Shown here: one piece after another, positions 1 to 64,000 of the stretch
Layout of the letters: every line of letters begins with the position of its first letter
Position numbering within the stretch: the first letter of the stretch is position 1
Assembly (NCBI RefSeq): GCF_000192745.1
Contig: NC_015259.1
Span: 3,363,001 to 3,427,000, forward strand
Direction: 5' to 3'
DNA length: 64,000 nucleotides
DNA from: Polymorphum gilvum SL003B-26A1
GTDB lineage: Bacteria > Pseudomonadota > Alphaproteobacteria > Rhizobiales > Stappiaceae
Translations under genes and position numbers: made by a program
Notes under the pieces: generated by a model
Database searches by the model: none
Told to the model about the DNA's origin: nothing
Seen by the model: the letters and a program-made list of their open reading frames with translations, nothing else

Positions 1-664
1 CGGCCGGATGGGCAATCATCGCCTCGACGATCTGCGGTGCATCGTCCGGGGCGTTGGAGATGGCGTTGAGCACACCCCTGGGAACCCCGCCCTGCTGCAA
101 GGCGTCGACGATCAGCCGATGGGTGCGCGGGCAGATCTCGGACGTCTTCATGACCACCGTGTTGCCGCAGGCAAGAGGCGTCGCCAGGGCCCGCACGCCG
201 AGGATGACCGGCGCGTTCCAGGGGGCGATGGACAGCACAACGCCAGCCGGCTGGCGCACCGCCATGGCAAGGCTGCCATGCCGATTGGACGGGATCACCT
301 CACCGCCGACCTGAGTGGTCAGCGCAGCCGCCTCGCGCAGCATGTCGGCGGCAAGGCCTACGTTGAAGCGGGCCCAGCCTGCCGTCGCGCCGACCTCCTC
401 GGCCATTGCGCGCACGAAGTCCTCGACGCGGGCTTCAAGGGCATCGGCAGCGGCCAGCAGGATCTTGCGCCGCGGTCCCGGCCCCATCTCCGCCCAGGCG
501 GGAAAGGCGGCAGCGGCGGCATCGCAGGCAAGCCGGGCATCCTCGATCGCGGCGGCAGCAACCAGCGAGGCCACCTCGCCGGTAATCGGGTTGCGCCGCT
601 CGAAGGTGCGGCCGTCGGAGGCCGGCGTGTCCTCGTCCCCAATCAGAAGTCCGATAGCATCCAT
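1..664 (-). CDS. Aldehyde dehydrogenase, aryl-aldehyde type (N-terminal part; runs off left edge)
   Basis: NAD(P)-dependent oxidation of an aldehyde to an acid. Only the first 221 residues are present; the catalytic Glu and Cys half lies beyond the left edge. The cofactor-binding half is clear: RRNPITGEV at 24-31, SIAPWNAPVILGVRAL at 145-160 with the oxyanion Asn at 150, and VVMKTSE with the NAD-binding Lys at 173. The APWNAPVILGVRA stretch is typical of vanillin, salicylaldehyde and benzaldehyde dehydrogenases, so an aromatic aldehyde is the likely substrate (inference). It is the last visible gene of the minus-strand operon, 36 bases after the ABC gene livF, which links uptake to aldehyde oxidation. 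Confidence 0.9.
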   Translation of the reverse strand, partial: MDAIGLLIGDEDTPASDGRTFERRNPITGEVASLVAAAAIEDARLACDAAAAAFPAWAEMGPGPRRKILLAAADALEARVEDFVRAMAEEVGATAGWARFNVGLAADMLREAAALTTQVGGEVIPSNRHGSLAMAVRQPAGVVLSIAPWNAPVILGVRALATPLACGNTVVMKTSEICPRTHRLIVDALQQGGVPRGVLNAISNAPDDAPQIVEAMIAHPA

Positions 665-700
665 TGATCTTTTCCTTGTCTGAGTTTCCTGGTCTCATAG

Positions 701-1414
701 TCACGATGTCAGTCCGAGAAAGGCCCGCTGGACGGCCGGGTCTTCCTTCAGGGCTGTGGCACTTCCCTCGCCGACAATGCGCCCGACCTCCATGAGGTAG
801 CCGCGCTCGGCGATGCCGAGGCTGATGGTCACGTTCTGCTCCACCAGGAGCAGCGCGATGCCCGCATCCCGCACCCGTCCGAGTGCCTCGAACAGTTCCC
901 CGACCACCACCGGCGCAAGACCGAGGCTAGGCTCGTCGAGCATCAGAAGGTCCGGACTCGACATCAGCGCCCTGCCGATGGCGACCATCTGCTGTTCGCC
1001 TCCGGACATAGTGCCCACCAACTGGCCACGCCGTTCGGCGAGGCGGGGAAACAGATCGAACACGAAGGCACGCTGGCGTGCTTCTCCGGCCCGTGCCCGG
1101 GCCGCATAGGCGCCGAGCAGAAGATTCTCCTCCACCGTCAGTTCCGCGAAGATGCCGCGGCCTTCCGGCACCAGGGCGATGCCCGCTTCGAGGACCTGAT
1201 GCGGACGCAACTGGATCAACGAGCGGCCGAGGAAATCGATCCGCGCGCCCGCATCCGGACGCACCATTGCGGCGATCGCCTTGAGCAGGCTCGACTTGCC
1301 CGCGCCGTTGGCGCCGAGGATCACCACCGTCTCTCCCTTGTCGACGCGGATCGTGGCGGAGTCGAGGGCAAGGTGCTTGCCGTAGCGCACCGAGAGGCCT
1401 TCAAGAGACAGCAT
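701..1414 (-). CDS. livF: Branched-chain-type ABC importer ATPase LivF (system 1)
   Basis: Cytoplasmic ATPase of a Liv/HAAT-family importer, 237 aa (usual length about 235). Walker A GANGAGKSS lies at 34-42, the ABC signature MSGGEQQM at 136-143 and Walker B LLMLDEP at 157-163. It overlaps the upstream livG by 14 bases and is the fifth gene of the SBP-H-M-G-F order. The family name refers to leucine transport, but the aromatic-catabolic neighbours suggest an aromatic or related acid as cargo, which is inference. Confidence 0.95.
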   Translation of the reverse strand: MLSLEGLSVRYGKHLALDSATIRVDKGETVVILGANGAGKSSLLKAIAAMVRPDAGARIDFLGRSLIQLRPHQVLEAGIALVPEGRGIFAELTVEENLLLGAYAARARAGEARQRAFVFDLFPRLAERRGQLVGTMSGGEQQMVAIGRALMSSPDLLMLDEPSLGLAPVVVGELFEALGRVRDAGIALLLVEQNVTISLGIAERGYLMEVGRIVGEGSATALKEDPAVQRAFLGLTS

Positions 1415-2135
1415 GGGCAGCTCCCAGGTAGGCGCGCACGACCTCGGGATCCCGCAGCACGTCGGCTGTTGCCCCGTCGGCCAGCGTCTTGCCGGCGTTC
1501 ATCACCACCGAACGCGGACACAAGGCCCGCACCGCATCCATGACGTGCTCGACCAGAAGGATGGTGATACCGCGGGCGTTGAGCCTGGCAATGAGATCGA
1601 TGCCGATGCGCAACTCCGAGGGATTGAGGCCGGCGAGCCATTCGTCCAGCAGGAGGAGTTGCGGACGCGCGGCCAGGGCACGGGCGAGTTCCATGCGTTT
1701 CTGGTCGATATAGGTCAGGCTGGCGGCGGCTTCTGCGCCCCGGCCATCCAGGCCAACCTCGGCCAGCAGAGCCTGCGCTTCCTCGCGACCCTCGCGCTCG
1801 GAGGGAGCACCGGTGCGGAACAGGATCGCGGCGAGAATGTTCTCCGTCACGCTGAGCGACGGCATAACCCGGACCAGCTGGAAGGTGCGCGCCACGCCGG
1901 CATGGGCGATCCGATGTGCCGGCAGGCCCGTCAAGCGCCTGCCGGCGAGCGTGATCGTCCCGCCGGAAACCGGCAGCAGGCCGGAGATCATGTTCAGCAC
2001 CGTGGTCTTGCCCGAACCGTTCGGCCCGAGCAGCGCCGCCACCTCGCCGCGCCCAAGCGAGAACGAGACATGGTTGACCGCGGTCAGGCCGCCGAAGCGC
2101 TTGGACAGGTCGGCGATGTCCAGAAACGCGGTCAT
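1401..2135 (-). CDS. livG: Branched-chain-type ABC importer ATPase LivG (system 1)
   Basis: Second ATPase of the same importer, 244 aa, starting at MTAFLDIADL; this start gives a 4-base overlap with livM. Walker A GPNGSGKTT is at 37-45 and a Walker B LLLLDEW follows. The ABC signature is LTYIDQKRM instead of the usual LSYGEQR; the Gly of the signature is Ile here. Some LivG subfamilies do vary at this loop, so it is not evidence of inactivity. A longer frame upstream lies inside livM and is an artefact of GC-rich coding. Confidence 0.93.
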   Translation of the reverse strand: MTAFLDIADLSKRFGGLTAVNHVSFSLGRGEVAALLGPNGSGKTTVLNMISGLLPVSGGTITLAGRRLTGLPAHRIAHAGVARTFQLVRVMPSLSVTENILAAILFRTGAPSEREGREEAQALLAEVGLDGRGAEAAASLTYIDQKRMELARALAARPQLLLLDEWLAGLNPSELRIGIDLIARLNARGITILLVEHVMDAVRALCPRSVVMNAGKTLADGATADVLRDPEVVRAYLGAAHAVS

Positions 2136-3085
2136 GACGCCACCTCGCCCTTGAACGGGGTTTCCCTGCGGCCAGAACGCTGCCGCCGGACAAGGCCCTC
2201 CAGGAACTCCAGAACCCCGCGCGGCAGCACGAAGACGATGGCCATGAACAGCAGGCCGAGGATGATCGAATAGTGGTTCGGGAAGTTTGCCGACAGCCAT
2301 TCGAACAGCAGGAACAGCGGCACGGCGCCGACTACCGGCCCCCACAGCCGCCCTGCCCCGCCGAGCAGCGCCATGATCAGCGTCAGGAACGAGATGGTCG
2401 GATTGAAGACGATGGTCGGCTCGATATACGTCCAGCGCGGCGCCTGGATCGCCCCGACCAGCGTGATGATGACCGAGCTGACCGCAAACAGCGCCAGCTT
2501 GACCCGCGCCGTCGGCAGACCGCAGTGCTCGGCCACGACCTCGTCGTCGCCGATCATCTTCAAGGCAAGGCCGAGCCGGCTGCGCTGGATCAGGAACGAC
2601 AGGCCGATGGTGACGGCACACAGAGCGAGCAACTGCCAGTAGACGACTTCCGGGCCGAAATCGACGAACAGGTAGCGGCCGAGCGTGCCGGTCACGTTGA
2701 CCTCGTACCATGTGACCAGCTGCCGCACGAGCTCTGCCAAGCCGAAGGTGAAGATGACGAAATAGACACCGGCGAGGCGCAGGGTCGACAAGCCGACCAC
2801 CAGCGCGACGATGAAGCCGATCAGGCCGGCCACGGCCAGGACAAGCACCGGCGGCAGCACTTCGTAGAGCACTGCGGTGGTGTAGGCGCCGATGCCGAAG
2901 AAGGCGACGGTGGCCAGCGAGACGAACCGCGTCGGTCCGGAGAACAGCGCCCACGCACTGGCCAGCGTGACGTAGCCAGTCAGGCCGATCAGCAAGCCGA
3001 CGCCGTAGGTACCGAGGTGAAACGGCGCCAAGGCCAGCGCCAGGAAGACCGCCGCGACGGCGGCAATGCCGAAGGTGGTTCTCAT
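2132..3085 (-). CDS. livM: Branched-chain-type ABC permease LivM (system 1)
   Basis: Inner-membrane permease of 317 aa with about eight to ten hydrophobic segments. The start at MRTTFGIAAVAAVFL puts a membrane segment at the very N-terminus and overlaps livH by 4 bases (ATGA); the longer reading adds 12 polar residues inside livH. The cytoplasmic EAA-like loop is seen around SRLGLALKMIGDDEVVAEHC, where LivM proteins contact LivG/F. It pairs with LivH as the heterodimeric channel. Confidence 0.93.
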   Translation of the reverse strand: MRTTFGIAAVAAVFLALALAPFHLGTYGVGLLIGLTGYVTLASAWALFSGPTRFVSLATVAFFGIGAYTTAVLYEVLPPVLVLAVAGLIGFIVALVVGLSTLRLAGVYFVIFTFGLAELVRQLVTWYEVNVTGTLGRYLFVDFGPEVVYWQLLALCAVTIGLSFLIQRSRLGLALKMIGDDEVVAEHCGLPTARVKLALFAVSSVIITLVGAIQAPRWTYIEPTIVFNPTISFLTLIMALLGGAGRLWGPVVGAVPLFLLFEWLSANFPNHYSIILGLLFMAIVFVLPRGVLEFLEGLVRRQRSGRRETPFKGEVAS

Positions 3086-3957
3086 CGCATGGCCCGCCCG
3101 AACAGTCCCTGGGGCCGCCACAGGAGCACGACCAGGAAGATGGTGTAGGTGGCCGCGAGCGTCAGGCCCGGATCGGCATAGGTCGACACCAGGGTCTCGA
3201 CCACCCCGAGCAGCAGACCCGCGATCAGTGCGCCGAGCAGGTTTCCGACGCCACCCATGATGACGACGATCAGCGCCTTCATCGTGAACACGACGCCCCC
3301 CGTCGCCGTGAAGGTCTGGTACATGGAGATGACGACGCCGCCGGCCGCCGCCAGCCCGCCGCCGAGCGCGAAGGCAAAGGCAGCGGCGCGATTGACATCG
3401 ATGCCGACCAGGCCGGCCGATTGCGGCGATACGGCCACCGCACGAAGTGCCGTACCCCAGCGGGTGCGGGTCAGAAGGAGGTACAAGGACAGGCCGATCA
3501 CCAGGGCAAGCACCAACGCGATCAGCCGGTTGGCGGCGATCGGAGCGCCAAGCACGTCGACCGGTACGTTGAGAAAGCTGTAGCTCGTGTAGTTGCTGCC
3601 GAAGATCACCAGCAGCACGCCTTGCACGACGAACAGCAGGCCGAAGGTGGTCAGGATGGAATCCACCTCAAGCGCACCACGGTCCGGCGCGCGCCGGACC
3701 AGCGGGGCAAGAATCAGCCGATAGACGGAATAGGCGAAGACGAAGCCGCCGGGCACGACCAGGGCGAGCCCGAGGATCGGGTTGACGGCCAGGGCGCCCT
3801 GCAGCACGAAGGCGGCGAAGGCAGCGGTGATGATCATGTCGCCGTAGGCAAGGTTCATGATGCGGGCGATGCCGTATTGCAGCGTCAGGCCCATGGCGAC
3901 GAGCGCATAGGTGCCGCCGAGCACGAGGCCCGCGATGAGTGCGGTCGTGAGGGTCAT
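3082..3957 (-). CDS. livH: Branched-chain-type ABC permease LivH (system 1)
   Basis: Inner-membrane permease, 291 aa, beginning MTLTTALIAGLVLGGTYALV, the usual LivH N-terminus (GLxxGxxYALxAxGL). The N-terminal GGTYALVAMGLTLQYGIARI and the loop TRWGTALRAVAVSPQSAGLV are family hallmarks; the loop is the ATPase contact. It lies 74 bases after the binding-protein gene, with a strong hairpin in between, and overlaps livM by 4 bases. Confidence 0.93.
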   Translation of the reverse strand: MTLTTALIAGLVLGGTYALVAMGLTLQYGIARIMNLAYGDMIITAAFAAFVLQGALAVNPILGLALVVPGGFVFAYSVYRLILAPLVRRAPDRGALEVDSILTTFGLLFVVQGVLLVIFGSNYTSYSFLNVPVDVLGAPIAANRLIALVLALVIGLSLYLLLTRTRWGTALRAVAVSPQSAGLVGIDVNRAAAFAFALGGGLAAAGGVVISMYQTFTATGGVVFTMKALIVVIMGGVGNLLGALIAGLLLGVVETLVSTYADPGLTLAATYTIFLVVLLWRPQGLFGRAMR

Positions 3958-3990
3958 TCGGTCTCCAGGAGCGTCCGGCCGGCAGGCCAT

Positions 3991-4023
3991 GGCCGGCGCA
4001 CGACAGAATTGCCCGCGCCGGCC
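3991..4023 (-). promoter_or_regulatory. Intra-operon hairpin between SBP and livH
   Basis: GGCCGGCGC at 3991-3999 pairs perfectly with GCGCCGGCC at 4015-4023 around a 15-base loop. There is no T-run after it on the minus strand, so it is less likely a full terminator than a 3'-end stabiliser or partial attenuator that leaves more message for the binding protein than for the permeases (inference). Confidence 0.5.
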
Positions 4024-4031
4024 TCTTGCGC

Positions 4032-5255
4032 TCAGTTCCAGGGCTTCTTCGGCAGGACCGGCTTCGACGCGCCCGGACGATCGGCCGGTTCCACGCCCAC
4101 GAGATGGCCGTTCTGCCACTGACCGACCAGCCAGAGCTGGCGCAGTTGGTTGTCCTCAAGCCTGGTCTCGCCGAGCACCGTGTCGAAGGTGCCGGTCGAC
4201 AGTTCCCTGGCAACCGCGTCACGGTCGAGGCCGACCCGCTTGATGGCCTCCTGCAGCATCTGCAGGCTGGCATAGGTGATCACGCTGCCCCACAGGTCGG
4301 GATACTCACCGTTCAACTCCTTGTGGCGTTCGCGATAGGCCATGTTGCGCTCGTTGGTGATGTCGATCCCACCGAGCGTCATGACGCCCTCGGCCTTGTC
4401 GCCAAGGTTCCGGCCAAAGGTCGGAAAACCTGCTCCGACACCGAGATACAGGATCTTCGGGTTGAACGACGCGATCTGCGCCTGCTGGGTCATGGCAAAG
4501 GTGTCGGGCGGGTAGGAGAAGGCGACGAAGGTGTCGGCACCCGAGGCAGCCGCCTCGTTCAGCAACGCGGTGAAGTCCTGCGTGCCGACCGGGTAGGTGC
4601 GGTCATAGGCGACCTCCAGCCCGGCGTCCTTGAAAGCCGGACGGGCCGCTGTCACCAGATCGATGCCGAACCCGTCGGCCACCGAGATCATAGCCACCTT
4701 GGAATTGACAGCACCCTGCTCGACCTGATCGGCGACGAGCTTGGCGAGCGCACCGGCATAATCGCGACCGCCGCCGAGGAACCAGAAGCTCTTCGACCAG
4801 CGTTTGACGAATTCCGGCGCCTTGTCGGTGACCGAGGAGACGGCGAGTTGCGGGTAGCCGTAGCGGTCGAACAACGGCGCGGCGGCAAGGTTGAAACCGG
4901 TGCCCCAGGGCGGCAGGATGAAGTCGACCTTGTCCTGGCCGGCCAGACGCTCGACCGCCCGCACCACTTCCTCGGCACTGGAACGATCGTCGTACTCGAT
5001 CACCTCGACCGGCAGCTTGGACCCGTCGGGCAGTTCGAGCCCACCGTTGGCGGCAACGTCGGATAGCCAGAGCTTGTAGTTGGGAATGGTGGTCATGCCC
5101 GCTCCGCCGGCATTCGGGCCGGTCATGGAGACGGCATATCCGATCTTGACGGATGTGCGTTGGTCCTGCGCGAAGGCGCCGGTGGCGGCAAGGCCGGCAG
5201 CGGCCGCAAGCATGGCAAGTGTCGGCAGGCGCAGCCTACCCTTTCCAGTGGTCAT
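4032..5255 (-). CDS. ABC importer substrate-binding protein, LivJ/HAAT type (system 1)
   Basis: Periplasmic binding protein of 407 aa that delivers ligand to LivHMGF-1. A Sec signal peptide occupies about 1-29 (basic n-region MTTGKGRLR, hydrophobic core, cleavage after GAFA). The mature part opens with VKIGYAVSMTGPNAGGAGM, the Peripla_BP_6 start in which SxTGP contacts the ligand alpha-carboxylate. It has a strong ribosome site (GGGAGG) before ATG. It is first gene of the operon and faces the AraC-type regulator across about 210 bases. The ligand cannot be read from the sequence. Confidence 0.93.
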   Translation of the reverse strand: MTTGKGRLRLPTLAMLAAAAGLAATGAFAQDQRTSVKIGYAVSMTGPNAGGAGMTTIPNYKLWLSDVAANGGLELPDGSKLPVEVIEYDDRSSAEEVVRAVERLAGQDKVDFILPPWGTGFNLAAAPLFDRYGYPQLAVSSVTDKAPEFVKRWSKSFWFLGGGRDYAGALAKLVADQVEQGAVNSKVAMISVADGFGIDLVTAARPAFKDAGLEVAYDRTYPVGTQDFTALLNEAAASGADTFVAFSYPPDTFAMTQQAQIASFNPKILYLGVGAGFPTFGRNLGDKAEGVMTLGGIDITNERNMAYRERHKELNGEYPDLWGSVITYASLQMLQEAIKRVGLDRDAVARELSTGTFDTVLGETRLEDNQLRQLWLVGQWQNGHLVGVEPADRPGASKPVLPKKPWN

Positions 5256-5464
5256 GATGATTCCTCCCTTGTCCCGCCGTCGTTGGAACTGCGGCGACCG
5301 GATCAGGCTGCATCCCGCATGCCTGTCCTTGCTCCTAGGGTAGACGGTTGCGTATACCGAAAAATGGACTTTTTAAAAAAGAAAATGTACTTTTGATCGA
5401 TTACAGTGCCTTCTTCCACGTAGAACTCCGTAAGCTGGGGCAGGCTCATCCGCAGGGAGACACT
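5256..5464. promoter_or_regulatory. Divergent promoter region, Liv system 1 / AraC regulator
   Basis: This spacer separates two divergent start codons and must carry both promoters. The stretch 5351-5400 is strikingly A+T-rich against the GC-rich background (gtataccgaaaaatgg, then ctttttaaaaaagaaaatg), a likely site of melting and activator binding. I see no clean long inverted repeat, and no operator can be assigned by eye. Confidence 0.5.
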
Positions 5465-6376
5465 ATGGATCCTCTTCTCGACAGCCGCGGCCGCGGGATC
5501 CTGGTGCCCGGCCAGCCGCAAGCCATCGAAGTGCTCCCGGACACGGAAGCGGTGTCGATCCACACCGCACTGTCGCCGGTCGCCTGGACGCTGCGCGGCA
5601 CGCGCAATCGCGCGTTTATTCTGGTGACCGGACAAGGAGAGCTCGACATGGGCGCCACGCTCCTGCCGCTGACCGGACCCTGCGCGCTGTGGCTGCCGGC
5701 CGGCCGGCCCGCGCGGCTGAAACTGAAGTCCGGCTCACGCGGGGCGGCATTGACGGTGCCGGAACTGGCGCTCGGGCGCGCGGTCCCCTCCGGCCCGGTC
5801 GGCCGTCAGGTCCGGGACGCGCTGTTCCATCCGATCATCGGCACGCGCCTCACTCCGGCGCTGGCCCTGGACATCGCCCAATCGATCGAAGCAGTCGGCC
5901 AGGAACTGCGCTCGGGGCAGCCCGGCGCCCAGGAGGCGGCGCGTCATCATCTCGTGTTGGTGTTGATGGCACTCTGGCGCATCTCCAGTCCCCAGCCCCT
6001 GAAGGTACAGGCGGCTCCGCGCACTATCGTGCGCAACTTCCTGCATCTGATGGAACTGCACCTGCGTGACCACTGGACGGTTGCCGACTACGCCCGCTTT
6101 CTCAGCGTGTCGCGTGCTCGGCTCACCAGCGCGGTCAAACGCGCGACCGGCCGCACGCCGCTGGAGTTGCTCCACGAACGGCTGGTCATCGAGGCTGAGA
6201 CGCTGCTGGCGGAATCCCACCTCCAGGTTACGGAGATCGCCGATGCCTTGGGGTTCAAGGATCCCGGCTACTTCAACCGCTTCTTCAAGCGCGAGACCGG
6301 CAGACCGCCGGGGCGCGTGCGCAAGGCCGAGGGCCGGATGCCGATCCACCGACCGAACTTCGCCGAATGGCCGTGA
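5465..6376 (+). CDS. AraC/XylS-family transcriptional regulator
   Basis: Activator-type regulator of 303 aa. The start MDPLLDSRGR is chosen because gcagggag lies upstream; an earlier in-frame codon would extend into the promoter. Residues about 10-130 form a cupin-like effector domain (GQGELDMGATLLPLTGP, then ALWLPAGRPARL). About 195-300 form the double helix-turn-helix: DHWTVADYARFLSVSRARL (HTH 1) and LQVTEIADALGFKDPGYFNR with the FFKRETGRPPG end motif (HTH 2). It resembles the PobR/HpaA class that responds to hydroxy-aromatic acids. Placement opposite Liv system 1 makes that operon the likely target (inference). Confidence 0.92.
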   Translation: MDPLLDSRGRGILVPGQPQAIEVLPDTEAVSIHTALSPVAWTLRGTRNRAFILVTGQGELDMGATLLPLTGPCALWLPAGRPARLKLKSGSRGAALTVPELALGRAVPSGPVGRQVRDALFHPIIGTRLTPALALDIAQSIEAVGQELRSGQPGAQEAARHHLVLVLMALWRISSPQPLKVQAAPRTIVRNFLHLMELHLRDHWTVADYARFLSVSRARLTSAVKRATGRTPLELLHERLVIEAETLLAESHLQVTEIADALGFKDPGYFNRFFKRETGRPPGRVRKAEGRMPIHRPNFAEWP

Positions 6377-6427
6377 CCCTTCGGGCACGCAAGAACCGGG
6401 GGATCCACGTCGTCGCGGATCCATGTC

Positions 6428-7246
6428 CTACAGAATTGCTCTGGCCATCACGCGCGCGGTTTCGTCGTAGTGGCGCCACAGTTCGGGATCGATCGGATTG
6501 GGCGCACCGAAGTAGCCGTCCGGGGTCAGCCGTTTCGCGTCTTCGCCGCCCTTGCGCCAGTCCTGCAGGTCCTCGAGTGTCAGTCGAGTCGGCGGAAGGC
6601 CGCGCAGGGCGTCGTAATCGACGGTATCGGGAAAGAAGCGGACCATCGCCGCGGTCTCGTATTCGTCCGCATGCACGCCGAGGATGCCGGTCACCTTGAA
6701 GTCGTCGAGCGCCGGCGTCGGCGCCCAGGGTACCCAGATCGGCTCTTCTCCGCTCATCCCGAGGCGCTCGAACATGCGCCAGCGAAACGGTGCATAGAGC
6801 CATCGCGCCCTGGTGTGGCCTTGCACGTGCAGTTCGGTCAGGACGTCCCGGATCATCTCGTTGTGCAGCCGATCGCCATGGTGGCTAACGATGAGCACGT
6901 CCTGGAACGCGTTGGCGAACAGCGAGCCGATAACATCGCTCAGAAGCGCCGCCGCCGTTTCGGCACGGATGCGGAAACTGCCGGGGAATTCGTTGAGAAT
7001 TCCGTTGATGCCCCAGTAGTAGGGTGGAGCGATGACGCAGCGACGGCCCAGCTCCGCGGCATAGCGTCGGGTCAGCTGGCACAGCTTCAGGGCGGTGTAG
7101 GCATCGGTGCCGGTCGGCAGGTGCGGACCGTGGCATTCGATCACACCGACCGGCAGCAGCGCGGCCGCTCCCGAACGGGCAGCCTCCTGTACCTGCGATG
7201 CGGTCAGTTCCGCCAGCGTGTCCGCAAACATGTCTTCGCCTGCCAT
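6428..7246 (-). CDS. Creatininase-family metal-dependent hydrolase
   Basis: 272 aa, matching the creatininase superfamily, whose members (creatininase, ArfB, MftE, IolN) are divalent-metal hydrolases of C-N or C-C bonds. The metal site is visible: LPVGVIECHGPHLPTGTD supplies Glu, two His and Asp at about 32-48, and VSHHGDRLHNEM around 136 supplies the second His-rich loop. It is the last gene of the ring-cleavage/Liv-2 operon, 28 bases after livF. In that context an amidohydrolase or lactone-type step on the imported compound or its ring-cleavage product is plausible, but the substrate is unknown. Confidence 0.88.
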   Translation of the reverse strand: MAGEDMFADTLAELTASQVQEAARSGAAALLPVGVIECHGPHLPTGTDAYTALKLCQLTRRYAAELGRRCVIAPPYYWGINGILNEFPGSFRIRAETAAALLSDVIGSLFANAFQDVLIVSHHGDRLHNEMIRDVLTELHVQGHTRARWLYAPFRWRMFERLGMSGEEPIWVPWAPTPALDDFKVTGILGVHADEYETAAMVRFFPDTVDYDALRGLPPTRLTLEDLQDWRKGGEDAKRLTPDGYFGAPNPIDPELWRHYDETARVMARAIL

Positions 7247-7274
7247 TCCAGCGGTCCTCCGCGTTCGATTGATC

Positions 7275-7970
7275 CTAGACGGCGATCCACCTCTGCACGC
7301 TGTCGAAGTCGTCGAGCAAATCCTGGGCCAGACCTTCCAGCACGATGCGGCCGCGGTCGAGCACGATGGCCCGGTCGCTCAGTCGCAACGCATCCTCGGC
7401 GTGCTGTTCCACGATCACCGTGGCAAAGCCGTAATCGCGCCTGAGACGCCGGATCGTGTCTTCCAGTTCCTCGACGATGATCGGGGCGAGACCCTCGAAC
7501 GGTTCATCGAGCAGGAGCAGCTTCGGATTGGTCATCAGCGCACGCCCGATCGCCAGCATCTGCTGTTCGCCGCCCGACAGCTTGTCGCCCATGTTCCGGC
7601 GACGTTCGCGCAGCCGAGGAAACAGATCGTAGATTGCAGCAGCATCGAAACGCCCGACGCGTTCGGCGACCATCAGGTTCTCCTCGACGGTGAGCGACTT
7701 GAAGATGTCGCGCTCCTGCGGCACCCAGCCGATGCCGAGATGAACCCGCGCGTTGGCGGGCAGGCGGGAGATGTCCCTGCCCGACCAGCGCACAGTGCCG
7801 CCAAACTGGCGTATGTGCCCCATGATGGCGAGCATCAAGGTGGTCTTGCCGACGCCGTTGCGTCCGAGCACGGCCAGTCCTTCGCTCTCCGCGATGGCAA
7901 GGCTCATCTCCTCCAGGACGATGGCCTCGCCGTAACCCGAGGTCAGGGTCTCAATCTCAAGCAGCGCCAT
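7275..7970 (-). CDS. livF: Branched-chain-type ABC importer ATPase LivF (system 2)
   Basis: 231-aa ATPase of the second Liv importer. Walker A GRNGVGKTT at 36-44, signature LSGGEQQM near 135 and Walker B LLLLDEP follow in order. It overlaps livG-2 by 14 bases, the same gene spacing as in system 1, though the two LivF proteins differ clearly in sequence, so this is a second system and not a recent duplicate. Confidence 0.95.
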   Translation of the reverse strand: MALLEIETLTSGYGEAIVLEEMSLAIAESEGLAVLGRNGVGKTTLMLAIMGHIRQFGGTVRWSGRDISRLPANARVHLGIGWVPQERDIFKSLTVEENLMVAERVGRFDAAAIYDLFPRLRERRRNMGDKLSGGEQQMLAIGRALMTNPKLLLLDEPFEGLAPIIVEELEDTIRRLRRDYGFATVIVEQHAEDALRLSDRAIVLDRGRIVLEGLAQDLLDDFDSVQRWIAV

Positions 7971-8715
7971 GATGCCCCCTGCGTCCCAGATATACCTCGC
8001 GCACCCGCTCGTCGCCGGAGATCTCGGCCGGCGTCCCCTCGGTCAGAACCTTGCCTCCGACCAGCACGGTGATGCGCTCGGCAAACCGGAACACCAGGTT
8101 CATGTCGTGCTCGACGAACAGCAACGTCAGATCCCGCGGCAGCGCGTTGATGCGCTCGAAAATCGCCTCGCTCTGCGCCGCGGGAACGCCGGCTGCCGGT
8201 TCGTCGAGAACGAGGACGCGTGGCCTGGTGGCTAGAGCGATCGCGATCTCCACCAGCCGCTGAACTCCATAGGGAAGCGAATGCACCCGATGGTCGGCGT
8301 AATCTTCCAAATGGGCGAAGGCGATGTGATCTCTCGCCTCCTCGGCGACCTGGCGGTCGGCAGCGGCCACGCCCCAGAAGTTGCTGGTCTTGCGGTCGCG
8401 TTCAAAGATGGCGAGGCTGACGTTTTCGAGCACGGTCAGACCGGCGAACAGCCGGTTGATCTGGAAGGTGCGCGCCAGGCCGCAGCGCACCCGCGTGTTC
8501 TGCGGCATGCGCGACACGTCCTGACCTGCAATGGCCACCGTGCCGGAGGCTGGGAGGCCCCCTGTCAGGGCATGGACCAGCGAGGTCTTGCCGGCGCCGT
8601 TCGGGCCGATCAGGGCGTGACGGGCTCCAGAGGCGACCGACAGACTCACGTTGTCGACCGCGGTGAAATGGCCGAAGCTGACCGTAAGCCCCGATGTTTC
8701 GATGGCCGGTTTCAA
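7957..8715 (-). CDS. livG: Branched-chain-type ABC importer ATPase LivG (system 2)
   Basis: 252-aa ATPase. Walker A GPNGAGKTS at 37-45, signature loop LPYGVQRLVEIAIAL and Walker B VLVLDEPAAGV; the C-terminal DERVREVYLGRR is typical of LivG. It overlaps livM-2 by 4 bases and livF-2 by 14 bases and belongs to the operon with the extradiol dioxygenase. Confidence 0.95.
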   Translation of the reverse strand: MKPAIETSGLTVSFGHFTAVDNVSLSVASGARHALIGPNGAGKTSLVHALTGGLPASGTVAIAGQDVSRMPQNTRVRCGLARTFQINRLFAGLTVLENVSLAIFERDRKTSNFWGVAAADRQVAEEARDHIAFAHLEDYADHRVHSLPYGVQRLVEIAIALATRPRVLVLDEPAAGVPAAQSEAIFERINALPRDLTLLFVEHDMNLVFRFAERITVLVGGKVLTEGTPAEISGDERVREVYLGRRGHHGAA

Positions 8716-9665
8716 GGCTTCCTCCTGACGAGCCGCATGAGCCTGGCTCCCGAGCCGGCTATGCCGTCGGGCAGTACGAACACGGATACCATGAGGACGA
8801 CGCCGATCCCCAGATGCCAGTATTTCGGGCTGAGCGCGGAAAGCGCATCCTTGAGATAGCCGAAAGCGGTAGCGCCGAGTACGACGCCCGGGATGCTGCC
8901 GGTGCCGCCGAGCGCGGTCATGATGACGACTTCCGCAGACCGCTCGAAGCCGAGCATGTCGAGCGAGGCGAACTGGCTCGTCTGCGTCAGCAGCGCGCCG
9001 GCGACGCCAGCGATGGCGCCGGACATGACGTAGGTGACAGCGAGATGGCGCGAGACCGACGCGCCGATTGCCGGCATGCGCCCGGCATTCTCCCGGATCC
9101 CGCGCAGGGCGAGCCCGAATGGAGAACTGGTGATGCGCAAGAGCAGCAGATAGACCAGCACAAGAACCGCCAGCGTGTAGAAGAACGCGGTCCGTCCGAG
9201 GAAGTCGAACTGGAACAGACCGAGCACGGGACCGACCGTGAAGTCGGACTTGCCGTCGGCACCGCCGGTCAGCCAGTGTGCCTTGTTGGCCGCCTCATGG
9301 AACAGGAACCCGATGCCGAGGGTGACCAGTAGGCGGGTGAGGTCGGTGCCGACCACGACGATGCGGGCCAGAATACCGGCGACAGCGCCACTGACGACCA
9401 GTGCGGCAACCAGTCCGAGCACCGGCTCGTTCACACCATGGTTGCTGAGCGTCGCGCTGGTATAGGCGCCGATACCGAAATAGACCGCATGACCAAGCGA
9501 GACGACGCCCGCGTAGCCCTGAAGCAGATCATAGGACAGCGCGAAGATCGCCAGGATGAACAACGAGGAGATGAGTCCGAGATAGAACGGGAACAGGACA
9601 TGGCTGGCAAGCGCGGCCGCGACGAGCAACACCAGCCCGAGACCGCCATTGGGAAGCAGCTTCAT
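8712..9665 (-). CDS. livM: Branched-chain-type ABC permease LivM (system 2)
   Basis: 317-aa membrane permease, starting MKLLPNGGLGLVLLVAAALA; this start overlaps livH-2 by 4 bases. It shows LivM features: SYDLLQGYAGVVSLGHAVYF near 45-65 and the loop SPFGLALRGIRENAGRMPAI that contacts the ATPases. A much longer reading of this frame runs through livH and is an artefact. Confidence 0.93.
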   Translation of the reverse strand: MKLLPNGGLGLVLLVAAALASHVLFPFYLGLISSLFILAIFALSYDLLQGYAGVVSLGHAVYFGIGAYTSATLSNHGVNEPVLGLVAALVVSGAVAGILARIVVVGTDLTRLLVTLGIGFLFHEAANKAHWLTGGADGKSDFTVGPVLGLFQFDFLGRTAFFYTLAVLVLVYLLLLRITSSPFGLALRGIRENAGRMPAIGASVSRHLAVTYVMSGAIAGVAGALLTQTSQFASLDMLGFERSAEVVIMTALGGTGSIPGVVLGATAFGYLKDALSALSPKYWHLGIGVVLMVSVFVLPDGIAGSGARLMRLVRRKP

Positions 9666-10525
9666 TGGGTTCTCCCGGCAAGGCCCTTGGGGAAGAAGAT
9701 CAGCACGAGCACAAGCAGTCCGTAGATCACGAAGGAGCCGACCTCCGGCACCAAGTACTTGAACACTGCATCGGTCACGCCGAGGAAATTGGCCGCCGCG
9801 AAGGAGCCGAGGATCGAACCGGGCCCTCCGATCACCACGACCATCAGCACGATGACCAGGTACTTGAAGGGAAAGCTCGGATCGAGCCCGACGATGCCGA
9901 CGCCGAGTGCGCCGCCGAGACCCGCGAAAGCAGCGCCGAGACCGAAGGCCATCACGAACAGGCGGTCGACGTTGATGCCGATGCCCTCGGCCGTACGGCG
10001 GCTGTCGACGGCAGCCCGCACCTTGGCTCCAAAGCGCGTATTGTTGAACAGGTAGGTCAGTCCGACCACGGCGACGATGCCGCAGAAGGTGACGAACAGG
10101 CGGTAGACCGTGGTTCCGACGCCGAACACTTCGATCCGCATGGTCAGTGCGGCAGGCAGCAGCACCGGCTGCTGCTGGGGACCGAACAGGATGTTCGCGA
10201 TCGCCCCTGCCGCAAAGGCAAGGCCGATCGAGAACAGGACCTGCCGGAGCTCCGGCATGCCATAGACATGCCGGATCACAGTGCGTTCGGCGACCATCCC
10301 GATCAACCCGGCACCCACGAAGGCTGCGGGCAAGGTGAGCAAGAACGGCACGCCGAACCGGTTGAGCAGCATCACCGCCACATATCCCCCGCACATGGCG
10401 AACGCGCCGTGGGCGAGATTGACGAAACGCATCAGGCCGAGCGTGATCGACAGTCCGATGGAGAAGAGGAACAGCAGCATCCCGTAGGCGATGCCGTCCA
10501 CGACGACGGTGAGGGCGCCCGACAT
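9662..10525 (-). CDS. livH: Branched-chain-type ABC permease LivH (system 2)
   Basis: 287-aa membrane permease, starting MSGALTVVVDGIAYGMLLFL. It has the LivH pattern GLSITLGLMRFVNLAHGAFA near 22-41 and the cytoplasmic loop TRFGAKVRAAVDSRRTAEGI. The ATG lies 2 bases after the stop of the binding-protein gene, so translation is probably coupled. Confidence 0.93.
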   Translation of the reverse strand: MSGALTVVVDGIAYGMLLFLFSIGLSITLGLMRFVNLAHGAFAMCGGYVAVMLLNRFGVPFLLTLPAAFVGAGLIGMVAERTVIRHVYGMPELRQVLFSIGLAFAAGAIANILFGPQQQPVLLPAALTMRIEVFGVGTTVYRLFVTFCGIVAVVGLTYLFNNTRFGAKVRAAVDSRRTAEGIGINVDRLFVMAFGLGAAFAGLGGALGVGIVGLDPSFPFKYLVIVLMVVVIGGPGSILGSFAAANFLGVTDAVFKYLVPEVGSFVIYGLLVLVLIFFPKGLAGRTQ

Positions 10526-10527
10526 GG

Positions 10528-11736
10528 TTACTTCGCCGGGTCCCTGACGGCTTCGATCGTTTCGAAGGAAACGTTCGCCCACTTGCCGTCCTTCATCTCG
10601 CCGCGACGGATGTAGATGTTCTCCACGATGTCGCGGGTTTCGGGATCGATGACGATCGGACCGCGGGGGCTGTCGAGTCGAGCACCCTTGATGGCGGCCA
10701 TCAGCGAGTCCGTGTCGGTCTTCCCGCCGGTCTTCTCAAGCGCATGGTAGATCAGCGCCATAGCGTCGTAACCCTGCATCGACCGGTAGCTCGGCACCGC
10801 TCCGGCCCCGAACACCTCGCGATATCCGGCCAGGAAACGGGCGTTGGCCGGATTGTCGAGGTCGGCCTGGTAGTGCCAGGCCGAAATCACGCCGTCGACG
10901 GCATTGCCCATGGCGGGAAGCAGATTGTCGTCGACGACATCGCCGGTCACCATCAGCTTGATGCCCGCTTCCTTCACGCCACGCTCGCCCGCCTGTTTCA
11001 TGAAGGCGATCGACACGTCGCCGCCGGGGTTGAAGGCGAAGAGTGCTTCCGGCTTGGCCTCCATGGCGCGTTGCAGGAACGGCGCATATTCCATTTCCGC
11101 CACCGGCGTCCTGGCAGAGCCGACGATCTTGCCGCCGTTCTCTTCGAAACTCTTGATGAACCAGGTCTCCGCGTCGACCCCAGGCGCGTAGTCGGACACG
11201 ATGGTATAGGCGATCTTGATGCCGCTCTGCGCCGCCCATTTGCCCAGCGTGCCGGCAATCTGCGGCATGGTGAAGGAGATACGGGAGAAATACTCCGACT
11301 TTTCCGTGATGCTGGAGGTCGCGGCATTGACCACGATCGCCGGCTTCTTCGCCTCCGTCAGGAGGGACGCGGCTGCCATCGCGTTCGGGGTGAAGCTGTA
11401 GCCGACGATGATGTCAGCCTTCTCGCGCAGGATCAGCTCCTGCGTCAAACGCCTGGCGAGATCGCCCGAGCCCGGTCCTTGGTCGTCTCGCACCACGAAC
11501 CGGACCGTGAGGTCGCCAACGGTATCGCCATGGATCTTCTGGAACACCTTCATGCCGTCCTCGTAGTGACGGCCCTGATCCGCGAAGGTTCCGGAGAGGG
11601 GTAGAACCGTGCCGACCACGAAGTCGCGCGCCTGCGCGGCAAGGGAGGGCACAACGGCAAGAATGCCGGCAAGCGAGGCGGCGGCGAGGAAGCTGCGTCT
11701 GGACGACGCCAGGACACGGATATTTCTGCTGGACAT
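10528..11736 (-). CDS. ABC importer substrate-binding protein (system 2), twin-arginine-like signal
   Basis: 402-aa periplasmic binding protein of the Peripla_BP_6 type. The signal region has SSRRSFLAAASLAGIL at about 11-26, a match to the Tat consensus SRRxFLK except for the last position, followed by AQA. This suggests export in folded form by Tat, unlike the binding protein of system 1 (inference). The mature start VVGTVLPLSGTFADQGRHYE is the family's ligand-binding opening. The gene is 62 bases after the dioxygenase gene and 2 bases before livH, tying its ligand to ring cleavage. Confidence 0.92.
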   Translation of the reverse strand: MSSRNIRVLASSRRSFLAAASLAGILAVVPSLAAQARDFVVGTVLPLSGTFADQGRHYEDGMKVFQKIHGDTVGDLTVRFVVRDDQGPGSGDLARRLTQELILREKADIIVGYSFTPNAMAAASLLTEAKKPAIVVNAATSSITEKSEYFSRISFTMPQIAGTLGKWAAQSGIKIAYTIVSDYAPGVDAETWFIKSFEENGGKIVGSARTPVAEMEYAPFLQRAMEAKPEALFAFNPGGDVSIAFMKQAGERGVKEAGIKLMVTGDVVDDNLLPAMGNAVDGVISAWHYQADLDNPANARFLAGYREVFGAGAVPSYRSMQGYDAMALIYHALEKTGGKTDTDSLMAAIKGARLDSPRGPIVIDPETRDIVENIYIRRGEMKDGKWANVSFETIEAVRDPAK

Positions 11737-11798
11737 GACTGTTCTCCTGCTGAAGATGGCTGCACGTTTTATTGTTGTTGAGGGCCGGGTCCGCTGGA

Positions 11799-13031
11799 CT
11801 AGCGGGCGTCCGGCACCTGACGGGTCGCGAGAAATTCCTCGAAGGTTTCGCCGCGCATTTCGGCATAGACTTCGAGATTGGTCTCGCCGACCAGGCGGGC
11901 GAATTTCTCCAGAACGAAGAAGTTGGCCCCGTACCGAACGAGGCCGATCCAGTCCCGCTCGGCGACCATTCTCGTCTCTTCGGGCGTCAGACCGGCCTTG
12001 CGGCAGGCTGCCGCCTCGTCCGCGCTGAAAGTGGCCCGAAACTCCGGATTTTTCATGTTCCAGAAGAAGCGGTTGAGGTTGATGCGCTTCGTCGCGGTCT
12101 GGATGTCGAAGACGTAGGTGCCCTCGATCTCCGAAGCTCCTTCCAATTGGGGATTGCCGGTCCGGATCGCCGTCCTGCCGGTGTCGGCAGCCGGGTCGTT
12201 TTCCTCGAAGACGAGCACGGTCATGGCCGTGGTCGTGGCCAGATAGTAGTTCTGGTGGACCTTTGTGATGTCGTCGCTCAGCGCACCGCGCATGGCGAGC
12301 CACATGATGACCTCAACGCTTTCCGCGCCGCCGAGGCGGATATAGTCGACATGCTTCATCCTCGCGAGCGTCATCGGATCCTTCTCGATCAGATCGATGA
12401 AGCGTATGTCCCATTCGGTGTTGTTGAAGCCGGTGCGTTCACCGTGGATCTGATGCGACAGGCCACCGGTTCCGACGACGGCAACCGTCAGGTCCTCGGG
12501 ATAGGACTCCACCGCTCGGCGCAACGCCTGGCCGAGCTTGAAGCAGCGCATCGCCGTCGGCAGCGGATACTGCACCACGTTGACCTCGATCGGGATTACT
12601 GCGCCCGGCCACTTGTCGTCGTGCGGCCACAGCAGCGGCAAGGGCGAAAAGACGCCGTGGTCGAGCGGCCGGTCCTGGAACACCGACAGGTCGAACTCGT
12701 CGTTCACCAGTTGTTCGGCAATGTGGCGCGCCAGGCCCGGATGACCTGGCAGCATCGGCAGAGGCCGCCGCCCGGCGCCTTCGTCGGCCACGTCGTACTG
12801 CTCGGCGACGCCGACGGCGAAGGTAGGGTAGAGGTCGTAGAAGAACGCGTTCAGGTGGTCGTTGTAGAAGACGATCAGAACGTCAGGCTTCTTCTCTTCC
12901 AGCCACTTGAAGGCCGGCTCGAAGCCCTTGAACAGCGGTGCCCATGCAGGATGGTCTTGCTTGTTCTTATCGTATGCGACACCGATCGTCGGCACGTGCG
13001 AGGAACCGATGCCACCGATAATCCGAGCCAT
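11799..13031 (-). CDS. Class III extradiol ring-cleavage dioxygenase, fused LigB-LigA (gallate dioxygenase type)
   Basis: 410-aa Fe(II) enzyme that opens a catecholic ring next to a hydroxyl. Residues 1-285 are a LigB (catalytic) domain and about 295-410 a LigA (small subunit) domain; this fusion is that of gallate dioxygenases GalA/DesB. Predicted iron ligands are His12, His59 (in YNDHLNAFF) and Glu240 (in ESVEVIMWLAMRGAL); His193 in GGLSHQIHGER is the acid/base. FNNTEWD at 202-208 is also conserved. The second ATG (13031) is chosen because AAGGAG lies 7 bases before it, but only 1 base before the ATG at 13037. Gallate, protocatechuate or a related ring is possible; no downstream LigCIJK-type genes are present here. 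Confidence 0.92.
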   Translation of the reverse strand: MARIIGGIGSSHVPTIGVAYDKNKQDHPAWAPLFKGFEPAFKWLEEKKPDVLIVFYNDHLNAFFYDLYPTFAVGVAEQYDVADEGAGRRPLPMLPGHPGLARHIAEQLVNDEFDLSVFQDRPLDHGVFSPLPLLWPHDDKWPGAVIPIEVNVVQYPLPTAMRCFKLGQALRRAVESYPEDLTVAVVGTGGLSHQIHGERTGFNNTEWDIRFIDLIEKDPMTLARMKHVDYIRLGGAESVEVIMWLAMRGALSDDITKVHQNYYLATTTAMTVLVFEENDPAADTGRTAIRTGNPQLEGASEIEGTYVFDIQTATKRINLNRFFWNMKNPEFRATFSADEAAACRKAGLTPEETRMVAERDWIGLVRYGANFFVLEKFARLVGETNLEVYAEMRGETFEEFLATRQVPDAR

Positions 13032-13213
13032 TTCCATACTCCTTCATCAACAGTTGCGCTCCTCCCGGGCAGCATGACCGAGCGCAAACATCCCCGTTCG
13101 GCCTCCGTGCGGAACCCGTCGTCTGGTCTTTTGCTCAGACCGGTCGTAACGACGCCCGGGAGAGGACGTCAGTGGGGCCGTCGCCTCGAAGCCGCGACGG
13201 CCTATCGGCAAAT

Positions 13214-13657
13214 CTAGCCCGGCAGAGCCGCGTGCAGGGTCCGCGCAGACGGGACCGCAAGTCCATCCAGGACCATCCTGCCGCGGCGCGCCTTGAACAG
13301 CCAGACGCCCTCCTGCCGCACGACGACATCATCGAAGCTTCCGACCGAGAGCCGGGCACCGCCCTCTTCCGCAGCGGCGAACAGCAGGCTGTAGCAGCGC
13401 ACCTCCGCCTCGTCGGCGCCGCGCCATGTGACGACAGCGTTGCAGACGACGTGCCGCGCGAGGCGCCCTGGGCGGTCCTGGAAGGCGGCGAGGATAGCCG
13501 CCCGTCCCTCGATCACCGCGTCGGGCGCGGACGGCCGGGCGAAGCCGCCATCTGCCGTGAACAGCGCCGCAAGCGCGTCGTGGTCTCCGGCATCGTTCAG
13601 CAGAGCGAACCGTCGCAGCAGCCTTTCGATCGCCCACTCGTCTTCAGCGCGTTGCAT
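13214..13657 (-). CDS. SnoaL-like (NTF2-fold) protein
   Basis: 147-aa protein with the NTF2-like pattern: an N-terminal helix WAIERLLRRFALLNDAGDHDALAALFTAD and a GRAAILAAFQDR segment, then beta strands. Members range from small hydrolases/isomerases to beta subunits of ring-hydroxylating dioxygenases. No large-subunit partner is nearby. In the operon it sits between the isochorismatase-like hydrolase (42 bases) and the extradiol dioxygenase (182 bases), so it may isomerise or hydrolyse an intermediate. The exact role is unknown. Confidence 0.8.
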   Translation of the reverse strand: MQRAEDEWAIERLLRRFALLNDAGDHDALAALFTADGGFARPSAPDAVIEGRAAILAAFQDRPGRLARHVVCNAVVTWRGADEAEVRCYSLLFAAAEEGGARLSVGSFDDVVVRQEGVWLFKARRGRMVLDGLAVPSARTLHAALPG

Positions 13658-13699
13658 GAGCCCGTTTCCCGTGCAGCGTTCGGATGACCATGCCTGACC

Positions 13700-14374
13700 C
13701 TAGACCAGGATTTCGTTGACCATCTCGTCAGTCGTGACGACGTCGCCAAAGCTCTGGTACACGGTCGAAAAGCCGATGTTGTGATCCTCCTCGTAGCGCG
13801 CGGCGTTCGCGTCGGACACCATGGCGACGCGGTAATCGAGCATCATGGCGTCGCGGGCCGAGGTCTCGCAGCAGAAGTTCGTCAGCATGCCGGTGATCGC
13901 AACGTTGCGGATCCCGCGCTCCGCCAGCATCTCCGGCAGTTCGGATTTGCCTGGAAGGAAGGCGCTGAAGCGCGACTTGCTGGCGCAGATGTCCTCCGGC
14001 ATGACCGCCAGATCGGGGTGGATCTCGTGGCCGCTTGCACCTTCCGTCAGATTGTCGCGATGGCGGGCGGCGTTGACCTCGGTAAAGAAGTAGTCGTGAT
14101 ACAGCGGCCACAGGCTCTCGCCGTCCCGTCCGGCGGTCATCTTGACCCAGGCAACCAGGCCGCCGCGGGCGCGAAAGGCATCGGCAAGGCGGTTGATATT
14201 CGGGATGATCGCGATGGCAGGCGGAACGTCGGATACATAGAAGCTCTGCATGTCGACGACGACCAGCGCGCTCTCGCAGGCATCGAACCGGTCGAAAACG
14301 CGCAGGCGGCCGCGCTTCTTCATGACGCGATCGATGACATACTGAGGCATTTGGAACGGCACTGGCTTGGTCAT
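13700..14374 (-). CDS. Isochorismatase-family cysteine hydrolase
   Basis: 224-aa hydrolase with a complete Asp-Lys-Cys triad: Asp41 in ALVVVDMQ, Lys133 in SKSRFSAF and Cys168 in TGMLTNFCCETSARDA. Such triads mark amidohydrolases (nicotinamidase, N-carbamoylsarcosine amidohydrolase, maleamate amidohydrolase) more than true isochorismatases. The start MTKPVPF is preferred because AGGGAAGAG precedes it; an ATG at 14404 has no good ribosome site. It is first gene of the operon with the dioxygenase and faces the LysR regulator, so an amide bond in the imported substrate or in the cleavage product is a reasonable guess. Confidence 0.9.
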   Translation of the reverse strand: MTKPVPFQMPQYVIDRVMKKRGRLRVFDRFDACESALVVVDMQSFYVSDVPPAIAIIPNINRLADAFRARGGLVAWVKMTAGRDGESLWPLYHDYFFTEVNAARHRDNLTEGASGHEIHPDLAVMPEDICASKSRFSAFLPGKSELPEMLAERGIRNVAITGMLTNFCCETSARDAMMLDYRVAMVSDANAARYEEDHNIGFSTVYQSFGDVVTTDEMVNEILV

Positions 14375-14456
14375 CAACTCTTCCCTGAACATCGGTTTCC
14401 ACATATCCGGACGACATCTTCATCGAGCCTGCTCGCTACAGAATTCCTTTGCCGGC

Positions 14457-14481
14457 GGCGTTTGCCTATGTGAAAAACGCC
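14457..14481. promoter_or_regulatory. LysR-type operator (T-N11-A palindrome)
   Basis: GGCGTTT at 14457-14463 and AAACGCC at 14475-14481 are perfect inverted repeats separated by exactly 11 bases, so the innermost pair forms the classic T-N11-A box. The site lies between the divergent starts of the isochorismatase gene (14374) and the LysR gene (14541), where a LysR regulator would control both itself and the dioxygenase/Liv-2 operon. Confidence 0.65.
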
Positions 14482-14540
14482 ACGATGCTATCTAAAAGTC
14501 TTATGCCGCCTCCCTGTCTTGCGTCCGGACACGCCTGACC

Positions 14541-15743
14541 ATGATCAATCCGAAGCATCTTCGCGCCTTCGTCGCCGTCGCCCAGACCGGCACCGTCGTC
14601 CGCTCAAGCCGCGTCGTCCGACGGGCCCAGTCGGCCGTCACCCGTTCGATCCGAGAACTGGAGAGGGACCTTGGTGTCACGCTGTTCGAGAGGCGCCCGC
14701 TGGGGATGCTCCTGACCGAGTTCGGACATGCCCTGCTGAAGCGCGTGGACCGAGCCTTTGCGGAGATGAATGCCGCCAAACAGGGCTTTGCCTCCGTCTG
14801 TGGACCGTCCGGCTGGAACGATCACGCGTCGGTTTTCACGCTGTCCATGAGCCGGCAGCGCCTCGTCGCCTATATCGAATTGATCGAGAACCAGCACATG
14901 GGTGTCGTCGCCGACCATCTTGGCATCTCGCAACCGGCGGTGAGCCAGGCGTTGCGGGAATTCGAGGTCGGACTCGGCGTCAATCTCGTCACGCGCACGC
15001 CGACCGGCATCAAGCCGACTGCGCTCGGCTCGCTGCTTGCCGTGCACATCCGGCGCGCCCTATCCGAAATACGCGCCGCGGAGGCCGAGGTCAGCGCTTT
15101 GAACGGTGCGATTTCGGGTGACGTAACGGTCGGAACCCTGTCGCTCGGCCGCACGCGCCTCCTGCCGCGCGCCATAATCCAGCTGACGGAAAGCTATCCC
15201 AATCTGTCCGTTCGGACCGTGGAGGGCAGTTTCGACCATCTGTCCACGCTGCTGCGTGGCGGCGACATCGATTTCATCCTCGGCGCACTCCGTCCGCCCG
15301 AGCATGTCATCGGTCTCGTCGGCGAGACGATCACTCACGACGTGCTGGCGCTGGTCGTGCGGCAGGGACACCCGTTGAGTCGCAGGAAGACCCTTCAGCC
15401 GGCCGACCTCCTCGACGTGGCCTGGGTACTGCCGCAGCCCGGCGCACCGACGCGAGATCTCCTGGAAACAGCCCTTCGGATCCGCGGCCTGGGGGCGCCG
15501 TCCGTCACGGTGCAAACCGCGGATCTCGCCATCACGCGCGGCCTGCTGCTCGAAAGCGACATGGTCACGGCCGTTTCGACGCATCTGTTCCAGCGCGAGA
15601 TAGACGCCGGCGACCTCGTTGTCCTGCCGTTGGACCTTCCCGAAACCCGCCGCGGAATCGGCATCCTGCAACGCGCGACGTCGAGCCCGTCGATCGCCGC
15701 GCGCCTCCTCATGGAAAACCTCAAGGCCATCGGCCGTCTGTGA
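14541..15743 (+). CDS. LysR-type regulator with two tandem DNA-binding domains
   Basis: 400 aa, about 100 longer than an ordinary LysR protein because it has two winged-helix domains. HTH 1 spans about 2-60 (HLRAFVAVAQTGTVVRSS, then VTRSIRELERDLGVTLFERR). HTH 2 spans about 105-163 (VVADHLGISQPAVSQALREF, then LGVNLVTRTPTGIKPTALG). The effector domain starts near 185 (GDVTVGTLSLGRTRLLPRAI). The second domain matches the LysR HTH consensus better than the first. Divergent position and the palindrome at 14457 point to control of the ring-cleavage operon. Its 3' end faces pobA tail to tail. Confidence 0.92.
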   Translation: MINPKHLRAFVAVAQTGTVVRSSRVVRRAQSAVTRSIRELERDLGVTLFERRPLGMLLTEFGHALLKRVDRAFAEMNAAKQGFASVCGPSGWNDHASVFTLSMSRQRLVAYIELIENQHMGVVADHLGISQPAVSQALREFEVGLGVNLVTRTPTGIKPTALGSLLAVHIRRALSEIRAAEAEVSALNGAISGDVTVGTLSLGRTRLLPRAIIQLTESYPNLSVRTVEGSFDHLSTLLRGGDIDFILGALRPPEHVIGLVGETITHDVLALVVRQGHPLSRRKTLQPADLLDVAWVLPQPGAPTRDLLETALRIRGLGAPSVTVQTADLAITRGLLLESDMVTAVSTHLFQREIDAGDLVVLPLDLPETRRGIGILQRATSSPSIAARLLMENLKAIGRL

Positions 15744-15814
15744 GGCGCTCAGCCGGCACATTGAACTGCACAAACATCATGAGCCCGCCGGACTGGCGGT
15801 CGCGAACCCACGTC

Positions 15815-16990
15815 CTAGATGTCGACGTTGCTGAGGTTCACATACTGCTCGGCGATGCTCTGCTGCGCGGCGCGCGACCCCGAAATGTACTCAAGCTCGG
15901 AAAGCTGCAGTTCGCGCTGGAACTCGGTCTGGTCGCTGAACCGGTGCAACAACCCGGTCAGGGCGGTCGAGAAGCGGATCGTTTTCCAGACGCGCTCGGC
16001 ACAGCGATCGGTATAGCTGTCCAGCATCTCCGAGGTGTTGTCCCGGTAGTACCGGGCCAAGGCGGCGGCGAGCACGCGGGCGTCGGCGACGGCCATGTTC
16101 AACCCCTTGGCGCCTGCCGGAGGCACGATATGAACCGCGTCGCCGGCCATGTAGAGGCGCCCGTAGTGCATGGGCGTTGCCACGAAGGCACGCAGATGCG
16201 CCATGTCGCGCTGGAAGATCTCGCCTTCCGCGACCTCGCTGCGGTCGTCGTCGAACATGCGCTGATGCAGTTCGTCCCAGAACCGGTCGTCTGACCAGTC
16301 CTCCAGTCGTTCGGTCGAGGGGACCTGGAGATAGAGCCGCGATACCTGCATCGACCGCCTGCTGCACAGGGCAAAGCCGCGGTCGCTGTTGGAATAGGTC
16401 ATGTCGCTCAAGGGCCTGGCCCTAGCAAGAACGCCGAGCCAGGCGAAGTCATAGGCATGGTGATAGACCTTCATGAGGTCCTCAGGCACGCAGGCGCGGC
16501 TGACGCCATGGAAGCCATCGCAGCCTGCCACGAAATCGCAAGTCAGGACCTTTTCCTCACCGTTCTCGGCGTAATGGATCTGCGGCGAGGCGCTGTCCAG
16601 GCCGGCAAGACGCGACACTGGCGCCTCGAAATGCAACGGATCACCCGCCGCGAGCCGCGCCGCTATCAGGTCCTTCACCACCTCCTGCTGACCATAGATC
16701 ATCACCGACCGGCCGGTCAGGTCCGGCAGGTCAAGATGGATCGTGCGGCCGCGGAAGCGCATGTCGAGCCCCTCATCCACGAGCCCTTCCCTGTGCATGC
16801 GGTCACCAAGCCCCAGGCGATCCATGACATCGATCGTCGACGCTTCCAGAACGCCGGCGCGGACCCGGCCCTCCACGTAGTCGCGGGACTTCGCCTCCAG
16901 TACGATTGACTCGATGCCCTTCTGCTTCAGAAGGTGGGCCAGGAACAATCCTGCCGGGCCTGCGCCGATGATGCCAACCTGTGTTCTCAT
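15815..16990 (-). CDS. pobA: 4-Hydroxybenzoate 3-monooxygenase
   Basis: FAD monooxygenase (391 aa; about 394 in Pseudomonas) that turns 4-hydroxybenzoate into protocatechuate. It has the FAD site IGAGPAGLFLAHL at 8-20, the DG motif GCDGFHGVSR at 156-165 and the GD motif AGDAVHIVPPAGAKG at 282-296. The substrate residues known from the Pseudomonas enzyme are kept two positions earlier: Tyr199, Ser210, Arg212, Tyr220 and Tyr383. The coenzyme-specificity segment 33-38 reads AKSRDY where the NADPH-specific enzyme has RQTPDY, so NADH use is likely. The monocistronic gene has a long upstream region; no adjacent PobR is seen. Confidence 0.96.
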   Translation of the reverse strand: MRTQVGIIGAGPAGLFLAHLLKQKGIESIVLEAKSRDYVEGRVRAGVLEASTIDVMDRLGLGDRMHREGLVDEGLDMRFRGRTIHLDLPDLTGRSVMIYGQQEVVKDLIAARLAAGDPLHFEAPVSRLAGLDSASPQIHYAENGEEKVLTCDFVAGCDGFHGVSRACVPEDLMKVYHHAYDFAWLGVLARARPLSDMTYSNSDRGFALCSRRSMQVSRLYLQVPSTERLEDWSDDRFWDELHQRMFDDDRSEVAEGEIFQRDMAHLRAFVATPMHYGRLYMAGDAVHIVPPAGAKGLNMAVADARVLAAALARYYRDNTSEMLDSYTDRCAERVWKTIRFSTALTGLLHRFSDQTEFQRELQLSELEYISGSRAAQQSIAEQYVNLSNVDI

Positions 16991-17602
16991 GGGATCTGCT
17001 CACCTGAATTGAGGATGGATACGCGCGCCAACTGCAGGCGTCCTGACGATTGCTAACTTTCGAACGCCGCCGGAGCCATCGCAAAAGCCGAATGGATGTA
17101 TCGAATTTCCTTATTTGGGCTGCTCCGCTGCGGAAGCGCTGACAGATCCGTTCCCGGCCGGGCAGCCGACGGACGGGTGCCGAAAAGTCGCCTGGTCCAC
17201 CATCCGGTGCGGTGAATGTCCCGTAAGATTTTATTCATGGACGAAACGGTATGGATACCATCAACGACACTGCAGACACGGGTCACGCAAGGATCGACCG
17301 CACGGTCCAGCGTCGCATCGGCGGCTCGCCGGTCTTAGGAGGTTTTGGGCAGCGGCCTACCTGACCGGCAGGCAGTTCGGGCAGTGACTCATGCAGACCA
17401 CTCCGATTGCGCATTCCAAATTGCATCTCAATCCGTCCTTCCCGATCCGCCTGTGCGCCGATCGACTCCTCGGCAGGCTTCGCTCGGAATTTTCAAGGAT
17501 TGCGCGCGATAGGGTAGCTGCCAGACCTCCAGGCTGGGTTCCGGTGCGGTGCAGGAAACACTCGGGGCGGCGCTCGCCACAACGGCAAGGGATGGATGCG
17601 GG
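16991..17602. other. 612-base intergenic region between pobA and the diguanylate cyclase gene
   Basis: Divergent promoters for pobA (leftward) and the diguanylate cyclase (rightward) must lie here. I find no convincing protein: short frames have neither ribosome sites nor recognisable sequence. A+T-richer patches at 17044-17057, 17080-17115 and 17222-17256 (gtaagattttattcatgg) are the best promoter candidates. No tRNA fold or long repeat is evident. Confidence 0.5.
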
Positions 17603-20600
17603 ATGCGACGATCGGTTTTCCTGAAGCGATGTGCAGACCGGCGTGCCGGTCTGGCGCCGGCACCGATCTCGATCGCCCGCCGCCTGCTCCCGTTTCTGGT
17701 GCTGTGCCTGATCCTGAGCCTTGCCCTCCCCGGAGGCGCACTTCCGGGCGCCGTCGCGGCGGCTCGCGCCGCATCGGCGGACCTTGACGCGGAGGAACGG
17801 GCATGGACCGAGGCCAATCCCACGATCAGCGTCGGCGTGGTGTCGGACAACGAGCCCTATTCCTTCTTCCGAAACGGCCAGATCATGGGCTGGACGGTGG
17901 ACGTGCTGCGCCGTCTGGAAGCGGCGACGGGCCTGTCCTTCGAGATCCGCATGGGCACCTGGCACGAGATCTACGGCGATTTCCGCAGCGGCGGACTGGA
18001 CGTGATCGCCGACATTTCCAGGACCGAAGAACGCAGCGGCTTCATCGACTTCACCGACGCCTACCACCTGCGGCGGACGGTCCTGTTCCACAACGTCGAC
18101 CGCCCCCTTGCCGACGACGGCGGCGTCGATGCCCTCCGGCACAAGCGTGTCGGTATCATCAAGGACATTTACTACGCTCCTGCCTTGCACAAGGCCGGTA
18201 TCGAAGCCATTGACTATGCAAGCTACCGCGACCTGATGGCGGCGGTCGCGTTCGGCTGGGTCGACGCCGTGCTCGCCGCCGAAATGACGGGCAATTTCTT
18301 CGTTCGTGAAAACGGCTTCTCGAATGTCATCGCGGCCGGCAGCCTGCCGCTCACCGACGTCGCCCTGGAAGACTTCCGCCTCGGCGTCCTCAAGGACGTG
18401 AACGACCGCGACAAGGCCATCCTGCACGGTGTTCTCAACAAGGCCGTCGCGGCGCTTGCGACCGACGAACTCGCGGCGACCACCGAGCGCTGGCTCGCCT
18501 ATCGCAGCGGACACGCACCGTCCGTCACGCCGCTGCGCTTGTTACCTGAGGAGCAAGACTTCATCGAATCGGCACCGCCGCTCTCGATCGGCTTCATCAG
18601 CGACTACGAACCCTTCAGTTTCCTGGCCGACGGACGCGGCCAAGGACTGGCCGTGGATCTTGCCCACGACATTTCCGCCCAGACGGGGCTGGTACTCAAC
18701 CCGGTGTACGACAACTGGTCCAACCTGCTGGCCCGGTTCAAGGCCGGTGACCTCGACATCATCGCCAACATCTCCCGCACCGACGAACGCGCCGACTACA
18801 CGCTCTTTTCCCAGGAATACCATCGCATTCCGAACGCGGTATTCGTGCGCTCGGGGTTCGGCCCTTACACGGGCCTGGAGTCCCTGGCCGGGAAATCCGT
18901 GGGCATCGGCAAGGACATCTACTACGCCGACAAGTTGAAGGCGCGTCTCGGCAATGTCCGCACCTATTCCACGCAGGAGGACATCGTGCTGGCTCTGTCC
19001 AGAAGCGAAGTAGATGCCGCCATCGTCGCCCTGAGCAACGGCAATGCCATCGTGCGTCGCCTTGGTCTGATCAACATCGAGATCGGCGGCGAATTCGAGA
19101 TGGAGGGCGTCGAGCGCGAGGACCTGCGGTTCGGCGTCTCGCCGCAGTATCCCTTCGTCAAGAGCATCCTGGACCGAGCGATGAGCGCCATGCCGCTGTC
19201 GCGGTGGGCGGCACTGGAGACGAACTGGCTGGGGCCGAGGCTCGCCGGAGCCGCCCCCAAGCGGGCGCCCCTGACGACAGAGGAACGCGCCTATCTGGAT
19301 GCAAAAGGCGTCGTAAAGGTCTGCCTCGACCCAGACATGCCGCCCTTCGCGACGGCCGGCAAGGACGGCACCTTGAGCGGACTGGCACCGGACATCATGT
19401 CGCTTCTGGCGACGCGGGGCGGCTTCGCGTGGCAGGCAGTGACCGCGGAAGGCGGCGGCAATGCGCTCGATACAGCGCGTCGCCTCGGCTGCGACGTCGT
19501 GCCGCTCGCCCTTGAAGCCGGGATATTGGTCCACGGCTGGGACGTCACCACCCCTTATCTGCGACTGCCGATCGCCGTCGCGACCCAACTGCACAGGCCA
19601 TTCGTGGACGGCATGCGGGACCTCGACGGACAGACGGTCGGCGTGGTGCCGGGCCGAGTTCCGGCCAACCTGCTCGGGCAACGCTATCCCAAGGTCACGC
19701 TGGTCGAGGTAGCCAGCGAGGACGAGGGGCTGCGGCTCGTGCAGCAAGGCCGGCTGGATGCCCTGCTGGGCACGCTGGCCCGGCTCGGCTACCTGATCAC
19801 GACGATGGGGGCGAACGACATCAAGATCTCGGGACGGATTGCCGAACATGCATCGGCAGTCGTTGCGACCCGCGCCGACGAGCCGCTCCTGGACGCGATC
19901 TTCACAAAGCTGGTGGCGGACCTGGACCAGGACGAGGTGCAGGTCCTCCTCAACAAGCAGATCCTCGTGCCCCTCGAGCAGACGGTCGACTACACGTTGC
20001 TGCTCCAGATGGCCGGCGTCGCGGCGCTGCTGCTTGCCATGTTTCTCTACTGGAACCGGAAGCTCTATGCGCTGAACACGGCGCTGAACGCGGCCAACCA
20101 GAAACTGCATGCCGTGAGCATCACCGACGGCCTGACCGGCCTGTTCAACCGCAGGCATTTCGATACCCGGGGTACGGAGGAGTTCGGCCTGTGCCAGCGC
20201 AACGGCTGGCTTTTCTCCATCGCAATGGTCGACGTCGACCATTTCAAGCGCGTCAACGACGAGGTCGGACACGTCGCCGGTGACCTCTGCCTCCAGCGTC
20301 TGGCGTACATGCTTCACCGACATTTCCGGCGCAACGGCGATACGGTTGCCCGCTATGGCGGCGAGGAATTCGTCGTCTACACCATGGGCGGGACTGCGGC
20401 GGACTTCCGAAGCCATCTGGAAAGACTGCGCGCGGCAGTGGACAGCACGCCCGTCGAGACCGAGGCGGGCCTGCGCCACCTGACCGTCAGCATCGGCTGC
20501 CACGCGGCCGTTCCGGCGCCGGAGCAGTCGCTCGACGATTTCATCGCGCTGGCCGATGCCCGTCTCTACGACGCCAAGAACCAGGGCCGCAACCGGCTGG

Positions 20601-20614
20601 TCGCAAACGCCTGA
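17603..20614 (+). CDS. Diguanylate cyclase with three periplasmic binding-protein-like sensor domains
   Basis: 1003-aa inner-membrane signalling enzyme making cyclic di-GMP. After a signal anchor at about 25-45 there are three successive SBP_bac_3 modules (about 70-300, 325-550 and 565-780), the first two sharing features such as DVIADISRTEERSGF versus DIIANISRTDERADY. One membrane segment follows (about 797-815, LLLQMAGVAALLLAMFLYW), then a GGDEF domain: TDGLTGLFNRRHFD, active site GGEEF at about 919-923 and inhibitory I-site RNGD at about 910-913 (RxxD, five residues before GGEEF). ATG at 17603 is preferred over an upstream GTG at 17549. It likely reports small amino-acid-like or organic ligands to cyclic di-GMP control. 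Confidence 0.94.
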   Translation: MRRSVFLKRCADRRAGLAPAPISIARRLLPFLVLCLILSLALPGGALPGAVAAARAASADLDAEERAWTEANPTISVGVVSDNEPYSFFRNGQIMGWTVDVLRRLEAATGLSFEIRMGTWHEIYGDFRSGGLDVIADISRTEERSGFIDFTDAYHLRRTVLFHNVDRPLADDGGVDALRHKRVGIIKDIYYAPALHKAGIEAIDYASYRDLMAAVAFGWVDAVLAAEMTGNFFVRENGFSNVIAAGSLPLTDVALEDFRLGVLKDVNDRDKAILHGVLNKAVAALATDELAATTERWLAYRSGHAPSVTPLRLLPEEQDFIESAPPLSIGFISDYEPFSFLADGRGQGLAVDLAHDISAQTGLVLNPVYDNWSNLLARFKAGDLDIIANISRTDERADYTLFSQEYHRIPNAVFVRSGFGPYTGLESLAGKSVGIGKDIYYADKLKARLGNVRTYSTQEDIVLALSRSEVDAAIVALSNGNAIVRRLGLINIEIGGEFEMEGVEREDLRFGVSPQYPFVKSILDRAMSAMPLSRWAALETNWLGPRLAGAAPKRAPLTTEERAYLDAKGVVKVCLDPDMPPFATAGKDGTLSGLAPDIMSLLATRGGFAWQAVTAEGGGNALDTARRLGCDVVPLALEAGILVHGWDVTTPYLRLPIAVATQLHRPFVDGMRDLDGQTVGVVPGRVPANLLGQRYPKVTLVEVASEDEGLRLVQQGRLDALLGTLARLGYLITTMGANDIKISGRIAEHASAVVATRADEPLLDAIFTKLVADLDQDEVQVLLNKQILVPLEQTVDYTLLLQMAGVAALLLAMFLYWNRKLYALNTALNAANQKLHAVSITDGLTGLFNRRHFDTRGTEEFGLCQRNGWLFSIAMVDVDHFKRVNDEVGHVAGDLCLQRLAYMLHRHFRRNGDTVARYGGEEFVVYTMGGTAADFRSHLERLRAAVDSTPVETEAGLRHLTVSIGCHAAVPAPEQSLDDFIALADARLYDAKNQGRNRLVANA

Positions 20615-20668
20615 CCAGCCCGGCCGGGCGCTTGCCTGCCCTGCTCACGCGCAAACCGAACGAACCGC

Positions 20669-21904
20669 CTAAGACGCCATGCCGGGCAGCCCGACGATTC
20701 CTTCCACCGCCAGTTGCTCGACCGTCTCCTCATCGTAGCCGAGGCGCGCGGCAAGGATCGTCGCCGTGTCCTCGCCGAGCAGAGAGGGTGGCTGTGCGGG
20801 GGCCGGTCCCTGACCATCGAAGCGGATCGGACCGCGAACGAGACGGAGGATACCCGCCGCCGGGTGAGTAACGGTCTCGACCAGGCCGCGGGCAACGACA
20901 TGCGCCTGTTGCAATGCCTCCGCAACGTTGAGGATGGGGGCATTGGGCACATCGAATTGCGCCAGCCGCTCCAGCCAGACGGCCGTGCTGTCCTCGCGCA
21001 TGCGCGTCTCGATCATCGGTTCCAGGATGGCCCGGTTCGCGAGTCTCTGTTGATAGGGTGAAAAGCGCGGGTCCTCGGCCAGTTCGGCCATGCCCAGGCA
21101 GGCGGCGAAGTTCTTCCAGAACCGCTCGGTGAGGCAGGCGACGATGACATGGCCATCTTTGGTCGCAAAGGCGCCATAGGGGACGATGCTGGGATGCCGG
21201 GTCCCGACCGGCTGCGGAGCTGCGCCTGTGACGAAGTAGATCTGCGCCAGATAGCCCAGCATCGCGATCAGTCCGTCGAGCATGGCGATGTCGACGCGTT
21301 GACCGCGACCCGACACCTGACGGCCGTGCAGCGCCGCCAGGATTCCGAATACGGCGAAAATGCTGCCTGCCATGTCGCCGAGCGGCAGCCCAAGCTTGCT
21401 CGGCGGCGCCCCCGGCTCGCCGTTGACGCTCATGACGCCCGAAAGCGCCTGGGCGACGATGTCGAAGGCGGGCTTGTCGGCCAGCGGGCCGTCCGCACCG
21501 AACCCTGTGATCGAGCAGTAGACGAGGCTTGGATTGTCGGCTGACAGGGTCTCGTAACCGAGACCGAGACGATCCATCACTCCGGGACGGAAGTTCTCCA
21601 GGACGACGTCGCTCTGGGCAGCAAGCGCCTTGGCGATGTCGAGCCCACGCGGCGACTTGAGGTTCAGAGCCAGGCTCTTCTTGCTGTGGTTGAGCGCGAC
21701 GTAATAGTGGCTGAGCGGTCCCTGGAACGGCGGAAAGTTGCGCGTTTCGTCGCCGCTTTCGATGGGCTCGATCTTGACGACATCCGCGCCGAGATCGGCC
21801 AGGACCATGCTGGCGTATGGCCCGGACAGGATCCGCGAGAAATCCAGGACACGTATCCCGGCGAGCGGTCCTGTCCGATCCGTTTCATTGCTGCTATCGC
21901 TCAT
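20669..21904 (-). CDS. CaiB/BaiF-family CoA-transferase
   Basis: 411-aa class III CoA-transferase that moves CoA between carboxylic acids. Family signs include GPLAGIRVLDFSRILSGPYA at 12-31, LADLGADVVKIEP, the catalytic Asp in GLPLGDMAGSIF near 177 and the C-terminal PSLLGEDT. It overlaps the thioesterase gene by 11 bases and lies with a regulator and acyl-CoA enzymes, so it probably activates the acid imported by the adjacent TRAP system with CoA from another thioester. The donor and acceptor are not readable. Confidence 0.93.
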   Translation of the reverse strand: MSDSSNETDRTGPLAGIRVLDFSRILSGPYASMVLADLGADVVKIEPIESGDETRNFPPFQGPLSHYYVALNHSKKSLALNLKSPRGLDIAKALAAQSDVVLENFRPGVMDRLGLGYETLSADNPSLVYCSITGFGADGPLADKPAFDIVAQALSGVMSVNGEPGAPPSKLGLPLGDMAGSIFAVFGILAALHGRQVSGRGQRVDIAMLDGLIAMLGYLAQIYFVTGAAPQPVGTRHPSIVPYGAFATKDGHVIVACLTERFWKNFAACLGMAELAEDPRFSPYQQRLANRAILEPMIETRMREDSTAVWLERLAQFDVPNAPILNVAEALQQAHVVARGLVETVTHPAAGILRLVRGPIRFDGQGPAPAQPPSLLGEDTATILAARLGYDEETVEQLAVEGIVGLPGMAS

Positions 21905-22343
21905 CCCGGTGCCCCGCGCCCTTGCCCGCCAGTTTCATGATGGCCGAAGCCGCGGCGATCGGACGCCCTCCGACCGTCACGTCCGCGTCGAGAAACAGCA
22001 ATGAGTGCGTCCGGTGACGCAGGCGCGCACCGGCTTCCAGCAGATCACCCGCCCGAGCGGTCTCCAGAAAGCGTGTGTCGAGTTGAAGGGTCACCGCAGC
22101 ATGGCGGTCGGCCGCTTCCCAAGCAACGAGCGCGATGGCATGGTCGATCAGGCTGAAGATCACTCCGCCATGGACCAGCCCGACCGGGTTGGTGTGGCTG
22201 TCGTCCACCCTCAGCCCGTAGCGCCACGCGCCGTCGTCACGTGCCGCCAGCAACGGTCCGATCCTGTCCAGAAACCGCCCTGCCCGCATTTCCTTCCAGG
22301 GAGATGCCTCCCCTTGCCTTTCCTCCAAAACGTCCTGCGTCAC
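21894..22343 (-). CDS. Hotdog-fold acyl-CoA thioesterase (PaaI type)
   Basis: 149-aa hotdog protein. The PaaI/4HBT core NPVGLVHGGVIFSLIDHAIA lies at about 56-75, with the HGG-(x)n-D pattern that positions the thioester. GTG at 22343 is chosen as start because GGAGGG lies about 8 bases before it; an in-frame ATG at MRAGRFLDRIG would give a shorter protein. It is co-transcribed with the CoA-transferase (11-base overlap) and probably clears stalled aryl- or acyl-CoA or completes the pathway. Confidence 0.85.
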   Translation of the reverse strand: MTQDVLEERQGEASPWKEMRAGRFLDRIGPLLAARDDGAWRYGLRVDDSHTNPVGLVHGGVIFSLIDHAIALVAWEAADRHAAVTLQLDTRFLETARAGDLLEAGARLRHRTHSLLFLDADVTVGGRPIAAASAIMKLAGKGAGHRDER

Positions 22344-22360
22344 CCTGCACGCCCTCCCTG

Positions 22361-23146
22361 TCAGTTCTCCATGCCGATCTGCATGTTCGCGATATCGTCC
22401 CGCATCGCCAGCATGGCGTCCGCCAGAACCTGCACGCCGGTTGCCTGCACGCGTTCGGAGATGCCGATGGCGACGATGCTGCGTGTCATTCGTCCGCTGG
22501 CGTCGAACAGCGGTACGGCCGTGACGGTAACTCCGGAGATGTAAGTGCCCGGGTCCACGGCAAAGCCGCGAGCGCGGGTCTCCTCGATCTGGGCAAGCCA
22601 ATCCTCGTAGGCAGGCGGGTGGTCCCAGACCAGTCGGTCGAACTCCTCACGCAGACGCTTCTCGCCGATTCGGTTGAACGCGGCGAAGCAGCGTCCGGTC
22701 GCGCTGATCAGCGCCGGAAACCGACTGCCGAGGTCGACCTGCAGGCGGAAGGGCAAAGTCGAGTGCGACAGGGCGACAACGACCATGTGCCCAGGATCCG
22801 TGAGCTGGGTCGCGATGCTGGTGACGCCGAACTGTGCCGACAATTCATCCAGTCGCGGCTGGACAAGAGCCGTGAAGGCGTTGCGCTGAATCGCCGACCG
22901 GGCCAGCGGCAAGATCCCCAGACCGATGGAGTAGCGCTTGGTATCCGGGTCGAAGGCGACAAGGCCTTCGTCCTGCAGGACGCGCAGGATGTGCAGGCAG
23001 GTGCTGGGCACCAGGTCGAGCGCCCGCGCAAGCGGATTGACCCCTATCGGCTCATCTTCCCGCGCAAGCTGACGAAGGATGGCGATCGCGCGGGTCACCG
23101 CTGGCACCTGGCGCTTGCTGGCGGATGCCCTCTCCTCTTCAAGCAT
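22361..23146 (-). CDS. IclR-family transcriptional regulator
   Basis: 261 aa. Residues about 12-75 are the winged HTH (VTRAIAILRQLAREDEPIGV, NPLARALDLVPSTCLHIL). The ligand domain runs about 85-255 and ends with the typical GISERVQATGVQVLADAML. It is divergent from the acyl-CoA synthetase gene, and the shared promoter carries a dense set of inverted repeats, so autoregulation and control of the synthetase/hydratase/TRAP operon are likely. Confidence 0.93.
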   Translation of the reverse strand: MLEEERASASKRQVPAVTRAIAILRQLAREDEPIGVNPLARALDLVPSTCLHILRVLQDEGLVAFDPDTKRYSIGLGILPLARSAIQRNAFTALVQPRLDELSAQFGVTSIATQLTDPGHMVVVALSHSTLPFRLQVDLGSRFPALISATGRCFAAFNRIGEKRLREEFDRLVWDHPPAYEDWLAQIEETRARGFAVDPGTYISGVTVTAVPLFDASGRMTRSIVAIGISERVQATGVQVLADAMLAMRDDIANMQIGMEN

Positions 23147-23158
23147 TTTGATCTCCCA

Positions 23159-23209
23159 GACAATGCGATTTCATTGTCTATATACAATGGAAATATCATA
23201 TTGACAATG
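23159..23209. promoter_or_regulatory. IclR-type operator cluster
   Basis: GACAATG (23159-23165) and CATTGTC (23172-23178) form a perfect inverted repeat with a 6-base spacer. The right arm is shared with a second one, CATTGT (23172-23177) and ACAATG (23184-23189), and a third GACAATG half-site lies at 23203-23209. The array starts 12 bases before the IclR start codon, where occupancy would block that gene and affect the divergent operon. Confidence 0.65.
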
Positions 23210-23290
23210 ATCTTATGCCGCCACTAGCTTTGTCAACGTGCTCGGACGGGTCGCCTGTTCAAGCGGGCCACAGCTGGAGGAAAAAGGTCG

Positions 23291-24850
23291 ATGACGCGCC
23301 TGACGGAGTTCACGTCGTATTCGGATGCCCAGAGGCATTTCTCGAACGAGGCTCTCTGGGACCTGTTCGATGGCGACCGGAATCGGCTGAACATCGCGCA
23401 TGAATGTATCGACCGGCATGCCGACACCGATCGTGTAGCATTGCGCATCGCCCATGCAGACGGCCGCGACGAGGTGATTACCTTCGCCGAGATCAGCCGG
23501 CGCTCGGCTCAAGTCGCCCACTATCTCAGGCGTCGCGGCATCGAGAAGGGCGACCGTGTCGCGGTGATGATCGAACCGTCCCTGCCCTTTTACTGCGCGA
23601 TCTTCGGCGCCATGAAGGCCGGCGCGGTGGCCGTGCCGATGTTCACCCTGTTCGGGCCCGACGGCATCCGCCTGCGGGCCGAGGACTGCACGCCGGAAGT
23701 CTTTTTCACCAACGCGGAGAAGGCACCGGACGCGATCCAGGCGGGCACCAAGGGCGTTACCATCGCCGACGACGCGTTCCTCGACTCCATTGCCGATCTG
23801 CCCGAGCGGTTCGACTGGGAGACCTCGGACGACGATCTGGCGGTTCTCCAATATACCTCGGGCACGACGCGCCTGTTGCCCGCCGCCGTGCGTCACAACC
23901 ACCGCTCCATCGTCACGCTGATGGTTGCGGCGCTCTACGCGACGGGCATCCGGCCGGGCGATCGCTTCTTCTGTCCCTCCTCGCCGGCCTGGGGGCACGG
24001 ACTGTGGCATGGAACGCTGGCGCCGCTGGCGCTCGGCGTCAGCACCGGCACGTTCAGTGGCAGGTTCGATCCGGTCCGCCTGCTGAAGGCGCTGCAGGAT
24101 TTCGGCATCACCAACCTGTCAGCGGCCGCGACGCACTACAGGATGATGCGCAATTCCGGGCGCGCGGAGGTCTTCAGCTACGCCATCCGCAAACTGTCCT
24201 TCACGGGCGAACCGATCGACAGCGAGACCTCCCGTTACGTCGAGCGGCTGTTCGGCACCAAGGTCTGCAGCATGTACGGCACGACCGAGATCGGCGTGAT
24301 CCTCGCCAACTATCCCGGAGCGCCGGACTTCGAGGTGCGTGAAGGGTCTCTCGGCAAACCTGTTCCCGGAATCGAGGTCGAGGTGCACGGTCCCGATGGC
24401 AGGCCGGTCGCGCCGGGCGAGATCGGCGAACTGATGCTGCGCAGACGTGGAGAATGGTTTCCGACCAAGGACCTCGGGCGCACCGACGCGGACGGATACT
24501 TCTATCATGCCGGCCGGGCCGACGATGTGATCATTTCCGCCGGCTGGACCATGAGCGCTGTGGAGATCGAGGACGCCATCCTGCGCCATCCTCTGGTCGC
24601 CGAAGCGGCTGCGATCGGTGTTCCCGACGCGGTTCGCGGCCAGGTGGTCAAAGCCTTCGTGGTCCTGAAAGGCGCGCCATCCGGAGATCTCGTCGCAGAG
24701 ATCCAGGAACTCGTGCGCACGAACCTCAGCCGACACGAATACCCCCGCCAGATCGAATTCGTGAAGGCATTGCCGAAGACGCCCGCGGGCAAGGTCAATC
24801 GCAAGGCCCTGCGCGACGCCGAGGCGAGGGAACAAGTCGGCACGGCGTGA
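23291..24850 (+). CDS. AMP-forming acyl/aryl-CoA synthetase
   Basis: 519-aa ANL-superfamily enzyme: acid + ATP + CoA to acyl-CoA. Seen are the ATP loop YTSGTTRLLPAAVRHNH near 195-211, the A5 motif SMYGTTEIG near 330, the hinge and A8 region HAGRADDVIISAGWTMSAVE and the catalytic Lys in PKTPAGKVNRKALR near 500. The ATP loop lacks the usual PKG lysine (PAA instead) and has Arg for the second Gly; some aryl/medium-chain relatives vary similarly. A good ribosome site (ggaggaaaaagg) precedes ATG. It starts an operon with the MaoC protein and TRAP importer. Confidence 0.92.
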   Translation: MTRLTEFTSYSDAQRHFSNEALWDLFDGDRNRLNIAHECIDRHADTDRVALRIAHADGRDEVITFAEISRRSAQVAHYLRRRGIEKGDRVAVMIEPSLPFYCAIFGAMKAGAVAVPMFTLFGPDGIRLRAEDCTPEVFFTNAEKAPDAIQAGTKGVTIADDAFLDSIADLPERFDWETSDDDLAVLQYTSGTTRLLPAAVRHNHRSIVTLMVAALYATGIRPGDRFFCPSSPAWGHGLWHGTLAPLALGVSTGTFSGRFDPVRLLKALQDFGITNLSAAATHYRMMRNSGRAEVFSYAIRKLSFTGEPIDSETSRYVERLFGTKVCSMYGTTEIGVILANYPGAPDFEVREGSLGKPVPGIEVEVHGPDGRPVAPGEIGELMLRRRGEWFPTKDLGRTDADGYFYHAGRADDVIISAGWTMSAVEIEDAILRHPLVAEAAAIGVPDAVRGQVVKAFVVLKGAPSGDLVAEIQELVRTNLSRHEYPRQIEFVKALPKTPAGKVNRKALRDAEAREQVGTA

Positions 24851-24887
24851 AGCCTGCCGATCGCTCAATCTCAGAACGGAGGAAAAG

Positions 24888-26027
24888 ATGAACGAAACCC
24901 TGCACCGGCGGTTTCCCAAGATAACCCCGGAAGGCCTCGACGACCTGCGCGCGCGCATCGGCGTGAAGATCGACAAGACCGTCGAGCCCTGGTGCTACGA
25001 GGCGACGCGCGACAACATCCGCCACTATGCCCATGGCATTGGCGACGACAACCCGCTGTGGTGCGACCCGGACTATGCCAAGGGCACCAAGTTTGGCGAC
25101 GTCATTGCCCTGCCGAGCTTCCTGTTCGCGACCAGCCGCATCATTTCGGGCTACGTCGGCGGGCTTTCGGGCGTGCATGCCATGTGGTCGGGCGCTGACT
25201 GGACCTGGCACAAGCCGATCGCGCGCAACACCGAGATCCGCACCGAAGCCTATCTCAAGGACCTCGTCGAACACGATACGCGCTTTGCCGGCCGCGCCAT
25301 CCAGCAGATATATCACGTCGATTTCTACGACGCGAAGACGGGCGACGCGCTCGCCAGCGCCGACAGCTGGTGCTTCCGCACGGACCGCGATCATGCCCGC
25401 GAAAAGGGCACCAAGTACAGCGAGGCGCGGGCCAGGGAGCCGCGTGTCTATAGCCAGCAGGAACTCGACCGCTTCTACAAATACTACGAGGAGGAAGAGG
25501 TCCGCGGCGCGCAGCCGCGCTACTGGCAGGACGTGACCGAAGGCGAACCACTTCCGACCATGGTCAAGGGTCCCATGACCGTGACCGGTTTCATCGCCTA
25601 TGCCCAGGGCTGGGGCGGGCTCTACATCCGTGCCAACAAGCTGGCCTGGCAGTTGCAGCAGAAGCATCCGGGCGCCGGCATCAAGAACCGCTTCGGCATT
25701 CCCGACTGTCCCGAGCGCGTGCATTGGGAGGAAGAATTCGCGCTCGAGGTCGGCGCGCCCGGCGCCTACGACTACGGCCCCGAGCGCTGCTCCTGGCTGA
25801 CGCACCAGATCACCAACTGGATGGGCGACGACGGCTTCCTGCGGCAGGCGAAGTGCCAGGTGCGCCGTCACAACCCCGAAGGCGACGTGGTGCTGATCGA
25901 CGGCACGGTGGTACGCAAGTTCGTCGAAGACGGACGTCATCTGGTGGAGATCCGCCAGCAGGCGGTCAATCAGGACCAGGAGCTGTCCGCGATCGGCTCG
26001 GCCATCGTCGAGCTGCCGACGCGCTGA
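24888..26027 (+). CDS. MaoC-like double-hotdog hydratase/dehydratase
   Basis: 379 aa with two hotdog modules: about 10-170 (FAS1-like dehydratase domain, with HYAHGIGDDNPLWCDPDYA and the helix FGDVIALPSFLF) and about 205-375. This layout is that of R-specific enoyl-CoA hydratases and mesaconyl-CoA hydratase relatives. It lies 37 bases after the acyl-CoA synthetase with a strong site (ggaggaaaag). It probably hydrates the unsaturated CoA thioester made by its neighbours; the substrate is unknown. Confidence 0.88.
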   Translation: MNETLHRRFPKITPEGLDDLRARIGVKIDKTVEPWCYEATRDNIRHYAHGIGDDNPLWCDPDYAKGTKFGDVIALPSFLFATSRIISGYVGGLSGVHAMWSGADWTWHKPIARNTEIRTEAYLKDLVEHDTRFAGRAIQQIYHVDFYDAKTGDALASADSWCFRTDRDHAREKGTKYSEARAREPRVYSQQELDRFYKYYEEEEVRGAQPRYWQDVTEGEPLPTMVKGPMTVTGFIAYAQGWGGLYIRANKLAWQLQQKHPGAGIKNRFGIPDCPERVHWEEEFALEVGAPGAYDYGPERCSWLTHQITNWMGDDGFLRQAKCQVRRHNPEGDVVLIDGTVVRKFVEDGRHLVEIRQQAVNQDQELSAIGSAIVELPTR

Positions 26028-26063
26028 GGAGGCGGCACGCCGGTTGCCGGGGGAGGAACGAAG

Positions 26064-26558
26064 GTGATCGCCATCGGAAAGCTTCTGTCACGGATCGAGG
26101 ACACGCTCCATTACGGCGGCTGCCTGGCGCTCGCGGCCGTGGTGGTGCTGATCAACGCGGACATACTTATGCGGCTCGGATTCGGCCGGCCGGTGCAGAT
26201 CCAGTTCGAGATGACCGAACTGTATCTGATGCCTGCCCTTGCCACCCTGTCCCTGTCGCGGGTGTTCCGGGATGGCGGGCATCTGGCACTCGACATCGTG
26301 CCCGAACACATGCCCGGCCTGGCCGGGCATGTGATCCGCCGGATCCGGCTGCTTCTGGCGGCGGCTTTCTTTGCCGCCGTCACCTACATGTCGGGCAAGT
26401 TCGCTCTGCGGGCATTCACGCGGGGAGAAATCGAGTTCGGCGTGATCGACTGGCCGCTCGGATGGGCCTACGCCGCGATCCCGCTGGGATGCGGGGTGCT
26501 CGTCCTGCGGCTCTTCTACGAAACACTGAATGAAGGCGCGTCAAACGCCTCGCCATGA
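26064..26558 (+). CDS. TRAP transporter small permease (DctQ type), system A
   Basis: 164-aa inner-membrane protein with four membrane segments, the DctQ size and topology. MTELYLMPALATLSLSRVFR is the conserved central part. It is followed 27 bases later by the binding-protein gene and then the large permease, giving a complete secondary importer driven by a sodium or proton gradient. Confidence 0.9.
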   Translation: MIAIGKLLSRIEDTLHYGGCLALAAVVVLINADILMRLGFGRPVQIQFEMTELYLMPALATLSLSRVFRDGGHLALDIVPEHMPGLAGHVIRRIRLLLAAAFFAAVTYMSGKFALRAFTRGEIEFGVIDWPLGWAYAAIPLGCGVLVLRLFYETLNEGASNASP

Positions 26559-26585
26559 CTTGACCCTGCATTCGGGAGGAAACCC

Positions 26586-27596
26586 ATGTTGAAATTCAAA
26601 CGTTCGATGATGCCTGCCCTGGCCTGTGCGATCATGCTCGGCGCCGGCCCCGCCAAGGCCGAAACCCTCCGTCTGGGCGATTTCCAGTCGACGACGCACA
26701 TCGTGTCGGTCGAAGGCACGACCCGCTGGATGAAGGCCGTGGAAGAGGCGACCAAAGGCGAGATCACCTTCGAGCATTTTCCCTCCGAGCAGGCAACCAA
26801 GGCAGCCGCCCTGCTGGACGCGGTCAACCACGGAATCCTGGACGCGGCGCTGATCGGAACGATCTACCACGGCGAAAGCCTGCCTATGAACTCGGTTGTC
26901 GGACTGCCGGGTTTCTATGGCTCGGCGGTCACGGGCACGGCCGCGCTGCAGGCCATGCTCGCCGATGGCCCGTTGCGCGAGGAACTGCTGGAATCCGGCG
27001 TCGTTCCGATCTTCGGCTTCGTCCTGCCGCCCTATCAGGTTCTGGCCAAGAAGCGTCTCGGCGGTCCGGCCGACTGGTCCAATCTCAACATCCGCACGGC
27101 CGGCTCGACCCAGGCAATGACCGCACGCAGCCTCGGCGCTGTCGGCGTCAGCATCCCGGGCCCCGAGGTCTACACCGCCGTCGAGACCGGGCGGCTGGAC
27201 GGGATCCTGTTCCCGCTGGCTTCGGTTCCCGGCTACAACCTTCAGGAAGTCGTCACACATATCTCGCGCAACGGCTCCTTCGGCGGCTACAGCTTCGTCA
27301 TGGTCGTCCACCGCGACCGTTTCGAAGGTCTGCCCGAAGCCGTGCGGACCGCAATGCTCGAAGCCGGCAAGGACGTCGCCGCCCATGTCGCCAAGGCACA
27401 GGACGATTCGATCGAAGACCTTGCCGGGAAATGGACCGGGCAGGGGATCGACGTCTACGAGTTCACGGAAGACGAACTCGCCGCGCAGCGCAGCGCAATG
27501 GCCGATGTCAGCGCCGACTGGCTGACGCGCATCGGCCGGGGCGAGGAAACGGCAAAGGCCGTGCTCGAGCAGTATCGCATGCTGACCAGCGACTAG
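26586..27596 (+). CDS. TRAP transporter substrate-binding protein (DctP type), system A
   Basis: 336-aa periplasmic binding protein. Signal peptide 1-25 ends at GPAKA. The mature protein shows the DctP fold, with the carboxylate-binding Arg expected in LNIRTAGSTQAMTARSLGAV at about 157-176. It has a strong ribosome site (gggaggaaaccc). Neighbouring CoA-activation genes suggest a monocarboxylic, perhaps aromatic or branched, acid. Confidence 0.92.
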   Translation: MLKFKRSMMPALACAIMLGAGPAKAETLRLGDFQSTTHIVSVEGTTRWMKAVEEATKGEITFEHFPSEQATKAAALLDAVNHGILDAALIGTIYHGESLPMNSVVGLPGFYGSAVTGTAALQAMLADGPLREELLESGVVPIFGFVLPPYQVLAKKRLGGPADWSNLNIRTAGSTQAMTARSLGAVGVSIPGPEVYTAVETGRLDGILFPLASVPGYNLQEVVTHISRNGSFGGYSFVMVVHRDRFEGLPEAVRTAMLEAGKDVAAHVAKAQDDSIEDLAGKWTGQGIDVYEFTEDELAAQRSAMADVSADWLTRIGRGEETAKAVLEQYRMLTSD

Positions 27597-27623
27597 CGTC
27601 GGCGCTTACATCCTCCTGTCCGA

Positions 27624-27645
27624 GGCGGCCGGGCAACCGGCCGCC
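27624..27645 (+). promoter_or_regulatory. Hairpin between TRAP binding-protein and large-permease genes, system A
   Basis: GGCGGCCGG and CCGGCCGCC are perfect 9-base arms around GCAA, a stable tetraloop. There is no T-run, so it likely protects the upstream message or partly attenuates transcription into the permease gene, as is common where binding protein is needed in excess. Confidence 0.6.
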
Positions 27646-27671
27646 CCTTCCCTGACGAGGCCTGCTCGCGG

Positions 27672-28955
27672 ATGCTGTCCTTTTTCGCTCTCCTCCTGTT
27701 TCTCGCCGCCCTAATGATCCTGCGGATGCCGATCGCTTTCGCGATGGGGATCGCCGGCTGCGTCGGCCTTGCGGTCCAGATCGGACTGAACCCTGCACTT
27801 GCCGTTCTGGAACGAACGTTCTTCGACACCGCCTCCTCTTTCGTCCTCGTCGCCATCCCCTTGTTCATCCTTATGGCTGAACTGCTGACGGCGGGCGACG
27901 TCACCCGCCGCGCCATCGTCGCCTGTCAGGCCTGGGTTGGTCATGTGAAGGGCGGACTGGCCGTCGCCACCGTGGGCGCAGCGGTGCTGCTAGCGGCTCT
28001 GGTCGGCAGCAGCACCGCGTCGACCGCCGCAATGTCGGCCTCGGCCTTTCCCGAGATGCGACGCCACCGTTATGATGATCGACTGGCGGCCGCCGTCGTC
28101 AGTGTCGGCGGCACATTGGCGGTCGTAGTCCCTCCCAGCATCGTGCTGGTGGTCTATGGTGTTCTGACCGAGACGTCGATCGGCAAGCTGTTCATCGCAG
28201 GCGTGATCCCGGGACTGTTGACCGCGTTCGGACTTGCAGCCGTGATCAAGGTCATCTCGCATCGCACCGACTACGCGCCGAAGGGTGACCCCTTCCGGCT
28301 CGGACACGCGATGGGCGTCAGCTGGCAGGTGCTTCCCATGGTCCTGCTCATCATGGCCGTGATCGGCGCGATCTATGGCGGAGTCGCCTCGCCGACTGAA
28401 GCGGCCGCGCTCGGCGTGCTCGGCTCGCTCCTGATCTGCCTGGCGCAACGCACGCTTCGCATGCGGGCGCTCGGCGGCTCGCTCGGCAACGCCATCCGGG
28501 CGACGGTGATGATCGTTGCCATCGTCGCCTGTTCGGCGATCTTCGCCAACTACCTCGCCTTCACCCGGGTCACCCAGACCGTGCTGGCCGCGGTATCGGA
28601 CACCGACATGCCGCGCTACGCGATCCTGATGATCATGGTGCTGATCCTGCTCGTCATGGGCATGTTCATGGACCAGCTCGCCATCCTGTCCCTGGCCATG
28701 CCACTCGCCTTTCCGGCCGCCATGGCATTGGACTTCGATCCGGTCTGGTTCGGGATCATCGTCACGAAGACGGTAGAGATCGGCCTTCTGACCCCACCGC
28801 TGGGCCTGAATGCCTATGTGGCAGCGGCCCAGACGCGGGTACCCCTGAGGGTGATCTTCCGCGGTCTCCTGCCATTCATCGCGATGGAACTCGTGATCCT
28901 CGGGCTTCTTATCGCCTTTCCGCAGATCACGCTCTGGCTGCCGGGGCTGATGTAG
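27672..28955 (+). CDS. TRAP transporter large permease (DctM type), system A
   Basis: 427-aa membrane protein with about 12 segments, the DctM norm. It has the conserved loop GSSTASTAAMSASAFPEM and PPSIVLVVYGVLTETSIGKL near 155-174, and near the C-terminus GLLTPPLGLNAYVAAA. It is the last gene of the operon that starts at the acyl-CoA synthetase. Confidence 0.94.
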   Translation: MLSFFALLLFLAALMILRMPIAFAMGIAGCVGLAVQIGLNPALAVLERTFFDTASSFVLVAIPLFILMAELLTAGDVTRRAIVACQAWVGHVKGGLAVATVGAAVLLAALVGSSTASTAAMSASAFPEMRRHRYDDRLAAAVVSVGGTLAVVVPPSIVLVVYGVLTETSIGKLFIAGVIPGLLTAFGLAAVIKVISHRTDYAPKGDPFRLGHAMGVSWQVLPMVLLIMAVIGAIYGGVASPTEAAALGVLGSLLICLAQRTLRMRALGGSLGNAIRATVMIVAIVACSAIFANYLAFTRVTQTVLAAVSDTDMPRYAILMIMVLILLVMGMFMDQLAILSLAMPLAFPAAMALDFDPVWFGIIVTKTVEIGLLTPPLGLNAYVAAAQTRVPLRVIFRGLLPFIAMELVILGLLIAFPQITLWLPGLM

Positions 28956-29036
28956 GGCCTCCGGACGCTGCCGACCCAGAAAAAGGGGCGCGCCCCGGTT
29001 GACCGAAGCGCGCCTCGAGTGATGGGAGGAAAGGCT

Positions 29037-29060
29037 CCGCCGGGCGCAGCGCGCCGGCGG
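29037..29060. terminator. Bidirectional hairpin between convergent genes
   Basis: CCGCCGG-GCGC and GCGC-(G)-CCGGCGG can pair over 11 bases with one bulge, in the 114-base gap where the TRAP operon (+) meets the amino-acid binding-protein gene (-). A run of T is missing on either side, so terminator function is inferred from position and stability. A second GC palindrome, ggggcgcgcccc, lies at 28985-28996. Confidence 0.4.
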
Positions 29061-29069
29061 CTGGCGGCT

Positions 29070-29894
29070 TCAGCCTCCGAAGCCGAAGCCGACCGGCATG
29101 TCGGTCAGCGTGATGCCGAAGGGCTCCAGACTCTTCAGGATCCAGGTCTGGTTGTTGCCGATGCGGCGGTTGTACTCGGCCCAGGCCGAGACGAAGCTCT
29201 TGAACACCTCGTCGCCGCCGTAGTTGACCGCGATGACCGACGGCGTCGACAGGACAGGTGTCGGCACCTGGACCGCACCGATGGTCGGCGCCTTCTTGGA
29301 GATGACCAGGCCGTTCAGCATCGTGTTGACGAGGCCGTCGGCCTTCCCGGTGGTCACGGCGACAATGGCTTCGTCGCGGGTCTTGAAGCGCAGGATGTTG
29401 GCATTGGGCAGGTACTGCTGCGTGATCAAGTCCTGAGCGGAACCGAGATCAACAGCAAAGGTGTACTTCGGATCGTTCAGCTCCTTCCAGGTCTTGCCGG
29501 CGATCTCTTCCTTGGCCGAAACGATGACGAAGCTGTTGTAGTAGGTCGGGTCCGAGAACGACACCGACAGGGCGCGAACCGGCGTTGCCGTGACGGCAAA
29601 TGCCATGTCGACCTTGCCGCTCTGTACGTCCAGGATTGCGTTGGCCCAGCTCGATTCCACCACTTCCAGCTTGACGTCCAGCATCTTGGCGATGTCGCTG
29701 GCCATGTCGATCACGAAGCCGTTCCATTCGCCCGTGCGCGGATCTTTGTTGAAATACGGCACCTCGTTGAGGATCGCCGGAATGCGCAGCACGCCGCGGG
29801 CACGGATGTCGTCGATCGTCCCGGCGCTGGCCGTCCCGCCCAGAACGGACAGGGCCACGGCGGCCACCCCGAAAATTTTTCCGAAGATGTTCAT
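29070..29894 (-). CDS. Amino-acid-type ABC transporter binding protein (SBP_bac_3)
   Basis: 274-aa periplasmic protein with a signal peptide 1-24 (MNIFGKIFGVAAVALSVLGG, then TASA). The mature start GTIDDIRARGVLRIPAI and the middle VDMAFAVTATPVRALSVSFS are the polar-amino-acid binding fold; the Arg of TPVRALSVSFS and the Asp of the DLGSAQD loop usually hold the alpha-amino acid. It is transcribed away from the operon at 31133-39767, which has the permease and ATPase but no binding protein, so it is the likely missing component (inference). Confidence 0.9.
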   Translation of the reverse strand: MNIFGKIFGVAAVALSVLGGTASAGTIDDIRARGVLRIPAILNEVPYFNKDPRTGEWNGFVIDMASDIAKMLDVKLEVVESSWANAILDVQSGKVDMAFAVTATPVRALSVSFSDPTYYNSFVIVSAKEEIAGKTWKELNDPKYTFAVDLGSAQDLITQQYLPNANILRFKTRDEAIVAVTTGKADGLVNTMLNGLVISKKAPTIGAVQVPTPVLSTPSVIAVNYGGDEVFKSFVSAWAEYNRRIGNNQTWILKSLEPFGITLTDMPVGFGFGG

Positions 29895-30052
29895 AGAAGA
29901 ATCTCCACTGTTCCCCGAATTGTCTGTGCCCCTCCCCGCAGACAGAGCCTTCCCGTCGCGGTTAGCGTGGCTGGAACCAGCGTAGCCCCTGAGCGAGGGG
30001 CGGCAATGCTAGAGAACCCGAAGCACTTATCCTGTTTTTTATATGTCGGCAC

Positions 30053-30982
30053 TCAGGTCGGGCCGAGCGGTGCGTCCTGCGCGCGCGGCGGATCCAGCAC
30101 CGGGCCGACCAGTTCCTTCTGGCAATCGGCAAATAATTGCTGGACGGTCGGATGCTTCTGCAGGAACCCGGCACTGCCGAAATAGACCCGCACTTCAGGC
30201 AGGCTGCTCAGCCTGGTGCTGCGGATCGTCTCGTCTTCAGGCAGGACGCACCAGGACGGGATGATCGAAAAACCGAGCCCCTCCTCGACGCAGCGCTTCA
30301 CGCTGGAGCTTCCCGACGTGGAGATCACCGGCTGCACGATCGCCCCGTCCCGCCCCAGGAAATCGACCGCCAGATTGCGCAGGGTCTGGCCGGGCTCGTA
30401 AGTGATGAACGGCCGGTCGGTCGCCCAGGCCTGGATGTCCTTCTGCTCCGGCGGCTCGCCCCAGGAGCGCGGGTAGACGAGGCTCAGGCGGTAGCTTCCG
30501 AGCAGACGCTGGGGAACCACCGGGTCACCGAAGTAGCGCTCCGAAATGCACACGTCGAGGCTGCCGTTCTTGACCAGTTCGGCAAGCACGGTGTCGCGTT
30601 CATAGACCGCGAACTCCATGTCCGGAAAGCACTCCCGGAACCGCGCCAGCACCTTCGGGAACAGATAGAAGAAGATCGCCTGAGGCATACCGACGCGCAG
30701 CGACGAGCGCTGGCTCTCGATCAACTTGGTCAGCCGCTCGAGCATTATGTCGAGTTCTGGATGCAGCAGACTGTAGAGCGCCCGGCCGCGCGGGGTGAGC
30801 GAGATGCGCTTCGCGCCCTGCTCGGACTCGATCAGCTTGCCGTTCAGGATCTGCTCGAGACGCCGCACATGGTTGGCGGCGGACTGGTAGCTCAGGTTCA
30901 GGTCTCGCGCCGCACCCGAGAACGAGCCGTGGCGCGCCACTTGGTAGAATGTCTGGATCAGGGTGAGGCTGATCTTGGCCAT
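30053..30982 (-). CDS. LysR-type transcriptional regulator
   Basis: 309 aa. HTH at about 1-60: ISLTLIQTFYQVARHGSFSG, then YQSAANHVRRLEQILNGKLI. The effector domain runs from about 90 to 300. The start MAKISLTL is chosen for GGGGAG 8 bases upstream. It is divergent from the flavin dehydrogenase operon, with an inverted repeat between them (31030-31070), so it probably controls that operon, perhaps with the binding-protein gene downstream of it. Confidence 0.92.
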   Translation of the reverse strand: MAKISLTLIQTFYQVARHGSFSGAARDLNLSYQSAANHVRRLEQILNGKLIESEQGAKRISLTPRGRALYSLLHPELDIMLERLTKLIESQRSSLRVGMPQAIFFYLFPKVLARFRECFPDMEFAVYERDTVLAELVKNGSLDVCISERYFGDPVVPQRLLGSYRLSLVYPRSWGEPPEQKDIQAWATDRPFITYEPGQTLRNLAVDFLGRDGAIVQPVISTSGSSSVKRCVEEGLGFSIIPSWCVLPEDETIRSTRLSSLPEVRVYFGSAGFLQKHPTVQQLFADCQKELVGPVLDPPRAQDAPLGPT

Positions 30983-31029
30983 TGATGACTCCCCTGCCGT
31001 CAGACTTAGGGGCCTCAGCGCTTCTACCC

Positions 31030-31070
31030 GATACAAAATTCTTGAACAAGCAAGGCCGTGTTCTTGTATC
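31030..31070. promoter_or_regulatory. Inverted repeat in LysR/flavin-dehydrogenase divergent promoter
   Basis: GATACAA at 31030-31036 and TTGTATC at 31064-31070 are perfect inverted repeats. Between them lies a small palindrome-like CTTGAACAAG (31041-31050). The spacing of 27 bases fits two half-sites on different helix faces bound by a LysR tetramer, but no exact T-N11-A box is obvious. Confidence 0.45.
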
Positions 31071-31132
31071 GACGCCCTGAACCTGCGGCCACCAATATCG
31101 GACCGTCACAAGCAGGATGCCGGTTCCACCTG

Positions 31133-32308
31133 ATGCCCGTTCCACGTCCCCCTTCCGCCCTGATCGCCGGTTCCGGCATCGTCGGGGCTGCCGTCGCCTA
31201 CTTCCTGGCGCAGCGCGGGGTTTCGGTACAGGTGGTCGATGCCGAAGCGCCCGCAGCCCAAGCAAGCGGCTCCGCCGATGGCGCGGTGTCGGTCGCAAGC
31301 AAGCGTCCGGGGCCGCTGATGACCGCGGCGCTCGCGGGTGCCGAACTCTATCGCCAACTGTCTGCCGATGGCCTGTTCGCGGATCTGTACAAGACCCGCT
31401 CGACCTATATCGTGGCGACGTCGGACGCGGAATGCGAGGTTCTGACGGCCCATTCCGCCGCCCTGTCCTGGGCAGGCGTCAGGGTGCGCGAACTGACCGG
31501 CGGCGGCTTGCGCACGGAACTTCCGGTGCTTTCGCCGGCGACCCGCATGGCGATCGAGGTCCATGACGAAGGTCACGCCATCGGTTATCGGGTCGTTCAC
31601 CGCCTGTTGACCGCGTCCGGCGTCGAGGTTCGTCGCGGCACGGCGGTCGAGCGCCTCATCATCGACCCGGGCGGTCGCCGGGTCGTCGGCGTCCAGACGT
31701 CGCGCGGTCCCCTCCATGCCGACGTCGTGATCCTCGCCACCGGCAACGGCACAGCCGACCTGCTCGGACTTCGCGACATCCTCGTTCCCCGCAAGGGGCA
31801 ACTGCTGATCACCGAGCGCGCACCCTCCCTCAACGCGGCCCTTCCCGGTGCCCTCATGTCGGGACGCTACCTGCTCAGCAAGGGCAGCCATACCGGCGGC
31901 GCGAGCACACCGAGCCGCGGCATCGGGCTGGTCATCGATCCCTTGCGGACCGGCCAGTTCCTGATCGGCGGCACGCGCGAAGATCATGCGGACAAGCGCA
32001 CGAACGACCTCGACGCTGTCTCGAGGATCCTGTCCGACGCGCTGGTCCTGCTGCCGGCACTTGCCGATATAAGGTTGCTGCGGACATTCGCCGGTGCCCG
32101 CACCGCCGTCGCCGATGGACTGCCGCTGGTCGGTCGGTTGCCCGGCCTCGACAACGCCTTCATCGCCACTGGCTTCGAAGGGGACGGGATCTGTCTTGGC
32201 CCCATCATCGGCAAGGCGGTCGGCCAGTTGGTGAAGGGCGAGACGCCCGACATCGACCTGTCCGCCTTCGATCCCGCCCGCTTTTCAGCCTGCAGGGTGC
32301 CGGCATGA
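31133..32308 (+). CDS. FAD-dependent amino-acid dehydrogenase, beta subunit (DAO family)
   Basis: 391-aa flavoprotein of the D-amino-acid oxidase/glycine oxidase family. The FAD site is LIAGSGIVGAAVAYFLAQRG at 10-29; the C-terminal GFEGDGICLGPIIGKAVGQL closes the FAD pocket. ATG at 31133 is the preferred start; a GTG 75 bases upstream adds a polar tail. Its order with a small ferredoxin-like and an FAD/NAD subunit is that of octopine/nopaline oxidases, hydrogen-cyanide synthase and D-hydroxyproline dehydrogenase. It would hold the substrate-oxidising FAD. ATGA overlap with the next gene. Confidence 0.9.
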   Translation: MPVPRPPSALIAGSGIVGAAVAYFLAQRGVSVQVVDAEAPAAQASGSADGAVSVASKRPGPLMTAALAGAELYRQLSADGLFADLYKTRSTYIVATSDAECEVLTAHSAALSWAGVRVRELTGGGLRTELPVLSPATRMAIEVHDEGHAIGYRVVHRLLTASGVEVRRGTAVERLIIDPGGRRVVGVQTSRGPLHADVVILATGNGTADLLGLRDILVPRKGQLLITERAPSLNAALPGALMSGRYLLSKGSHTGGASTPSRGIGLVIDPLRTGQFLIGGTREDHADKRTNDLDAVSRILSDALVLLPALADIRLLRTFAGARTAVADGLPLVGRLPGLDNAFIATGFEGDGICLGPIIGKAVGQLVKGETPDIDLSAFDPARFSACRVPA

Positions 32309-32559
32309 GCACGAAGCGCTTCTTCTGGGACTCACGGGAAATCCCGTTCTGCGAGGGCGAGACCATCGCGGCGGCCCTCGACGCGGCCGGCCTGAGCAGC
32401 TTCGGCTCCGATGCCCTCGGCCGGCCGACGCGCTATTTCTGCGGCATCGGCGCCTGTCAGGGCTGTCTCGTGCGCATCGACGGCGTCGCCCGTGAGGCCT
32501 GCCTGACGCTGGCGCGCGACGGACTGCGAATCGAAAGCCTGGAGCACGATGATGTCTGA
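32305..32559 (+). CDS. [2Fe-2S] small subunit of the heterotrimeric dehydrogenase (gamma)
   Basis: 84-aa ferredoxin-like protein. Cys46, Cys51, Cys54 and Cys66 (FCGIGACQGC and REAC) fit C-x4-C-x2-C-x11-C binding one [2Fe-2S] cluster. It overlaps the beta gene by 4 bases and the alpha gene by 11 bases. This subunit passes electrons between the two flavoproteins in the known heterotrimers. Confidence 0.9.
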   Translation: MSTKRFFWDSREIPFCEGETIAAALDAAGLSSFGSDALGRPTRYFCGIGACQGCLVRIDGVAREACLTLARDGLRIESLEHDDV

Positions 32560-33886
32560 TCTCGATGTCCTCGTGATCGGCGGCGGACCGGCGGGCATGG
32601 CGGCCGCGGTGGCGGCCGCTCGCTCCGGCCTGAAGGTCGACCTGGTCGAACAGCGTTCGACGCTCGGTGGCGCCATCTATCGCCTTCCGATGGAAGGTGC
32701 TGCACCGGTTCCGCAATCTCCGGCAGCCCTTCAGCGGCGTGATGCGTTGCTGGACGCCGTCCGGACCGCCGGCATCCGGGTCAGGAGGTCGAGCGTATTC
32801 CTCGGCATCGACGCCGCGGGCCTCGCCCTTGTCGAAGACCGGCAAGCCGGACGTCTGGAGGCCCTGAACGCCCGTGCGGTGATCCTCGCTCTCGGCGCGG
32901 TGGAGAAAGTCCTGCCGCGACCCGGCTGGGATCTGCCCGGCGTCGTTACGGCCGGCGGGCTGCAGGTCATGATGAAGGAAACCGGCCGTCCCCCGCAGGG
33001 GCGCGTCCTATTGGCCGGCTCCGGTCCCCTGCTGCTCGCGCTAGCCGCACAGATGATCCGCATGGGCAATCCGCCAGTTGCCGTCGTCGAGGCCGGTGAT
33101 CCCCTCGCCCATCCCGTCTCGGGCGCCGGCATGCTGGCTCATCCCGCACTGATGCAGGAAGCCGCCGCCTATCTCCGTGACATCGTCAAGGCGCGTGTCC
33201 TGTGGATGCGCGGCACGCGTGTGCAACGCATCACGGCTGCGGCCGGCGCCCTCGTGGCGTCGGTGCGGGACCGGAGAGGAGGCGAGCACGACATCGTCGC
33301 GGACCGCATCGCCCTGCACGACGGCATTCGCTCCAACGACTTCGGCCTGCCCGCAGACAGGGCGGCGTCCGGGCACGGGCCGATCGTCCTGCGTGCCGGT
33401 GATTGCCGCGAAGCCCTGGGCGCAGTTGCCGCCGAGGCCGACGGGCGTCGGACCACGCAACGGGTTACAGCGCTGCTGACCGGCGAAGCCGATGCATCCC
33501 GGCGGATGGATCGCACGCTGGCGTCGATGCGCCATGCCCAGACACTGATCGGCCGGCTGTTTGCCCCCGTGGGCGGCGCAAGCCCGCTTGCGGACCTGCC
33601 GGATGAGACAGTGCTGTGCCGCTGTGAAGGCCGGACCGTGGCAGACCTGCGCAGCCTGCTCGCCGAGCCGGATCTGCCGTCCGGACACGAGGTCAAGCTG
33701 AACGGCCGCTTCGCGATGGGGGCGTGCCAGGGACGGTTTTGCGCGGCCAATGTCGCGACCCTGATGAACGAACTGAGGCCTGCCGAACGCGACGTGGGCG
33801 TACGCGACCTGACCGGTCAGCGCTGGCCGGTTCGGCCCGTAGCCATCGGCGCCCTCATCCGCCCGCACGACGAACCGGACCAGTGA
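32549..33886 (+). CDS. FAD/NAD-type dehydrogenase alpha subunit with C-terminal BFD-like iron-sulfur domain
   Basis: 445 aa. The N-terminal Rossmann site is VLVIGGGPAGMAAAVAAARS at about 7-26; a second nucleotide site is around RVLLAGSGPLLLALAA at 152-167. The C-terminal 90 residues carry VLCRCEGRTVADL and MGACQGRFCAANV, a C-x-C ... C-x4-C BFD-like [2Fe-2S] site. It matches HcnB/OoxA alpha subunits. Two adjacent ATG codons (32549 and 32552) are both possible starts. Confidence 0.9.
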   Translation: MMSDLDVLVIGGGPAGMAAAVAAARSGLKVDLVEQRSTLGGAIYRLPMEGAAPVPQSPAALQRRDALLDAVRTAGIRVRRSSVFLGIDAAGLALVEDRQAGRLEALNARAVILALGAVEKVLPRPGWDLPGVVTAGGLQVMMKETGRPPQGRVLLAGSGPLLLALAAQMIRMGNPPVAVVEAGDPLAHPVSGAGMLAHPALMQEAAAYLRDIVKARVLWMRGTRVQRITAAAGALVASVRDRRGGEHDIVADRIALHDGIRSNDFGLPADRAASGHGPIVLRAGDCREALGAVAAEADGRRTTQRVTALLTGEADASRRMDRTLASMRHAQTLIGRLFAPVGGASPLADLPDETVLCRCEGRTVADLRSLLAEPDLPSGHEVKLNGRFAMGACQGRFCAANVATLMNELRPAERDVGVRDLTGQRWPVRPVAIGALIRPHDEPDQ

Positions 33887-33899
33887 GAGGACTTTCTGA

Positions 33900-35294
33900 A
33901 TGACCCTTAAGGCTGCAGCTCTTGCACAGACTGGTGAGATCACCGTTCGAAACCCGTTCAACGGCGCCGTCGTCGGCGAAGTGGGCGTCACGCCTCCGAC
34001 CGAGGTGTTTCAGGCGATCCTGCGCGCCAAACGGGCCCAGGCGGCGTTCCGCCGCTCGACGCCGGCGGAGCGGCGCGCCCTGCTCGACGCCCTGGCGGCA
34101 GAAATCGCCGGCGACTCGGATACGCTCGCCCGGCTGATCAGCATGGAAATGGGCAAGACCATCCGCGAGGCCCGCAACGAGGTGCGTCGCGCCCAGAACA
34201 CCCTGAAACTGTCCGGCGACGCCGCCACCTTCCTCGACGGCGAAGCCGTCCATTGCGCGATCGTCGAGGGCGGCGCGGACCGGCTGGCGACGATCACTTA
34301 CGAGCCGGTCGGCGTGGTCGGCGCCGTCACGCCGTTCAACTATCCCCTCAACCTCCTGTGCCACAAGCTCGGCCCCGCGATCGCGGCGGGCAACGCCGTG
34401 GTCGCCAAGCCGTCGCCGAAGGCGCCTCTGGCCGCCGCGCGGCTGTACGAACTGGCGGTCAGGGCGGGCTGGCCGCAGGATCTCTTCCAGATCGTGCATG
34501 GCGGTGCCGAAACGGCCGTGGCCATCGCCCGCGGCCCCATCGATCTTCTGTCCTTCACCGGCGGTCCTTCGGCCGGACTGGCGCTCAAGAACGCCAGCGG
34601 CCTGGTACGCTGCCTGATGGAACTGGGCGGCAACGACCCGCTGTTCGTCCTGCCCGACGCCGATCTGGACCGGGCCGTCGCGACGGCTGTCGGCCACCGC
34701 TTCGAAATCGCAGGACAAAGCTGTGCGGCGGTCAAGAAGCTCTACCTGCACACGGACATCGAAGCCGAGTTCACGGACCGGCTGCTGGCCGCCGTCGCCG
34801 CCGTCACCTTCGGCGATCCGTCGCGCGAGGACACCGACATGGGGCCGGTCATCGACGACGCGGCAGCGCGGATCGTCGAGGAGCGGGTACGGGCGACCGT
34901 CGACTGCGGCGCCCGTCTGCTGGCCGGCGGCCCGCGGGAGCAGACGCTGGTCGCGCCGACTGTGATCTCCAGCGTCGGTCCCGACGCGCCGGTCATCGCG
35001 GACGAGACTTTCGGACCGGTGATCGCCATCCGTAGCTTCGACGACGCGCGCAGTGCGATCGCCGAAGTGAACGCCGGCGCCTACGGGCTGCAGGCCGGCG
35101 TGTTCACCAACGATCACGCGCTGATCAGAATGTTCTCCCGCGACCTCGTCGTCGGCGGCGTGATGATCAACGAGGGCCCGGACTTCCGTGCGGAGCATGT
35201 CCCCTTCGGCGGCGTCAAGCGCAGCGGCCTCGGCCGCGAGGGCGTGCGCATCGCCTTGCGGGAAATGTCCGAGCCGAAAGTGGTCATAGACTGA
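33900..35294 (+). CDS. Aldehyde dehydrogenase in amino-acid catabolic operon
   Basis: 464-aa NAD(P) enzyme with both catalytic residues: Glu241 in LMELGGNDP and Cys275 in AGQSCAAVKK; NAD-site AVTPFNYPLNLLCHKLGPAI at about 142-161. The shape resembles the lactaldehyde/GAPN-like branch rather than betaine-aldehyde enzymes. By neighbourhood the substrate could be aspartate semialdehyde or 2-aminoadipate semialdehyde (allysine); 2-oxoglutarate semialdehyde would fit a hydroxyproline route. It sits 13 bases after the alpha subunit gene. Confidence 0.92.
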   Translation: MTLKAAALAQTGEITVRNPFNGAVVGEVGVTPPTEVFQAILRAKRAQAAFRRSTPAERRALLDALAAEIAGDSDTLARLISMEMGKTIREARNEVRRAQNTLKLSGDAATFLDGEAVHCAIVEGGADRLATITYEPVGVVGAVTPFNYPLNLLCHKLGPAIAAGNAVVAKPSPKAPLAAARLYELAVRAGWPQDLFQIVHGGAETAVAIARGPIDLLSFTGGPSAGLALKNASGLVRCLMELGGNDPLFVLPDADLDRAVATAVGHRFEIAGQSCAAVKKLYLHTDIEAEFTDRLLAAVAAVTFGDPSREDTDMGPVIDDAAARIVEERVRATVDCGARLLAGGPREQTLVAPTVISSVGPDAPVIADETFGPVIAIRSFDDARSAIAEVNAGAYGLQAGVFTNDHALIRMFSRDLVVGGVMINEGPDFRAEHVPFGGVKRSGLGREGVRIALREMSEPKVVID

Positions 35295-35305
35295 GGAGGG
35301 AAGCC

Positions 35306-36049
35306 ATGCGCATCGGCATCCTGGGCGCCTCCGGCCGCGTCGGAACCCGCCTCGTTGAACTGATCCTCGCGAACCCTGGTCTCGAACTGGCTGCCGCGCT
35401 GGTGTCGCCAGGATCGAGCCTGATCGGTACGCCGGTCGCCGGCGGCAGCGTCGAATACCGGCCCCCCGAGGCGGCGATGAAGAGCCACTGCGACGTCATC
35501 ATCGACTTCTCGACGCCGGCGGCAAGCCTCGCCCTGCAGGCCGACATGGCGGCCAAGCCTATTCCCGTTGTGATCGGCACGACCGGTTTCACGGCCGATG
35601 AGGACGCCCGCCTCAGCGCCTGCTGCGCCTACCGGCCGATGCTGATCAGCGCCAATTTCGCCCACGGCTTCGAGGCCTTCCGGCAGGCGGCCCTCGGCTT
35701 CGCCCGGCAGATGCCGGGCGCGGAGGCACGGGTTGCGGAGACCTATCATGCCCGCAAGAAGGCCGAGCCGTCGGGAACCTCACGCCTTCTGGCTGAAGGG
35801 ATCGCCAGCGAGCGCTCCCGCGCCATGGGCTTTGCCGCCTCCGAGCCGCCAATTGCCGTCCATCGCGAGACCGACACGGTCGGCGTCAACGAGGTGCGGT
35901 TCGACCTCAGCTCGGCCGAGGTCGTGCTGACATATCGCGTCCACACGCTGGCCGCCTATGCGGAAGGCGCGCTGTCGGCCGCACAGTGGCTGGTCGCGAA
36001 GGCCCCGGCCTGCGGACGTTTCAGTCTCGCCGACAGCCTGCGTGCATAA
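35306..36049 (+). CDS. DapB-like dihydrodipicolinate reductase homologue (altered catalytic site)
   Basis: 247 aa (DapB about 270). It has the NAD(P) motif GILGASGRVG at 4-13, DVIIDFSTP at 63-71, GTTG at 91-94 and the signature ETYHARKKAEPSGTS at 145-159. In DapB the signature is E-x-HH-x2-K-x3-PSGT with the first His as proton donor. Here that His is Tyr147; the second His (148), Lys151 and PSGT remain. The dicarboxylate-binding residues are therefore kept, but the acid catalyst is changed, so the enzyme may work in the oxidative direction or on a related cyclic imine. It has a strong site (gaggagggaagcc), 11 bases after the ALDH gene. Confidence 0.88.
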   Translation: MRIGILGASGRVGTRLVELILANPGLELAAALVSPGSSLIGTPVAGGSVEYRPPEAAMKSHCDVIIDFSTPAASLALQADMAAKPIPVVIGTTGFTADEDARLSACCAYRPMLISANFAHGFEAFRQAALGFARQMPGAEARVAETYHARKKAEPSGTSRLLAEGIASERSRAMGFAASEPPIAVHRETDTVGVNEVRFDLSSAEVVLTYRVHTLAAYAEGALSAAQWLVAKAPACGRFSLADSLRA

Positions 36050-36088
36050 CCCATCATTCGCGACCCTGAAACCACGAGGATTCTATCC

Positions 36089-37006
36089 ATGGCCGCACTT
36101 GCCGACCGCTTCAGCGGCGTGTTCACCGCGCTGGTCACGCCCTTCCGCAATGGAGAGATCGACTACGAAGCCTATGACGCCCTGGTCGAGCGCCAGATCG
36201 CGGCCGGCGTCGCCGGGCTGGTGCCGGTCGGCACCACCGGCGAAGCGGCGACACTGTCCGACGACGAGGCCGTCGCGCTGATCGCGCGCACCGTGCGCCT
36301 TGCCAAGGGTCGTGCCCTAGTCATGGCGGGGGCGGGGGCGAACGACACGCGCAAGACGGTCGAGAAGGTCCGGCAGGCCGAAAAGGCCGGCGCGGACGCG
36401 CTGCTCATCGTTACGCCCTACTACAACAAGCCGACCCAGGCGGGGCTCGTCGCCCATTACGCAGCGGCCGCCGCCGCGACCGGTCTTCCGGTCATGCTCT
36501 ATTCCGTGCCGGGGCGCTGCGGCGTCGAAATCGCGCCGCAGACCTGCGCGGCGCTGATGGAGGCTCACGACACCATCGTGGCTATCAAGGAGGCCGGCGG
36601 CCAGCCGGCCCGGGTCACCCAGCTGCGGGCTGCCTGCGGCGAAGACCTGATCATCCACTCGGGAGACGACGGACTGACCCTGCCGTTCCTCTCCCTGGGC
36701 GCCGTCGGCGTCACCAGCGTCGTCGCAAACGTCGCCCCCCGGGAGATGGTCGCGCTCGTCCAGGCTTGGCGCGACGGCGAGACCGATCGTGCGCTTCGAC
36801 TTCACGAACTGGTTGCCGAACTGGCCGATGGCCTGTTCATCGAATCCAACCCCGGTCCCGTCAAGGCCGCCCTCGCGCTGTCGAACCTCGCCGGACCCGA
36901 GTTGCGCCTGCCGCTGGTGCCTGTCTCGGAAGCGAACCGCCAGCGGCTCGCCGGCATCCTGAACCGCTTCGGATCGGCGGCAGCGACCTTCCAAGAAATG
37001 CGCTAA
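36089..37006 (+). CDS. DapA-like dihydrodipicolinate synthase/aldolase
   Basis: 305-aa class I aldolase with all DapA landmarks: GTTGE at 48-52, Tyr112 in PYYNKP, Tyr138 and Arg143 in LYSVPGRCG, and the Schiff-base Lys167 in AIKEAGG, followed by SGDD. The Arg that binds the carboxylate of aspartate semialdehyde is kept, so a true DapA reaction (pyruvate + aspartate semialdehyde, in either direction) is more likely than sugar-acid or hydroxyproline chemistry. Its place next to a DapB-like gene in a catabolic operon suggests a second, non-biosynthetic copy; a housekeeping dapA elsewhere is expected. Confidence 0.9.
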   Translation: MAALADRFSGVFTALVTPFRNGEIDYEAYDALVERQIAAGVAGLVPVGTTGEAATLSDDEAVALIARTVRLAKGRALVMAGAGANDTRKTVEKVRQAEKAGADALLIVTPYYNKPTQAGLVAHYAAAAAATGLPVMLYSVPGRCGVEIAPQTCAALMEAHDTIVAIKEAGGQPARVTQLRAACGEDLIIHSGDDGLTLPFLSLGAVGVTSVVANVAPREMVALVQAWRDGETDRALRLHELVAELADGLFIESNPGPVKAALALSNLAGPELRLPLVPVSEANRQRLAGILNRFGSAAATFQEMR

Positions 37007-37111
37007 GCCGACGCGTCAGCTTTGCATTGCCGGTGGATTGCCGCCGTTGGACTATCGAGAGCCGGCTTCGCGCCCGTCGCGATCCGGCATCAAGAAAAAG
37101 AGGGAACAGAG

Positions 37112-37201
37112 ATGAACGCGAACCGTACGGCAGACAGGTCCGGAGCCCTTGCGCACTCGGCCCGGTTCGTCCGCGCAACCGGCAGCGGAGGCGCGAGATG
37201 A
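37112..37201 (+). CDS. Possible 29-aa leader or gene remnant before the permease gene
   Basis: ATG at 37112 follows GAGGGA at good spacing, and the frame ends in TGA at 37199-37201, overlapping the permease ATG as ATGA. The product (MNANRTADRSGALAHSARFV then nine residues) has no recognisable fold. Tight coupling makes translation plausible. It could be a coupling leader or the scar of a deleted gene, since a binding protein or second permease would normally sit here. Without conservation data it remains tentative. Confidence 0.3.
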   Translation: MNANRTADRSGALAHSARFVRATGSGGAR

Positions 37202-37863
37202 CCTACACCTGGGACTTTCACTCGGTTTGGCAATACTATGATCTGTTCCTCTGGGGTCTGTGGATCAGCGTCGTCTACACTTTCGGCTCGATCTTCTTCG
37301 GCGTCCTGATCGGCTTCGTCACCTGCGCCGCACGACTGTCCCACTGGAAGGCGCTCAACGCCCTCGCCCGGATCTACCAGGAGATCTTCCGCTGTACCCC
37401 GCTGCTGGTCCAGTTGCTGTGGTTCTACTACGCCTTTCCGCTTCTGATCGGCGGCTCCATCGACAACCGCGTCGCGGCCATGCTGACGCTGTCGCTCTAT
37501 GTCGGCGCCTTCTATGCCGAGATCTTCCGGGGCGGCATCGTCTCCATCGACAAGGGCCAGCGCGAGGCGGCCGCCGCCATCGGCATGAACCCGTGGCAGT
37601 CGATGACCCGCATCATCCTACCGCAGGCGCTCAAGCGGATGCTGCCCTCGTTCATCAACCAGTCGGTGATCCAGTTCAAGAACACCTCGCTCGTATCGGT
37701 GATCTCGGTCGCCGACCTCGCCTACATGGCCGCGGTGGTGAACGGACAGACCTACCGGCCGCTGGAATCCTACTCCGTCATGGCCGTGCTCTACATCGTC
37801 ATGCTGCTGCCGCTCACCCAGGCCGCGGACTGGATCGAACGGCGCCTGCGCGTGAGCGACTGA
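37198..37863 (+). CDS. Polar amino-acid ABC transporter permease (HisM/GlnP family)
   Basis: 221-aa inner-membrane permease with about five segments. The EAA loop QREAAAAIGMNPWQSMTRII at 121-140, followed by LPQALKRMLPS, contacts the ATPase; the N-terminal YYDLFLWGLWISVVYTFGSI is typical. GGAGG 7 bases before ATG decides the start. Only one permease gene is present, so it may form a homodimer; many relatives use two. It is co-transcribed with the ATPase 18 bases later. Confidence 0.93.
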   Translation: MTYTWDFHSVWQYYDLFLWGLWISVVYTFGSIFFGVLIGFVTCAARLSHWKALNALARIYQEIFRCTPLLVQLLWFYYAFPLLIGGSIDNRVAAMLTLSLYVGAFYAEIFRGGIVSIDKGQREAAAAIGMNPWQSMTRIILPQALKRMLPSFINQSVIQFKNTSLVSVISVADLAYMAAVVNGQTYRPLESYSVMAVLYIVMLLPLTQAADWIERRLRVSD

Positions 37864-37881
37864 GGAAAGGGAGCGACGCAC

Positions 37882-38655
37882 ATGTCCGACACATCACAGG
37901 CGCCGGCACCGATCCTCGAGGCGCGAGGCCTGAACAAGACCTATGGCCATCACACGGTCCTCAAGGGGCTCGACCTATCGCTGGCGCGCGGCGAAGTCGT
38001 CGCGCTGATCGGACCGTCCGGCTCGGGAAAGTCCACCTTCATCCGCTGCCTCAACATGATGGAGACCCCGACCAGCGGCACGATCCGCTTCCGTGACAAG
38101 CCGGTCGGCGACCGGTTCAAGGACAGAGGTGACATGATCGGCATCGGCACCCTGCGCCGGCATGTCGGCATGGTGTTCCAGCACTTCAACCTGTTTCCGC
38201 ACAAGACCGTGCTTCAGAACGTGACCGAAGGCCCGGTCGTCGTCTGCGGGCGCCGCCGCCGCGAGGCCGAGGAGCAGGCGATGGACCTGCTCGCCCAGGT
38301 CGGCCTGGCCGAAAAGCATTCTGCCTATCCGAACCACCTGTCGGGCGGCCAGAAACAGCGTGTCGCCATCGCGCGAGCCCTCGCCATGGAGCCGGAAGTG
38401 CTTCTGCTCGACGAAGTCACCAGCGCCCTCGATCCGGAACTGGTCGGCGAGGTTCTGGCGGTGATCCGCGATCTCGCCGACAAGGGCATGACCATGGCGA
38501 TCGTCACCCATGAGATGTCCTTTGCCGCCGACGTTGCCTCGCGGGTGCTGTTCCTCGATCAGGGTGTGATCGCGGAGACGGGTTCGGCCGAGGACGTAAT
38601 CCTCAATCCGATCAACCCGCGGCTGCAGGCCTTCGTATCGCGGTTCAGGGGATAG
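37882..38655 (+). CDS. Polar amino-acid ABC transporter ATPase (GlnQ/HisP family)
   Basis: 257-aa ATPase: Walker A GPSGSGKST at 43-51, Q-loop VFQHFNLFPHKT, signature LSGGQKQR near 153-160 and Walker B LLLDEVTSALDPE. The TSALDPE ending is the hallmark of the polar-amino-acid subfamily, supporting an amino-acid or opine cargo for this operon. Confidence 0.95.
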   Translation: MSDTSQAPAPILEARGLNKTYGHHTVLKGLDLSLARGEVVALIGPSGSGKSTFIRCLNMMETPTSGTIRFRDKPVGDRFKDRGDMIGIGTLRRHVGMVFQHFNLFPHKTVLQNVTEGPVVVCGRRRREAEEQAMDLLAQVGLAEKHSAYPNHLSGGQKQRVAIARALAMEPEVLLLDEVTSALDPELVGEVLAVIRDLADKGMTMAIVTHEMSFAADVASRVLFLDQGVIAETGSAEDVILNPINPRLQAFVSRFRG

Positions 38656-38663
38656 GAGCCCGC

Positions 38664-39767
38664 ATGTCGCCCTTGAAGATCACCATATTCGGCGCCGGGA
38701 ACATCGGTTCCGCCCTTGCAGTCGCTCTCGCCGCCGACCCGACTTTCGACGTCGAGGTTGCGGACGGATCCGAACAGGCCCTGGACCGGCTGCGCGGCCT
38801 GGGCTGCGCGGCAAAGACGCATGCTCTTGGCCGCGAGGAGGAAATCCATGCGGTCCTCGCCGGCCGTGACGTCGCCGTCGGAGCGGTTCCGGAAACCGCG
38901 CTCGCGCAGGTGGCGGCGGGAGCCGCCCGCGCCGGCGTCCACTATCTCGATTTCTCGGCCGCGACGGCACGCACCCGCGGCCTGCTCGAGCCACTGGCGC
39001 GCGAGCGCGCCGTGTTCAACGGCTGCGGCGTCTCGCCGGGCATCATCGGCAACATCGCCTGCAACCTGCTCGACACCTTTTCGCCCGTCACCGATCTCAC
39101 CGTCCGGGTCGGCGCCATTCCGCGCTATCCGACCAACCGTCTCGGGTACGGCCAGATCTGGAACGTCGACGGACTGATCGACGAATATACCCGCCCGAGC
39201 GCCGCAATTCGCGACGGCAAGGTGGTCGAACTGACTCCCCTCGAGGACTATGAACGGCTCAGCATCGACGGCGTCGCCTACGAAGGCTTCGTCACCTCAG
39301 GCGGCATCGAGGATCTCGCGATCTTCTCCGACAGCATGCCCAAGAACGTGACCGTCAAGACCCTGCGCTATCCGGGCCACCTCGACTACATGCGCTTCCT
39401 GCTCGACGATCTCGGCCTGCGTCACCGCCGCGACATGCTGAAGTCGCTGCTTTACAACGGCCTGCCGGTCATCGAAGACGACGTCCTTCTGCTCGTGGTG
39501 ACGGCACGCGGCTGCCGCGGACGCCAGCCGACGGAACGGACCATCTGTCATCGCTTCTCGCCGAATGCGGCCTGCTCGCCATTCAACGCCCTGACGTCGG
39601 TTGCGGCCGGCTATGCCGCGACGCTCCTGTCGATGCTGCAGGCCGGCACAATCGGCCCCCGCGGCTTCGTCGCCCATCACCGCATCGACACGGACAGACT
39701 GCTGGCCAGCCGCTTCATCCGCCCGCTGCTGGGAGCGCCCGGAGATGTCCGTCCCGTAGCGGGGTGA
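38664..39767 (+). CDS. Saccharopine-dehydrogenase-fold oxidoreductase, lysine 6-dehydrogenase-like
   Basis: 367 aa. NAD(P) site ITIFGAGNIGSALAVALAAD at 6-25. Features shared with lysine 6-dehydrogenases are FNGCGVSPGIIGNIACNLL near 118-136, VDGLIDEYTRPSAAI near 170-184, TSGGIEDL and KTLRYPGHLDYMRFL. Lysine 6-dehydrogenase turns lysine into allysine, which cyclises to piperideine-6-carboxylate. The protein ends the operon, 8 bases after the ATPase gene. A diamino acid such as lysine or diaminopimelate is the natural candidate substrate (inference); carboxynorspermidine-type and opine-type relatives are alternatives. Confidence 0.87.
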   Translation: MSPLKITIFGAGNIGSALAVALAADPTFDVEVADGSEQALDRLRGLGCAAKTHALGREEEIHAVLAGRDVAVGAVPETALAQVAAGAARAGVHYLDFSAATARTRGLLEPLARERAVFNGCGVSPGIIGNIACNLLDTFSPVTDLTVRVGAIPRYPTNRLGYGQIWNVDGLIDEYTRPSAAIRDGKVVELTPLEDYERLSIDGVAYEGFVTSGGIEDLAIFSDSMPKNVTVKTLRYPGHLDYMRFLLDDLGLRHRRDMLKSLLYNGLPVIEDDVLLLVVTARGCRGRQPTERTICHRFSPNAACSPFNALTSVAAGYAATLLSMLQAGTIGPRGFVAHHRIDTDRLLASRFIRPLLGAPGDVRPVAG

Positions 39768-39817
39768 AGGTCGGCGGCGGATCCGGACGCGGCTCCATCG
39801 GCCGGTCCCTGTCCGCC

Positions 39818-41893
39818 TCAGAGACGCTCGGCCTCCGTCAGCACGGCTTCCAGGTTGCCGGCGCGTTTCACGCCGGGGCCGCTGGCGGCTACCATGGCAT
39901 CAACGCTGGTCAGGAACTCGGTGCGCGGCTGGCGTGCGGCCCAGTGCAGCGGCCCGCCCTTCAGCGCCGGAAAGCCGTAGCCGTTGACCAGGACGAGGTC
40001 CACGTCGGAAGCCCGCTCGGCGATGCCTTCGCCGAGCAGGAGCGCGGCTTCGTTGACCATCGAGGCGAGCAGCCGCGCGCGAATCTCGTCATCCGGAATG
40101 GTCCGCCGGACGATGCCCTTGGACGCCGCGCAGGCCTCGATCACGGCCGTCACCTGCGGATCGACATCGCCGCGCGAGCCGGGCGGATACAGATACCAGC
40201 CCATGCCGGTCTTGCGCCCGAAGCGGCCGGCCTCGCATAGGCGGTCGGCAATCTCGACGTAGCGGTTCTTCGGATCGCGCAGCGGCGCGAGCCGCTTGCG
40301 CCGCGCCCAGGAGATGTCGAGGCCGGCAAGATCGAACACAGCGAACGGCCCCATGGCCATGCCGAAGGCACGCATGGCACGATCGACGTCCTGCGGATAG
40401 GCGCCCTCCTCGATCAGAAACTCGCACTGCTCACGGTAGGCGGCGAAGATGCGGTTGCCGATGAAGCCCTCGCCGACGCGCGCCACCACCGGCAGCTTGC
40501 CGATCCGCCTGCCGACGTCCAGCAGCGTCGACAGGGTCTCCAGGCTGGTCCTGTCCGCCCGCACGACCTCGATCAGGCGCATGACATGAGCCGGATTGAA
40601 GAAATGCAGACCGCCGACCCGCTCCGGTCGCGCCGTCGCGGCTGCGATCTCGTTTATGTCCAGATACGAGGTGTTGGTGGCGAGGATCGCGGTCTCGGGC
40701 AGCAGCTTGTCGAGTTCGCCAAACAGCGCCTTCTTGGCATCCATGTCCTCGAAGATCGCCTCGACGACAAGATCGCAGTCGGCCATCGCCGGAACGTCAC
40801 CGCCCAGCACCGTCTCCATCAGCGCCGCAGCCGATGGAATGCGCCCCTCGGCCTCCAGGCTAGCCGCTGTTTCGCCGATTGCCGAGAGGCCCGCCGCGAG
40901 CACGGACGGGTCGCGTTCGGCAAGGTGCACGGTGAAGCCGCGACGGGCGAAGGCGAGCACGATCCCCTGCCCCATTCGCCCGGCGCCGACGACACCGACG
41001 GTGCGCACGGAAAGAGGCGTCGCCCCTTCCGGCAGTTTCATTGCCGCCTTTTCGGCGAAGAAAAGATGCCGGAGCGCTTGCGACTGGGGTTCGCGGCGCA
41101 GCCGCAGCGAGGTCTCGCGCTCGCGCGCGAGGGCTTCATCCACGGGCAGCGTGACGGAATCGCGGATCGCGGTGATCGCGGCCGCGACGGCCTCTGCGCC
41201 GCGTCCCTTCTTGGTCGCCTCGGTCGCTGCTCTTTCGACCGCAGCTGGCGCGCAAGAGACGACCGGCTGGTCGCGCAGGCGGCGTTTCTGTCCGCCCAGG
41301 GTCGCCAGATGGGTCACCGCCGCCTCGATCAGGTCGCCGTTGGCCACCGCGTCGACCAACCCGAGGTCCAGTGCCTCGGCGGCCTTCACCCTGCGCCCCG
41401 AGGTGACCAACTCGATGGCGCGCGCCTCGTCGACGAGGCGTGACAGCCGCAGCGTGCCGCCGGCGCCGGGAATGAGGCCGAGCGTGACCTCCGGCAGGCC
41501 GACGACCGCCTTCGGCGTCGCCACGCGTGCGTCGCAGCCGAGCGCCAGTTCGTAGCCGCCGCCGAGCGCGGCGCCGTCGATCGCGGCGACCACGGGGAAC
41601 GGACAGGCCTCGATCGCGGCGATCACCTCGGGCAGATGCGGCGGTTGGGCCGGCGCGTCGAATTCGCGGATGTCCGCACCGCCGACGAAATTTCCGCCCG
41701 CGCCGGTCAGAACGGCGCCGGCCAGCGTCCCGTCGACGCCGATCTCCACGAAAGCGGCCTTGACGGCCTCGCGCATGGCCTTGGACCCCGCGTTGACCGG
41801 CGGAAAATCGATGGTCACGACCGCGATGGTTCCGGCGGCTCCATGTGATCGACGCTCGACGTGAACCCGTCCTGCGCCGCCTTGGTCTGTCAT
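39818..41893 (-). CDS. Bifunctional enoyl-CoA hydratase/3-hydroxyacyl-CoA dehydrogenase (FadB/FadJ-like)
   Basis: 691-aa beta-oxidation enzyme. Residues about 10-190 are an enoyl-CoA hydratase domain (AALGGGYELALGCDARVATP, then LPEVTLGLIPGAGGT with the second acid). About 300-480 are the NAD-binding part (VGVVGAGRMGQGIVLAFARR), then the two 3HCDH domains with the catalytic His in GLHFFNPAHVMRLIEVV. ATG at 41893 is chosen for the AGGAC upstream; a TTG at 41920 would add nine residues. It meets the amino-acid operon tail to tail. No thiolase or FadE lies next to it. Confidence 0.93.
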   Translation of the reverse strand: MTDQGGAGRVHVERRSHGAAGTIAVVTIDFPPVNAGSKAMREAVKAAFVEIGVDGTLAGAVLTGAGGNFVGGADIREFDAPAQPPHLPEVIAAIEACPFPVVAAIDGAALGGGYELALGCDARVATPKAVVGLPEVTLGLIPGAGGTLRLSRLVDEARAIELVTSGRRVKAAEALDLGLVDAVANGDLIEAAVTHLATLGGQKRRLRDQPVVSCAPAAVERAATEATKKGRGAEAVAAAITAIRDSVTLPVDEALARERETSLRLRREPQSQALRHLFFAEKAAMKLPEGATPLSVRTVGVVGAGRMGQGIVLAFARRGFTVHLAERDPSVLAAGLSAIGETAASLEAEGRIPSAAALMETVLGGDVPAMADCDLVVEAIFEDMDAKKALFGELDKLLPETAILATNTSYLDINEIAAATARPERVGGLHFFNPAHVMRLIEVVRADRTSLETLSTLLDVGRRIGKLPVVARVGEGFIGNRIFAAYREQCEFLIEEGAYPQDVDRAMRAFGMAMGPFAVFDLAGLDISWARRKRLAPLRDPKNRYVEIADRLCEAGRFGRKTGMGWYLYPPGSRGDVDPQVTAVIEACAASKGIVRRTIPDDEIRARLLASMVNEAALLLGEGIAERASDVDLVLVNGYGFPALKGGPLHWAARQPRTEFLTSVDAMVAASGPGVKRAGNLEAVLTEAERL

Positions 41894-41932
41894 TGCGATG
41901 GTCCTCACTGCTTTGGCCAATGAACCCCGGTC

Positions 41933-42154
41933 TCAGCGCTTGTCGTCGAGGATCATTGCGGATGCTTTCTCGGCGATCACGATCGTCGGCGAATTGGTGT
42001 TGCCCGAGGTGATGGTCGGCATGACGGAGGCGTCGGCGACACGAAGTCCGACAAGGCCGTGAACGCGAAGGCGTTCATCAACCACCGCCAGGGGATCGTC
42101 GTCAAGGCCCATACGGGCGGTGCCGACGGGGTGAAAGATCGTCGTGCCGATGTC
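41933..42154 (-). pseudogene. GMC oxidoreductase remnant (last 73 codons)
   Basis: Read leftward from 42154, the frame gives [16 protein letters not shown], then [37 protein letters not shown] and a stop. HPVGTARMG and the GNTNSPT...EKA end are the C-terminal signatures of GMC flavoenzymes (choline dehydrogenase/alcohol oxidase). Everything upstream is missing: the frame begins 2 bases after the stop of the LysR gene. The gene was truncated by whatever brought that LysR gene and its cluster in. Confidence 0.88.
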
Positions 42155-42155
42155 G

Positions 42156-43070
42156 CTACCTGCCGGCGCGGGCGATCTTGCGCGCCTCCTCCGACACCAG
42201 ATCGCGGAACCAGCGGTGGATCGGCGACAGGTTGGTGCGCGTGGTCCAGTACTGATAGACCTTCAGCCGGCTGTCGAAGGGTGCCGGCAGGCGGGCGACG
42301 GCGTCCCCGAGCGTCGCCGCAAGCAGCCGCGGCACGGTGGCAACGAGATCCGTGCCTGCGATCAGCCGGCCGAGTTCGCCCGAGCTCGGCAGGTCGACGA
42401 TCACCTCGGCCGTCACGCCCTGGGCCTCGGCCAGTTCCAGATAGCCCGGCTTCCAGGCTCCTTCGTAGGAAATCAGCACGTGCCGGGCGGCGGCGTAGGC
42501 GTCCGCCGTCAGGGTGCCGCCGCAAACCGGATTGTCCGGATCGGCGATGCAGACGTAGCCGTCCTCCAGCACCAGCCGGCGGAAGGCCTGCTTGCCCGCG
42601 CCGTGGACCGGCGACAGCAGGAGGTCGCATTCGCCGCGCCTCAGTTGCTGGTGGCCGTCGGTGCGCGACTGCAGGATCTTCAGCCGGATGCCCGGCGCCT
42701 CGCGGCGCAGGTGGCGCAGCACCGCAGGCAAGATCACCGCGCGCTCGTAGTGATTGCAGGACAGGATGACGTCCGCCTCGGTGCGCAGCGGATCGAAATC
42801 GGGCGGCTCGGCCAGCGCGGTCACCTGGTCGAGGATCGCCCTGACCCCGGCGACGATCTCGTCGCAGCGCGCCGTCGGCGCGACACCGCGGCCCTGACGG
42901 ACGAACAGCACGTCGCCGAATACACCGCGCAGCCGCTCGATCGTATAGCTCACCGTCGACTGGTTCTGGCCGAGCAGTTCCGCCGCGCGGGTGAACGAAC
43001 CGAGGTCGTAGACCAGCCTGAGGGTCTTCAGGGCGCGGAAGTCGAGGTCGGTAAGATCGAATTTCTGCAT
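42156..43070 (-). CDS. LysR-type transcriptional regulator
   Basis: 304 aa with [11 protein letters not shown] as preferred start (an ATG three codons upstream is possible). HTH at about 4-62: [20 protein letters not shown], then [20 protein letters not shown]. Effector domain about 90-290. This NodD/SyrM-like branch often senses aromatic compounds. It faces the P450 gene across 83 bases and is the likely local regulator of the P450/ThDP-enzyme side. Confidence 0.92.
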
Positions 43071-43153
43071 GACGACCATTCAGCCGATCTGATTGATAAA
43101 TGCAATTGCCATCCGCAAGCTTCCCCGCAGAACCATTCGAGGGAGTGAACGCC

Positions 43154-44338
43154 GTGACGGCACCCAACCGCAGGATCAACGCGGAGACGGTCGACTTCGA
43201 CCAGCTCTGGCGCGACCCCTATCCGACCTTCGCCCGGCTGCGGGCGACCAATCCGGTCGCCTTCGTGCCGCAGGCAGACCACTATTTCATCACCCGCTTC
43301 GACGACATCGCGCATATCGAGCGCCATCCCGCGATCTTCCGCGCCTCCGAGCCGCGCTCCCTGGTTAACCGGGTGATGGGCCACAGCTTCATGCGCAAGG
43401 ACGACGAGGAGCACATGGTGGAGCGCAAGATCGTCGCTCCGAGCTTCAGTCCGGCGGCGGCGAAAAAGGTCTGGTCCGACACGTTCCGGGAGATCGCGGC
43501 CGACCTGCTCGACGACCTGCAGGACAGGGGTTCCGCCGACCTCGTAGCCGACTTCGCGACGCCGATGGCCGCGCGCAGCCTGTGTACGGTGACCGGCCTC
43601 ACCAACATCGCCTGGCAGGACATCGCCCGCTGGTCGCAGGCCTTGATGGATGCAGTGCAGAACTATGCCCGCGATCCCGAACTCGCTCGTCTCGGCCAGG
43701 AGGCGTCCGACGGCATCGACGCTGCCATCGACGCCATGATCCCGGTGCGGCGCGCCAATCCCGACCGCAGCATCCTGTCGATGATGCTCGCCGGCGACAT
43801 GCCGCTCGACTCGATCCGCGCCAACCTGAAGGTGATCATCGGCGGCGGCCAGAACGAACCGCGCGACGCCAATTCGGGCCTGATCTGGGCGCTGCTGTCC
43901 AATCCCGACCAGCTTTCGGCGGTCAAGGCCGACCCGTCGCTGTGGCTGCGCGGCTTCGAGGAATACGTGCGCTGGGTGTCGCCGATCGGTATGTATCCGC
44001 GTACGGTCGGCCAGGAGACGGAACTTGCGGGCGTGCCGCTCAAGCCGGGCGACCGGCTGTTCCTGCTGGTCGGCTCGGCCAACCGCGACGAGGCGCAGTT
44101 CCGCGACCCCGACCGCTTCGACCTCCACCGCGAGGAGAGCCGGCACCTTGCCTTCGGGTCTGGACCGCATTTCTGCGCCGGCGCCTGGGTCGCGCGCGCC
44201 CAGGTCGCCGACATCGCCGTACCGATGCTGTTCGAGCGGCTGAAGAACCTCGAACTCGACGACAGCGGCGAACCGGCGCGCTGTGGCGGCTGGGCCTTCC
44301 GCGGCCTGCTTACCCTGCCGGCGCGCTGGAGCGCCTGA
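43154..44338 (+). CDS. Cytochrome P450 (bacterial class I; GcoA/CYP255-like features)
   Basis: 394-aa haem monooxygenase. The haem loop FGSGPHFCAG puts the Cys ligand at about 341; the ExxR helix is EEYVRW. The I helix reads IIGGGQNEPRD near 228-238, lacking the usual acid-Thr pair and with Gln-Asn-Glu-Pro instead. That pattern and the C-terminal GWAFRGLLTLPARW recall guaiacol O-demethylase GcoA, so an O-dealkylating or aromatic-hydroxylating role is plausible. GTG at 43154 follows GAGGGAG by 8 bases; an ATG at 43100 has no good site. Its redox partners are probably the ferredoxin and reductase at 57.2-58.8 kb. Confidence 0.9.
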   Translation: MTAPNRRINAETVDFDQLWRDPYPTFARLRATNPVAFVPQADHYFITRFDDIAHIERHPAIFRASEPRSLVNRVMGHSFMRKDDEEHMVERKIVAPSFSPAAAKKVWSDTFREIAADLLDDLQDRGSADLVADFATPMAARSLCTVTGLTNIAWQDIARWSQALMDAVQNYARDPELARLGQEASDGIDAAIDAMIPVRRANPDRSILSMMLAGDMPLDSIRANLKVIIGGGQNEPRDANSGLIWALLSNPDQLSAVKADPSLWLRGFEEYVRWVSPIGMYPRTVGQETELAGVPLKPGDRLFLLVGSANRDEAQFRDPDRFDLHREESRHLAFGSGPHFCAGAWVARAQVADIAVPMLFERLKNLELDDSGEPARCGGWAFRGLLTLPARWSA

Positions 44339-44424
44339 TAGGCGCCTTATGACCGAACGGCGGCGGAGGCGCATCGCGGGTCGCTCCGCCGCCGATCCGT
44401 CACCGTTATCGCGCTGTAAATTAT

Positions 44425-44436
44425 TTATCATGTTAA
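44425..44436. promoter_or_regulatory. Operator-like motif TTATCATGTTAA upstream of ThDP-enzyme operon
   Basis: This imperfect palindrome lies 74 bases before the ThDP-enzyme start in an A+T-rich patch (44418-44452). It matches 11 of 12 positions of the core of a perfect palindrome upstream of the CMD/HIBADH operon at 57101, suggesting a common regulator for both transcription units. Confidence 0.45.
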
Positions 44437-44509
44437 GTATATTGCATCTCGCATTCGCTCGGCTAAGATGGCCCGCATCGGCCGAGCGGAAGCGGGAGGA
44501 GCAACAGGC

Positions 44510-46162
44510 ATGCCGGAGCACAATTCTATGCGTCGCAGGACCGGCGGCGAGGCCCTTGTCGACGCCCTGGCGGCGCACGGCATCGATACCGTGTTCGGCA
44601 TTCCGGGCGCGCAGATCTACGGCCTGTTCGACGCCTTCGCCACGGCGACGCCGCCGCTGAAGGTGATCGCCCCGCGACACGAGCAGACCTGCGGCTACAT
44701 GGCGTTCGGCGCCGCCCTAGCAACAGGCAAGCCGGCCGTCTTTTCCGTCGTTCCGGGACCGGGCATCCTCAACGCCGGCGCGGCGATGCTGACCGCCTTC
44801 GGCTGCAATGCTCCGGTGCTGTGCCTGACCGGCCAGGTGCCGACCGGCTTCCTCGGCCAGGGCCGCGGTCACCTGCATGAAATGCCCGACCAGCTCGCCA
44901 CCCTGCGCACCTTCGTCAAGCATGCCGAGCGCGTCGACCATCCGGCCCAGGCCGGCACTGCCGTCGCGCGCGCCTTCCAGATCATGACCGGCGGACGCAA
45001 GGGACCAGCCGCACTGGAAATGCCCTGGGACGTGTTCACCCAGGCCGCCGTCACCCTGCCGCCCTCGCCGCTCGCCCCCCTCGATCCGCCGCCGGTCGAT
45101 GACCGCGCGATCGAGGACGCGGCCCGCCTGTGCGCATCGGCCCGCGCGCCGATGATCTTCGTCGGCTCGGGCGCGATCGGCACCGAGGCCGAGGTGCTGC
45201 GCCTTGCGGAGCTGCTCGACGCTCCCGTCGTGGCATTCCGCAGCGGCCGTGGCATCGTCGACGACGACCACGACCTCGGCCTCACCATGGCCGCAGCCTA
45301 TCGCCTGTGGCCGGACACCGACCTGATGATCGGCATCGGCACGCGTCTCGAACTGCCGACCTGGCGCTGGCCGTACCGTCCGGCAGGACAGAAGTCGATC
45401 CGCATCGACATCGATCCGGCCGAAATGCGCCGCTTCCGCCCCGATGTCGCCGTAGTTGCCGACGCGGCGGCCGGTGCGGCCGCGCTCGCCGACGCGCTCG
45501 GTCGCAACGCCGGCCCCGACGCCTCCCGCCGGCAGGCCATCGCCGCAGCCAAGGCCGCCGCTGCCGAGGCGATCCAGGCGGTGCAGCCGCAGATGTCCTA
45601 TCTGTCGGTGCTGCGCGAGATCCTGCCCAGGGACGGCATTGTTACTGACGAACTGTCACAGGTCGGCTTCGCTTCCTGGTACGGCCTGCCGATCCATCGG
45701 CCGCGCACCTTCCTCTCGTCCGGATACCAGGGCACGCTCGGCTCCGGCTTTCCGACCGCGCTCGGCGCCAAGATCGCCTGCCCGGATCGCGCCGTGGTCG
45801 CCATCTGCGGCGACGGCGGCTTCATGTTCGCTGCCCAGGAACTGGCGACCGCCGCCCAGTTCGGCATCGGCGTCGTCACCCTGGTGTTCAACAACCGCTC
45901 CTACGGCAACGTCCGGCGCGACCAGGTGCAGGGTTTCGAGGGTCGGATCGTCGGCGCCGATCTGGACAATCCGGACTTCGTCCGCTTTGCCCAGTCTTTC
46001 GGCGTCGACGGCGTGCGCGTCGACACGCCGGACTCCTTCCGCCGGGAACTGAAGCGGACGATCGCGGCCGACCGGCCGGCGCTGATCGAGGTCGCGGTCG
46101 AACGCGGCTCGGAGACCAGCCCCTGGGCCTTCATCCATCCGCCCAGGCCGGACGGCCTCTGA
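44510..46162 (+). CDS. Thiamine-diphosphate-dependent enzyme (acetolactate synthase/benzoylformate decarboxylase family)
   Basis: 550-aa ThDP enzyme. The activating Glu58 is in APRHEQTCGYMAFGAA; the cofactor motif GDGGFMFAAQELATAAQFG begins near 434 and ends with FNNRSYG. A central domain with the Rossmann-like GSGAIGTEAEVL binds FAD in synthases or is vestigial in decarboxylases. ATG at 44510 is chosen for GGGAGGAG upstream; an ATG at 44468 adds 14 residues. Whether it decarboxylates an aryl-glyoxylate or condenses 2-oxoacids cannot be settled by eye; the neighbouring FMN 2-hydroxyacid dehydrogenase favours decarboxylation of its 2-oxoacid product (inference). Confidence 0.9.
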   Translation: MPEHNSMRRRTGGEALVDALAAHGIDTVFGIPGAQIYGLFDAFATATPPLKVIAPRHEQTCGYMAFGAALATGKPAVFSVVPGPGILNAGAAMLTAFGCNAPVLCLTGQVPTGFLGQGRGHLHEMPDQLATLRTFVKHAERVDHPAQAGTAVARAFQIMTGGRKGPAALEMPWDVFTQAAVTLPPSPLAPLDPPPVDDRAIEDAARLCASARAPMIFVGSGAIGTEAEVLRLAELLDAPVVAFRSGRGIVDDDHDLGLTMAAAYRLWPDTDLMIGIGTRLELPTWRWPYRPAGQKSIRIDIDPAEMRRFRPDVAVVADAAAGAAALADALGRNAGPDASRRQAIAAAKAAAAEAIQAVQPQMSYLSVLREILPRDGIVTDELSQVGFASWYGLPIHRPRTFLSSGYQGTLGSGFPTALGAKIACPDRAVVAICGDGGFMFAAQELATAAQFGIGVVTLVFNNRSYGNVRRDQVQGFEGRIVGADLDNPDFVRFAQSFGVDGVRVDTPDSFRRELKRTIAADRPALIEVAVERGSETSPWAFIHPPRPDGL

Positions 46163-46203
46163 TAACCGCACAGCAAACGCTTCGGGAATCGGGAGAGAAG
46201 GGT

Positions 46204-46962
46204 ATGCCGACAGTCGTGGTCACGGGCGCCGGCTCGGGCATCGGTCAGGCAACGGCACTGCGTTTCGCGCAGGCCGGCTGGAACGTCGTCGCGGGACTGT
46301 ATGACGCGTCTCAGGAGACCGGGACGAAAGCGGTCCACGGCTTTGCCGAAGCCTCCGGCGGCTCCTGCCATACCGTCATTGCCGACATCTCGAAGGAGGT
46401 CGATGCGGAACGGCTGATCGAGGAGGCCGCCAGACAGTTCGCCTCGGTCGACGCGCTGGTGAATGCCGCCGGCATCACGCGCATGGTACCCCTCGCCGAC
46501 CTCGCCACCCTGACGCCGGAGATGTTCCACGCCATCTATGCGGTCAACACGGTCGGCGCCTTCCTGACTGCCCGCGCGGCCGCTCCGCACCTGCGCAAGG
46601 CGCAGGGCGCCATCGTCAACGTCTCGTCGCTCGCCGCGCGCACGGGCGGGGGCTCATCCATCGCCTATGCGGCCTCCAAGGCGGCATTGGAGACCGTGAC
46701 CCTGTCCCTCGCCCGCGTACTGGCGCCGCAGGTGCGGGTCAATGCCGTGGCGCCCGCCCTCGTTGCCGACGGCTTCGTCCAGCGCCTCGATCCCCGGGCT
46801 TTCGAGGAGCGTAAGAGGGGACAGGTCGAGCGCGCTCCGCTCGCCCGCATCGGCCGGCCGGACGACGTCGCCGAGACCATCTTCTGGCTGGCCACCGGCG
46901 CGCCGCTCGTCACCGGCGAGATCGTCACGCTCGACTGCGGCCTTCATCTGAACGCCGACTGA
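46204..46962 (+). CDS. Short-chain dehydrogenase/reductase
   Basis: 252-aa classical SDR: VTGAGSGIGQATALRFAQAG at 5-24 (TGxxxGxG), VNAAGITRM near 88-96, catalytic Ser in NVSSLAAR, and Tyr-Lys in SIAYAASKAALE at about 155-166. The ending IFWLATGAPLVTGEIVTLDC is standard. A Gly-Leu-Tyr-Asp after strand 2 suggests NAD preference. It lies 41 bases after the ThDP enzyme with a good site (gggagagaaggg). Confidence 0.93.
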   Translation: MPTVVVTGAGSGIGQATALRFAQAGWNVVAGLYDASQETGTKAVHGFAEASGGSCHTVIADISKEVDAERLIEEAARQFASVDALVNAAGITRMVPLADLATLTPEMFHAIYAVNTVGAFLTARAAAPHLRKAQGAIVNVSSLAARTGGGSSIAYAASKAALETVTLSLARVLAPQVRVNAVAPALVADGFVQRLDPRAFEERKRGQVERAPLARIGRPDDVAETIFWLATGAPLVTGEIVTLDCGLHLNAD

Positions 46963-47004
46963 CACATACGCCGCGACCAACGCGGCCCTTTTCGAGGAAA
47001 CGCC

Positions 47005-48762
47005 ATGACCGAACGCTTCACGCCGCGCCGCACGCCGCCCGAGGGTATGCCGCCGCGCCTGCGCTCCAGGACCATCTACACCGGCACCATCCGCGCCACG
47101 ACGCGCAGCTTCCTCTATGGCATCGGCTTCGACGACGAGGAGATCGAACGCCCGCATGTCGCCGTCGTGCACACCGGCGGCGAGATGAGCCCGTGCAACC
47201 TCAACCTGGCCGTCCAGGCGCAACACGCCAAGACCGGCGTCTATGCCGGCGGAGGTGCGCCGCACGAATGCCCGGTCGTGTCGGTTTCCGACGGCCTGTC
47301 CATGGCCCATTCCGGCATGCGCTTCTCGCTGATCTCGCGCGAACTCATCGCCGACAGCGTCGAGGCGACGGTGCGCGGCCACCAGTTCGACGGCATCTTC
47401 GGCATCGGCGGCTGCGACAAGAACCTCCCGGGCCTGATGATGGGGGCGGTGCGCTGCAACGTGCCGGCCGTGGTCATGCACGGCGGTGCCACCATTCCCG
47501 GTCGGCTCGACGGCAAGGACAGGAACGTCGTCGACACCTACGAGGCCATCGGCGGCGTGCTTGCCGGCACGGTCGAGCGCGCCGAACTCGACGCGCTCAG
47601 CCACGCCTGTCTGCCGACCGCCGGCTCGTGCCCCGGCCAGTTCACCGCCAATACCATGGGCATGGTCGCCGAGGCGCTCGGCCTCGCCCCGATCGGCAGC
47701 GCCATGATGCCCGCCGTCTACTCGCAGCGGGCGGCCGTCGCGCGCCGCGCCGGCAAGGCTCTGGTCGCGGCGATCGAACGCGACTGGCCGCGCGCGCGCG
47801 ACATCGTCACCCTGACAGCGCTCGAAAACGCCTGCGCCCTGGTCGCCGCCACCGGCGGCTCGACCAACGCCGCCCTGCATCTGCCGGCGATCGCCAACGA
47901 GGCCGGCATCGCCTTCGGCCTGCCGGAGATCGAGACGATCTTCGCTCGCACGCCTCTGATCGCCAACCTGCAGCCCGGCGGCCGCTATCTGGCACGTGAC
48001 CTCGACGCCATCGGCGGCACGGGCATCATCATCCGCGAACTGATCGCCGGCGGATTCATAGACGGCGATGCGCTCACCTACACCGGCCGCAGCCTGGCCG
48101 AGGAGACAGCCGGCGCACCTGCCCCCGATGGCGAGATCGTCAGACCCTGCAGCGACCCGATCTCGCCGACCGGCGGCCTGATCGTGCTGCGCGGCAACCT
48201 GTGTCCCGACGGCGCCGTGCTCAAGGTCGCCGGCCTCAAGACCCTGGTGCATCGGGGCAAGGCGCGCGTCTTCGACGGCGAGGAGGCCTGCCAGACCGCG
48301 GTGCAGAACCGCCGCTACGAGGAAGGCGACGTGATCGTCATCCGCAACGAGGGACCGAAGGGCGGTCCCGGCATGCGCGAGATGCTCGGCATCACCGCCC
48401 TGCTCTACGGCCAGGGCATGGGCGAGAAGGTCGCCTTGCTGACCGACGGCCGCTTCTCCGGCGCGACCCGGGGCCTGTGCATCGGCTATGCCGGACCGGA
48501 GGCCGCCGCCGGCGGCCCGCTCGCCCTTCTGAAGGACGGCGACATCGTCGCCATCGACGCGCGTCCCGGCCACGCGACCATACAGGTCGAACTGACCGAC
48601 GAGGAACTTCGCGCCCGCGCCGCCGCCTCCCCGTCAACCTGGAGCGCGCCGAAGGGCGGCCTGCTCGAGAAATACGCCGCTTGCGTGGGTCCGGCTTGGC
48701 GCGGCGCCGTGACTCATTCCGGCAACGTCGACTGGCCGCGCGACGAAGAGCCGACCCTCTGA
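47005..48762 (+). CDS. IlvD/Edd-family iron-sulfur dehydratase
   Basis: 585-aa dehydratase of the dihydroxy-acid or sugar-acid type. Three cluster ligands are seen: Cys in MSPCNLNL near 63, Cys in GIGGCDKNLPG near 136 and Cys in TAGSCPGQFTANTM near 207, the pattern of [2Fe-2S] members; SDGLSMAH also matches. RFSGATRGLCIGY near 490 is the C-terminal active-site strand. In this operon (SDR, then this enzyme, then FMN dehydrogenase) a catabolic 2,3-dihydroxyacid role is more likely than branched-chain amino-acid synthesis. Confidence 0.92.
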   Translation: MTERFTPRRTPPEGMPPRLRSRTIYTGTIRATTRSFLYGIGFDDEEIERPHVAVVHTGGEMSPCNLNLAVQAQHAKTGVYAGGGAPHECPVVSVSDGLSMAHSGMRFSLISRELIADSVEATVRGHQFDGIFGIGGCDKNLPGLMMGAVRCNVPAVVMHGGATIPGRLDGKDRNVVDTYEAIGGVLAGTVERAELDALSHACLPTAGSCPGQFTANTMGMVAEALGLAPIGSAMMPAVYSQRAAVARRAGKALVAAIERDWPRARDIVTLTALENACALVAATGGSTNAALHLPAIANEAGIAFGLPEIETIFARTPLIANLQPGGRYLARDLDAIGGTGIIIRELIAGGFIDGDALTYTGRSLAEETAGAPAPDGEIVRPCSDPISPTGGLIVLRGNLCPDGAVLKVAGLKTLVHRGKARVFDGEEACQTAVQNRRYEEGDVIVIRNEGPKGGPGMREMLGITALLYGQGMGEKVALLTDGRFSGATRGLCIGYAGPEAAAGGPLALLKDGDIVAIDARPGHATIQVELTDEELRARAAASPSTWSAPKGGLLEKYAACVGPAWRGAVTHSGNVDWPRDEEPTL

Positions 48763-48870
48763 ACCGCCGCAGCCGGCCGGACCTCGCCCTGCCGACCGGG
48801 CTTTTCCGGCCGGCGGATCCGTGCGAAAGCTCCGCCACCCGGTCCGATCCAGCCTGAAAGGCCGTCCGCC

Positions 48871-50025
48871 ATGCTGTTGTCCCTCGAGCACATGCGCCGT
48901 CGCGCCAGGCGCCGCATTCCCCGCGTCGCCTTCGACTATCTCGACGGCGGCGCCGGAGACGAGGCCGGCGTGCGCGAGAACCGCGCCGCCTTCGACCGGC
49001 TTCGTTTCCTGCCGCGCGCGCTGCGCAACGTCGATGCCGTCGATCCCTCGGCGACCCTGTTCGGCCGCCGCTGGGCGCTGCCCTTCGGCATCGCGCCGAT
49101 CGGGCTCGGCAATCTCGTCTGGCCGGGCGCAGACGCCATGGTGTGTCGCGCCGCGCGCGACGCCGGCCTTCCCTACACGCTGTCGACCGCCGGCACGACC
49201 GCGATCGAGACCATCCGCGGACTGGCTCCGGAGACGTCCTGGTTCCAGCTCTACGTCGCGCGCGAGCAGACCATCGCCGAGGACCTGATCGCGCGCGCGG
49301 AAGGCTGCGAGGTGCTGTTCGTGACCGTCGACGTGCCGGCGCCGGCGCGCCGCCCGCGCGACATCGCCAACGGTCTCAGCCTGCCGCTGAAGCCGTCGCT
49401 GCGCATGGCCGCCGACATCGCCTGCCATCCCCGCTGGACCGCCGCCATGCTGCGGGCGGGCCAGCCGCGCTTCGCCAACATCGAGCGCTATGCGCCGGGA
49501 GCGACCAACGCCCAGGCGCTCGCCGCCTTCATGGCCAGCCAGAGTTCCGGGCGTGTCGACTGGGCCTATCTCGACTGGCTGCGCGGGCGCTGGCTTGGCC
49601 GACTGGTCGTCAAGGGCCTGCTGGCGCCGGAGGATGTCTGCCGCGCCCGCGACGCCGGCGCCGACGCGGTCGTCGTCTCCAACCACGGCGGCCGGCAACT
49701 GGAGGCCAGCGTCGCCTCACTGACCATGCTGCCGGAGATCCGCCGTGCCGTCGGTCCCGACTTCCCGCTGCTGCTCGACAGCGGCGTGCGCTCGGGCGCC
49801 GACGTGGTCAAGGCGCTCGTCGCCGGCGCCGATTTCGTGCTGATCGGCCGTGCCGCCATGTATGCGGTCGCCGCCGCCGGCGAGGCCGGGGTACGCGACC
49901 TCGTCCGCCTGTTCGAGGCCGAGATCCGCAGCGTCATGGCCCAGCTCGGCGTCACGCGCACCCAGGACCTCGACGCCGGCCTCGCCTATTCGGACTTTGG
50001 CGCCGTCTCCAGCAGCCGTCCGTAG
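48871..50025 (+). CDS. FMN-dependent 2-hydroxyacid dehydrogenase (mandelate/lactate dehydrogenase family)
   Basis: 384-aa flavoprotein oxidising a 2-hydroxyacid to a 2-oxoacid. Seen are FDYLDGGAGDE near 20-30 (FMN loop), IAPIGLGNLVWPGAD, TLSTAGTTAIE, WFQLYV near 124 (substrate Tyr), the Lys in GRLVVKGLLAPED near 248 and the catalytic His-Arg in VVSNHGGRQLE near 271. The mandelate dehydrogenase branch is as good a match as lactate dehydrogenase. The last 40 bases overlap the 3' end of the arylmalonate decarboxylase-like gene on the other strand. Confidence 0.93.
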   Translation: MLLSLEHMRRRARRRIPRVAFDYLDGGAGDEAGVRENRAAFDRLRFLPRALRNVDAVDPSATLFGRRWALPFGIAPIGLGNLVWPGADAMVCRAARDAGLPYTLSTAGTTAIETIRGLAPETSWFQLYVAREQTIAEDLIARAEGCEVLFVTVDVPAPARRPRDIANGLSLPLKPSLRMAADIACHPRWTAAMLRAGQPRFANIERYAPGATNAQALAAFMASQSSGRVDWAYLDWLRGRWLGRLVVKGLLAPEDVCRARDAGADAVVVSNHGGRQLEASVASLTMLPEIRRAVGPDFPLLLDSGVRSGADVVKALVAGADFVLIGRAAMYAVAAAGEAGVRDLVRLFEAEIRSVMAQLGVTRTQDLDAGLAYSDFGAVSSSRP

Positions 50026-50729
50026 CCGGGCGCTTCGCCACCGTGACCGATCAGCCGCGCGGCGGCCCAGGCCCCGGCGACCGCGCTGGAGATCACCGGC
50101 ACGCCGAGCCTGTCCTCAAGCGGCAGGGTCACCGACAGCGTCTGCAGCCCTCCGCAGGAGACCAGCAGGGCGTCGGCCTCCGGCGCCGCGACAAAGGCCC
50201 GCGTGCCAAGACCGATCAGGTCGTCGTCGCCGATCGCCAGCACGTCGCCGACGGCGCTGATCTGCAGGCTGTCGAGGCCGAGTACCTCGAAGCCGTGATG
50301 CAGCAGAAACGCCGTCAGCCGGTCGTTGACCTCGTCGACATAGGCGGTCGCCACCGCAAGACGCCGCGCCCCGACGGCGCGCAGCGCCTCGACGACCGCG
50401 CAGCTCATCGTGGTGACGGGAAGACCGGTCGCCGACGCCATGCGCTCGACCAGCGCGTCGTTGAACGCCGCGCCGCGGTAGAAGCTCAGCGATGTGCCCA
50501 TCAGCGCGACTGCCGCCGCGCCTTCTGCGGCCAGCGCGCGGGCGGCCGCCTCGACCCTGTCGATGACGTCGTCGTAGCCGTCGCGGGTCATCGTCGCCAG
50601 CGCCAGGCCCCTGGCGGCAAAGCGCAGCGCATCGCCGTAGAGCGCCGGCGGCTCGGGCGGCACCAGGCCTGTCGCAGGCGGCACGATCAGGCCGACCAGC
50701 GGCCGGCCGTCGCCCGGCCGGGAGGTCAT
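49986..50729 (-). CDS. Arylmalonate decarboxylase homologue (Asp/Glu racemase superfamily)
   Basis: 247-aa cofactor-free enzyme closely resembling Bordetella arylmalonate decarboxylase (240 aa), which decarboxylates 2-aryl-malonates enantioselectively. Shared are the start VGLIVPPATGLVPPEPPALY, GTSLSFYRGAAFN at 78-90 (dioxyanion hole), ATAYVDEVN near 127-135 and the catalytic Cys192 in LLVSCGGLQTL. Position 78, Cys in racemases and maleate isomerases of this fold, is Gly here as in the decarboxylase, so a single-cysteine decarboxylase is predicted. Its ATG overlaps the stop of the TRAP large-permease gene (ATGA), linking it to an imported acid. Confidence 0.88.
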   Translation of the reverse strand: MTSRPGDGRPLVGLIVPPATGLVPPEPPALYGDALRFAARGLALATMTRDGYDDVIDRVEAAARALAAEGAAAVALMGTSLSFYRGAAFNDALVERMASATGLPVTTMSCAVVEALRAVGARRLAVATAYVDEVNDRLTAFLLHHGFEVLGLDSLQISAVGDVLAIGDDDLIGLGTRAFVAAPEADALLVSCGGLQTLSVTLPLEDRLGVPVISSAVAGAWAAARLIGHGGEAPGYGRLLETAPKSE

Positions 50730-52021
50730 TGTGCCATCTGCTGCGGCAGGTAGAGCACCAGCCAGGGCAGCAGCACGATCAGCGCGAGGCGAATGAAGTC
50801 GGCGGCGATGAACGGCAGGATACCCTTGTAGATCTCCGTCGTCTTGACGTTGTGCAGCACCGTGCGGATGACAAAGATGTTCATGCCGATCGGCGGCGTG
50901 ATCAGGCTGATCTCGACCACCACGACGACGAGGATGCCGAACCAGATCGGGTCGAAGCCGAGGCCGACGACCAGCGGGAAGAACACCGGCACTGTCAGCA
51001 GGATCATCGCCAGCGAATCGAACACCGCCCCGAGCACCAGGTAAAACACGATCAGGAGCAGGATCACGCCCATCGGCGACAGACCGAAGCCGTTGATGAA
51101 TTGTACCACCGCGCTCGGCACGCCGGCGACGTTGACGAAGTTGGAGAAGATCAGCGCGCCTACCAGCACGGCCATCAGCATGGCCGTGGTGCGCGCCGTC
51201 TCCAGCAGCAGCTTGAGCAGCGAGCGGACCGTCAGCGTGCGACGCAGCAGGGCGATGAAAAACGCGCCGGTAGCGCCGACGCCGGCAGCCTCCGTCGCCG
51301 TGAAGACGCCGAGATAGATGCCGCCGATGACCACGATGAACAGCACCAGCGTCGTCCAGACCGTGCCGAGCGCCGCGAAGCGCTCGCGCCAGGCCAGGCG
51401 CGGCCCGCGCGGGCCGGCCTCCGGCCGCAGCGTGACCACCGCGATGACCGCCAGGATGTACAGCAGGATGCCCATCACGCCCGGCACGATGCCGGCGATG
51501 AACAGCTGGCCGATGCTGGTCTCGGTGATGCTGCCGTAGATCACCATGATCACGGAGGGCGGGATCAGGATGCCGAGCGTGCCGCCGGCGGCGACCGAGC
51601 CGGCCGACAGGGAATCGGAATAGCCGTAGCGCTTCATCGAGGGCAGCGCGATCGCCGACATGGTCGCGGCGGTGGCCAGGCTTGAGCCGCAGACGGCCGC
51701 AAAGCCGCCGCAGGCGATGATGGTCGCGATGGCAAGGCCGCCGCGCCGGTGACCCACGAAGGCGTTGGAGGCGGCATAAAGCTCGCGCGACAGGCCGGCG
51801 TGGTTGACCAGGTTGCCCATCAGCAGGAACAGCGGCAGCACGGAGAGCGAATAGCTCGACAGCGTGTCCCAGGTGATCTGCGCGACCATCGCGCCGGCAG
51901 GCTTAAAGGCGATCAGGTAGCCGAAGCCGAAATAGCCGACGAAGCCGAGCGCCAGCGCCAGCGGAAAGCCGAAGAACAGCAGCAGGAAGAGTACGACGAA
52001 GCCGATCAGCGCGATGGTCAT
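50726..52021 (-). CDS. TRAP transporter large permease (DctM type), system B
   Basis: 431-aa membrane protein with about 12 segments, start MTIALIGFVVLFLLLFFGFP. It has GSSLATAATMSAIALPSM, LIPPSVIMVIYGSITETSIG and the C-terminal SLITPPIGMNIFVIRTV, all DctM landmarks. It overlaps both neighbours by 4 bases, so permease and decarboxylase are made together. Confidence 0.95.
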   Translation of the reverse strand: MTIALIGFVVLFLLLFFGFPLALALGFVGYFGFGYLIAFKPAGAMVAQITWDTLSSYSLSVLPLFLLMGNLVNHAGLSRELYAASNAFVGHRRGGLAIATIIACGGFAAVCGSSLATAATMSAIALPSMKRYGYSDSLSAGSVAAGGTLGILIPPSVIMVIYGSITETSIGQLFIAGIVPGVMGILLYILAVIAVVTLRPEAGPRGPRLAWRERFAALGTVWTTLVLFIVVIGGIYLGVFTATEAAGVGATGAFFIALLRRTLTVRSLLKLLLETARTTAMLMAVLVGALIFSNFVNVAGVPSAVVQFINGFGLSPMGVILLLIVFYLVLGAVFDSLAMILLTVPVFFPLVVGLGFDPIWFGILVVVVVEISLITPPIGMNIFVIRTVLHNVKTTEIYKGILPFIAADFIRLALIVLLPWLVLYLPQQMAQ

Positions 52022-52557
52022 GATCCGCTGCCCTTTCGAAACAGTCCGATGAGCGCCTTGACGGCAAGGATTGCGGCGGCGGCGGCGGCAAGGCCGAGCC
52101 CGGCAGCACCGAGCATGACGACCGGCGCGATGGGGAACTTGAGGGTCGCGGTGGTGTCGCCGAAGCGGGCGAAGCGCGCCGCCATCTCCCACATGCGCAG
52201 GGCGAGGAACCCGGTGCCGGCGACCATGGCGGTCGCCACGACCAGATCGCGCAGGTGCGCCATGCGGCCGCCGAAGGCGTCCTCGAACAGGCCGACCGTC
52301 ACGTGCTCGCGGCGCAGCGTCACCGAGGGCAGAGCGACGAAGACGATCGCCGCCATGGCGAGCTGGGTCATCTCGTAGGCCCAGCCGAGCGGCGCGTTGA
52401 AGAAGTAGCGGCCGACCACGTCGACGGCCGTGGAAAACATCAGGGCCAGTAGAAGCAGGCTTCCGGCGGCGCCCAGGACGGTCTCGACGATGTCGACCGG
52501 CAGCGACAGGAGCCTCGACGGGCGGTCAGAAGCGGGATCGGTTTCGGTATCAGCCAT
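52018..52557 (-). CDS. TRAP transporter small permease (DctQ type), system B
   Basis: 179-aa membrane protein with four segments; the DctQ core is VVGRYFFNAPLGWAYEMTQL near 48-67 and ALPSVTLRREHVTVGLF. ATGA overlap with the large permease gene. Confidence 0.92.
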   Translation of the reverse strand: MADTETDPASDRPSRLLSLPVDIVETVLGAAGSLLLLALMFSTAVDVVGRYFFNAPLGWAYEMTQLAMAAIVFVALPSVTLRREHVTVGLFEDAFGGRMAHLRDLVVATAMVAGTGFLALRMWEMAARFARFGDTTATLKFPIAPVVMLGAAGLGLAAAAAAILAVKALIGLFRKGSGS

Positions 52558-52581
52558 GGCAGGCCCTTTGGAGACGGCGGA

Positions 52582-52612
52582 GCGCCCCCCGGACCGGAAG
52601 TCCGGAGGGCGC
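52582..52612 (-). promoter_or_regulatory. Hairpin between TRAP binding-protein and small-permease genes, system B
   Basis: GCGCCCCCCGGAC and GTCCGGAGGGCGC pair at 12 of 13 positions around a 5-base loop. As in TRAP system A, it follows the binding-protein gene and lacks a T-run, fitting a message-stabilising or attenuating structure. Confidence 0.6.
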
Positions 52613-52621
52613 GGGAAGAGA

Positions 52622-53650
52622 TCACTCGGGCTTGTAGGCCTTGGCCTCGGCGATCAGCATGTCAAGCGCTGCCTTGCCGTCGACGCCCTTGGCATTGGCC
52701 TTCTCGATCCAGGCCTGGGTGATCGGCGCGGTGCGCTCGCGGATCGCGGTGGTGAACGCCTCGTCGGCAACGATGCGCTTGACGCCGTTCTTTTCCATCG
52801 TGGCGATGGCCGCTTCGTCCGTCTTGTCGAAGGTGCGGCCGCCGAGCCGGGCGAGATATTCACCGGAATGGTCCATCACGACCTTCTGGTCCTCCGGCGA
52901 CAGGGCGTCGAAGGCGTCCTGGTTCATCACCGCGAACCAGACCGACGAATATAGCCCGTCCGGCACCGTCGTCTCGTAGTTGATCACGCCGCCGAGGTTG
53001 AAGCTGTCGTAGGCTTCCGAGGGCAGCAGCGTGCCGTCGACGATGCCGGCGGACAGGATCTCGTAGACCTCGTTGGCCGGAGCCGCGACATTGACGCCGC
53101 CCAGCGCCGGGTTGATGTCCTGGATCAGGCCGCCGCCGACACGGAACTTCTTGCCGTTCATGTCGTCGATGCTGTCGATCGGCTCCTTGGACGTCATGAT
53201 GCGGCCCGCGCCGTGGGCGAAGATCGCCAGCAGCTTGACGCCCTCGAACTCGTTGACCTGCGCGAAATGCTTCTCGAAGGTGCGCCACAGCGCGACCGAG
53301 CGCGCCTCGCCGCTCTGGCCGACGAACGGCAGTTCCGCCGCGCCGACCAGGTCGAACCGCCCCGGCGTGTAGCCGGCGACGCCGAAAGTGATGTCGGCGA
53401 TGCCGGCGACGGCGAGGTCGTACTGGCGCGGCGGAGCGCCGAGCGAGGCATCGGTCATCTGGATGTCGACGCGACCGCCGGACGCCTCGCGGATGGCATC
53501 CGCCCACGGCTTCATGGTGCCGACAACCTGGCTGTGCTGGGGCGGCAGCCAGTTGTTCATGCGAAGCACCGTCTGCGCTTCGGCAACCGACTGGTATGCG
53601 AGGGCGGCCAAGGCGACGGATGCCAGGCCAATACTCTTAAACACTTTCAT
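52622..53650 (-). CDS. TRAP transporter substrate-binding protein (DctP type), system B
   Basis: 342-aa periplasmic protein with signal peptide 1-25 (ends AYQSVAEA). The mature part begins TVLRMNNWLPPQHSQVVGTM, and the DctP specificity helix with the expected Arg is MNGKKFRVGGGLIQDINPAL near 159-178. It is first gene of the operon SBP-Q-M-decarboxylase, so its ligand is probably the decarboxylase substrate or its precursor. Confidence 0.93.
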   Translation of the reverse strand: MKVFKSIGLASVALAALAYQSVAEAQTVLRMNNWLPPQHSQVVGTMKPWADAIREASGGRVDIQMTDASLGAPPRQYDLAVAGIADITFGVAGYTPGRFDLVGAAELPFVGQSGEARSVALWRTFEKHFAQVNEFEGVKLLAIFAHGAGRIMTSKEPIDSIDDMNGKKFRVGGGLIQDINPALGGVNVAAPANEVYEILSAGIVDGTLLPSEAYDSFNLGGVINYETTVPDGLYSSVWFAVMNQDAFDALSPEDQKVVMDHSGEYLARLGGRTFDKTDEAAIATMEKNGVKRIVADEAFTTAIRERTAPITQAWIEKANAKGVDGKAALDMLIAEAKAYKPE

Positions 53651-53790
53651 GCTCTCCTCCCTAAGAATCGTCTCACCGCGAGACGGCTCGAGATCGACGG
53701 ATCTCCATCGGGCCCGACGACAGGCCCGCAAGCTGATTGAGGCCCGGACTGCTGGGAAAGGTCCGCAGCGTTCCGGGATCCGCTGCCGGC

Positions 53791-54195
53791 TCAGCCGGCG
53801 AGCGTCGCCTTCAGGCTGGCAAGGCCGGACCTGAAGACGAAGGACATGCCCTGGGCCACGGCATCGAGCGCGTCCTCCGGCGCGTCGAAATCGCAACTCC
53901 ACACCACACGGCTGCCAGCGCCGTTCGCCTCGACGCGTAGCAGGCCCTCGTGGCGAAGGAGCGGCATCGGGCTGTCCAGGATCGTGTAGCGGCAGGCCAT
54001 GGCATCGACGCAGTCCAGCTGCTCTTCGACGACCTCGGCACCGTCCGGCACGACGAGGCGCCGGACCTTGCCGCCGCTTTCCGCCCGGCTCTCGACGACG
54101 CCCGGATGCCAGGCAGCCATCGCATGGAAATCGCCGATGACCTGCCAGACCACCTCCGGCGTCGCCGCAAGCTCGACTTCCTCGACTACTTTCAT
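53791..54195 (-). CDS. SRPBCC-family (START-like) protein
   Basis: 134-aa Bet v1-like protein: the start VVEEVELAATPEVVWQVIGD, then FHAMAAWHPGVV, fits polyketide-cyclase/dehydrase members that bind hydrophobic or aromatic ligands in a cavity. No catalytic set can be named. It lies 25 bases before the phenylacetaldehyde-type ALDH gene's stop on the same strand and probably ends that operon. Confidence 0.82.
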   Translation of the reverse strand: MKVVEEVELAATPEVVWQVIGDFHAMAAWHPGVVESRAESGGKVRRLVVPDGAEVVEEQLDCVDAMACRYTILDSPMPLLRHEGLLRVEANGAGSRVVWSCDFDAPEDALDAVAQGMSFVFRSGLASLKATLAG

Positions 54196-54220
54196 GGTCG
54201 CCCCTCCTCAGGCTACGCGT

Positions 54221-55714
54221 CTAGTAGGCGAAACAGACGGACTTGGTTTCGGTGTAGAGGTCGATCGCCGCCCGGCCCATCTCCCTGCCCATGCCGGAAT
54301 GCTTGAAGCCACCGAAGGGCATGTTGGCGTCGACCGCGTTGTGGGTGTTCACCCACACTGTGCCGGCCTTGATCGCGCCGACCGCCCGCATGATCTTGGA
54401 GTAGTCGTTCGACCACACGCTGGCGCCGAGCCCGTAGACGGTGTCGTTGGCCTTGGCCAGCGCCTCGTCGAGGTCGTCGAACGGCATCGCCACCATGACC
54501 GGCCCGAAGATCTCCTCGCGCACCACCGACATGGCGTGGTTGGTGTCGACGAGAATGGTCGGACGCACGAAGAAACCGTCGCCGTCGGAGTCCGGGCCGC
54601 CGGTCGCGGCCCTAGCACCGTCGGCAAGACCCTGGGCGATGTAGCCCTTGACCCGCTCCTGCTGCCGGCGCGAGACGAGCGGGTTGATCTGATTGGCCGG
54701 ATCCATGCCCGGCCCGACCTTCATCTGGGCCGCCGCGCCGGCCAGGTCGGAGACGACGTTGTCGAAAATCTTCTTGTGGACGTAAAGCCGCGATGACGCC
54801 GTGCAGACCTGGCCGTTGTTGAAGAAGATGCCGGCGGCCGCGCCCTGGGCCGCCATGGCGGGGTCGAAGTCGTCGAGCACGATCATCGGCGACTTGCCGC
54901 CCAGTTCGAGCGAGAAGCGGGTCATGTTCTTGAGCGCCGCCTCGCCGATCTTGCGGCCGACCTCGGTGGAGCCGGTGAAGGCGACCTTATCGACGCCGGG
55001 ATGGGCGACGAGGCTTGCACCCGCGGTATGGCCATAGCCCGTGATCACGTTGACGACCCCGGCGGGCACGCCCGCTTCCAGGCACAACTCGGCCAGCCGC
55101 AGGGCGGTCAGCGGGGTCTCCTCGGCCGGCTTCAGCACAACCGTGCAGCCGCAGGCGAGCGCCGGTGCGATCTTCCAGACCGCCATGACGAGCGGGAAGT
55201 TCCAGGGCACGATCGCGCCGACGACACCGACCGGTTCGCGCAGCGTCATGGCGCGATACTGGACGCCCGGGGGAAAGCCGATCGAGACGTCCAGGGTCGA
55301 GCCCTCGATCTTGGTCGCCCATCCGGCCATGTAGCGGGTGAACTCCGACGAATGGCCCGCCTCGAGCATGCGCGAGATCATGATCGACTTGCCCTGGTTC
55401 ATCGTCTCGATCTGGGCAAGTTCCTCGCCGTTGGCCTCGATCAGATCAGCCAGGCGCACGAGCACCTTCTCGCGGTCGGCGGGACGCATCTTCGACCATT
55501 CGCCGCCGAGCGCGGCGCGCGCGGCCTTCACGGCGCGGTCGACCTCCTGCTCCGTCGCATCCGGCACCTTGGCGATCACCAGCCCGGTCGCCGGATCGAA
55601 CACGTCGATGGACGCGCCCTCACCGCGCTGGCTCTTGCCGTCGATGAAGTGGCCGTGCTCGCGGGCGAGGAAGCTGTGGGTAGCAGGATGCAGGTCAGAT
55701 GGCACGTTCAGCAT
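54221..55714 (-). CDS. Phenylacetaldehyde dehydrogenase-like aldehyde dehydrogenase
   Basis: 497-aa NAD enzyme, complete: PWNFPLVMAVWKIAPALACG near 168-187, Lys in VVLKPAEETP, Glu in LELGGKSPM near 268 and the catalytic Cys in NGQVCTASSR near 303. Length and motifs fit phenylacetaldehyde/betaine-aldehyde-like enzymes (PadA/FeaB about 499 aa). GGGAGGAC before ATG decides the start. In this cluster an aryl aldehyde from a 2-oxoacid decarboxylase is a sensible substrate. Confidence 0.93.
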   Translation of the reverse strand: MLNVPSDLHPATHSFLAREHGHFIDGKSQRGEGASIDVFDPATGLVIAKVPDATEQEVDRAVKAARAALGGEWSKMRPADREKVLVRLADLIEANGEELAQIETMNQGKSIMISRMLEAGHSSEFTRYMAGWATKIEGSTLDVSIGFPPGVQYRAMTLREPVGVVGAIVPWNFPLVMAVWKIAPALACGCTVVLKPAEETPLTALRLAELCLEAGVPAGVVNVITGYGHTAGASLVAHPGVDKVAFTGSTEVGRKIGEAALKNMTRFSLELGGKSPMIVLDDFDPAMAAQGAAAGIFFNNGQVCTASSRLYVHKKIFDNVVSDLAGAAAQMKVGPGMDPANQINPLVSRRQQERVKGYIAQGLADGARAATGGPDSDGDGFFVRPTILVDTNHAMSVVREEIFGPVMVAMPFDDLDEALAKANDTVYGLGASVWSNDYSKIMRAVGAIKAGTVWVNTHNAVDANMPFGGFKHSGMGREMGRAAIDLYTETKSVCFAY

Positions 55715-55776
55715 GATGTCCTCCCAGAGTGTCTTGACTGCCGGCGCCCCCGGTATGCGGGCGCCAGGCGGTTTTT

Positions 55777-56679
55777 TCAGCGCGAGGCGCGCGCCTTCCA
55801 GGCCTTGTAGGCGGCCGTGTTGTCGACGCCCTGTTCCAGGTCGTCGCGCGCCGTCAGCCACATCTTGCTCGTGGTACGCGCGAGCGGCATGTCGAGGCTC
55901 AGTCCCTCGGCAAGATCGGCCGCGATCTTGACGTCCTTGGCCAGCAGCGCGAGCGCGAAGCCGGAGGCGAAGGCGCCCTCGACGACATGCGGCTTCAGCG
56001 TCACGTCGGTGGCGAAGTTGCGCCCTGTCGAGGTGCGCATGATGTCGACCATGATTCCCTGGTCGAGGCCGAAGCGCTCGCCGACGATCAGCGCCTCGGA
56101 GGCCGCCGCGAAGCCCGCGGCGGCGACGTAGTTGTTGAGGGCCTTCATGGCATGGCCGGAGCCGAGCGGTCCGGTTTCGAAGATCTGCTTGCCCATGCCG
56201 GCCAGCACCGGCTTGGCCCGCTCGATGGCTGCCGGCTCGTCGCCGCCGACCATGATCGTCAAGGTTCCGTCATGGGCGCGCGCGACACCGCCCGAGACCG
56301 GGGCATCAATCAGATCGATCGACTTGCCCTTCAGCATGCCACCGAGTTCGCGCGTGCCGATCGGATCGGCCGAGCTCATGTCGATCACCAGCGCGCCCGG
56401 CTTCAGATGCGCAGCAAGACCGTCGTCGGCCGCGCCCAGCATGACCTTGCGCACGACGTGGCCGTCGGGAAGCATGGTGACAACGATGCTGCAGCGGGCA
56501 CCGAGGTCGGCAAGGCCGGAGGCCGCGGAAACGCCGTTGTCTGCTGCGAATTTTACCGCCTTCGCCGTGTTGACGTCATAGACGACGACCGGAAAACCGG
56601 CCTTGGACAGGTTGAGCGCCATCGGCGAACCCATGTTGCCGATGCCGATGAAGCCGATCGTTTCCATCGTCCCGCTCAT
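55777..56679 (-). CDS. 3-Hydroxyisobutyrate dehydrogenase-family reductase
   Basis: 300-aa beta-hydroxyacid dehydrogenase. NAD(P) site IGFIGIGNMGSPMALNLSKA at 8-27, substrate motif DAPVSGGVARAHDGTL at 125-140 and catalytic Lys179 in SGHAMKALNNY. The family includes 3-hydroxyisobutyrate dehydrogenase and tartronate semialdehyde reductase. ATG at 56679 overlaps the CMD stop (ATGA), which decides the start over an ATG four codons later. Confidence 0.92.
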   Translation of the reverse strand: MSGTMETIGFIGIGNMGSPMALNLSKAGFPVVVYDVNTAKAVKFAADNGVSAASGLADLGARCSIVVTMLPDGHVVRKVMLGAADDGLAAHLKPGALVIDMSSADPIGTRELGGMLKGKSIDLIDAPVSGGVARAHDGTLTIMVGGDEPAAIERAKPVLAGMGKQIFETGPLGSGHAMKALNNYVAAAGFAAASEALIVGERFGLDQGIMVDIMRTSTGRNFATDVTLKPHVVEGAFASGFALALLAKDVKIAADLAEGLSLDMPLARTTSKMWLTARDDLEQGVDNTAAYKAWKARASR

Positions 56680-57056
56680 GCCTCCAGCCCCAGATCCTTG
56701 AGCACCTCCGAGGCGGAGCGGAAGCCGTCCACGGCCATCGGGATGCCGCAATAGATGATCGAGTGCATCAGGAGTTCACGGATCTCCTCCTTGGAGACGC
56801 CGTTGGCGATGGCGCCGCGGGTGTGGATCTTCACCTCGTGGCTGCGGCCCATGGCAACCAGCATGGCGAGCGTCAGGAGGCTGCGCGTCTTGCGGTCGAA
56901 CACCGGGCGCTGCCAGGCCTCGCCGAAGCACTGCTTGGTCACCCATTCCTGCATCGGACGCGTGAAGTCGGTTGCCGCCTCGAGCTGCTTCTCGGCGCCT
57001 TCGGGGCCGAACATGGCGCGCCGCAGTTCGAGACCTCGGTCAAATTCCTCACTCAT
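56676..57056 (-). CDS. Carboxymuconolactone decarboxylase-family protein
   Basis: 126-aa CMD protein: RPVFDRKTRSLLTLAMLVAM near 50-69 and RGAIANGVSKEEIRELLMHS near 80-99. The size and the Arg/Glu-His pattern (EVKIHTRGAI) match PcaC-type 4-carboxymuconolactone decarboxylases rather than the Cys-x2-Cys AhpD peroxidases; no CxxC is present. No other beta-ketoadipate genes are here, so a different substrate is possible. It starts the leftward operon under the palindrome at 57101. Confidence 0.88.
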   Translation of the reverse strand: MSEEFDRGLELRRAMFGPEGAEKQLEAATDFTRPMQEWVTKQCFGEAWQRPVFDRKTRSLLTLAMLVAMGRSHEVKIHTRGAIANGVSKEEIRELLMHSIIYCGIPMAVDGFRSASEVLKDLGLEA

Positions 57057-57100
57057 CGTATTCCTCCCGATACTGCCGGATGAGCAGATCCGGCGATTTC

Positions 57101-57114
57101 ATTAACATGTTAAT
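57101..57114. promoter_or_regulatory. Perfect palindrome ATTAACATGTTAAT upstream of the CMD operon
   Basis: A 14-base perfect palindrome in an A+T-rich patch, 45 bases before the CMD start codon and between it and the ferredoxin gene. A near copy lies at 44425. Size and symmetry fit a GntR/TetR-like or other dimeric regulator; none of the three nearby LysR proteins is an obvious match. Confidence 0.55.
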
Positions 57115-57211
57115 TTACTGATTTCAACCAGGCCCTGATCGGGATCGCGCCGATCGTGGCGACGCTATTCCGACCTGCCGATCGGTTTCGCTTGTCAGGA
57201 AGTCGGCCCCC

Positions 57212-57526
57212 TCAGCCGGGGACGCGCACGGTCAGTCCGTCGAGCTCGGCCGTGACGGTGATCTGGCATCCGAGCCGGCTGCCGGGATGCCGCTCGCCGA
57301 CCGAGAATTCGAGCATTTCGTCCTCGCTATCGGATTTCGGCGGCAGGCGGGCGAGGCCGGCCTCGTCGACGAGCACGTGGCAGGTGGCGCACATGCAGGA
57401 TCCCCCGCATTCCCCGACGATGCCCTCGACGCCGTTCTGCACCGCCGCCTGCATCAGCGAGGTGCCAACCGGCACTTCCAGGTCACGGCGGCTGCCGTCA
57501 GGTTCCATAAAGATGATCTTCGGCAT
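57212..57526 (-). CDS. [2Fe-2S] ferredoxin, putidaredoxin/adrenodoxin type
   Basis: 104-aa electron carrier. Cys40, Cys46, Cys49 and Cys87 (ECGGSCMCATC and RLGCQ) give C-x5-C-x2-C-x37-C; an extra Cys44 lies within the loop, as in putidaredoxin relatives. It is followed upstream by the FAD reductase gene 42 bases away. It probably feeds the P450 at 43154. Confidence 0.94.
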   Translation of the reverse strand: MPKIIFMEPDGSRRDLEVPVGTSLMQAAVQNGVEGIVGECGGSCMCATCHVLVDEAGLARLPPKSDSEDEMLEFSVGERHPGSRLGCQITVTAELDGLTVRVPG

Positions 57527-57568
57527 GTGACTGTTCCCTCCCTGGCGCCGGCGAGGCGCCCTCCTCGT

Positions 57569-58807
57569 TCAAGCCGCGTCCAGCCAATCCTTGAGACTCG
57601 CAAGGCCGTTGCGCGCTTGGTCCGGCCGCGGTCCCGCGCCCTGCGCGATGAGCCTGCGCGCGGCCATGTGGTCGCCGGCCCGTCCGACCGACTCCACGCA
57701 GGCGAGCCGGCCTTCGCGGTAGCGCAGCACCGAGAAGGTCAGCCTGTCGGGATCGCCAATGACGATCCGCTCGTCGTCGTCCTGGCCCAGCCCGGCGATC
57801 TGCAGCTTGACCTTGCCCTGGTCGCTCCAGAACCACGGCAGCGCCGCATAGGGCCCGTGGGGCTTGCCCGCAAGGCGGGCGGCGACCAGGCGCGCCTGGT
57901 CGTTGGCGTTCTGGACCGACTCCAGGCGGATCCGGGGACCGGGTGCGAACGGATTGGGTGCGGCCGCGCAGTCGCCGACCGCCGAGATCGCCGGATCGCC
58001 AGTCCGCAGCAAGGCGTCGACGACGATGCCGTTGTCGGCTTCAAGGCCGGCTGCGGTCGCCAACTCAGAGTTCGGCACGACTCCGACACCGATTAGCACA
58101 AGGTCGGCGGGTATCCGGAGGGTTTCCGGCAGGTCCACATCGGTCACCCGCCCGGCGGTACCATTCAGCCGCGAGACCCCGGCGCCGAAGACGAATTCGA
58201 TTCCCAAGGAGCGGTGATAGGCCTCGATCAATCCCGCGCATTCCGCGGAAACGGCGCGGGACAACGCCCGCGGCGCGATGTCGATGACGGTTACTTTCGC
58301 CCCCGCCAGAGCCGCCGTTGCGGCGAATTCGAGACCAATGAAGCCGGCGCCGACGACGACCACGCGGCCGGCGCCGCCCAGTTGCGAGCGGATCGCCCGC
58401 GCCTCCGCAACGGTGCGCAGGTGGCAGACGCCGTCGAGATCTGTCCCCGGAACATCGAGACTCCGGTTCCGCGCGCCGGTGGCCAGCACCAGATGGCCGT
58501 ACGTGAGCCGCCGGCCGGATGCCAACCGCACAGCCCTTGCGGAGCGGTCGATTTCGACGACCCTGTCCGACGCCACCAGATCGATCCGGTTCTGCTCGAA
58601 GAACGCCGGCGGCCGGAAACACAGGCTGCCTTCCTCCACACCGTTGGCCAGATATCCCTTGGACAGTGGCGGTCGGTTGTAGGGCAGCCCTGGCTCGTCG
58701 CCGATCAGGACGATCTCGCCGGCATATCCAGACTGCCTGAGGCACGCCGCCGTCTGAAAGCCCGCATGCCCCGCCCCGGCGATCACGACACGATCTTCGA
58801 CTGCCAT
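57569..58807 (-). CDS. NAD(P)H-dependent ferredoxin reductase (putidaredoxin reductase type)
   Basis: 412-aa FAD enzyme: FAD site VVIAGAGHAGFQTAACLRQS at 7-26, NAD site RVVVVGAGFIGLEFAATAAL near 147-166 and the closing FAD motif ISAVGDCAAAPNPF near 274. The C-terminal thirds match class I P450/dioxygenase reductases. With the ferredoxin it forms a complete electron chain. Confidence 0.94.
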   Translation of the reverse strand: MAVEDRVVIAGAGHAGFQTAACLRQSGYAGEIVLIGDEPGLPYNRPPLSKGYLANGVEEGSLCFRPPAFFEQNRIDLVASDRVVEIDRSARAVRLASGRRLTYGHLVLATGARNRSLDVPGTDLDGVCHLRTVAEARAIRSQLGGAGRVVVVGAGFIGLEFAATAALAGAKVTVIDIAPRALSRAVSAECAGLIEAYHRSLGIEFVFGAGVSRLNGTAGRVTDVDLPETLRIPADLVLIGVGVVPNSELATAAGLEADNGIVVDALLRTGDPAISAVGDCAAAPNPFAPGPRIRLESVQNANDQARLVAARLAGKPHGPYAALPWFWSDQGKVKLQIAGLGQDDDERIVIGDPDRLTFSVLRYREGRLACVESVGRAGDHMAARRLIAQGAGPRPDQARNGLASLKDWLDAA

Positions 58808-59006
58808 TCACTTCACCCGCGCCCTTTAAATATCCATTTTTGTCAATTACTTGCACAGTTTCGGCGACACCCGCCACCGTCCTCGGAACGGCCAAGCCAT
58901 GCCGCCCCGCCCCCAAACCCAGCCGGACCGGATGCTTGCATGAGGTATAAGTATCGGCATAATGGATTTATTCTCATAAAAAATTTGGTTTTATGGAGCT
59001 TTGTCG
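58808..59006. promoter_or_regulatory. A+T-rich divergent promoter, ferredoxin reductase / LysR
   Basis: Two A+T-rich patches are seen: 58826-58852 (tttaaatatccatttttg) near the reductase gene and 58938-58994 (taagtatcggcataatgg, then tttattctcataaaaaattt) near the LysR gene. They are the likely promoter cores. No exact T-N11-A repeat was found by eye. Confidence 0.45.
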
Positions 59007-59963
59007 ATGCCTGCCCCACGCTTCTCCCTTCGACAGCTCCACTATTTCGTGACGGTCGCCGAACTCGGTTCGATCCGGGATGCCTCGAGCCTGCTGAACG
59101 TTTCCCAGACGGCCCTGTCTCAGGCCCTGAGCGAGCTGGAGCGGGAGATCGGGACGACGCTGCTGCATCGCCGGCGCGCGATCGGGGCAAACCTTACCTC
59201 GGCCGGAACGATGCTGCTCGGCCGAGCTCGGGCGGTTCTCGATGCCGCCGGCGACTTCGAGGCAGCGGCTCAGAACTGGGAGCACGAGCTTGCAGGCCGG
59301 CTTGGCGTGAGCTGCTATTCGACGCTCTCGCCGTTCCTCGCGGCGCGGCTTCTGGGGCGCTTTCGCGAGGAACATCCGATGGTTCGCATCGACTTCCGGG
59401 ACAGTTCAGCAGAAAGAATGGCCGCCGATCTCCGACAGGGCCGATGCGAACTCGGCCTGACCTACGAGATCGGCCTGGATGACGACATCTGCCGAGAGCG
59501 ACTCTATTGGGTCCGCCCTCACCTGATCCTGCCGGCCGTCCACCCGCTCGCCAGCCGCACCGAGATCGCACTTGAAGACGTCGTCGACGAACCGCTGATC
59601 CTGTACGACGTGCCGCCTGCCGCAGCCAACACGCTCGGCATGTTCGCCCGGCTCGGCCTGACGCCACGGATCTCCTACCGGACCGAGAATTTCGAGCTCG
59701 TCCGATCCCTCGTCGGTGGCGGATTCGGATATTCCCTGCTTCTCCAGCAACCCTCTGCGGACGTCGCTCATGACGGCAGTTCAGTCGTCCGGCGACCGAT
59801 CTCCAGCGACACCGGCGCCTTCGCCATCGTCATCGCATGGTCAGACACCGTGCGCCTGAGCAAGAAGGCCGAGGTCTTCAAGGCCTTCTGCAAATCGGTT
59901 CTTGCGGGCGGCCACCGACCGGAGGTTAAGGAAAACTCTGCATCCGGTTACGAAACCCGTTAA
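59007..59963 (+). CDS. LysR-type transcriptional regulator
   Basis: 318 aa, start MPAPRFSLRQLHYFVTVAEL chosen for GGAG upstream (a TTG at 59001 is a poorer choice). HTH: GSIRDASSLLNVSQTALSQA, then LSELEREIGTTLLHRRRA at about 18-60. Effector domain about 90-300 with DLRQGRCELGLTYEI. It is divergent from the ferredoxin reductase gene and may regulate it. It belongs to the CynR/OxyR-like branch; the effector is unknown. Confidence 0.92.
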   Translation: MPAPRFSLRQLHYFVTVAELGSIRDASSLLNVSQTALSQALSELEREIGTTLLHRRRAIGANLTSAGTMLLGRARAVLDAAGDFEAAAQNWEHELAGRLGVSCYSTLSPFLAARLLGRFREEHPMVRIDFRDSSAERMAADLRQGRCELGLTYEIGLDDDICRERLYWVRPHLILPAVHPLASRTEIALEDVVDEPLILYDVPPAAANTLGMFARLGLTPRISYRTENFELVRSLVGGGFGYSLLLQQPSADVAHDGSSVVRRPISSDTGAFAIVIAWSDTVRLSKKAEVFKAFCKSVLAGGHRPEVKENSASGYETR

Positions 59964-60007
59964 GAATGATACGATTTACGATGCGGCTTTAAAGGATAAC
60001 ACCAAAC

Positions 60008-60258
60008 GTGACACAGAACAGCGCACAATCGGATACTGGGGTAGTCCGACGCAACAGTCCGGCAGCAACGCGCATCAGGCTGCGGAATTTCTCGCGCTCG
60101 CTGCCGATGTCTCTCCTGAAGGCGCGCGAAGCTGTGATGACCCATTTCCGCCCCGGCCTGCGCATGCTGTCCCTGACCGAACAGCAATGGCGCGTTCTGC
60201 GCGCCCTGACCACAATAGACAAGATCGGAATGCACGATCTCGCGATAGCCACCCTGCT
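60008..60258 (+). pseudogene. hpaR: HpaR-like MarR regulator, truncated by the IS element
   Basis: From GTG at 60008 the frame gives about 83 residues of a homoprotocatechuate-type MarR regulator: RLRNFSRSLPMSLLKAREAV and LTEQQWRVLRALTTIDKIGM are its hallmark N-terminal half. At LAIATLL the next residues of the family (recognition helix and wing) are missing and the frame runs into the IS end, stopping at 60322. The DNA-binding domain is cut, so it is inactive. It indicates a former homoprotocatechuate or related aromatic locus. Confidence 0.85.
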
Positions 60259-60263
60259 TGAGA

Positions 60264-60334
60264 GCGGCGGTGCAAAATTCGGCCACGGTAGCGGCGGGAT
60301 AGTCCTGCCGCGGGCGGCGTAAAAGTCGTCCACC
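60264..60334 (+). repeat. Left terminal repeats L1 and L2 of the IS21 element
   Basis: L1 (60264-60286) reads GCGGCGGTGCAAAATTCGG and on; L2 (60312-60334) reads GGGCGGCGTAAAAGTCGTCC and on. They resemble each other and the two right-end repeats, and are presumed IstA binding sites. Confidence 0.75.
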
Positions 60335-60353
60335 TATTTTCCTTCTGCAACAT

Positions 60354-61877
60354 GTGCAGGAGGGTCAGGGGATCTACACCGTGGACTTATATCTGAAGGT
60401 GCGTCTGGCGGTCTCGGAGGGGATGAGCCGACGTCAGGCAGCGAAGCATTTCAATATCTCACGCGACAGCGTTTCCAAGATGCTGTCGTATTCGACGCCT
60501 CCGGGCTATCGCCGTCAGGCCCCGGTGCGTCGGCCGAAGCTGGACGCCTTTGTTTCGACCATTGATCATTGGCTGGACGAAGACCTGAAGGTACCGCGCA
60601 AGCAGCGCCACACGGCCAAGCGTGTGTTCGACCGGTTGCGGGCTGAGTGCGGGTTCACCGGCGGCTATACGATCATCAAGGACTACATGCGCGAGCGGGA
60701 GCAGCGCCGGCAGGAAGTGTTCGTGCCGTTATCGCATCCGCCGGGCCACGCGCAGGCTGACTTTGGCGAGGCTGTGGTTGTCATCGGCGGCGTGGAGCAG
60801 AAGGCGCACTTCTTTGTGCTCGACCTGCCGCACAGCGACGCCTGCTATGTGCGGGCCTATCCGGCGGCGGTGTCAGAGGCCTGGATTGATGGCCACGTCC
60901 ATGCGTTCGCCTTCTTCGGGGCGGTGCCACAATCGATCGTCTATGACAACGACCGCTGCCTGGTGTCGAAGATCCTGGCCGATGGCACGCGCAAGCGGAC
61001 AGTGCTGTTCAGCGGCTTCCTGTCCCACTACCTGATCCGGGATCGCTATGGCCGCCCCGGCAAGGGTAATGACAAGGGAAGCGTCGAAGGCCTCGTCGGC
61101 TATGCCCGTCGCAACTTCATGGTGCCGATCCCGCGCTTTGCGACGTGGGATGAGTTCAACGCCTGGCTGGAAGAGCAATGCCGCAAGCGCCAGCGCGACA
61201 GGCTGCGCGGCGAGAGCGAGACGATCGCAGAACGGCTGCAGCGCGATCTTGCGGCGATGCGGCCGCTGCCAGCTTCGCCTTTTGAGGCCTGCGATCAGGC
61301 CAGCGGTCGGGTCTCTTCCCAGGCGCTGGTGCGCTACAGGACCAACGACTACTCCGTCCCGGTCGCCTTCGGCCATCAGGATGTATGGATCCGGGGCTAT
61401 GTCGACGAGGTGGTGATCGGCTGCCGTGGCGAGATCATCGCTCGTCATCCTCGAAGCTGGGAACGGGAAGACGTTGTGTTCGACCCGCTGCATTACCTGC
61501 CGCTGATCGAACAGAAGATCAACGCGCTGGATCAGGCCGCTCCTCTTCAGGGCTGGGATCTGCCCGAGGCGTTCGCCACGCTGCGCCGCCTGATGGAAGC
61601 GCGCATGGCAAAGCATGGCCGGCGCGAGTATGTGCAGGTGCTGCGGCTGCTGGAAAGCTTCGAGCTTGCCGATCTGCATGTGGCGGTGAAGCAGGCCCTC
61701 CAGATCGGGGCCATCGGCTTCGATGCCGTCAAGCATCTTCTCCTGTGCCAGGTGGAGCGGCGGCCGCCGAGACTGGACCTGTCCATCTACCCGTACCTGC
61801 CAAGAGCCACCGTCGAGAAGACATCGGCAAAGGCCTATATGCGGCTTCTGTCGACGCATGCGGGAGATGCCGCATGA
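60354..61877 (+). CDS. istA: IS21-family transposase IstA
   Basis: 507-aa DDE transposase starting at GTG 60354. N-terminal HTH: SEGMSRRQAAKHFNISRDSV. Integrase core with Asp in HAQADFGEAV near 134, Asp in SIVYDNDRC near 198 and Glu in KGNDKGSVEGLVGYARRNF near 241, so the catalytic triad is intact. The gene ends as ATGA with istB. It looks full length, so the element may still be mobile. Confidence 0.95.
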   Translation: MQEGQGIYTVDLYLKVRLAVSEGMSRRQAAKHFNISRDSVSKMLSYSTPPGYRRQAPVRRPKLDAFVSTIDHWLDEDLKVPRKQRHTAKRVFDRLRAECGFTGGYTIIKDYMREREQRRQEVFVPLSHPPGHAQADFGEAVVVIGGVEQKAHFFVLDLPHSDACYVRAYPAAVSEAWIDGHVHAFAFFGAVPQSIVYDNDRCLVSKILADGTRKRTVLFSGFLSHYLIRDRYGRPGKGNDKGSVEGLVGYARRNFMVPIPRFATWDEFNAWLEEQCRKRQRDRLRGESETIAERLQRDLAAMRPLPASPFEACDQASGRVSSQALVRYRTNDYSVPVAFGHQDVWIRGYVDEVVIGCRGEIIARHPRSWEREDVVFDPLHYLPLIEQKINALDQAAPLQGWDLPEAFATLRRLMEARMAKHGRREYVQVLRLLESFELADLHVAVKQALQIGAIGFDAVKHLLLCQVERRPPRLDLSIYPYLPRATVEKTSAKAYMRLLSTHAGDAA

Positions 61878-62644
61878 GCACCCAAGCGTCAGACAATCCC
61901 CCTGCGATCCTGCTCTCCCACACGCTCAAGACCCTCAAGCTGCCGACCTTCCAGCGCGAGTATCAGAAGCTGGCCCGGCTCTGCGCCACACAGGGCGTGG
62001 ACCATGTCGGATACCTCACTCGGCTTGCTGAGCAGGAGATGATCGAACGGGATCGCCGCAAGGTCGAACGCCGCATCAAGGCGGCGAGGTTCCCGGTCGT
62101 CAAAAGCCTCGACAGCTTCGACTTCGCCGCTATCCCGAAGCTCAACAAGATGCAGGTGCTGGAGCTGGCCCGCTGCGAATGGGTCGAGCGGCGCGAGAAC
62201 GTCATCGCGCTTGGCCCCAGCGGCACGGGCAAGACCCATGTGGCGCTCGGTCTCGGTCTGGCCGCCTGCCAGAAGGGCTTGTCCGTCGGCTTCACGACCG
62301 CCGCTGCCCTGGTCAGCGAGATGATGGAGGCGCGCGACGAGCGACGTCTGCTGCGTTTCCAGAAGCAGATGGCAGCCTACAAGCTCCTGATCATCGACGA
62401 ACTGGGCTTCGTGCCATTGTCAAAGACCGGGGCGGAATTGCTGTTCGAGCTGATCGCGCAACGCTACGAACGCGGTGCCACCCTGATCACCAGCAATCTG
62501 CCATTCGACGAATGGACCGAGACGCTGGGATCGGAACGGCTGACCGGCGCACTGCTCGACCGGCTGACCCACCACGTCAACATCCTCGAGATGAACGGCG
62601 ACAGCTATCGTCTCGCTCAAAGCCGCGCCCGAAGGGCAGGCTGA
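61874..62644 (+). CDS. istB: IS21-family helper ATPase IstB
   Basis: 256-aa AAA+ protein, start at ATG 61874 within the ATGA overlap. Walker A GPSGTGKTH near 108-116, Walker B LLIIDELGFVPLSKTG near 170-185 and sensor 1 in TLITSNLPFDEW. It drives IstA target choice and assembly. Confidence 0.95.
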   Translation: MSTQASDNPPAILLSHTLKTLKLPTFQREYQKLARLCATQGVDHVGYLTRLAEQEMIERDRRKVERRIKAARFPVVKSLDSFDFAAIPKLNKMQVLELARCEWVERRENVIALGPSGTGKTHVALGLGLAACQKGLSVGFTTAAALVSEMMEARDERRLLRFQKQMAAYKLLIIDELGFVPLSKTGAELLFELIAQRYERGATLITSNLPFDEWTETLGSERLTGALLDRLTHHVNILEMNGDSYRLAQSRARRAG

Positions 62645-62663
62645 AGCCCCTCAAAAAGTCGCC

Positions 62664-62725
62664 AACGCCGCACGCGGGAAACTCTGGTCGGGCTACGCCC
62701 TCCCGACGTTCCCCGCGTGCGGCGT
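62664..62725 (+). terminator. Long hairpin after istB
   Basis: ACGCCGCACGCGGGAA (62664-62679) pairs with TTCCCCGCGTGCGGCGT (62709-62725), and inner GTCGGG/CCCGAC extend the stem. It sits just after the istB stop and probably ends its transcript and limits transcription leaving or entering the element. Confidence 0.6.
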
Positions 62726-62727
62726 CA

Positions 62728-62774
62728 GGTGGCCTACTTTTACGCCGCCCAATGGACGACTTTTGCTCCGCCGT
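62728..62774 (-). repeat. Right terminal repeats R1 and R2 of the IS21 element
   Basis: On the minus strand, R1 (62774-62752) reads ACGGCGGAGCAAAAGTCGTC and on; R2 (62750-62728) reads GGGCGGCGTAAAAGTAGGCC and on. R2 matches L2 and R1 matches L1 as inverted pairs. Confidence 0.75.
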
Positions 62775-62779
62775 TGACA

Positions 62780-63277
62780 GATGGCAAGGCCCGCTGCGAC
62801 CATGACGTAGGTCAGCGAGGGCACCCCGACCAGCTCCGGGATCTGCGCCATGAAGATCAGGATGGCGAGCGCGTTGACGAACCCGGTCATGACCGAGCGC
62901 GAGACGAACCGCATCAGATAACCGAGCTTCAGAAGGCCCGCCCCGACCTGAAGGACGCCGGCGAGAACGGTTGCGGCCAGCAGGTACTGCAGGCCGTGGT
63001 CCTTGACCAGCGTCACCATCAACACGGCCGTCGCCGCAGTCGCGGCCGATATCATGCCCGGGCGGCCCCCGACGAAGGCGATGAGCACAGCGATGGAAAA
63101 GGATGCGTAGAGGCCGACCTTCGGATCAACGCCGGCAATGATGGAAAACGCAATGGCTTCCGGAATGAGCGCCAGGGCGACCACAAGACCGGACAGCAGG
63201 TCGGCGCGGATGTTGCCGAACCACTGGGCACGGTAGGCGGAAAGTGAAAGCATCAGGAATCCCGTTGGAAATGGCAT
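62780..63277 (-). pseudogene. SulP-family anion transporter, N-terminal fragment truncated by the IS element
   Basis: 166 codons of a SulP sulfate/bicarbonate-type permease: [40 protein letters not shown] and [20 protein letters not shown] are the conserved N-terminal parts. The frame stays intact up to [11 protein letters not shown] and is cut exactly at the IS end; about two thirds of the membrane domain and the STAS domain are missing. ATG at 63277 or 63253 could start it; neither has a strong ribosome site. Non-functional. Confidence 0.88.
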
Positions 63278-63496
63278 GGCCGTGCAGACGGACAGGGTCC
63301 GGTGCGGCAGGCTGAAAGTCTGTCTGGGATTGTCCGGCGGATCGGCGGCCGGAAGAGCCACCCGGATTCGCACCGGGTCCAGGTTGGTGGCTCCGCTAAT
63401 AGCCCAACTTATGCCGCAATGCAACAAAACAGGTGTTGGCGACGCGCGCCCTGGCCCGTCCGGATCGGGACGCCCTTTAGCAGCAGTCGTGCAGAT

Positions 63497-64000
63497 CTAT
63501 GCGCCGGCCGGATCGTCGAGAGCGGCGAAAGCCGCGTGCACCCGTTCGGCATCGGCCGCCAGACCTGTGAAGAGTTCAAAGGTCCGCACAGCCTGGAACA
63601 CCGCCATTCCCGCCCCGCCCATGGCGTGGCAGCCCATGGCCTTCGCGGCACGGACGAGTTCCGTCTCGAGCGGAAAATAGACGACGTCCGCCACCCACAT
63701 GGTTGGCTCGAGCAGGTCGAGCGGAAACGGCGAACCCGGCATCTTGGCCATGCCGACCGGTGTCGCATTGACGATCCCGTCGATGCCGCCTGCAACGGCG
63801 TCGTGAAATGTGCCGACAGCCTCTGCGCAGGCTGCACCGTGGCGCGCCTGGACCGCCTCCAGCAAGGCGTCGACGCGCTCCGGCTGACGGTCATGGACCA
63901 GGAGGTGCTCGACCCCCTGTTCCAGCAAGGCGAAGGCGACCGCAAGGCCCGCGCCGCCCGCACCGATCAGCAGGACACGGCGCCGCGCCGTGCCGGCCAT
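63497..64000 (-). CDS. Quinate/shikimate dehydrogenase, C-terminal part (runs off right edge)
   Basis: The last 167 residues are present; the N-terminal substrate domain lies beyond 64000, and the first Met seen may be internal. NAD site VLLIGAGGAGLAVAFALLEQ at 9-28. The residue after strand 2 is Asp (VHDRQPER) rather than the Asn-Arg-Thr of biosynthetic AroE, so NAD use and a catabolic quinate/shikimate role are favoured. Other matches are NATPVGMAKMPGSPFP and GGAGMAVFQAVRTFELFTGL. Quinate breakdown would yield protocatechuate, in line with pobA at 16 kb. Confidence 0.9.
   Translation of the reverse strand: MAGTARRRVLLIGAGGAGLAVAFALLEQGVEHLLVHDRQPERVDALLEAVQARHGAACAEAVGTFHDAVAGGIDGIVNATPVGMAKMPGSPFPLDLLEPTMWVADVVYFPLETELVRAAKAMGCHAMGGAGMAVFQAVRTFELFTGLAADAERVHAAFAALDDPAGA

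Follow-up and report, generated by a model that had tools for sequence, protein, structure and literature searches.

Arylmalonate decarboxylase (AMDase) is widely used to make optically pure profens by biocatalysis, and its physiological role is a long-open question. Which natural substrate would such an enzyme meet in Polymorphum gilvum, an oil-soil bacterium in which an AMDase gene closes the operon of a TRAP importer? The locus lies in a 64,000-nucleotide stretch of DNA that was analysed as a whole, hereafter the window. In strain SL003B-26A1T the chromosome measures 4,649,365 bp and the plasmid 69,598 bp, which gives a genome of 4,718,963 bp (PMC3281065).

The gene placed at 49986..50729 on the minus strand encodes a 247-aa protein that fills the Pfam Amdase model PF17645 with 348.7 bits (cut-off 25.9), reaches 360.4 bits against the NCBIfam arylmal_decarb model NF052327 (equivalog cut-off 225), and shares 55% identity with the Bordetella AMDase of solved structure (PDB 3dg9). 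It carries GTSLSFYRGAAFN, Gly78 and Cys192, and the landmarks claimed in the preliminary description (dioxyanion motif, Gly78 and Cys192) are all present. Gly78 and Cys192 align with Gly74 and the catalytic Cys188 of the Bordetella enzyme, and the dioxyanion hole T79, S80, Y130 and G193 corresponds to T75, S76, Y126 and G189. Gly78, Thr79, Ser80, Tyr130, Cys192 and Gly193 were invariant among the 82 AMDases compared. The motif LMGTSLSF is exact, and LLVSCGGL conservatively replaces ILLSCGGL. The hydrophobic pocket (L44, M47, Y52, V160, V163) is identical or similar to that of Bordetella (L40, V43, Y48, V156, M159) and inside the family range, with Met47 and Val163 standing for V43 and M159. 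In this way, the catalytic and pocket positions of the B. bronchiseptica KU1201 AMDase (3dg9, 2vlb, 3ip8) are kept or conservatively replaced, as are all positions given for AMDases in PMC4996985. The mention of a "single catalytic Cys192" was right in meaning; however, besides Cys192 the protein has a second cysteine, Cys110, which lies off the racemase position. A maleate isomerase or an Asp/Glu racemase was rejected, since Gly78 occupies the position of the first active-site Cys, and matches to maleate isomerase reached 57-60 bits versus 230 for AMDase. The protein is a genuine cofactor-free arylmalonate decarboxylase, its similarity to the family being far beyond chance.

This enzyme had already been characterised biochemically. 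Maimanakos et al. (2016) synthesised, cloned and expressed amdP (SL003B_3169, 744 bp) and purified its product, which decarboxylated phenylmalonate without cofactors and R-selectively, yielding R-profens such as R-flurbiprofen and R-naproxen (PMC4996985). The gene in the window is almost certainly this amdP, as both come from the same genome and have the same length of 744 bp; compared by genome and gene length, no difference was found between them. The AMDase activity foreseen from the sequence had thus been demonstrated, and an activity limited to isomerisation or racemisation, named in the preliminary description as the outcome that would contradict it, is excluded by the published assays (PMC4996985). 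The same authors reported that TTT, TRAP and ABC transporter genes, as well as MR/MLE genes, adjoin amd genes, defined amd gene clusters, two of them with TRAP genes, and proposed substrate uptake (PMC4996985); the link between AMDase and TRAP was restated in a 2018 review. The enzyme and its coupling to a TRAP importer, as first noted for this window, is therefore knowledge published in 2016. What is new here is the placement of the solute-binding protein (SBP) in a group of aromatic-acid binders, the association of AMDase genes with two alternative dehydratase families, and the link to an FMN dehydrogenase.

The TRAP genes and amdP had been described as an SBP-Q-M-decarboxylase operon in which the ATG of the decarboxylase overlaps the stop of the large permease. 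The coordinates proved correct, and the amdP ATG and the TGA of DctM, which ends at 50726, share 4 bp (ATGA). On the minus strand, the solute-binding protein DctP (52622..53650; PF03480) is followed by the small permease DctQ (52018..52557; PF04290) and the large permease DctM (50726..52021; PF06808 with 341 bits and TIGR00786 with 339 bits, over cut-off), the last two genes overlapping by 4 bp as well. This gene order stood, but the directon reaches well beyond four genes, since ten codirectional genes run from 58807 to 49986, with the ferredoxin reductase first and AMDase last. Those preceding dctP on the minus strand encode a ferredoxin--NAD reductase (57569..58807; PF07992, PF14759), a 2Fe-2S ferredoxin (57212..57526; PF00111), a carboxymuconolactone-decarboxylase-family (CMD) protein (56676..57056; PF02627, and TIGR02425 with 123 bits, below cut-off), a beta-hydroxyacid dehydrogenase of the HIBDH/tartronate-semialdehyde reductase family (55777..56679; PF03446, PF14833), for which every NCBIfam subfamily model scored below cut-off, an aldehyde dehydrogenase (ALDH; 54221..55714) and an SRPBCC-fold protein (Polyketide_cyc2; 53791..54195; PF10604). 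The closest model of the ALDH is that of StyD, a phenylacetaldehyde dehydrogenase (NF045735), with 765.7 bits versus 533 for the next one; the cut-off of 850 was not reached, and the enzyme is StyD-like but is not classed as StyD itself. Upstream of the directon, a LysR regulator (59001..59963, plus strand; PF00126, PF03466) is encoded divergently.

Is this arrangement particular to P. gilvum? To answer it, 84,980 species genomes were scanned, and the best 80 of 116 confirmed AMDase loci, each with flanks of up to 10 kb, were compared together with the window, making a set of 81 loci, many of them from metagenome-assembled genomes, in which Variovorax is so heavily represented that the counts are not independent events. 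A TRAP large permease was found within 9 kb of AMDase at 17 of the 81. The survey of AMDase neighbourhoods proposed earlier thus returned linked TRAP genes, and the coupling is real and recurrent, in line with the uptake idea published in 2016. Two operon designs were distinguished. TRAP-A comprises P-Q-M, IlvD, an HIBDH-type gene and AMDase, and the opposite strand usually carries a 2-oxopentenoate-hydratase-like gene; TRAP-B comprises a GntR gene, P-Q-M, MR/MLE and AMDase. The window has the TRAP, IlvD and HIBDH-family components in an order that differs from TRAP-A, and its HIBDH shares only 31% identity with that of TRAP-A. Like the TRAP-I cluster of Maimanakos et al. (2016), in which amd also lies beside TRAP genes, the group that holds AmdP contains alpha, beta and gamma members, and the tree suggests that AmdP belongs to TRAP-I; unlike the MR/MLE of TRAP-I, however, the dehydratase next to AMDase in P. 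gilvum is IlvD-type. Elsewhere in the set (best 80 of 116 plus the window), AMDase is accompanied by tricarboxylate-type receptors or by no transporter, and uptake by TRAP is thus no inherent feature of AMDase; the Achromobacter loci, nearest the Bordetella AMDase in the tree, have a TctC-type receptor where amdP has a TRAP operon. In the AMDase group that lacks MR/MLE, TctC and TRAP genes, no neighbour was consistently shared.

The solute-binding protein indicates which kind of acid may be imported. The best PDB sequence match of DctP is 4p56 from Bordetella bronchiseptica (41% identity), followed by TarP entries, and its identity to aromatic-acid SBPs is 26-31%. An AlphaFold2 model of DctP (pLDDT 87.9) had 4p56 as its top structural match (Z 43.1); ranks 1-12 and 15 were 4p56 or TarP-like entries (Z 34-43), the aromatic-acid SBPs scoring Z 34-39; outside the group, no SBP exceeded Z 30.8. 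This upper group includes complexes with coumarate, cinnamate, caffeate, ferulate and 4-hydroxyphenylacetate, and 5im2, 4n6d and 4nap likewise fall within it. By sequence and by fold, DctP belongs with the TarP-type aromatic-acid TRAP SBPs, sharing the SBP fold of TarP and 4p56, and its ligand is predicted from this kinship. In L059, another AMDase operon of the TRAP/IlvD type, the SBP is only about 36% identical to DctP and yet falls in the same TarP/4p56 group, whereas 4mco is the nearest match to the SBP of L036, which has the second TRAP type. Since DctP groups with solved aromatic-acid binders, the modelled structure supports an aromatic carboxylate as the best guess for its ligand, a malonate not being favoured over a monoacid. 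The earlier proposal of an imported malonate-type acid is upheld as far as an aromatic ligand is concerned; malonate itself is not established.

These observations are probably best explained by the import of an aromatic acid whose side chain is worked on by the neighbouring enzymes, AMDase stripping CO2 from an intermediate of the aryl-malonate type. Through its TRAP importer, assigned to the aromatic-acid class, the cell would take up an aromatic carboxylic acid, the neighbouring oxidoreductases would modify its side chain, and the substrate of AMDase could be imported as such or made from the imported acid. In the enzyme, one carboxylate of the alpha-aryl malonate is destabilised by the dioxyanion loop and the hydrophobic pocket until CO2 is lost, and Cys192 then protonates the resulting enediolate, which gives the R acid, as others have shown for phenylmalonate and profen malonates. 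The phenylacetate (Paa) pathway may be the outlet, as PaaK and PaaA score over cut-off elsewhere in the genome, at about 2.27 Mb. Besides these genes, the 4-bp overlaps linking DctQ, DctM and AmdP, the StyD-like ALDH and the group of the L059 SBP support this explanation, from which we infer an aromatic ligand for the SBP, a common pathway for the neighbours, an oxidation of the side chain and a malonate as the intermediate. The IlvD and MR/MLE families found at AMDase loci are best known for non-aromatic 2,3-dihydroxy acids, which counts against an aromatic substrate. Moreover, the neighbours need not share a pathway, as the CMD-HIBDH pair is also present in genomes that have no AMDase close by and the ThDP-dependent enzyme encoded nearby is closest to acetolactate synthases.

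A more specific route is suggested by the genes of the plus strand, where the FMN-dependent 2-hydroxyacid dehydrogenase gene (48871..50025; PF01070 with 413 bits) converges with amdP and overlaps its 3' end by 40 bp. AMDase would act on a 2-aryl-2-hydroxymalonate, the FMN dehydrogenase would oxidise the resulting aryl 2-hydroxyacid to the 2-oxoacid, and the ThDP enzyme (44510..46162, plus strand, start codon inferred; PF02775, PF02776, PF00205) and ALDH would follow. AMDase is reported to decarboxylate alpha-hydroxyphenylmalonate, which counts for this route. The dehydrogenase, whose best PDB match is the (S)-mandelate dehydrogenase 6bfg (278 bits), is the sole full-length PF01070 match in the genome, lying end to end with amdP. 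The closest SBP structure, 4p56, has a ligand that we take to be mandelate. Among the AMDase loci, FMN dehydrogenases also stand beside MR/MLE or MR/MLE-TctC in three further settings, namely L065, L154 and a group of eight related Comamonadaceae/Burkholderiales loci. The dehydrogenase and its recurrence point to 2-hydroxyacids in the pathway. However, among solved structures the ThDP enzyme is closest to acetolactate synthases and not to benzoylformate decarboxylase, the FMN gene is on the strand opposite amdP, the R-selectivity of AMDase does not fit an FMN family that acts on S acids, and the MR/MLE proteins of other AMDase loci do not have the His-Asp pair of mandelate racemase. The mandelate-type route is rather unlikely.

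It is unlikely, too, that the substrate is not aromatic at all, although the dehydratases lend weight to an alkenyl- or acyl-malonate derived from a hydroxylated acid handled by an IlvD or MR/MLE enzyme. At the 81 loci (best 80 of 116 plus the window), an MR/MLE orthologue (53-100% identity) was found within 6 kb at 45 and an IlvD-type dehydratase at 12, window included; they never occurred together, apart from an unrelated 29% MR/MLE match in L045. On the AMDase tree, the change between the two states requires at least three events, with the deep forks weakly supported. In the window, the dehydratase (47005..48762, plus strand; PF00920, PF24877) is followed by the FMN dehydrogenase gene and preceded on the same strand by a short-chain dehydrogenase (46204..46962; PF13561), the ThDP enzyme and a cytochrome P450 (43100..44338; PF00067). 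Dihydroxyacid dehydratases (DHADs) at 50-56% identity are common in alphaproteobacteria, so raw identity alone (52-58%) is uninformative about this link. In a tree, 11 AMDase-linked IlvDs, the window IlvD and two others were separated from 17 background sequences by a branch with an SH-aLRT of 100, and L115 and L116, background IlvDs with no AMDase in the stretches around them, fell inside the AMDase-linked clade. By phylogeny, the AMDase-linked IlvDs are a distinct clade, with a close but non-exclusive link to AMDase, and a housekeeping IlvD was rejected for the window, as the sampled alphaproteobacterial background DHADs form a separate clade. The MR/MLE proteins score highest against the models of galactonate, talarate and arabinonate dehydratases but pass no subfamily cut-off; aligned to 3ssz, they have Asn303 and Asn329/Gly330 at the Asp270 and His297 positions of mandelate racemase (conserved in at least 93% of 46 cluster members), and the missing His-Asp pair weakens their reading as true mandelate racemases. 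A non-aromatic substrate would draw on both dehydratase families, on these sugar-acid models and on the separate IlvD clade; against it, the SBPs of the IlvD/TRAP type group with aromatic-acid binders, the linked MR/MLE lack the canonical dyad and pass no subfamily cut-off, and the IlvDs are nearer DHAD than sugar-acid dehydratases.

Together, AMDase, a TRAP or tricarboxylate transporter, one of the two non-homologous dehydratase families (either MR/MLE or IlvD) and often an FMN dehydrogenase could tentatively be regarded as a conserved catabolic module. If so, the enzyme would in nature act on a hydroxylated aryl-malonate or a related acid and not on the plain arylmalonates of the laboratory, and the physiological role of AMDase would become testable. 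The aromatic-acid importer class, the dedicated IlvD clade where MR/MLE is absent and the mandelate-dehydrogenase-like gene narrow the search for this substrate.

Another rival is a tropate-type route, which is based on the bacterial tropate pathway and seems quite unlikely. HIBDH would convert a 3-hydroxy-2-arylpropanoate to the arylmalonate semialdehyde, ALDH would yield the arylmalonate, and AMDase would release an arylacetate for the Paa pathway, for which PaaK and PaaA are available; the P450, with the ferredoxin and its reductase, could be the source of the hydroxyl group. HIBDH, ALDH, TRAP and AMDase share one directon, StyD is the best ALDH model, and the same gene set adjoins AMDase in another arrangement in a Rhizobiaceae locus, L042 (CMD 61%, HIBDH 59%, DctP 60%, DctM 71% and ALDH 37% identity). 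However, no HIBDH subfamily model is passed, the ALDH stays below the StyD cut-off and that of L042 is closer to other models, and the CMD-HIBDH pair, found also in genomes with no AMDase nearby, was discarded as an AMDase signature. In the literature collection searched, no paper on bacterial tropate genes was found. Between this route and the mandelate-type one, sequence by itself favours neither.

That amdP was merely inserted horizontally behind a TRAP operon with which it shares no pathway is very unlikely. In favour of this, amdP was not found in a further 36 genomes sampled from this family, there is a transposase gene at 60354-61877 and the genome holds 77 TRAP-related genes; against it, amdP and DctM overlap by 4 bp, and TRAP genes accompany AMDase at the 17 of 81 loci (best 80 of 116 plus the window) in at least two operon designs.

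The cluster of amdP, the arylmalonate decarboxylase (AMDase) gene of the window, was directly adjoined by a transposase gene (60354-61877, + strand) with rve and Mu-transpos_C_2 domains, and no AMDase was found in 36 genomes sampled from P. gilvum's own family. These two observations together suggest that the amdP region was acquired. The 3′ ends of amdP and of the FMN dehydrogenase gene, which are encoded on opposite strands, have 40 bp in common (49986-50025).

A 2016 survey (PMC4996985) described AMDases as confined to Alpha-, Beta- and Gammaproteobacteria. In contrast, the AMDases of L031, L046 and L053, recovered from metagenome-assembled genomes labelled as Chloroflexi and Acidobacteriota, fall outside this range by genome label, with mis-binning being possible. 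A well-supported AMDase clade comprised L046, L057, L090, L043, L063, L084, L053, L066, L074, L054 and L058, in which no MR/MLE, IlvD, TctC or TRAP gene was found near the AMDase, nor any neighbour gene consistently common to its loci.

In AMDase operons of the TRAP-A design (P-Q-M, IlvD, HIBDH-type gene, AMDase), a 2-oxopentenoate-hydratase-like gene was found between the TRAP permease and IlvD, on the opposite strand (L059:6523-7398, − strand; equivalents in L035, L039, L045, L049, L055 and L064). The IlvDs of L115 (G185) and L116 (G065) were placed within the AMDase-linked IlvD clade, and no AMDase was found in the stretch retrieved around each; the genes adjoining them could point to the substrate of the dehydratase of this clade.
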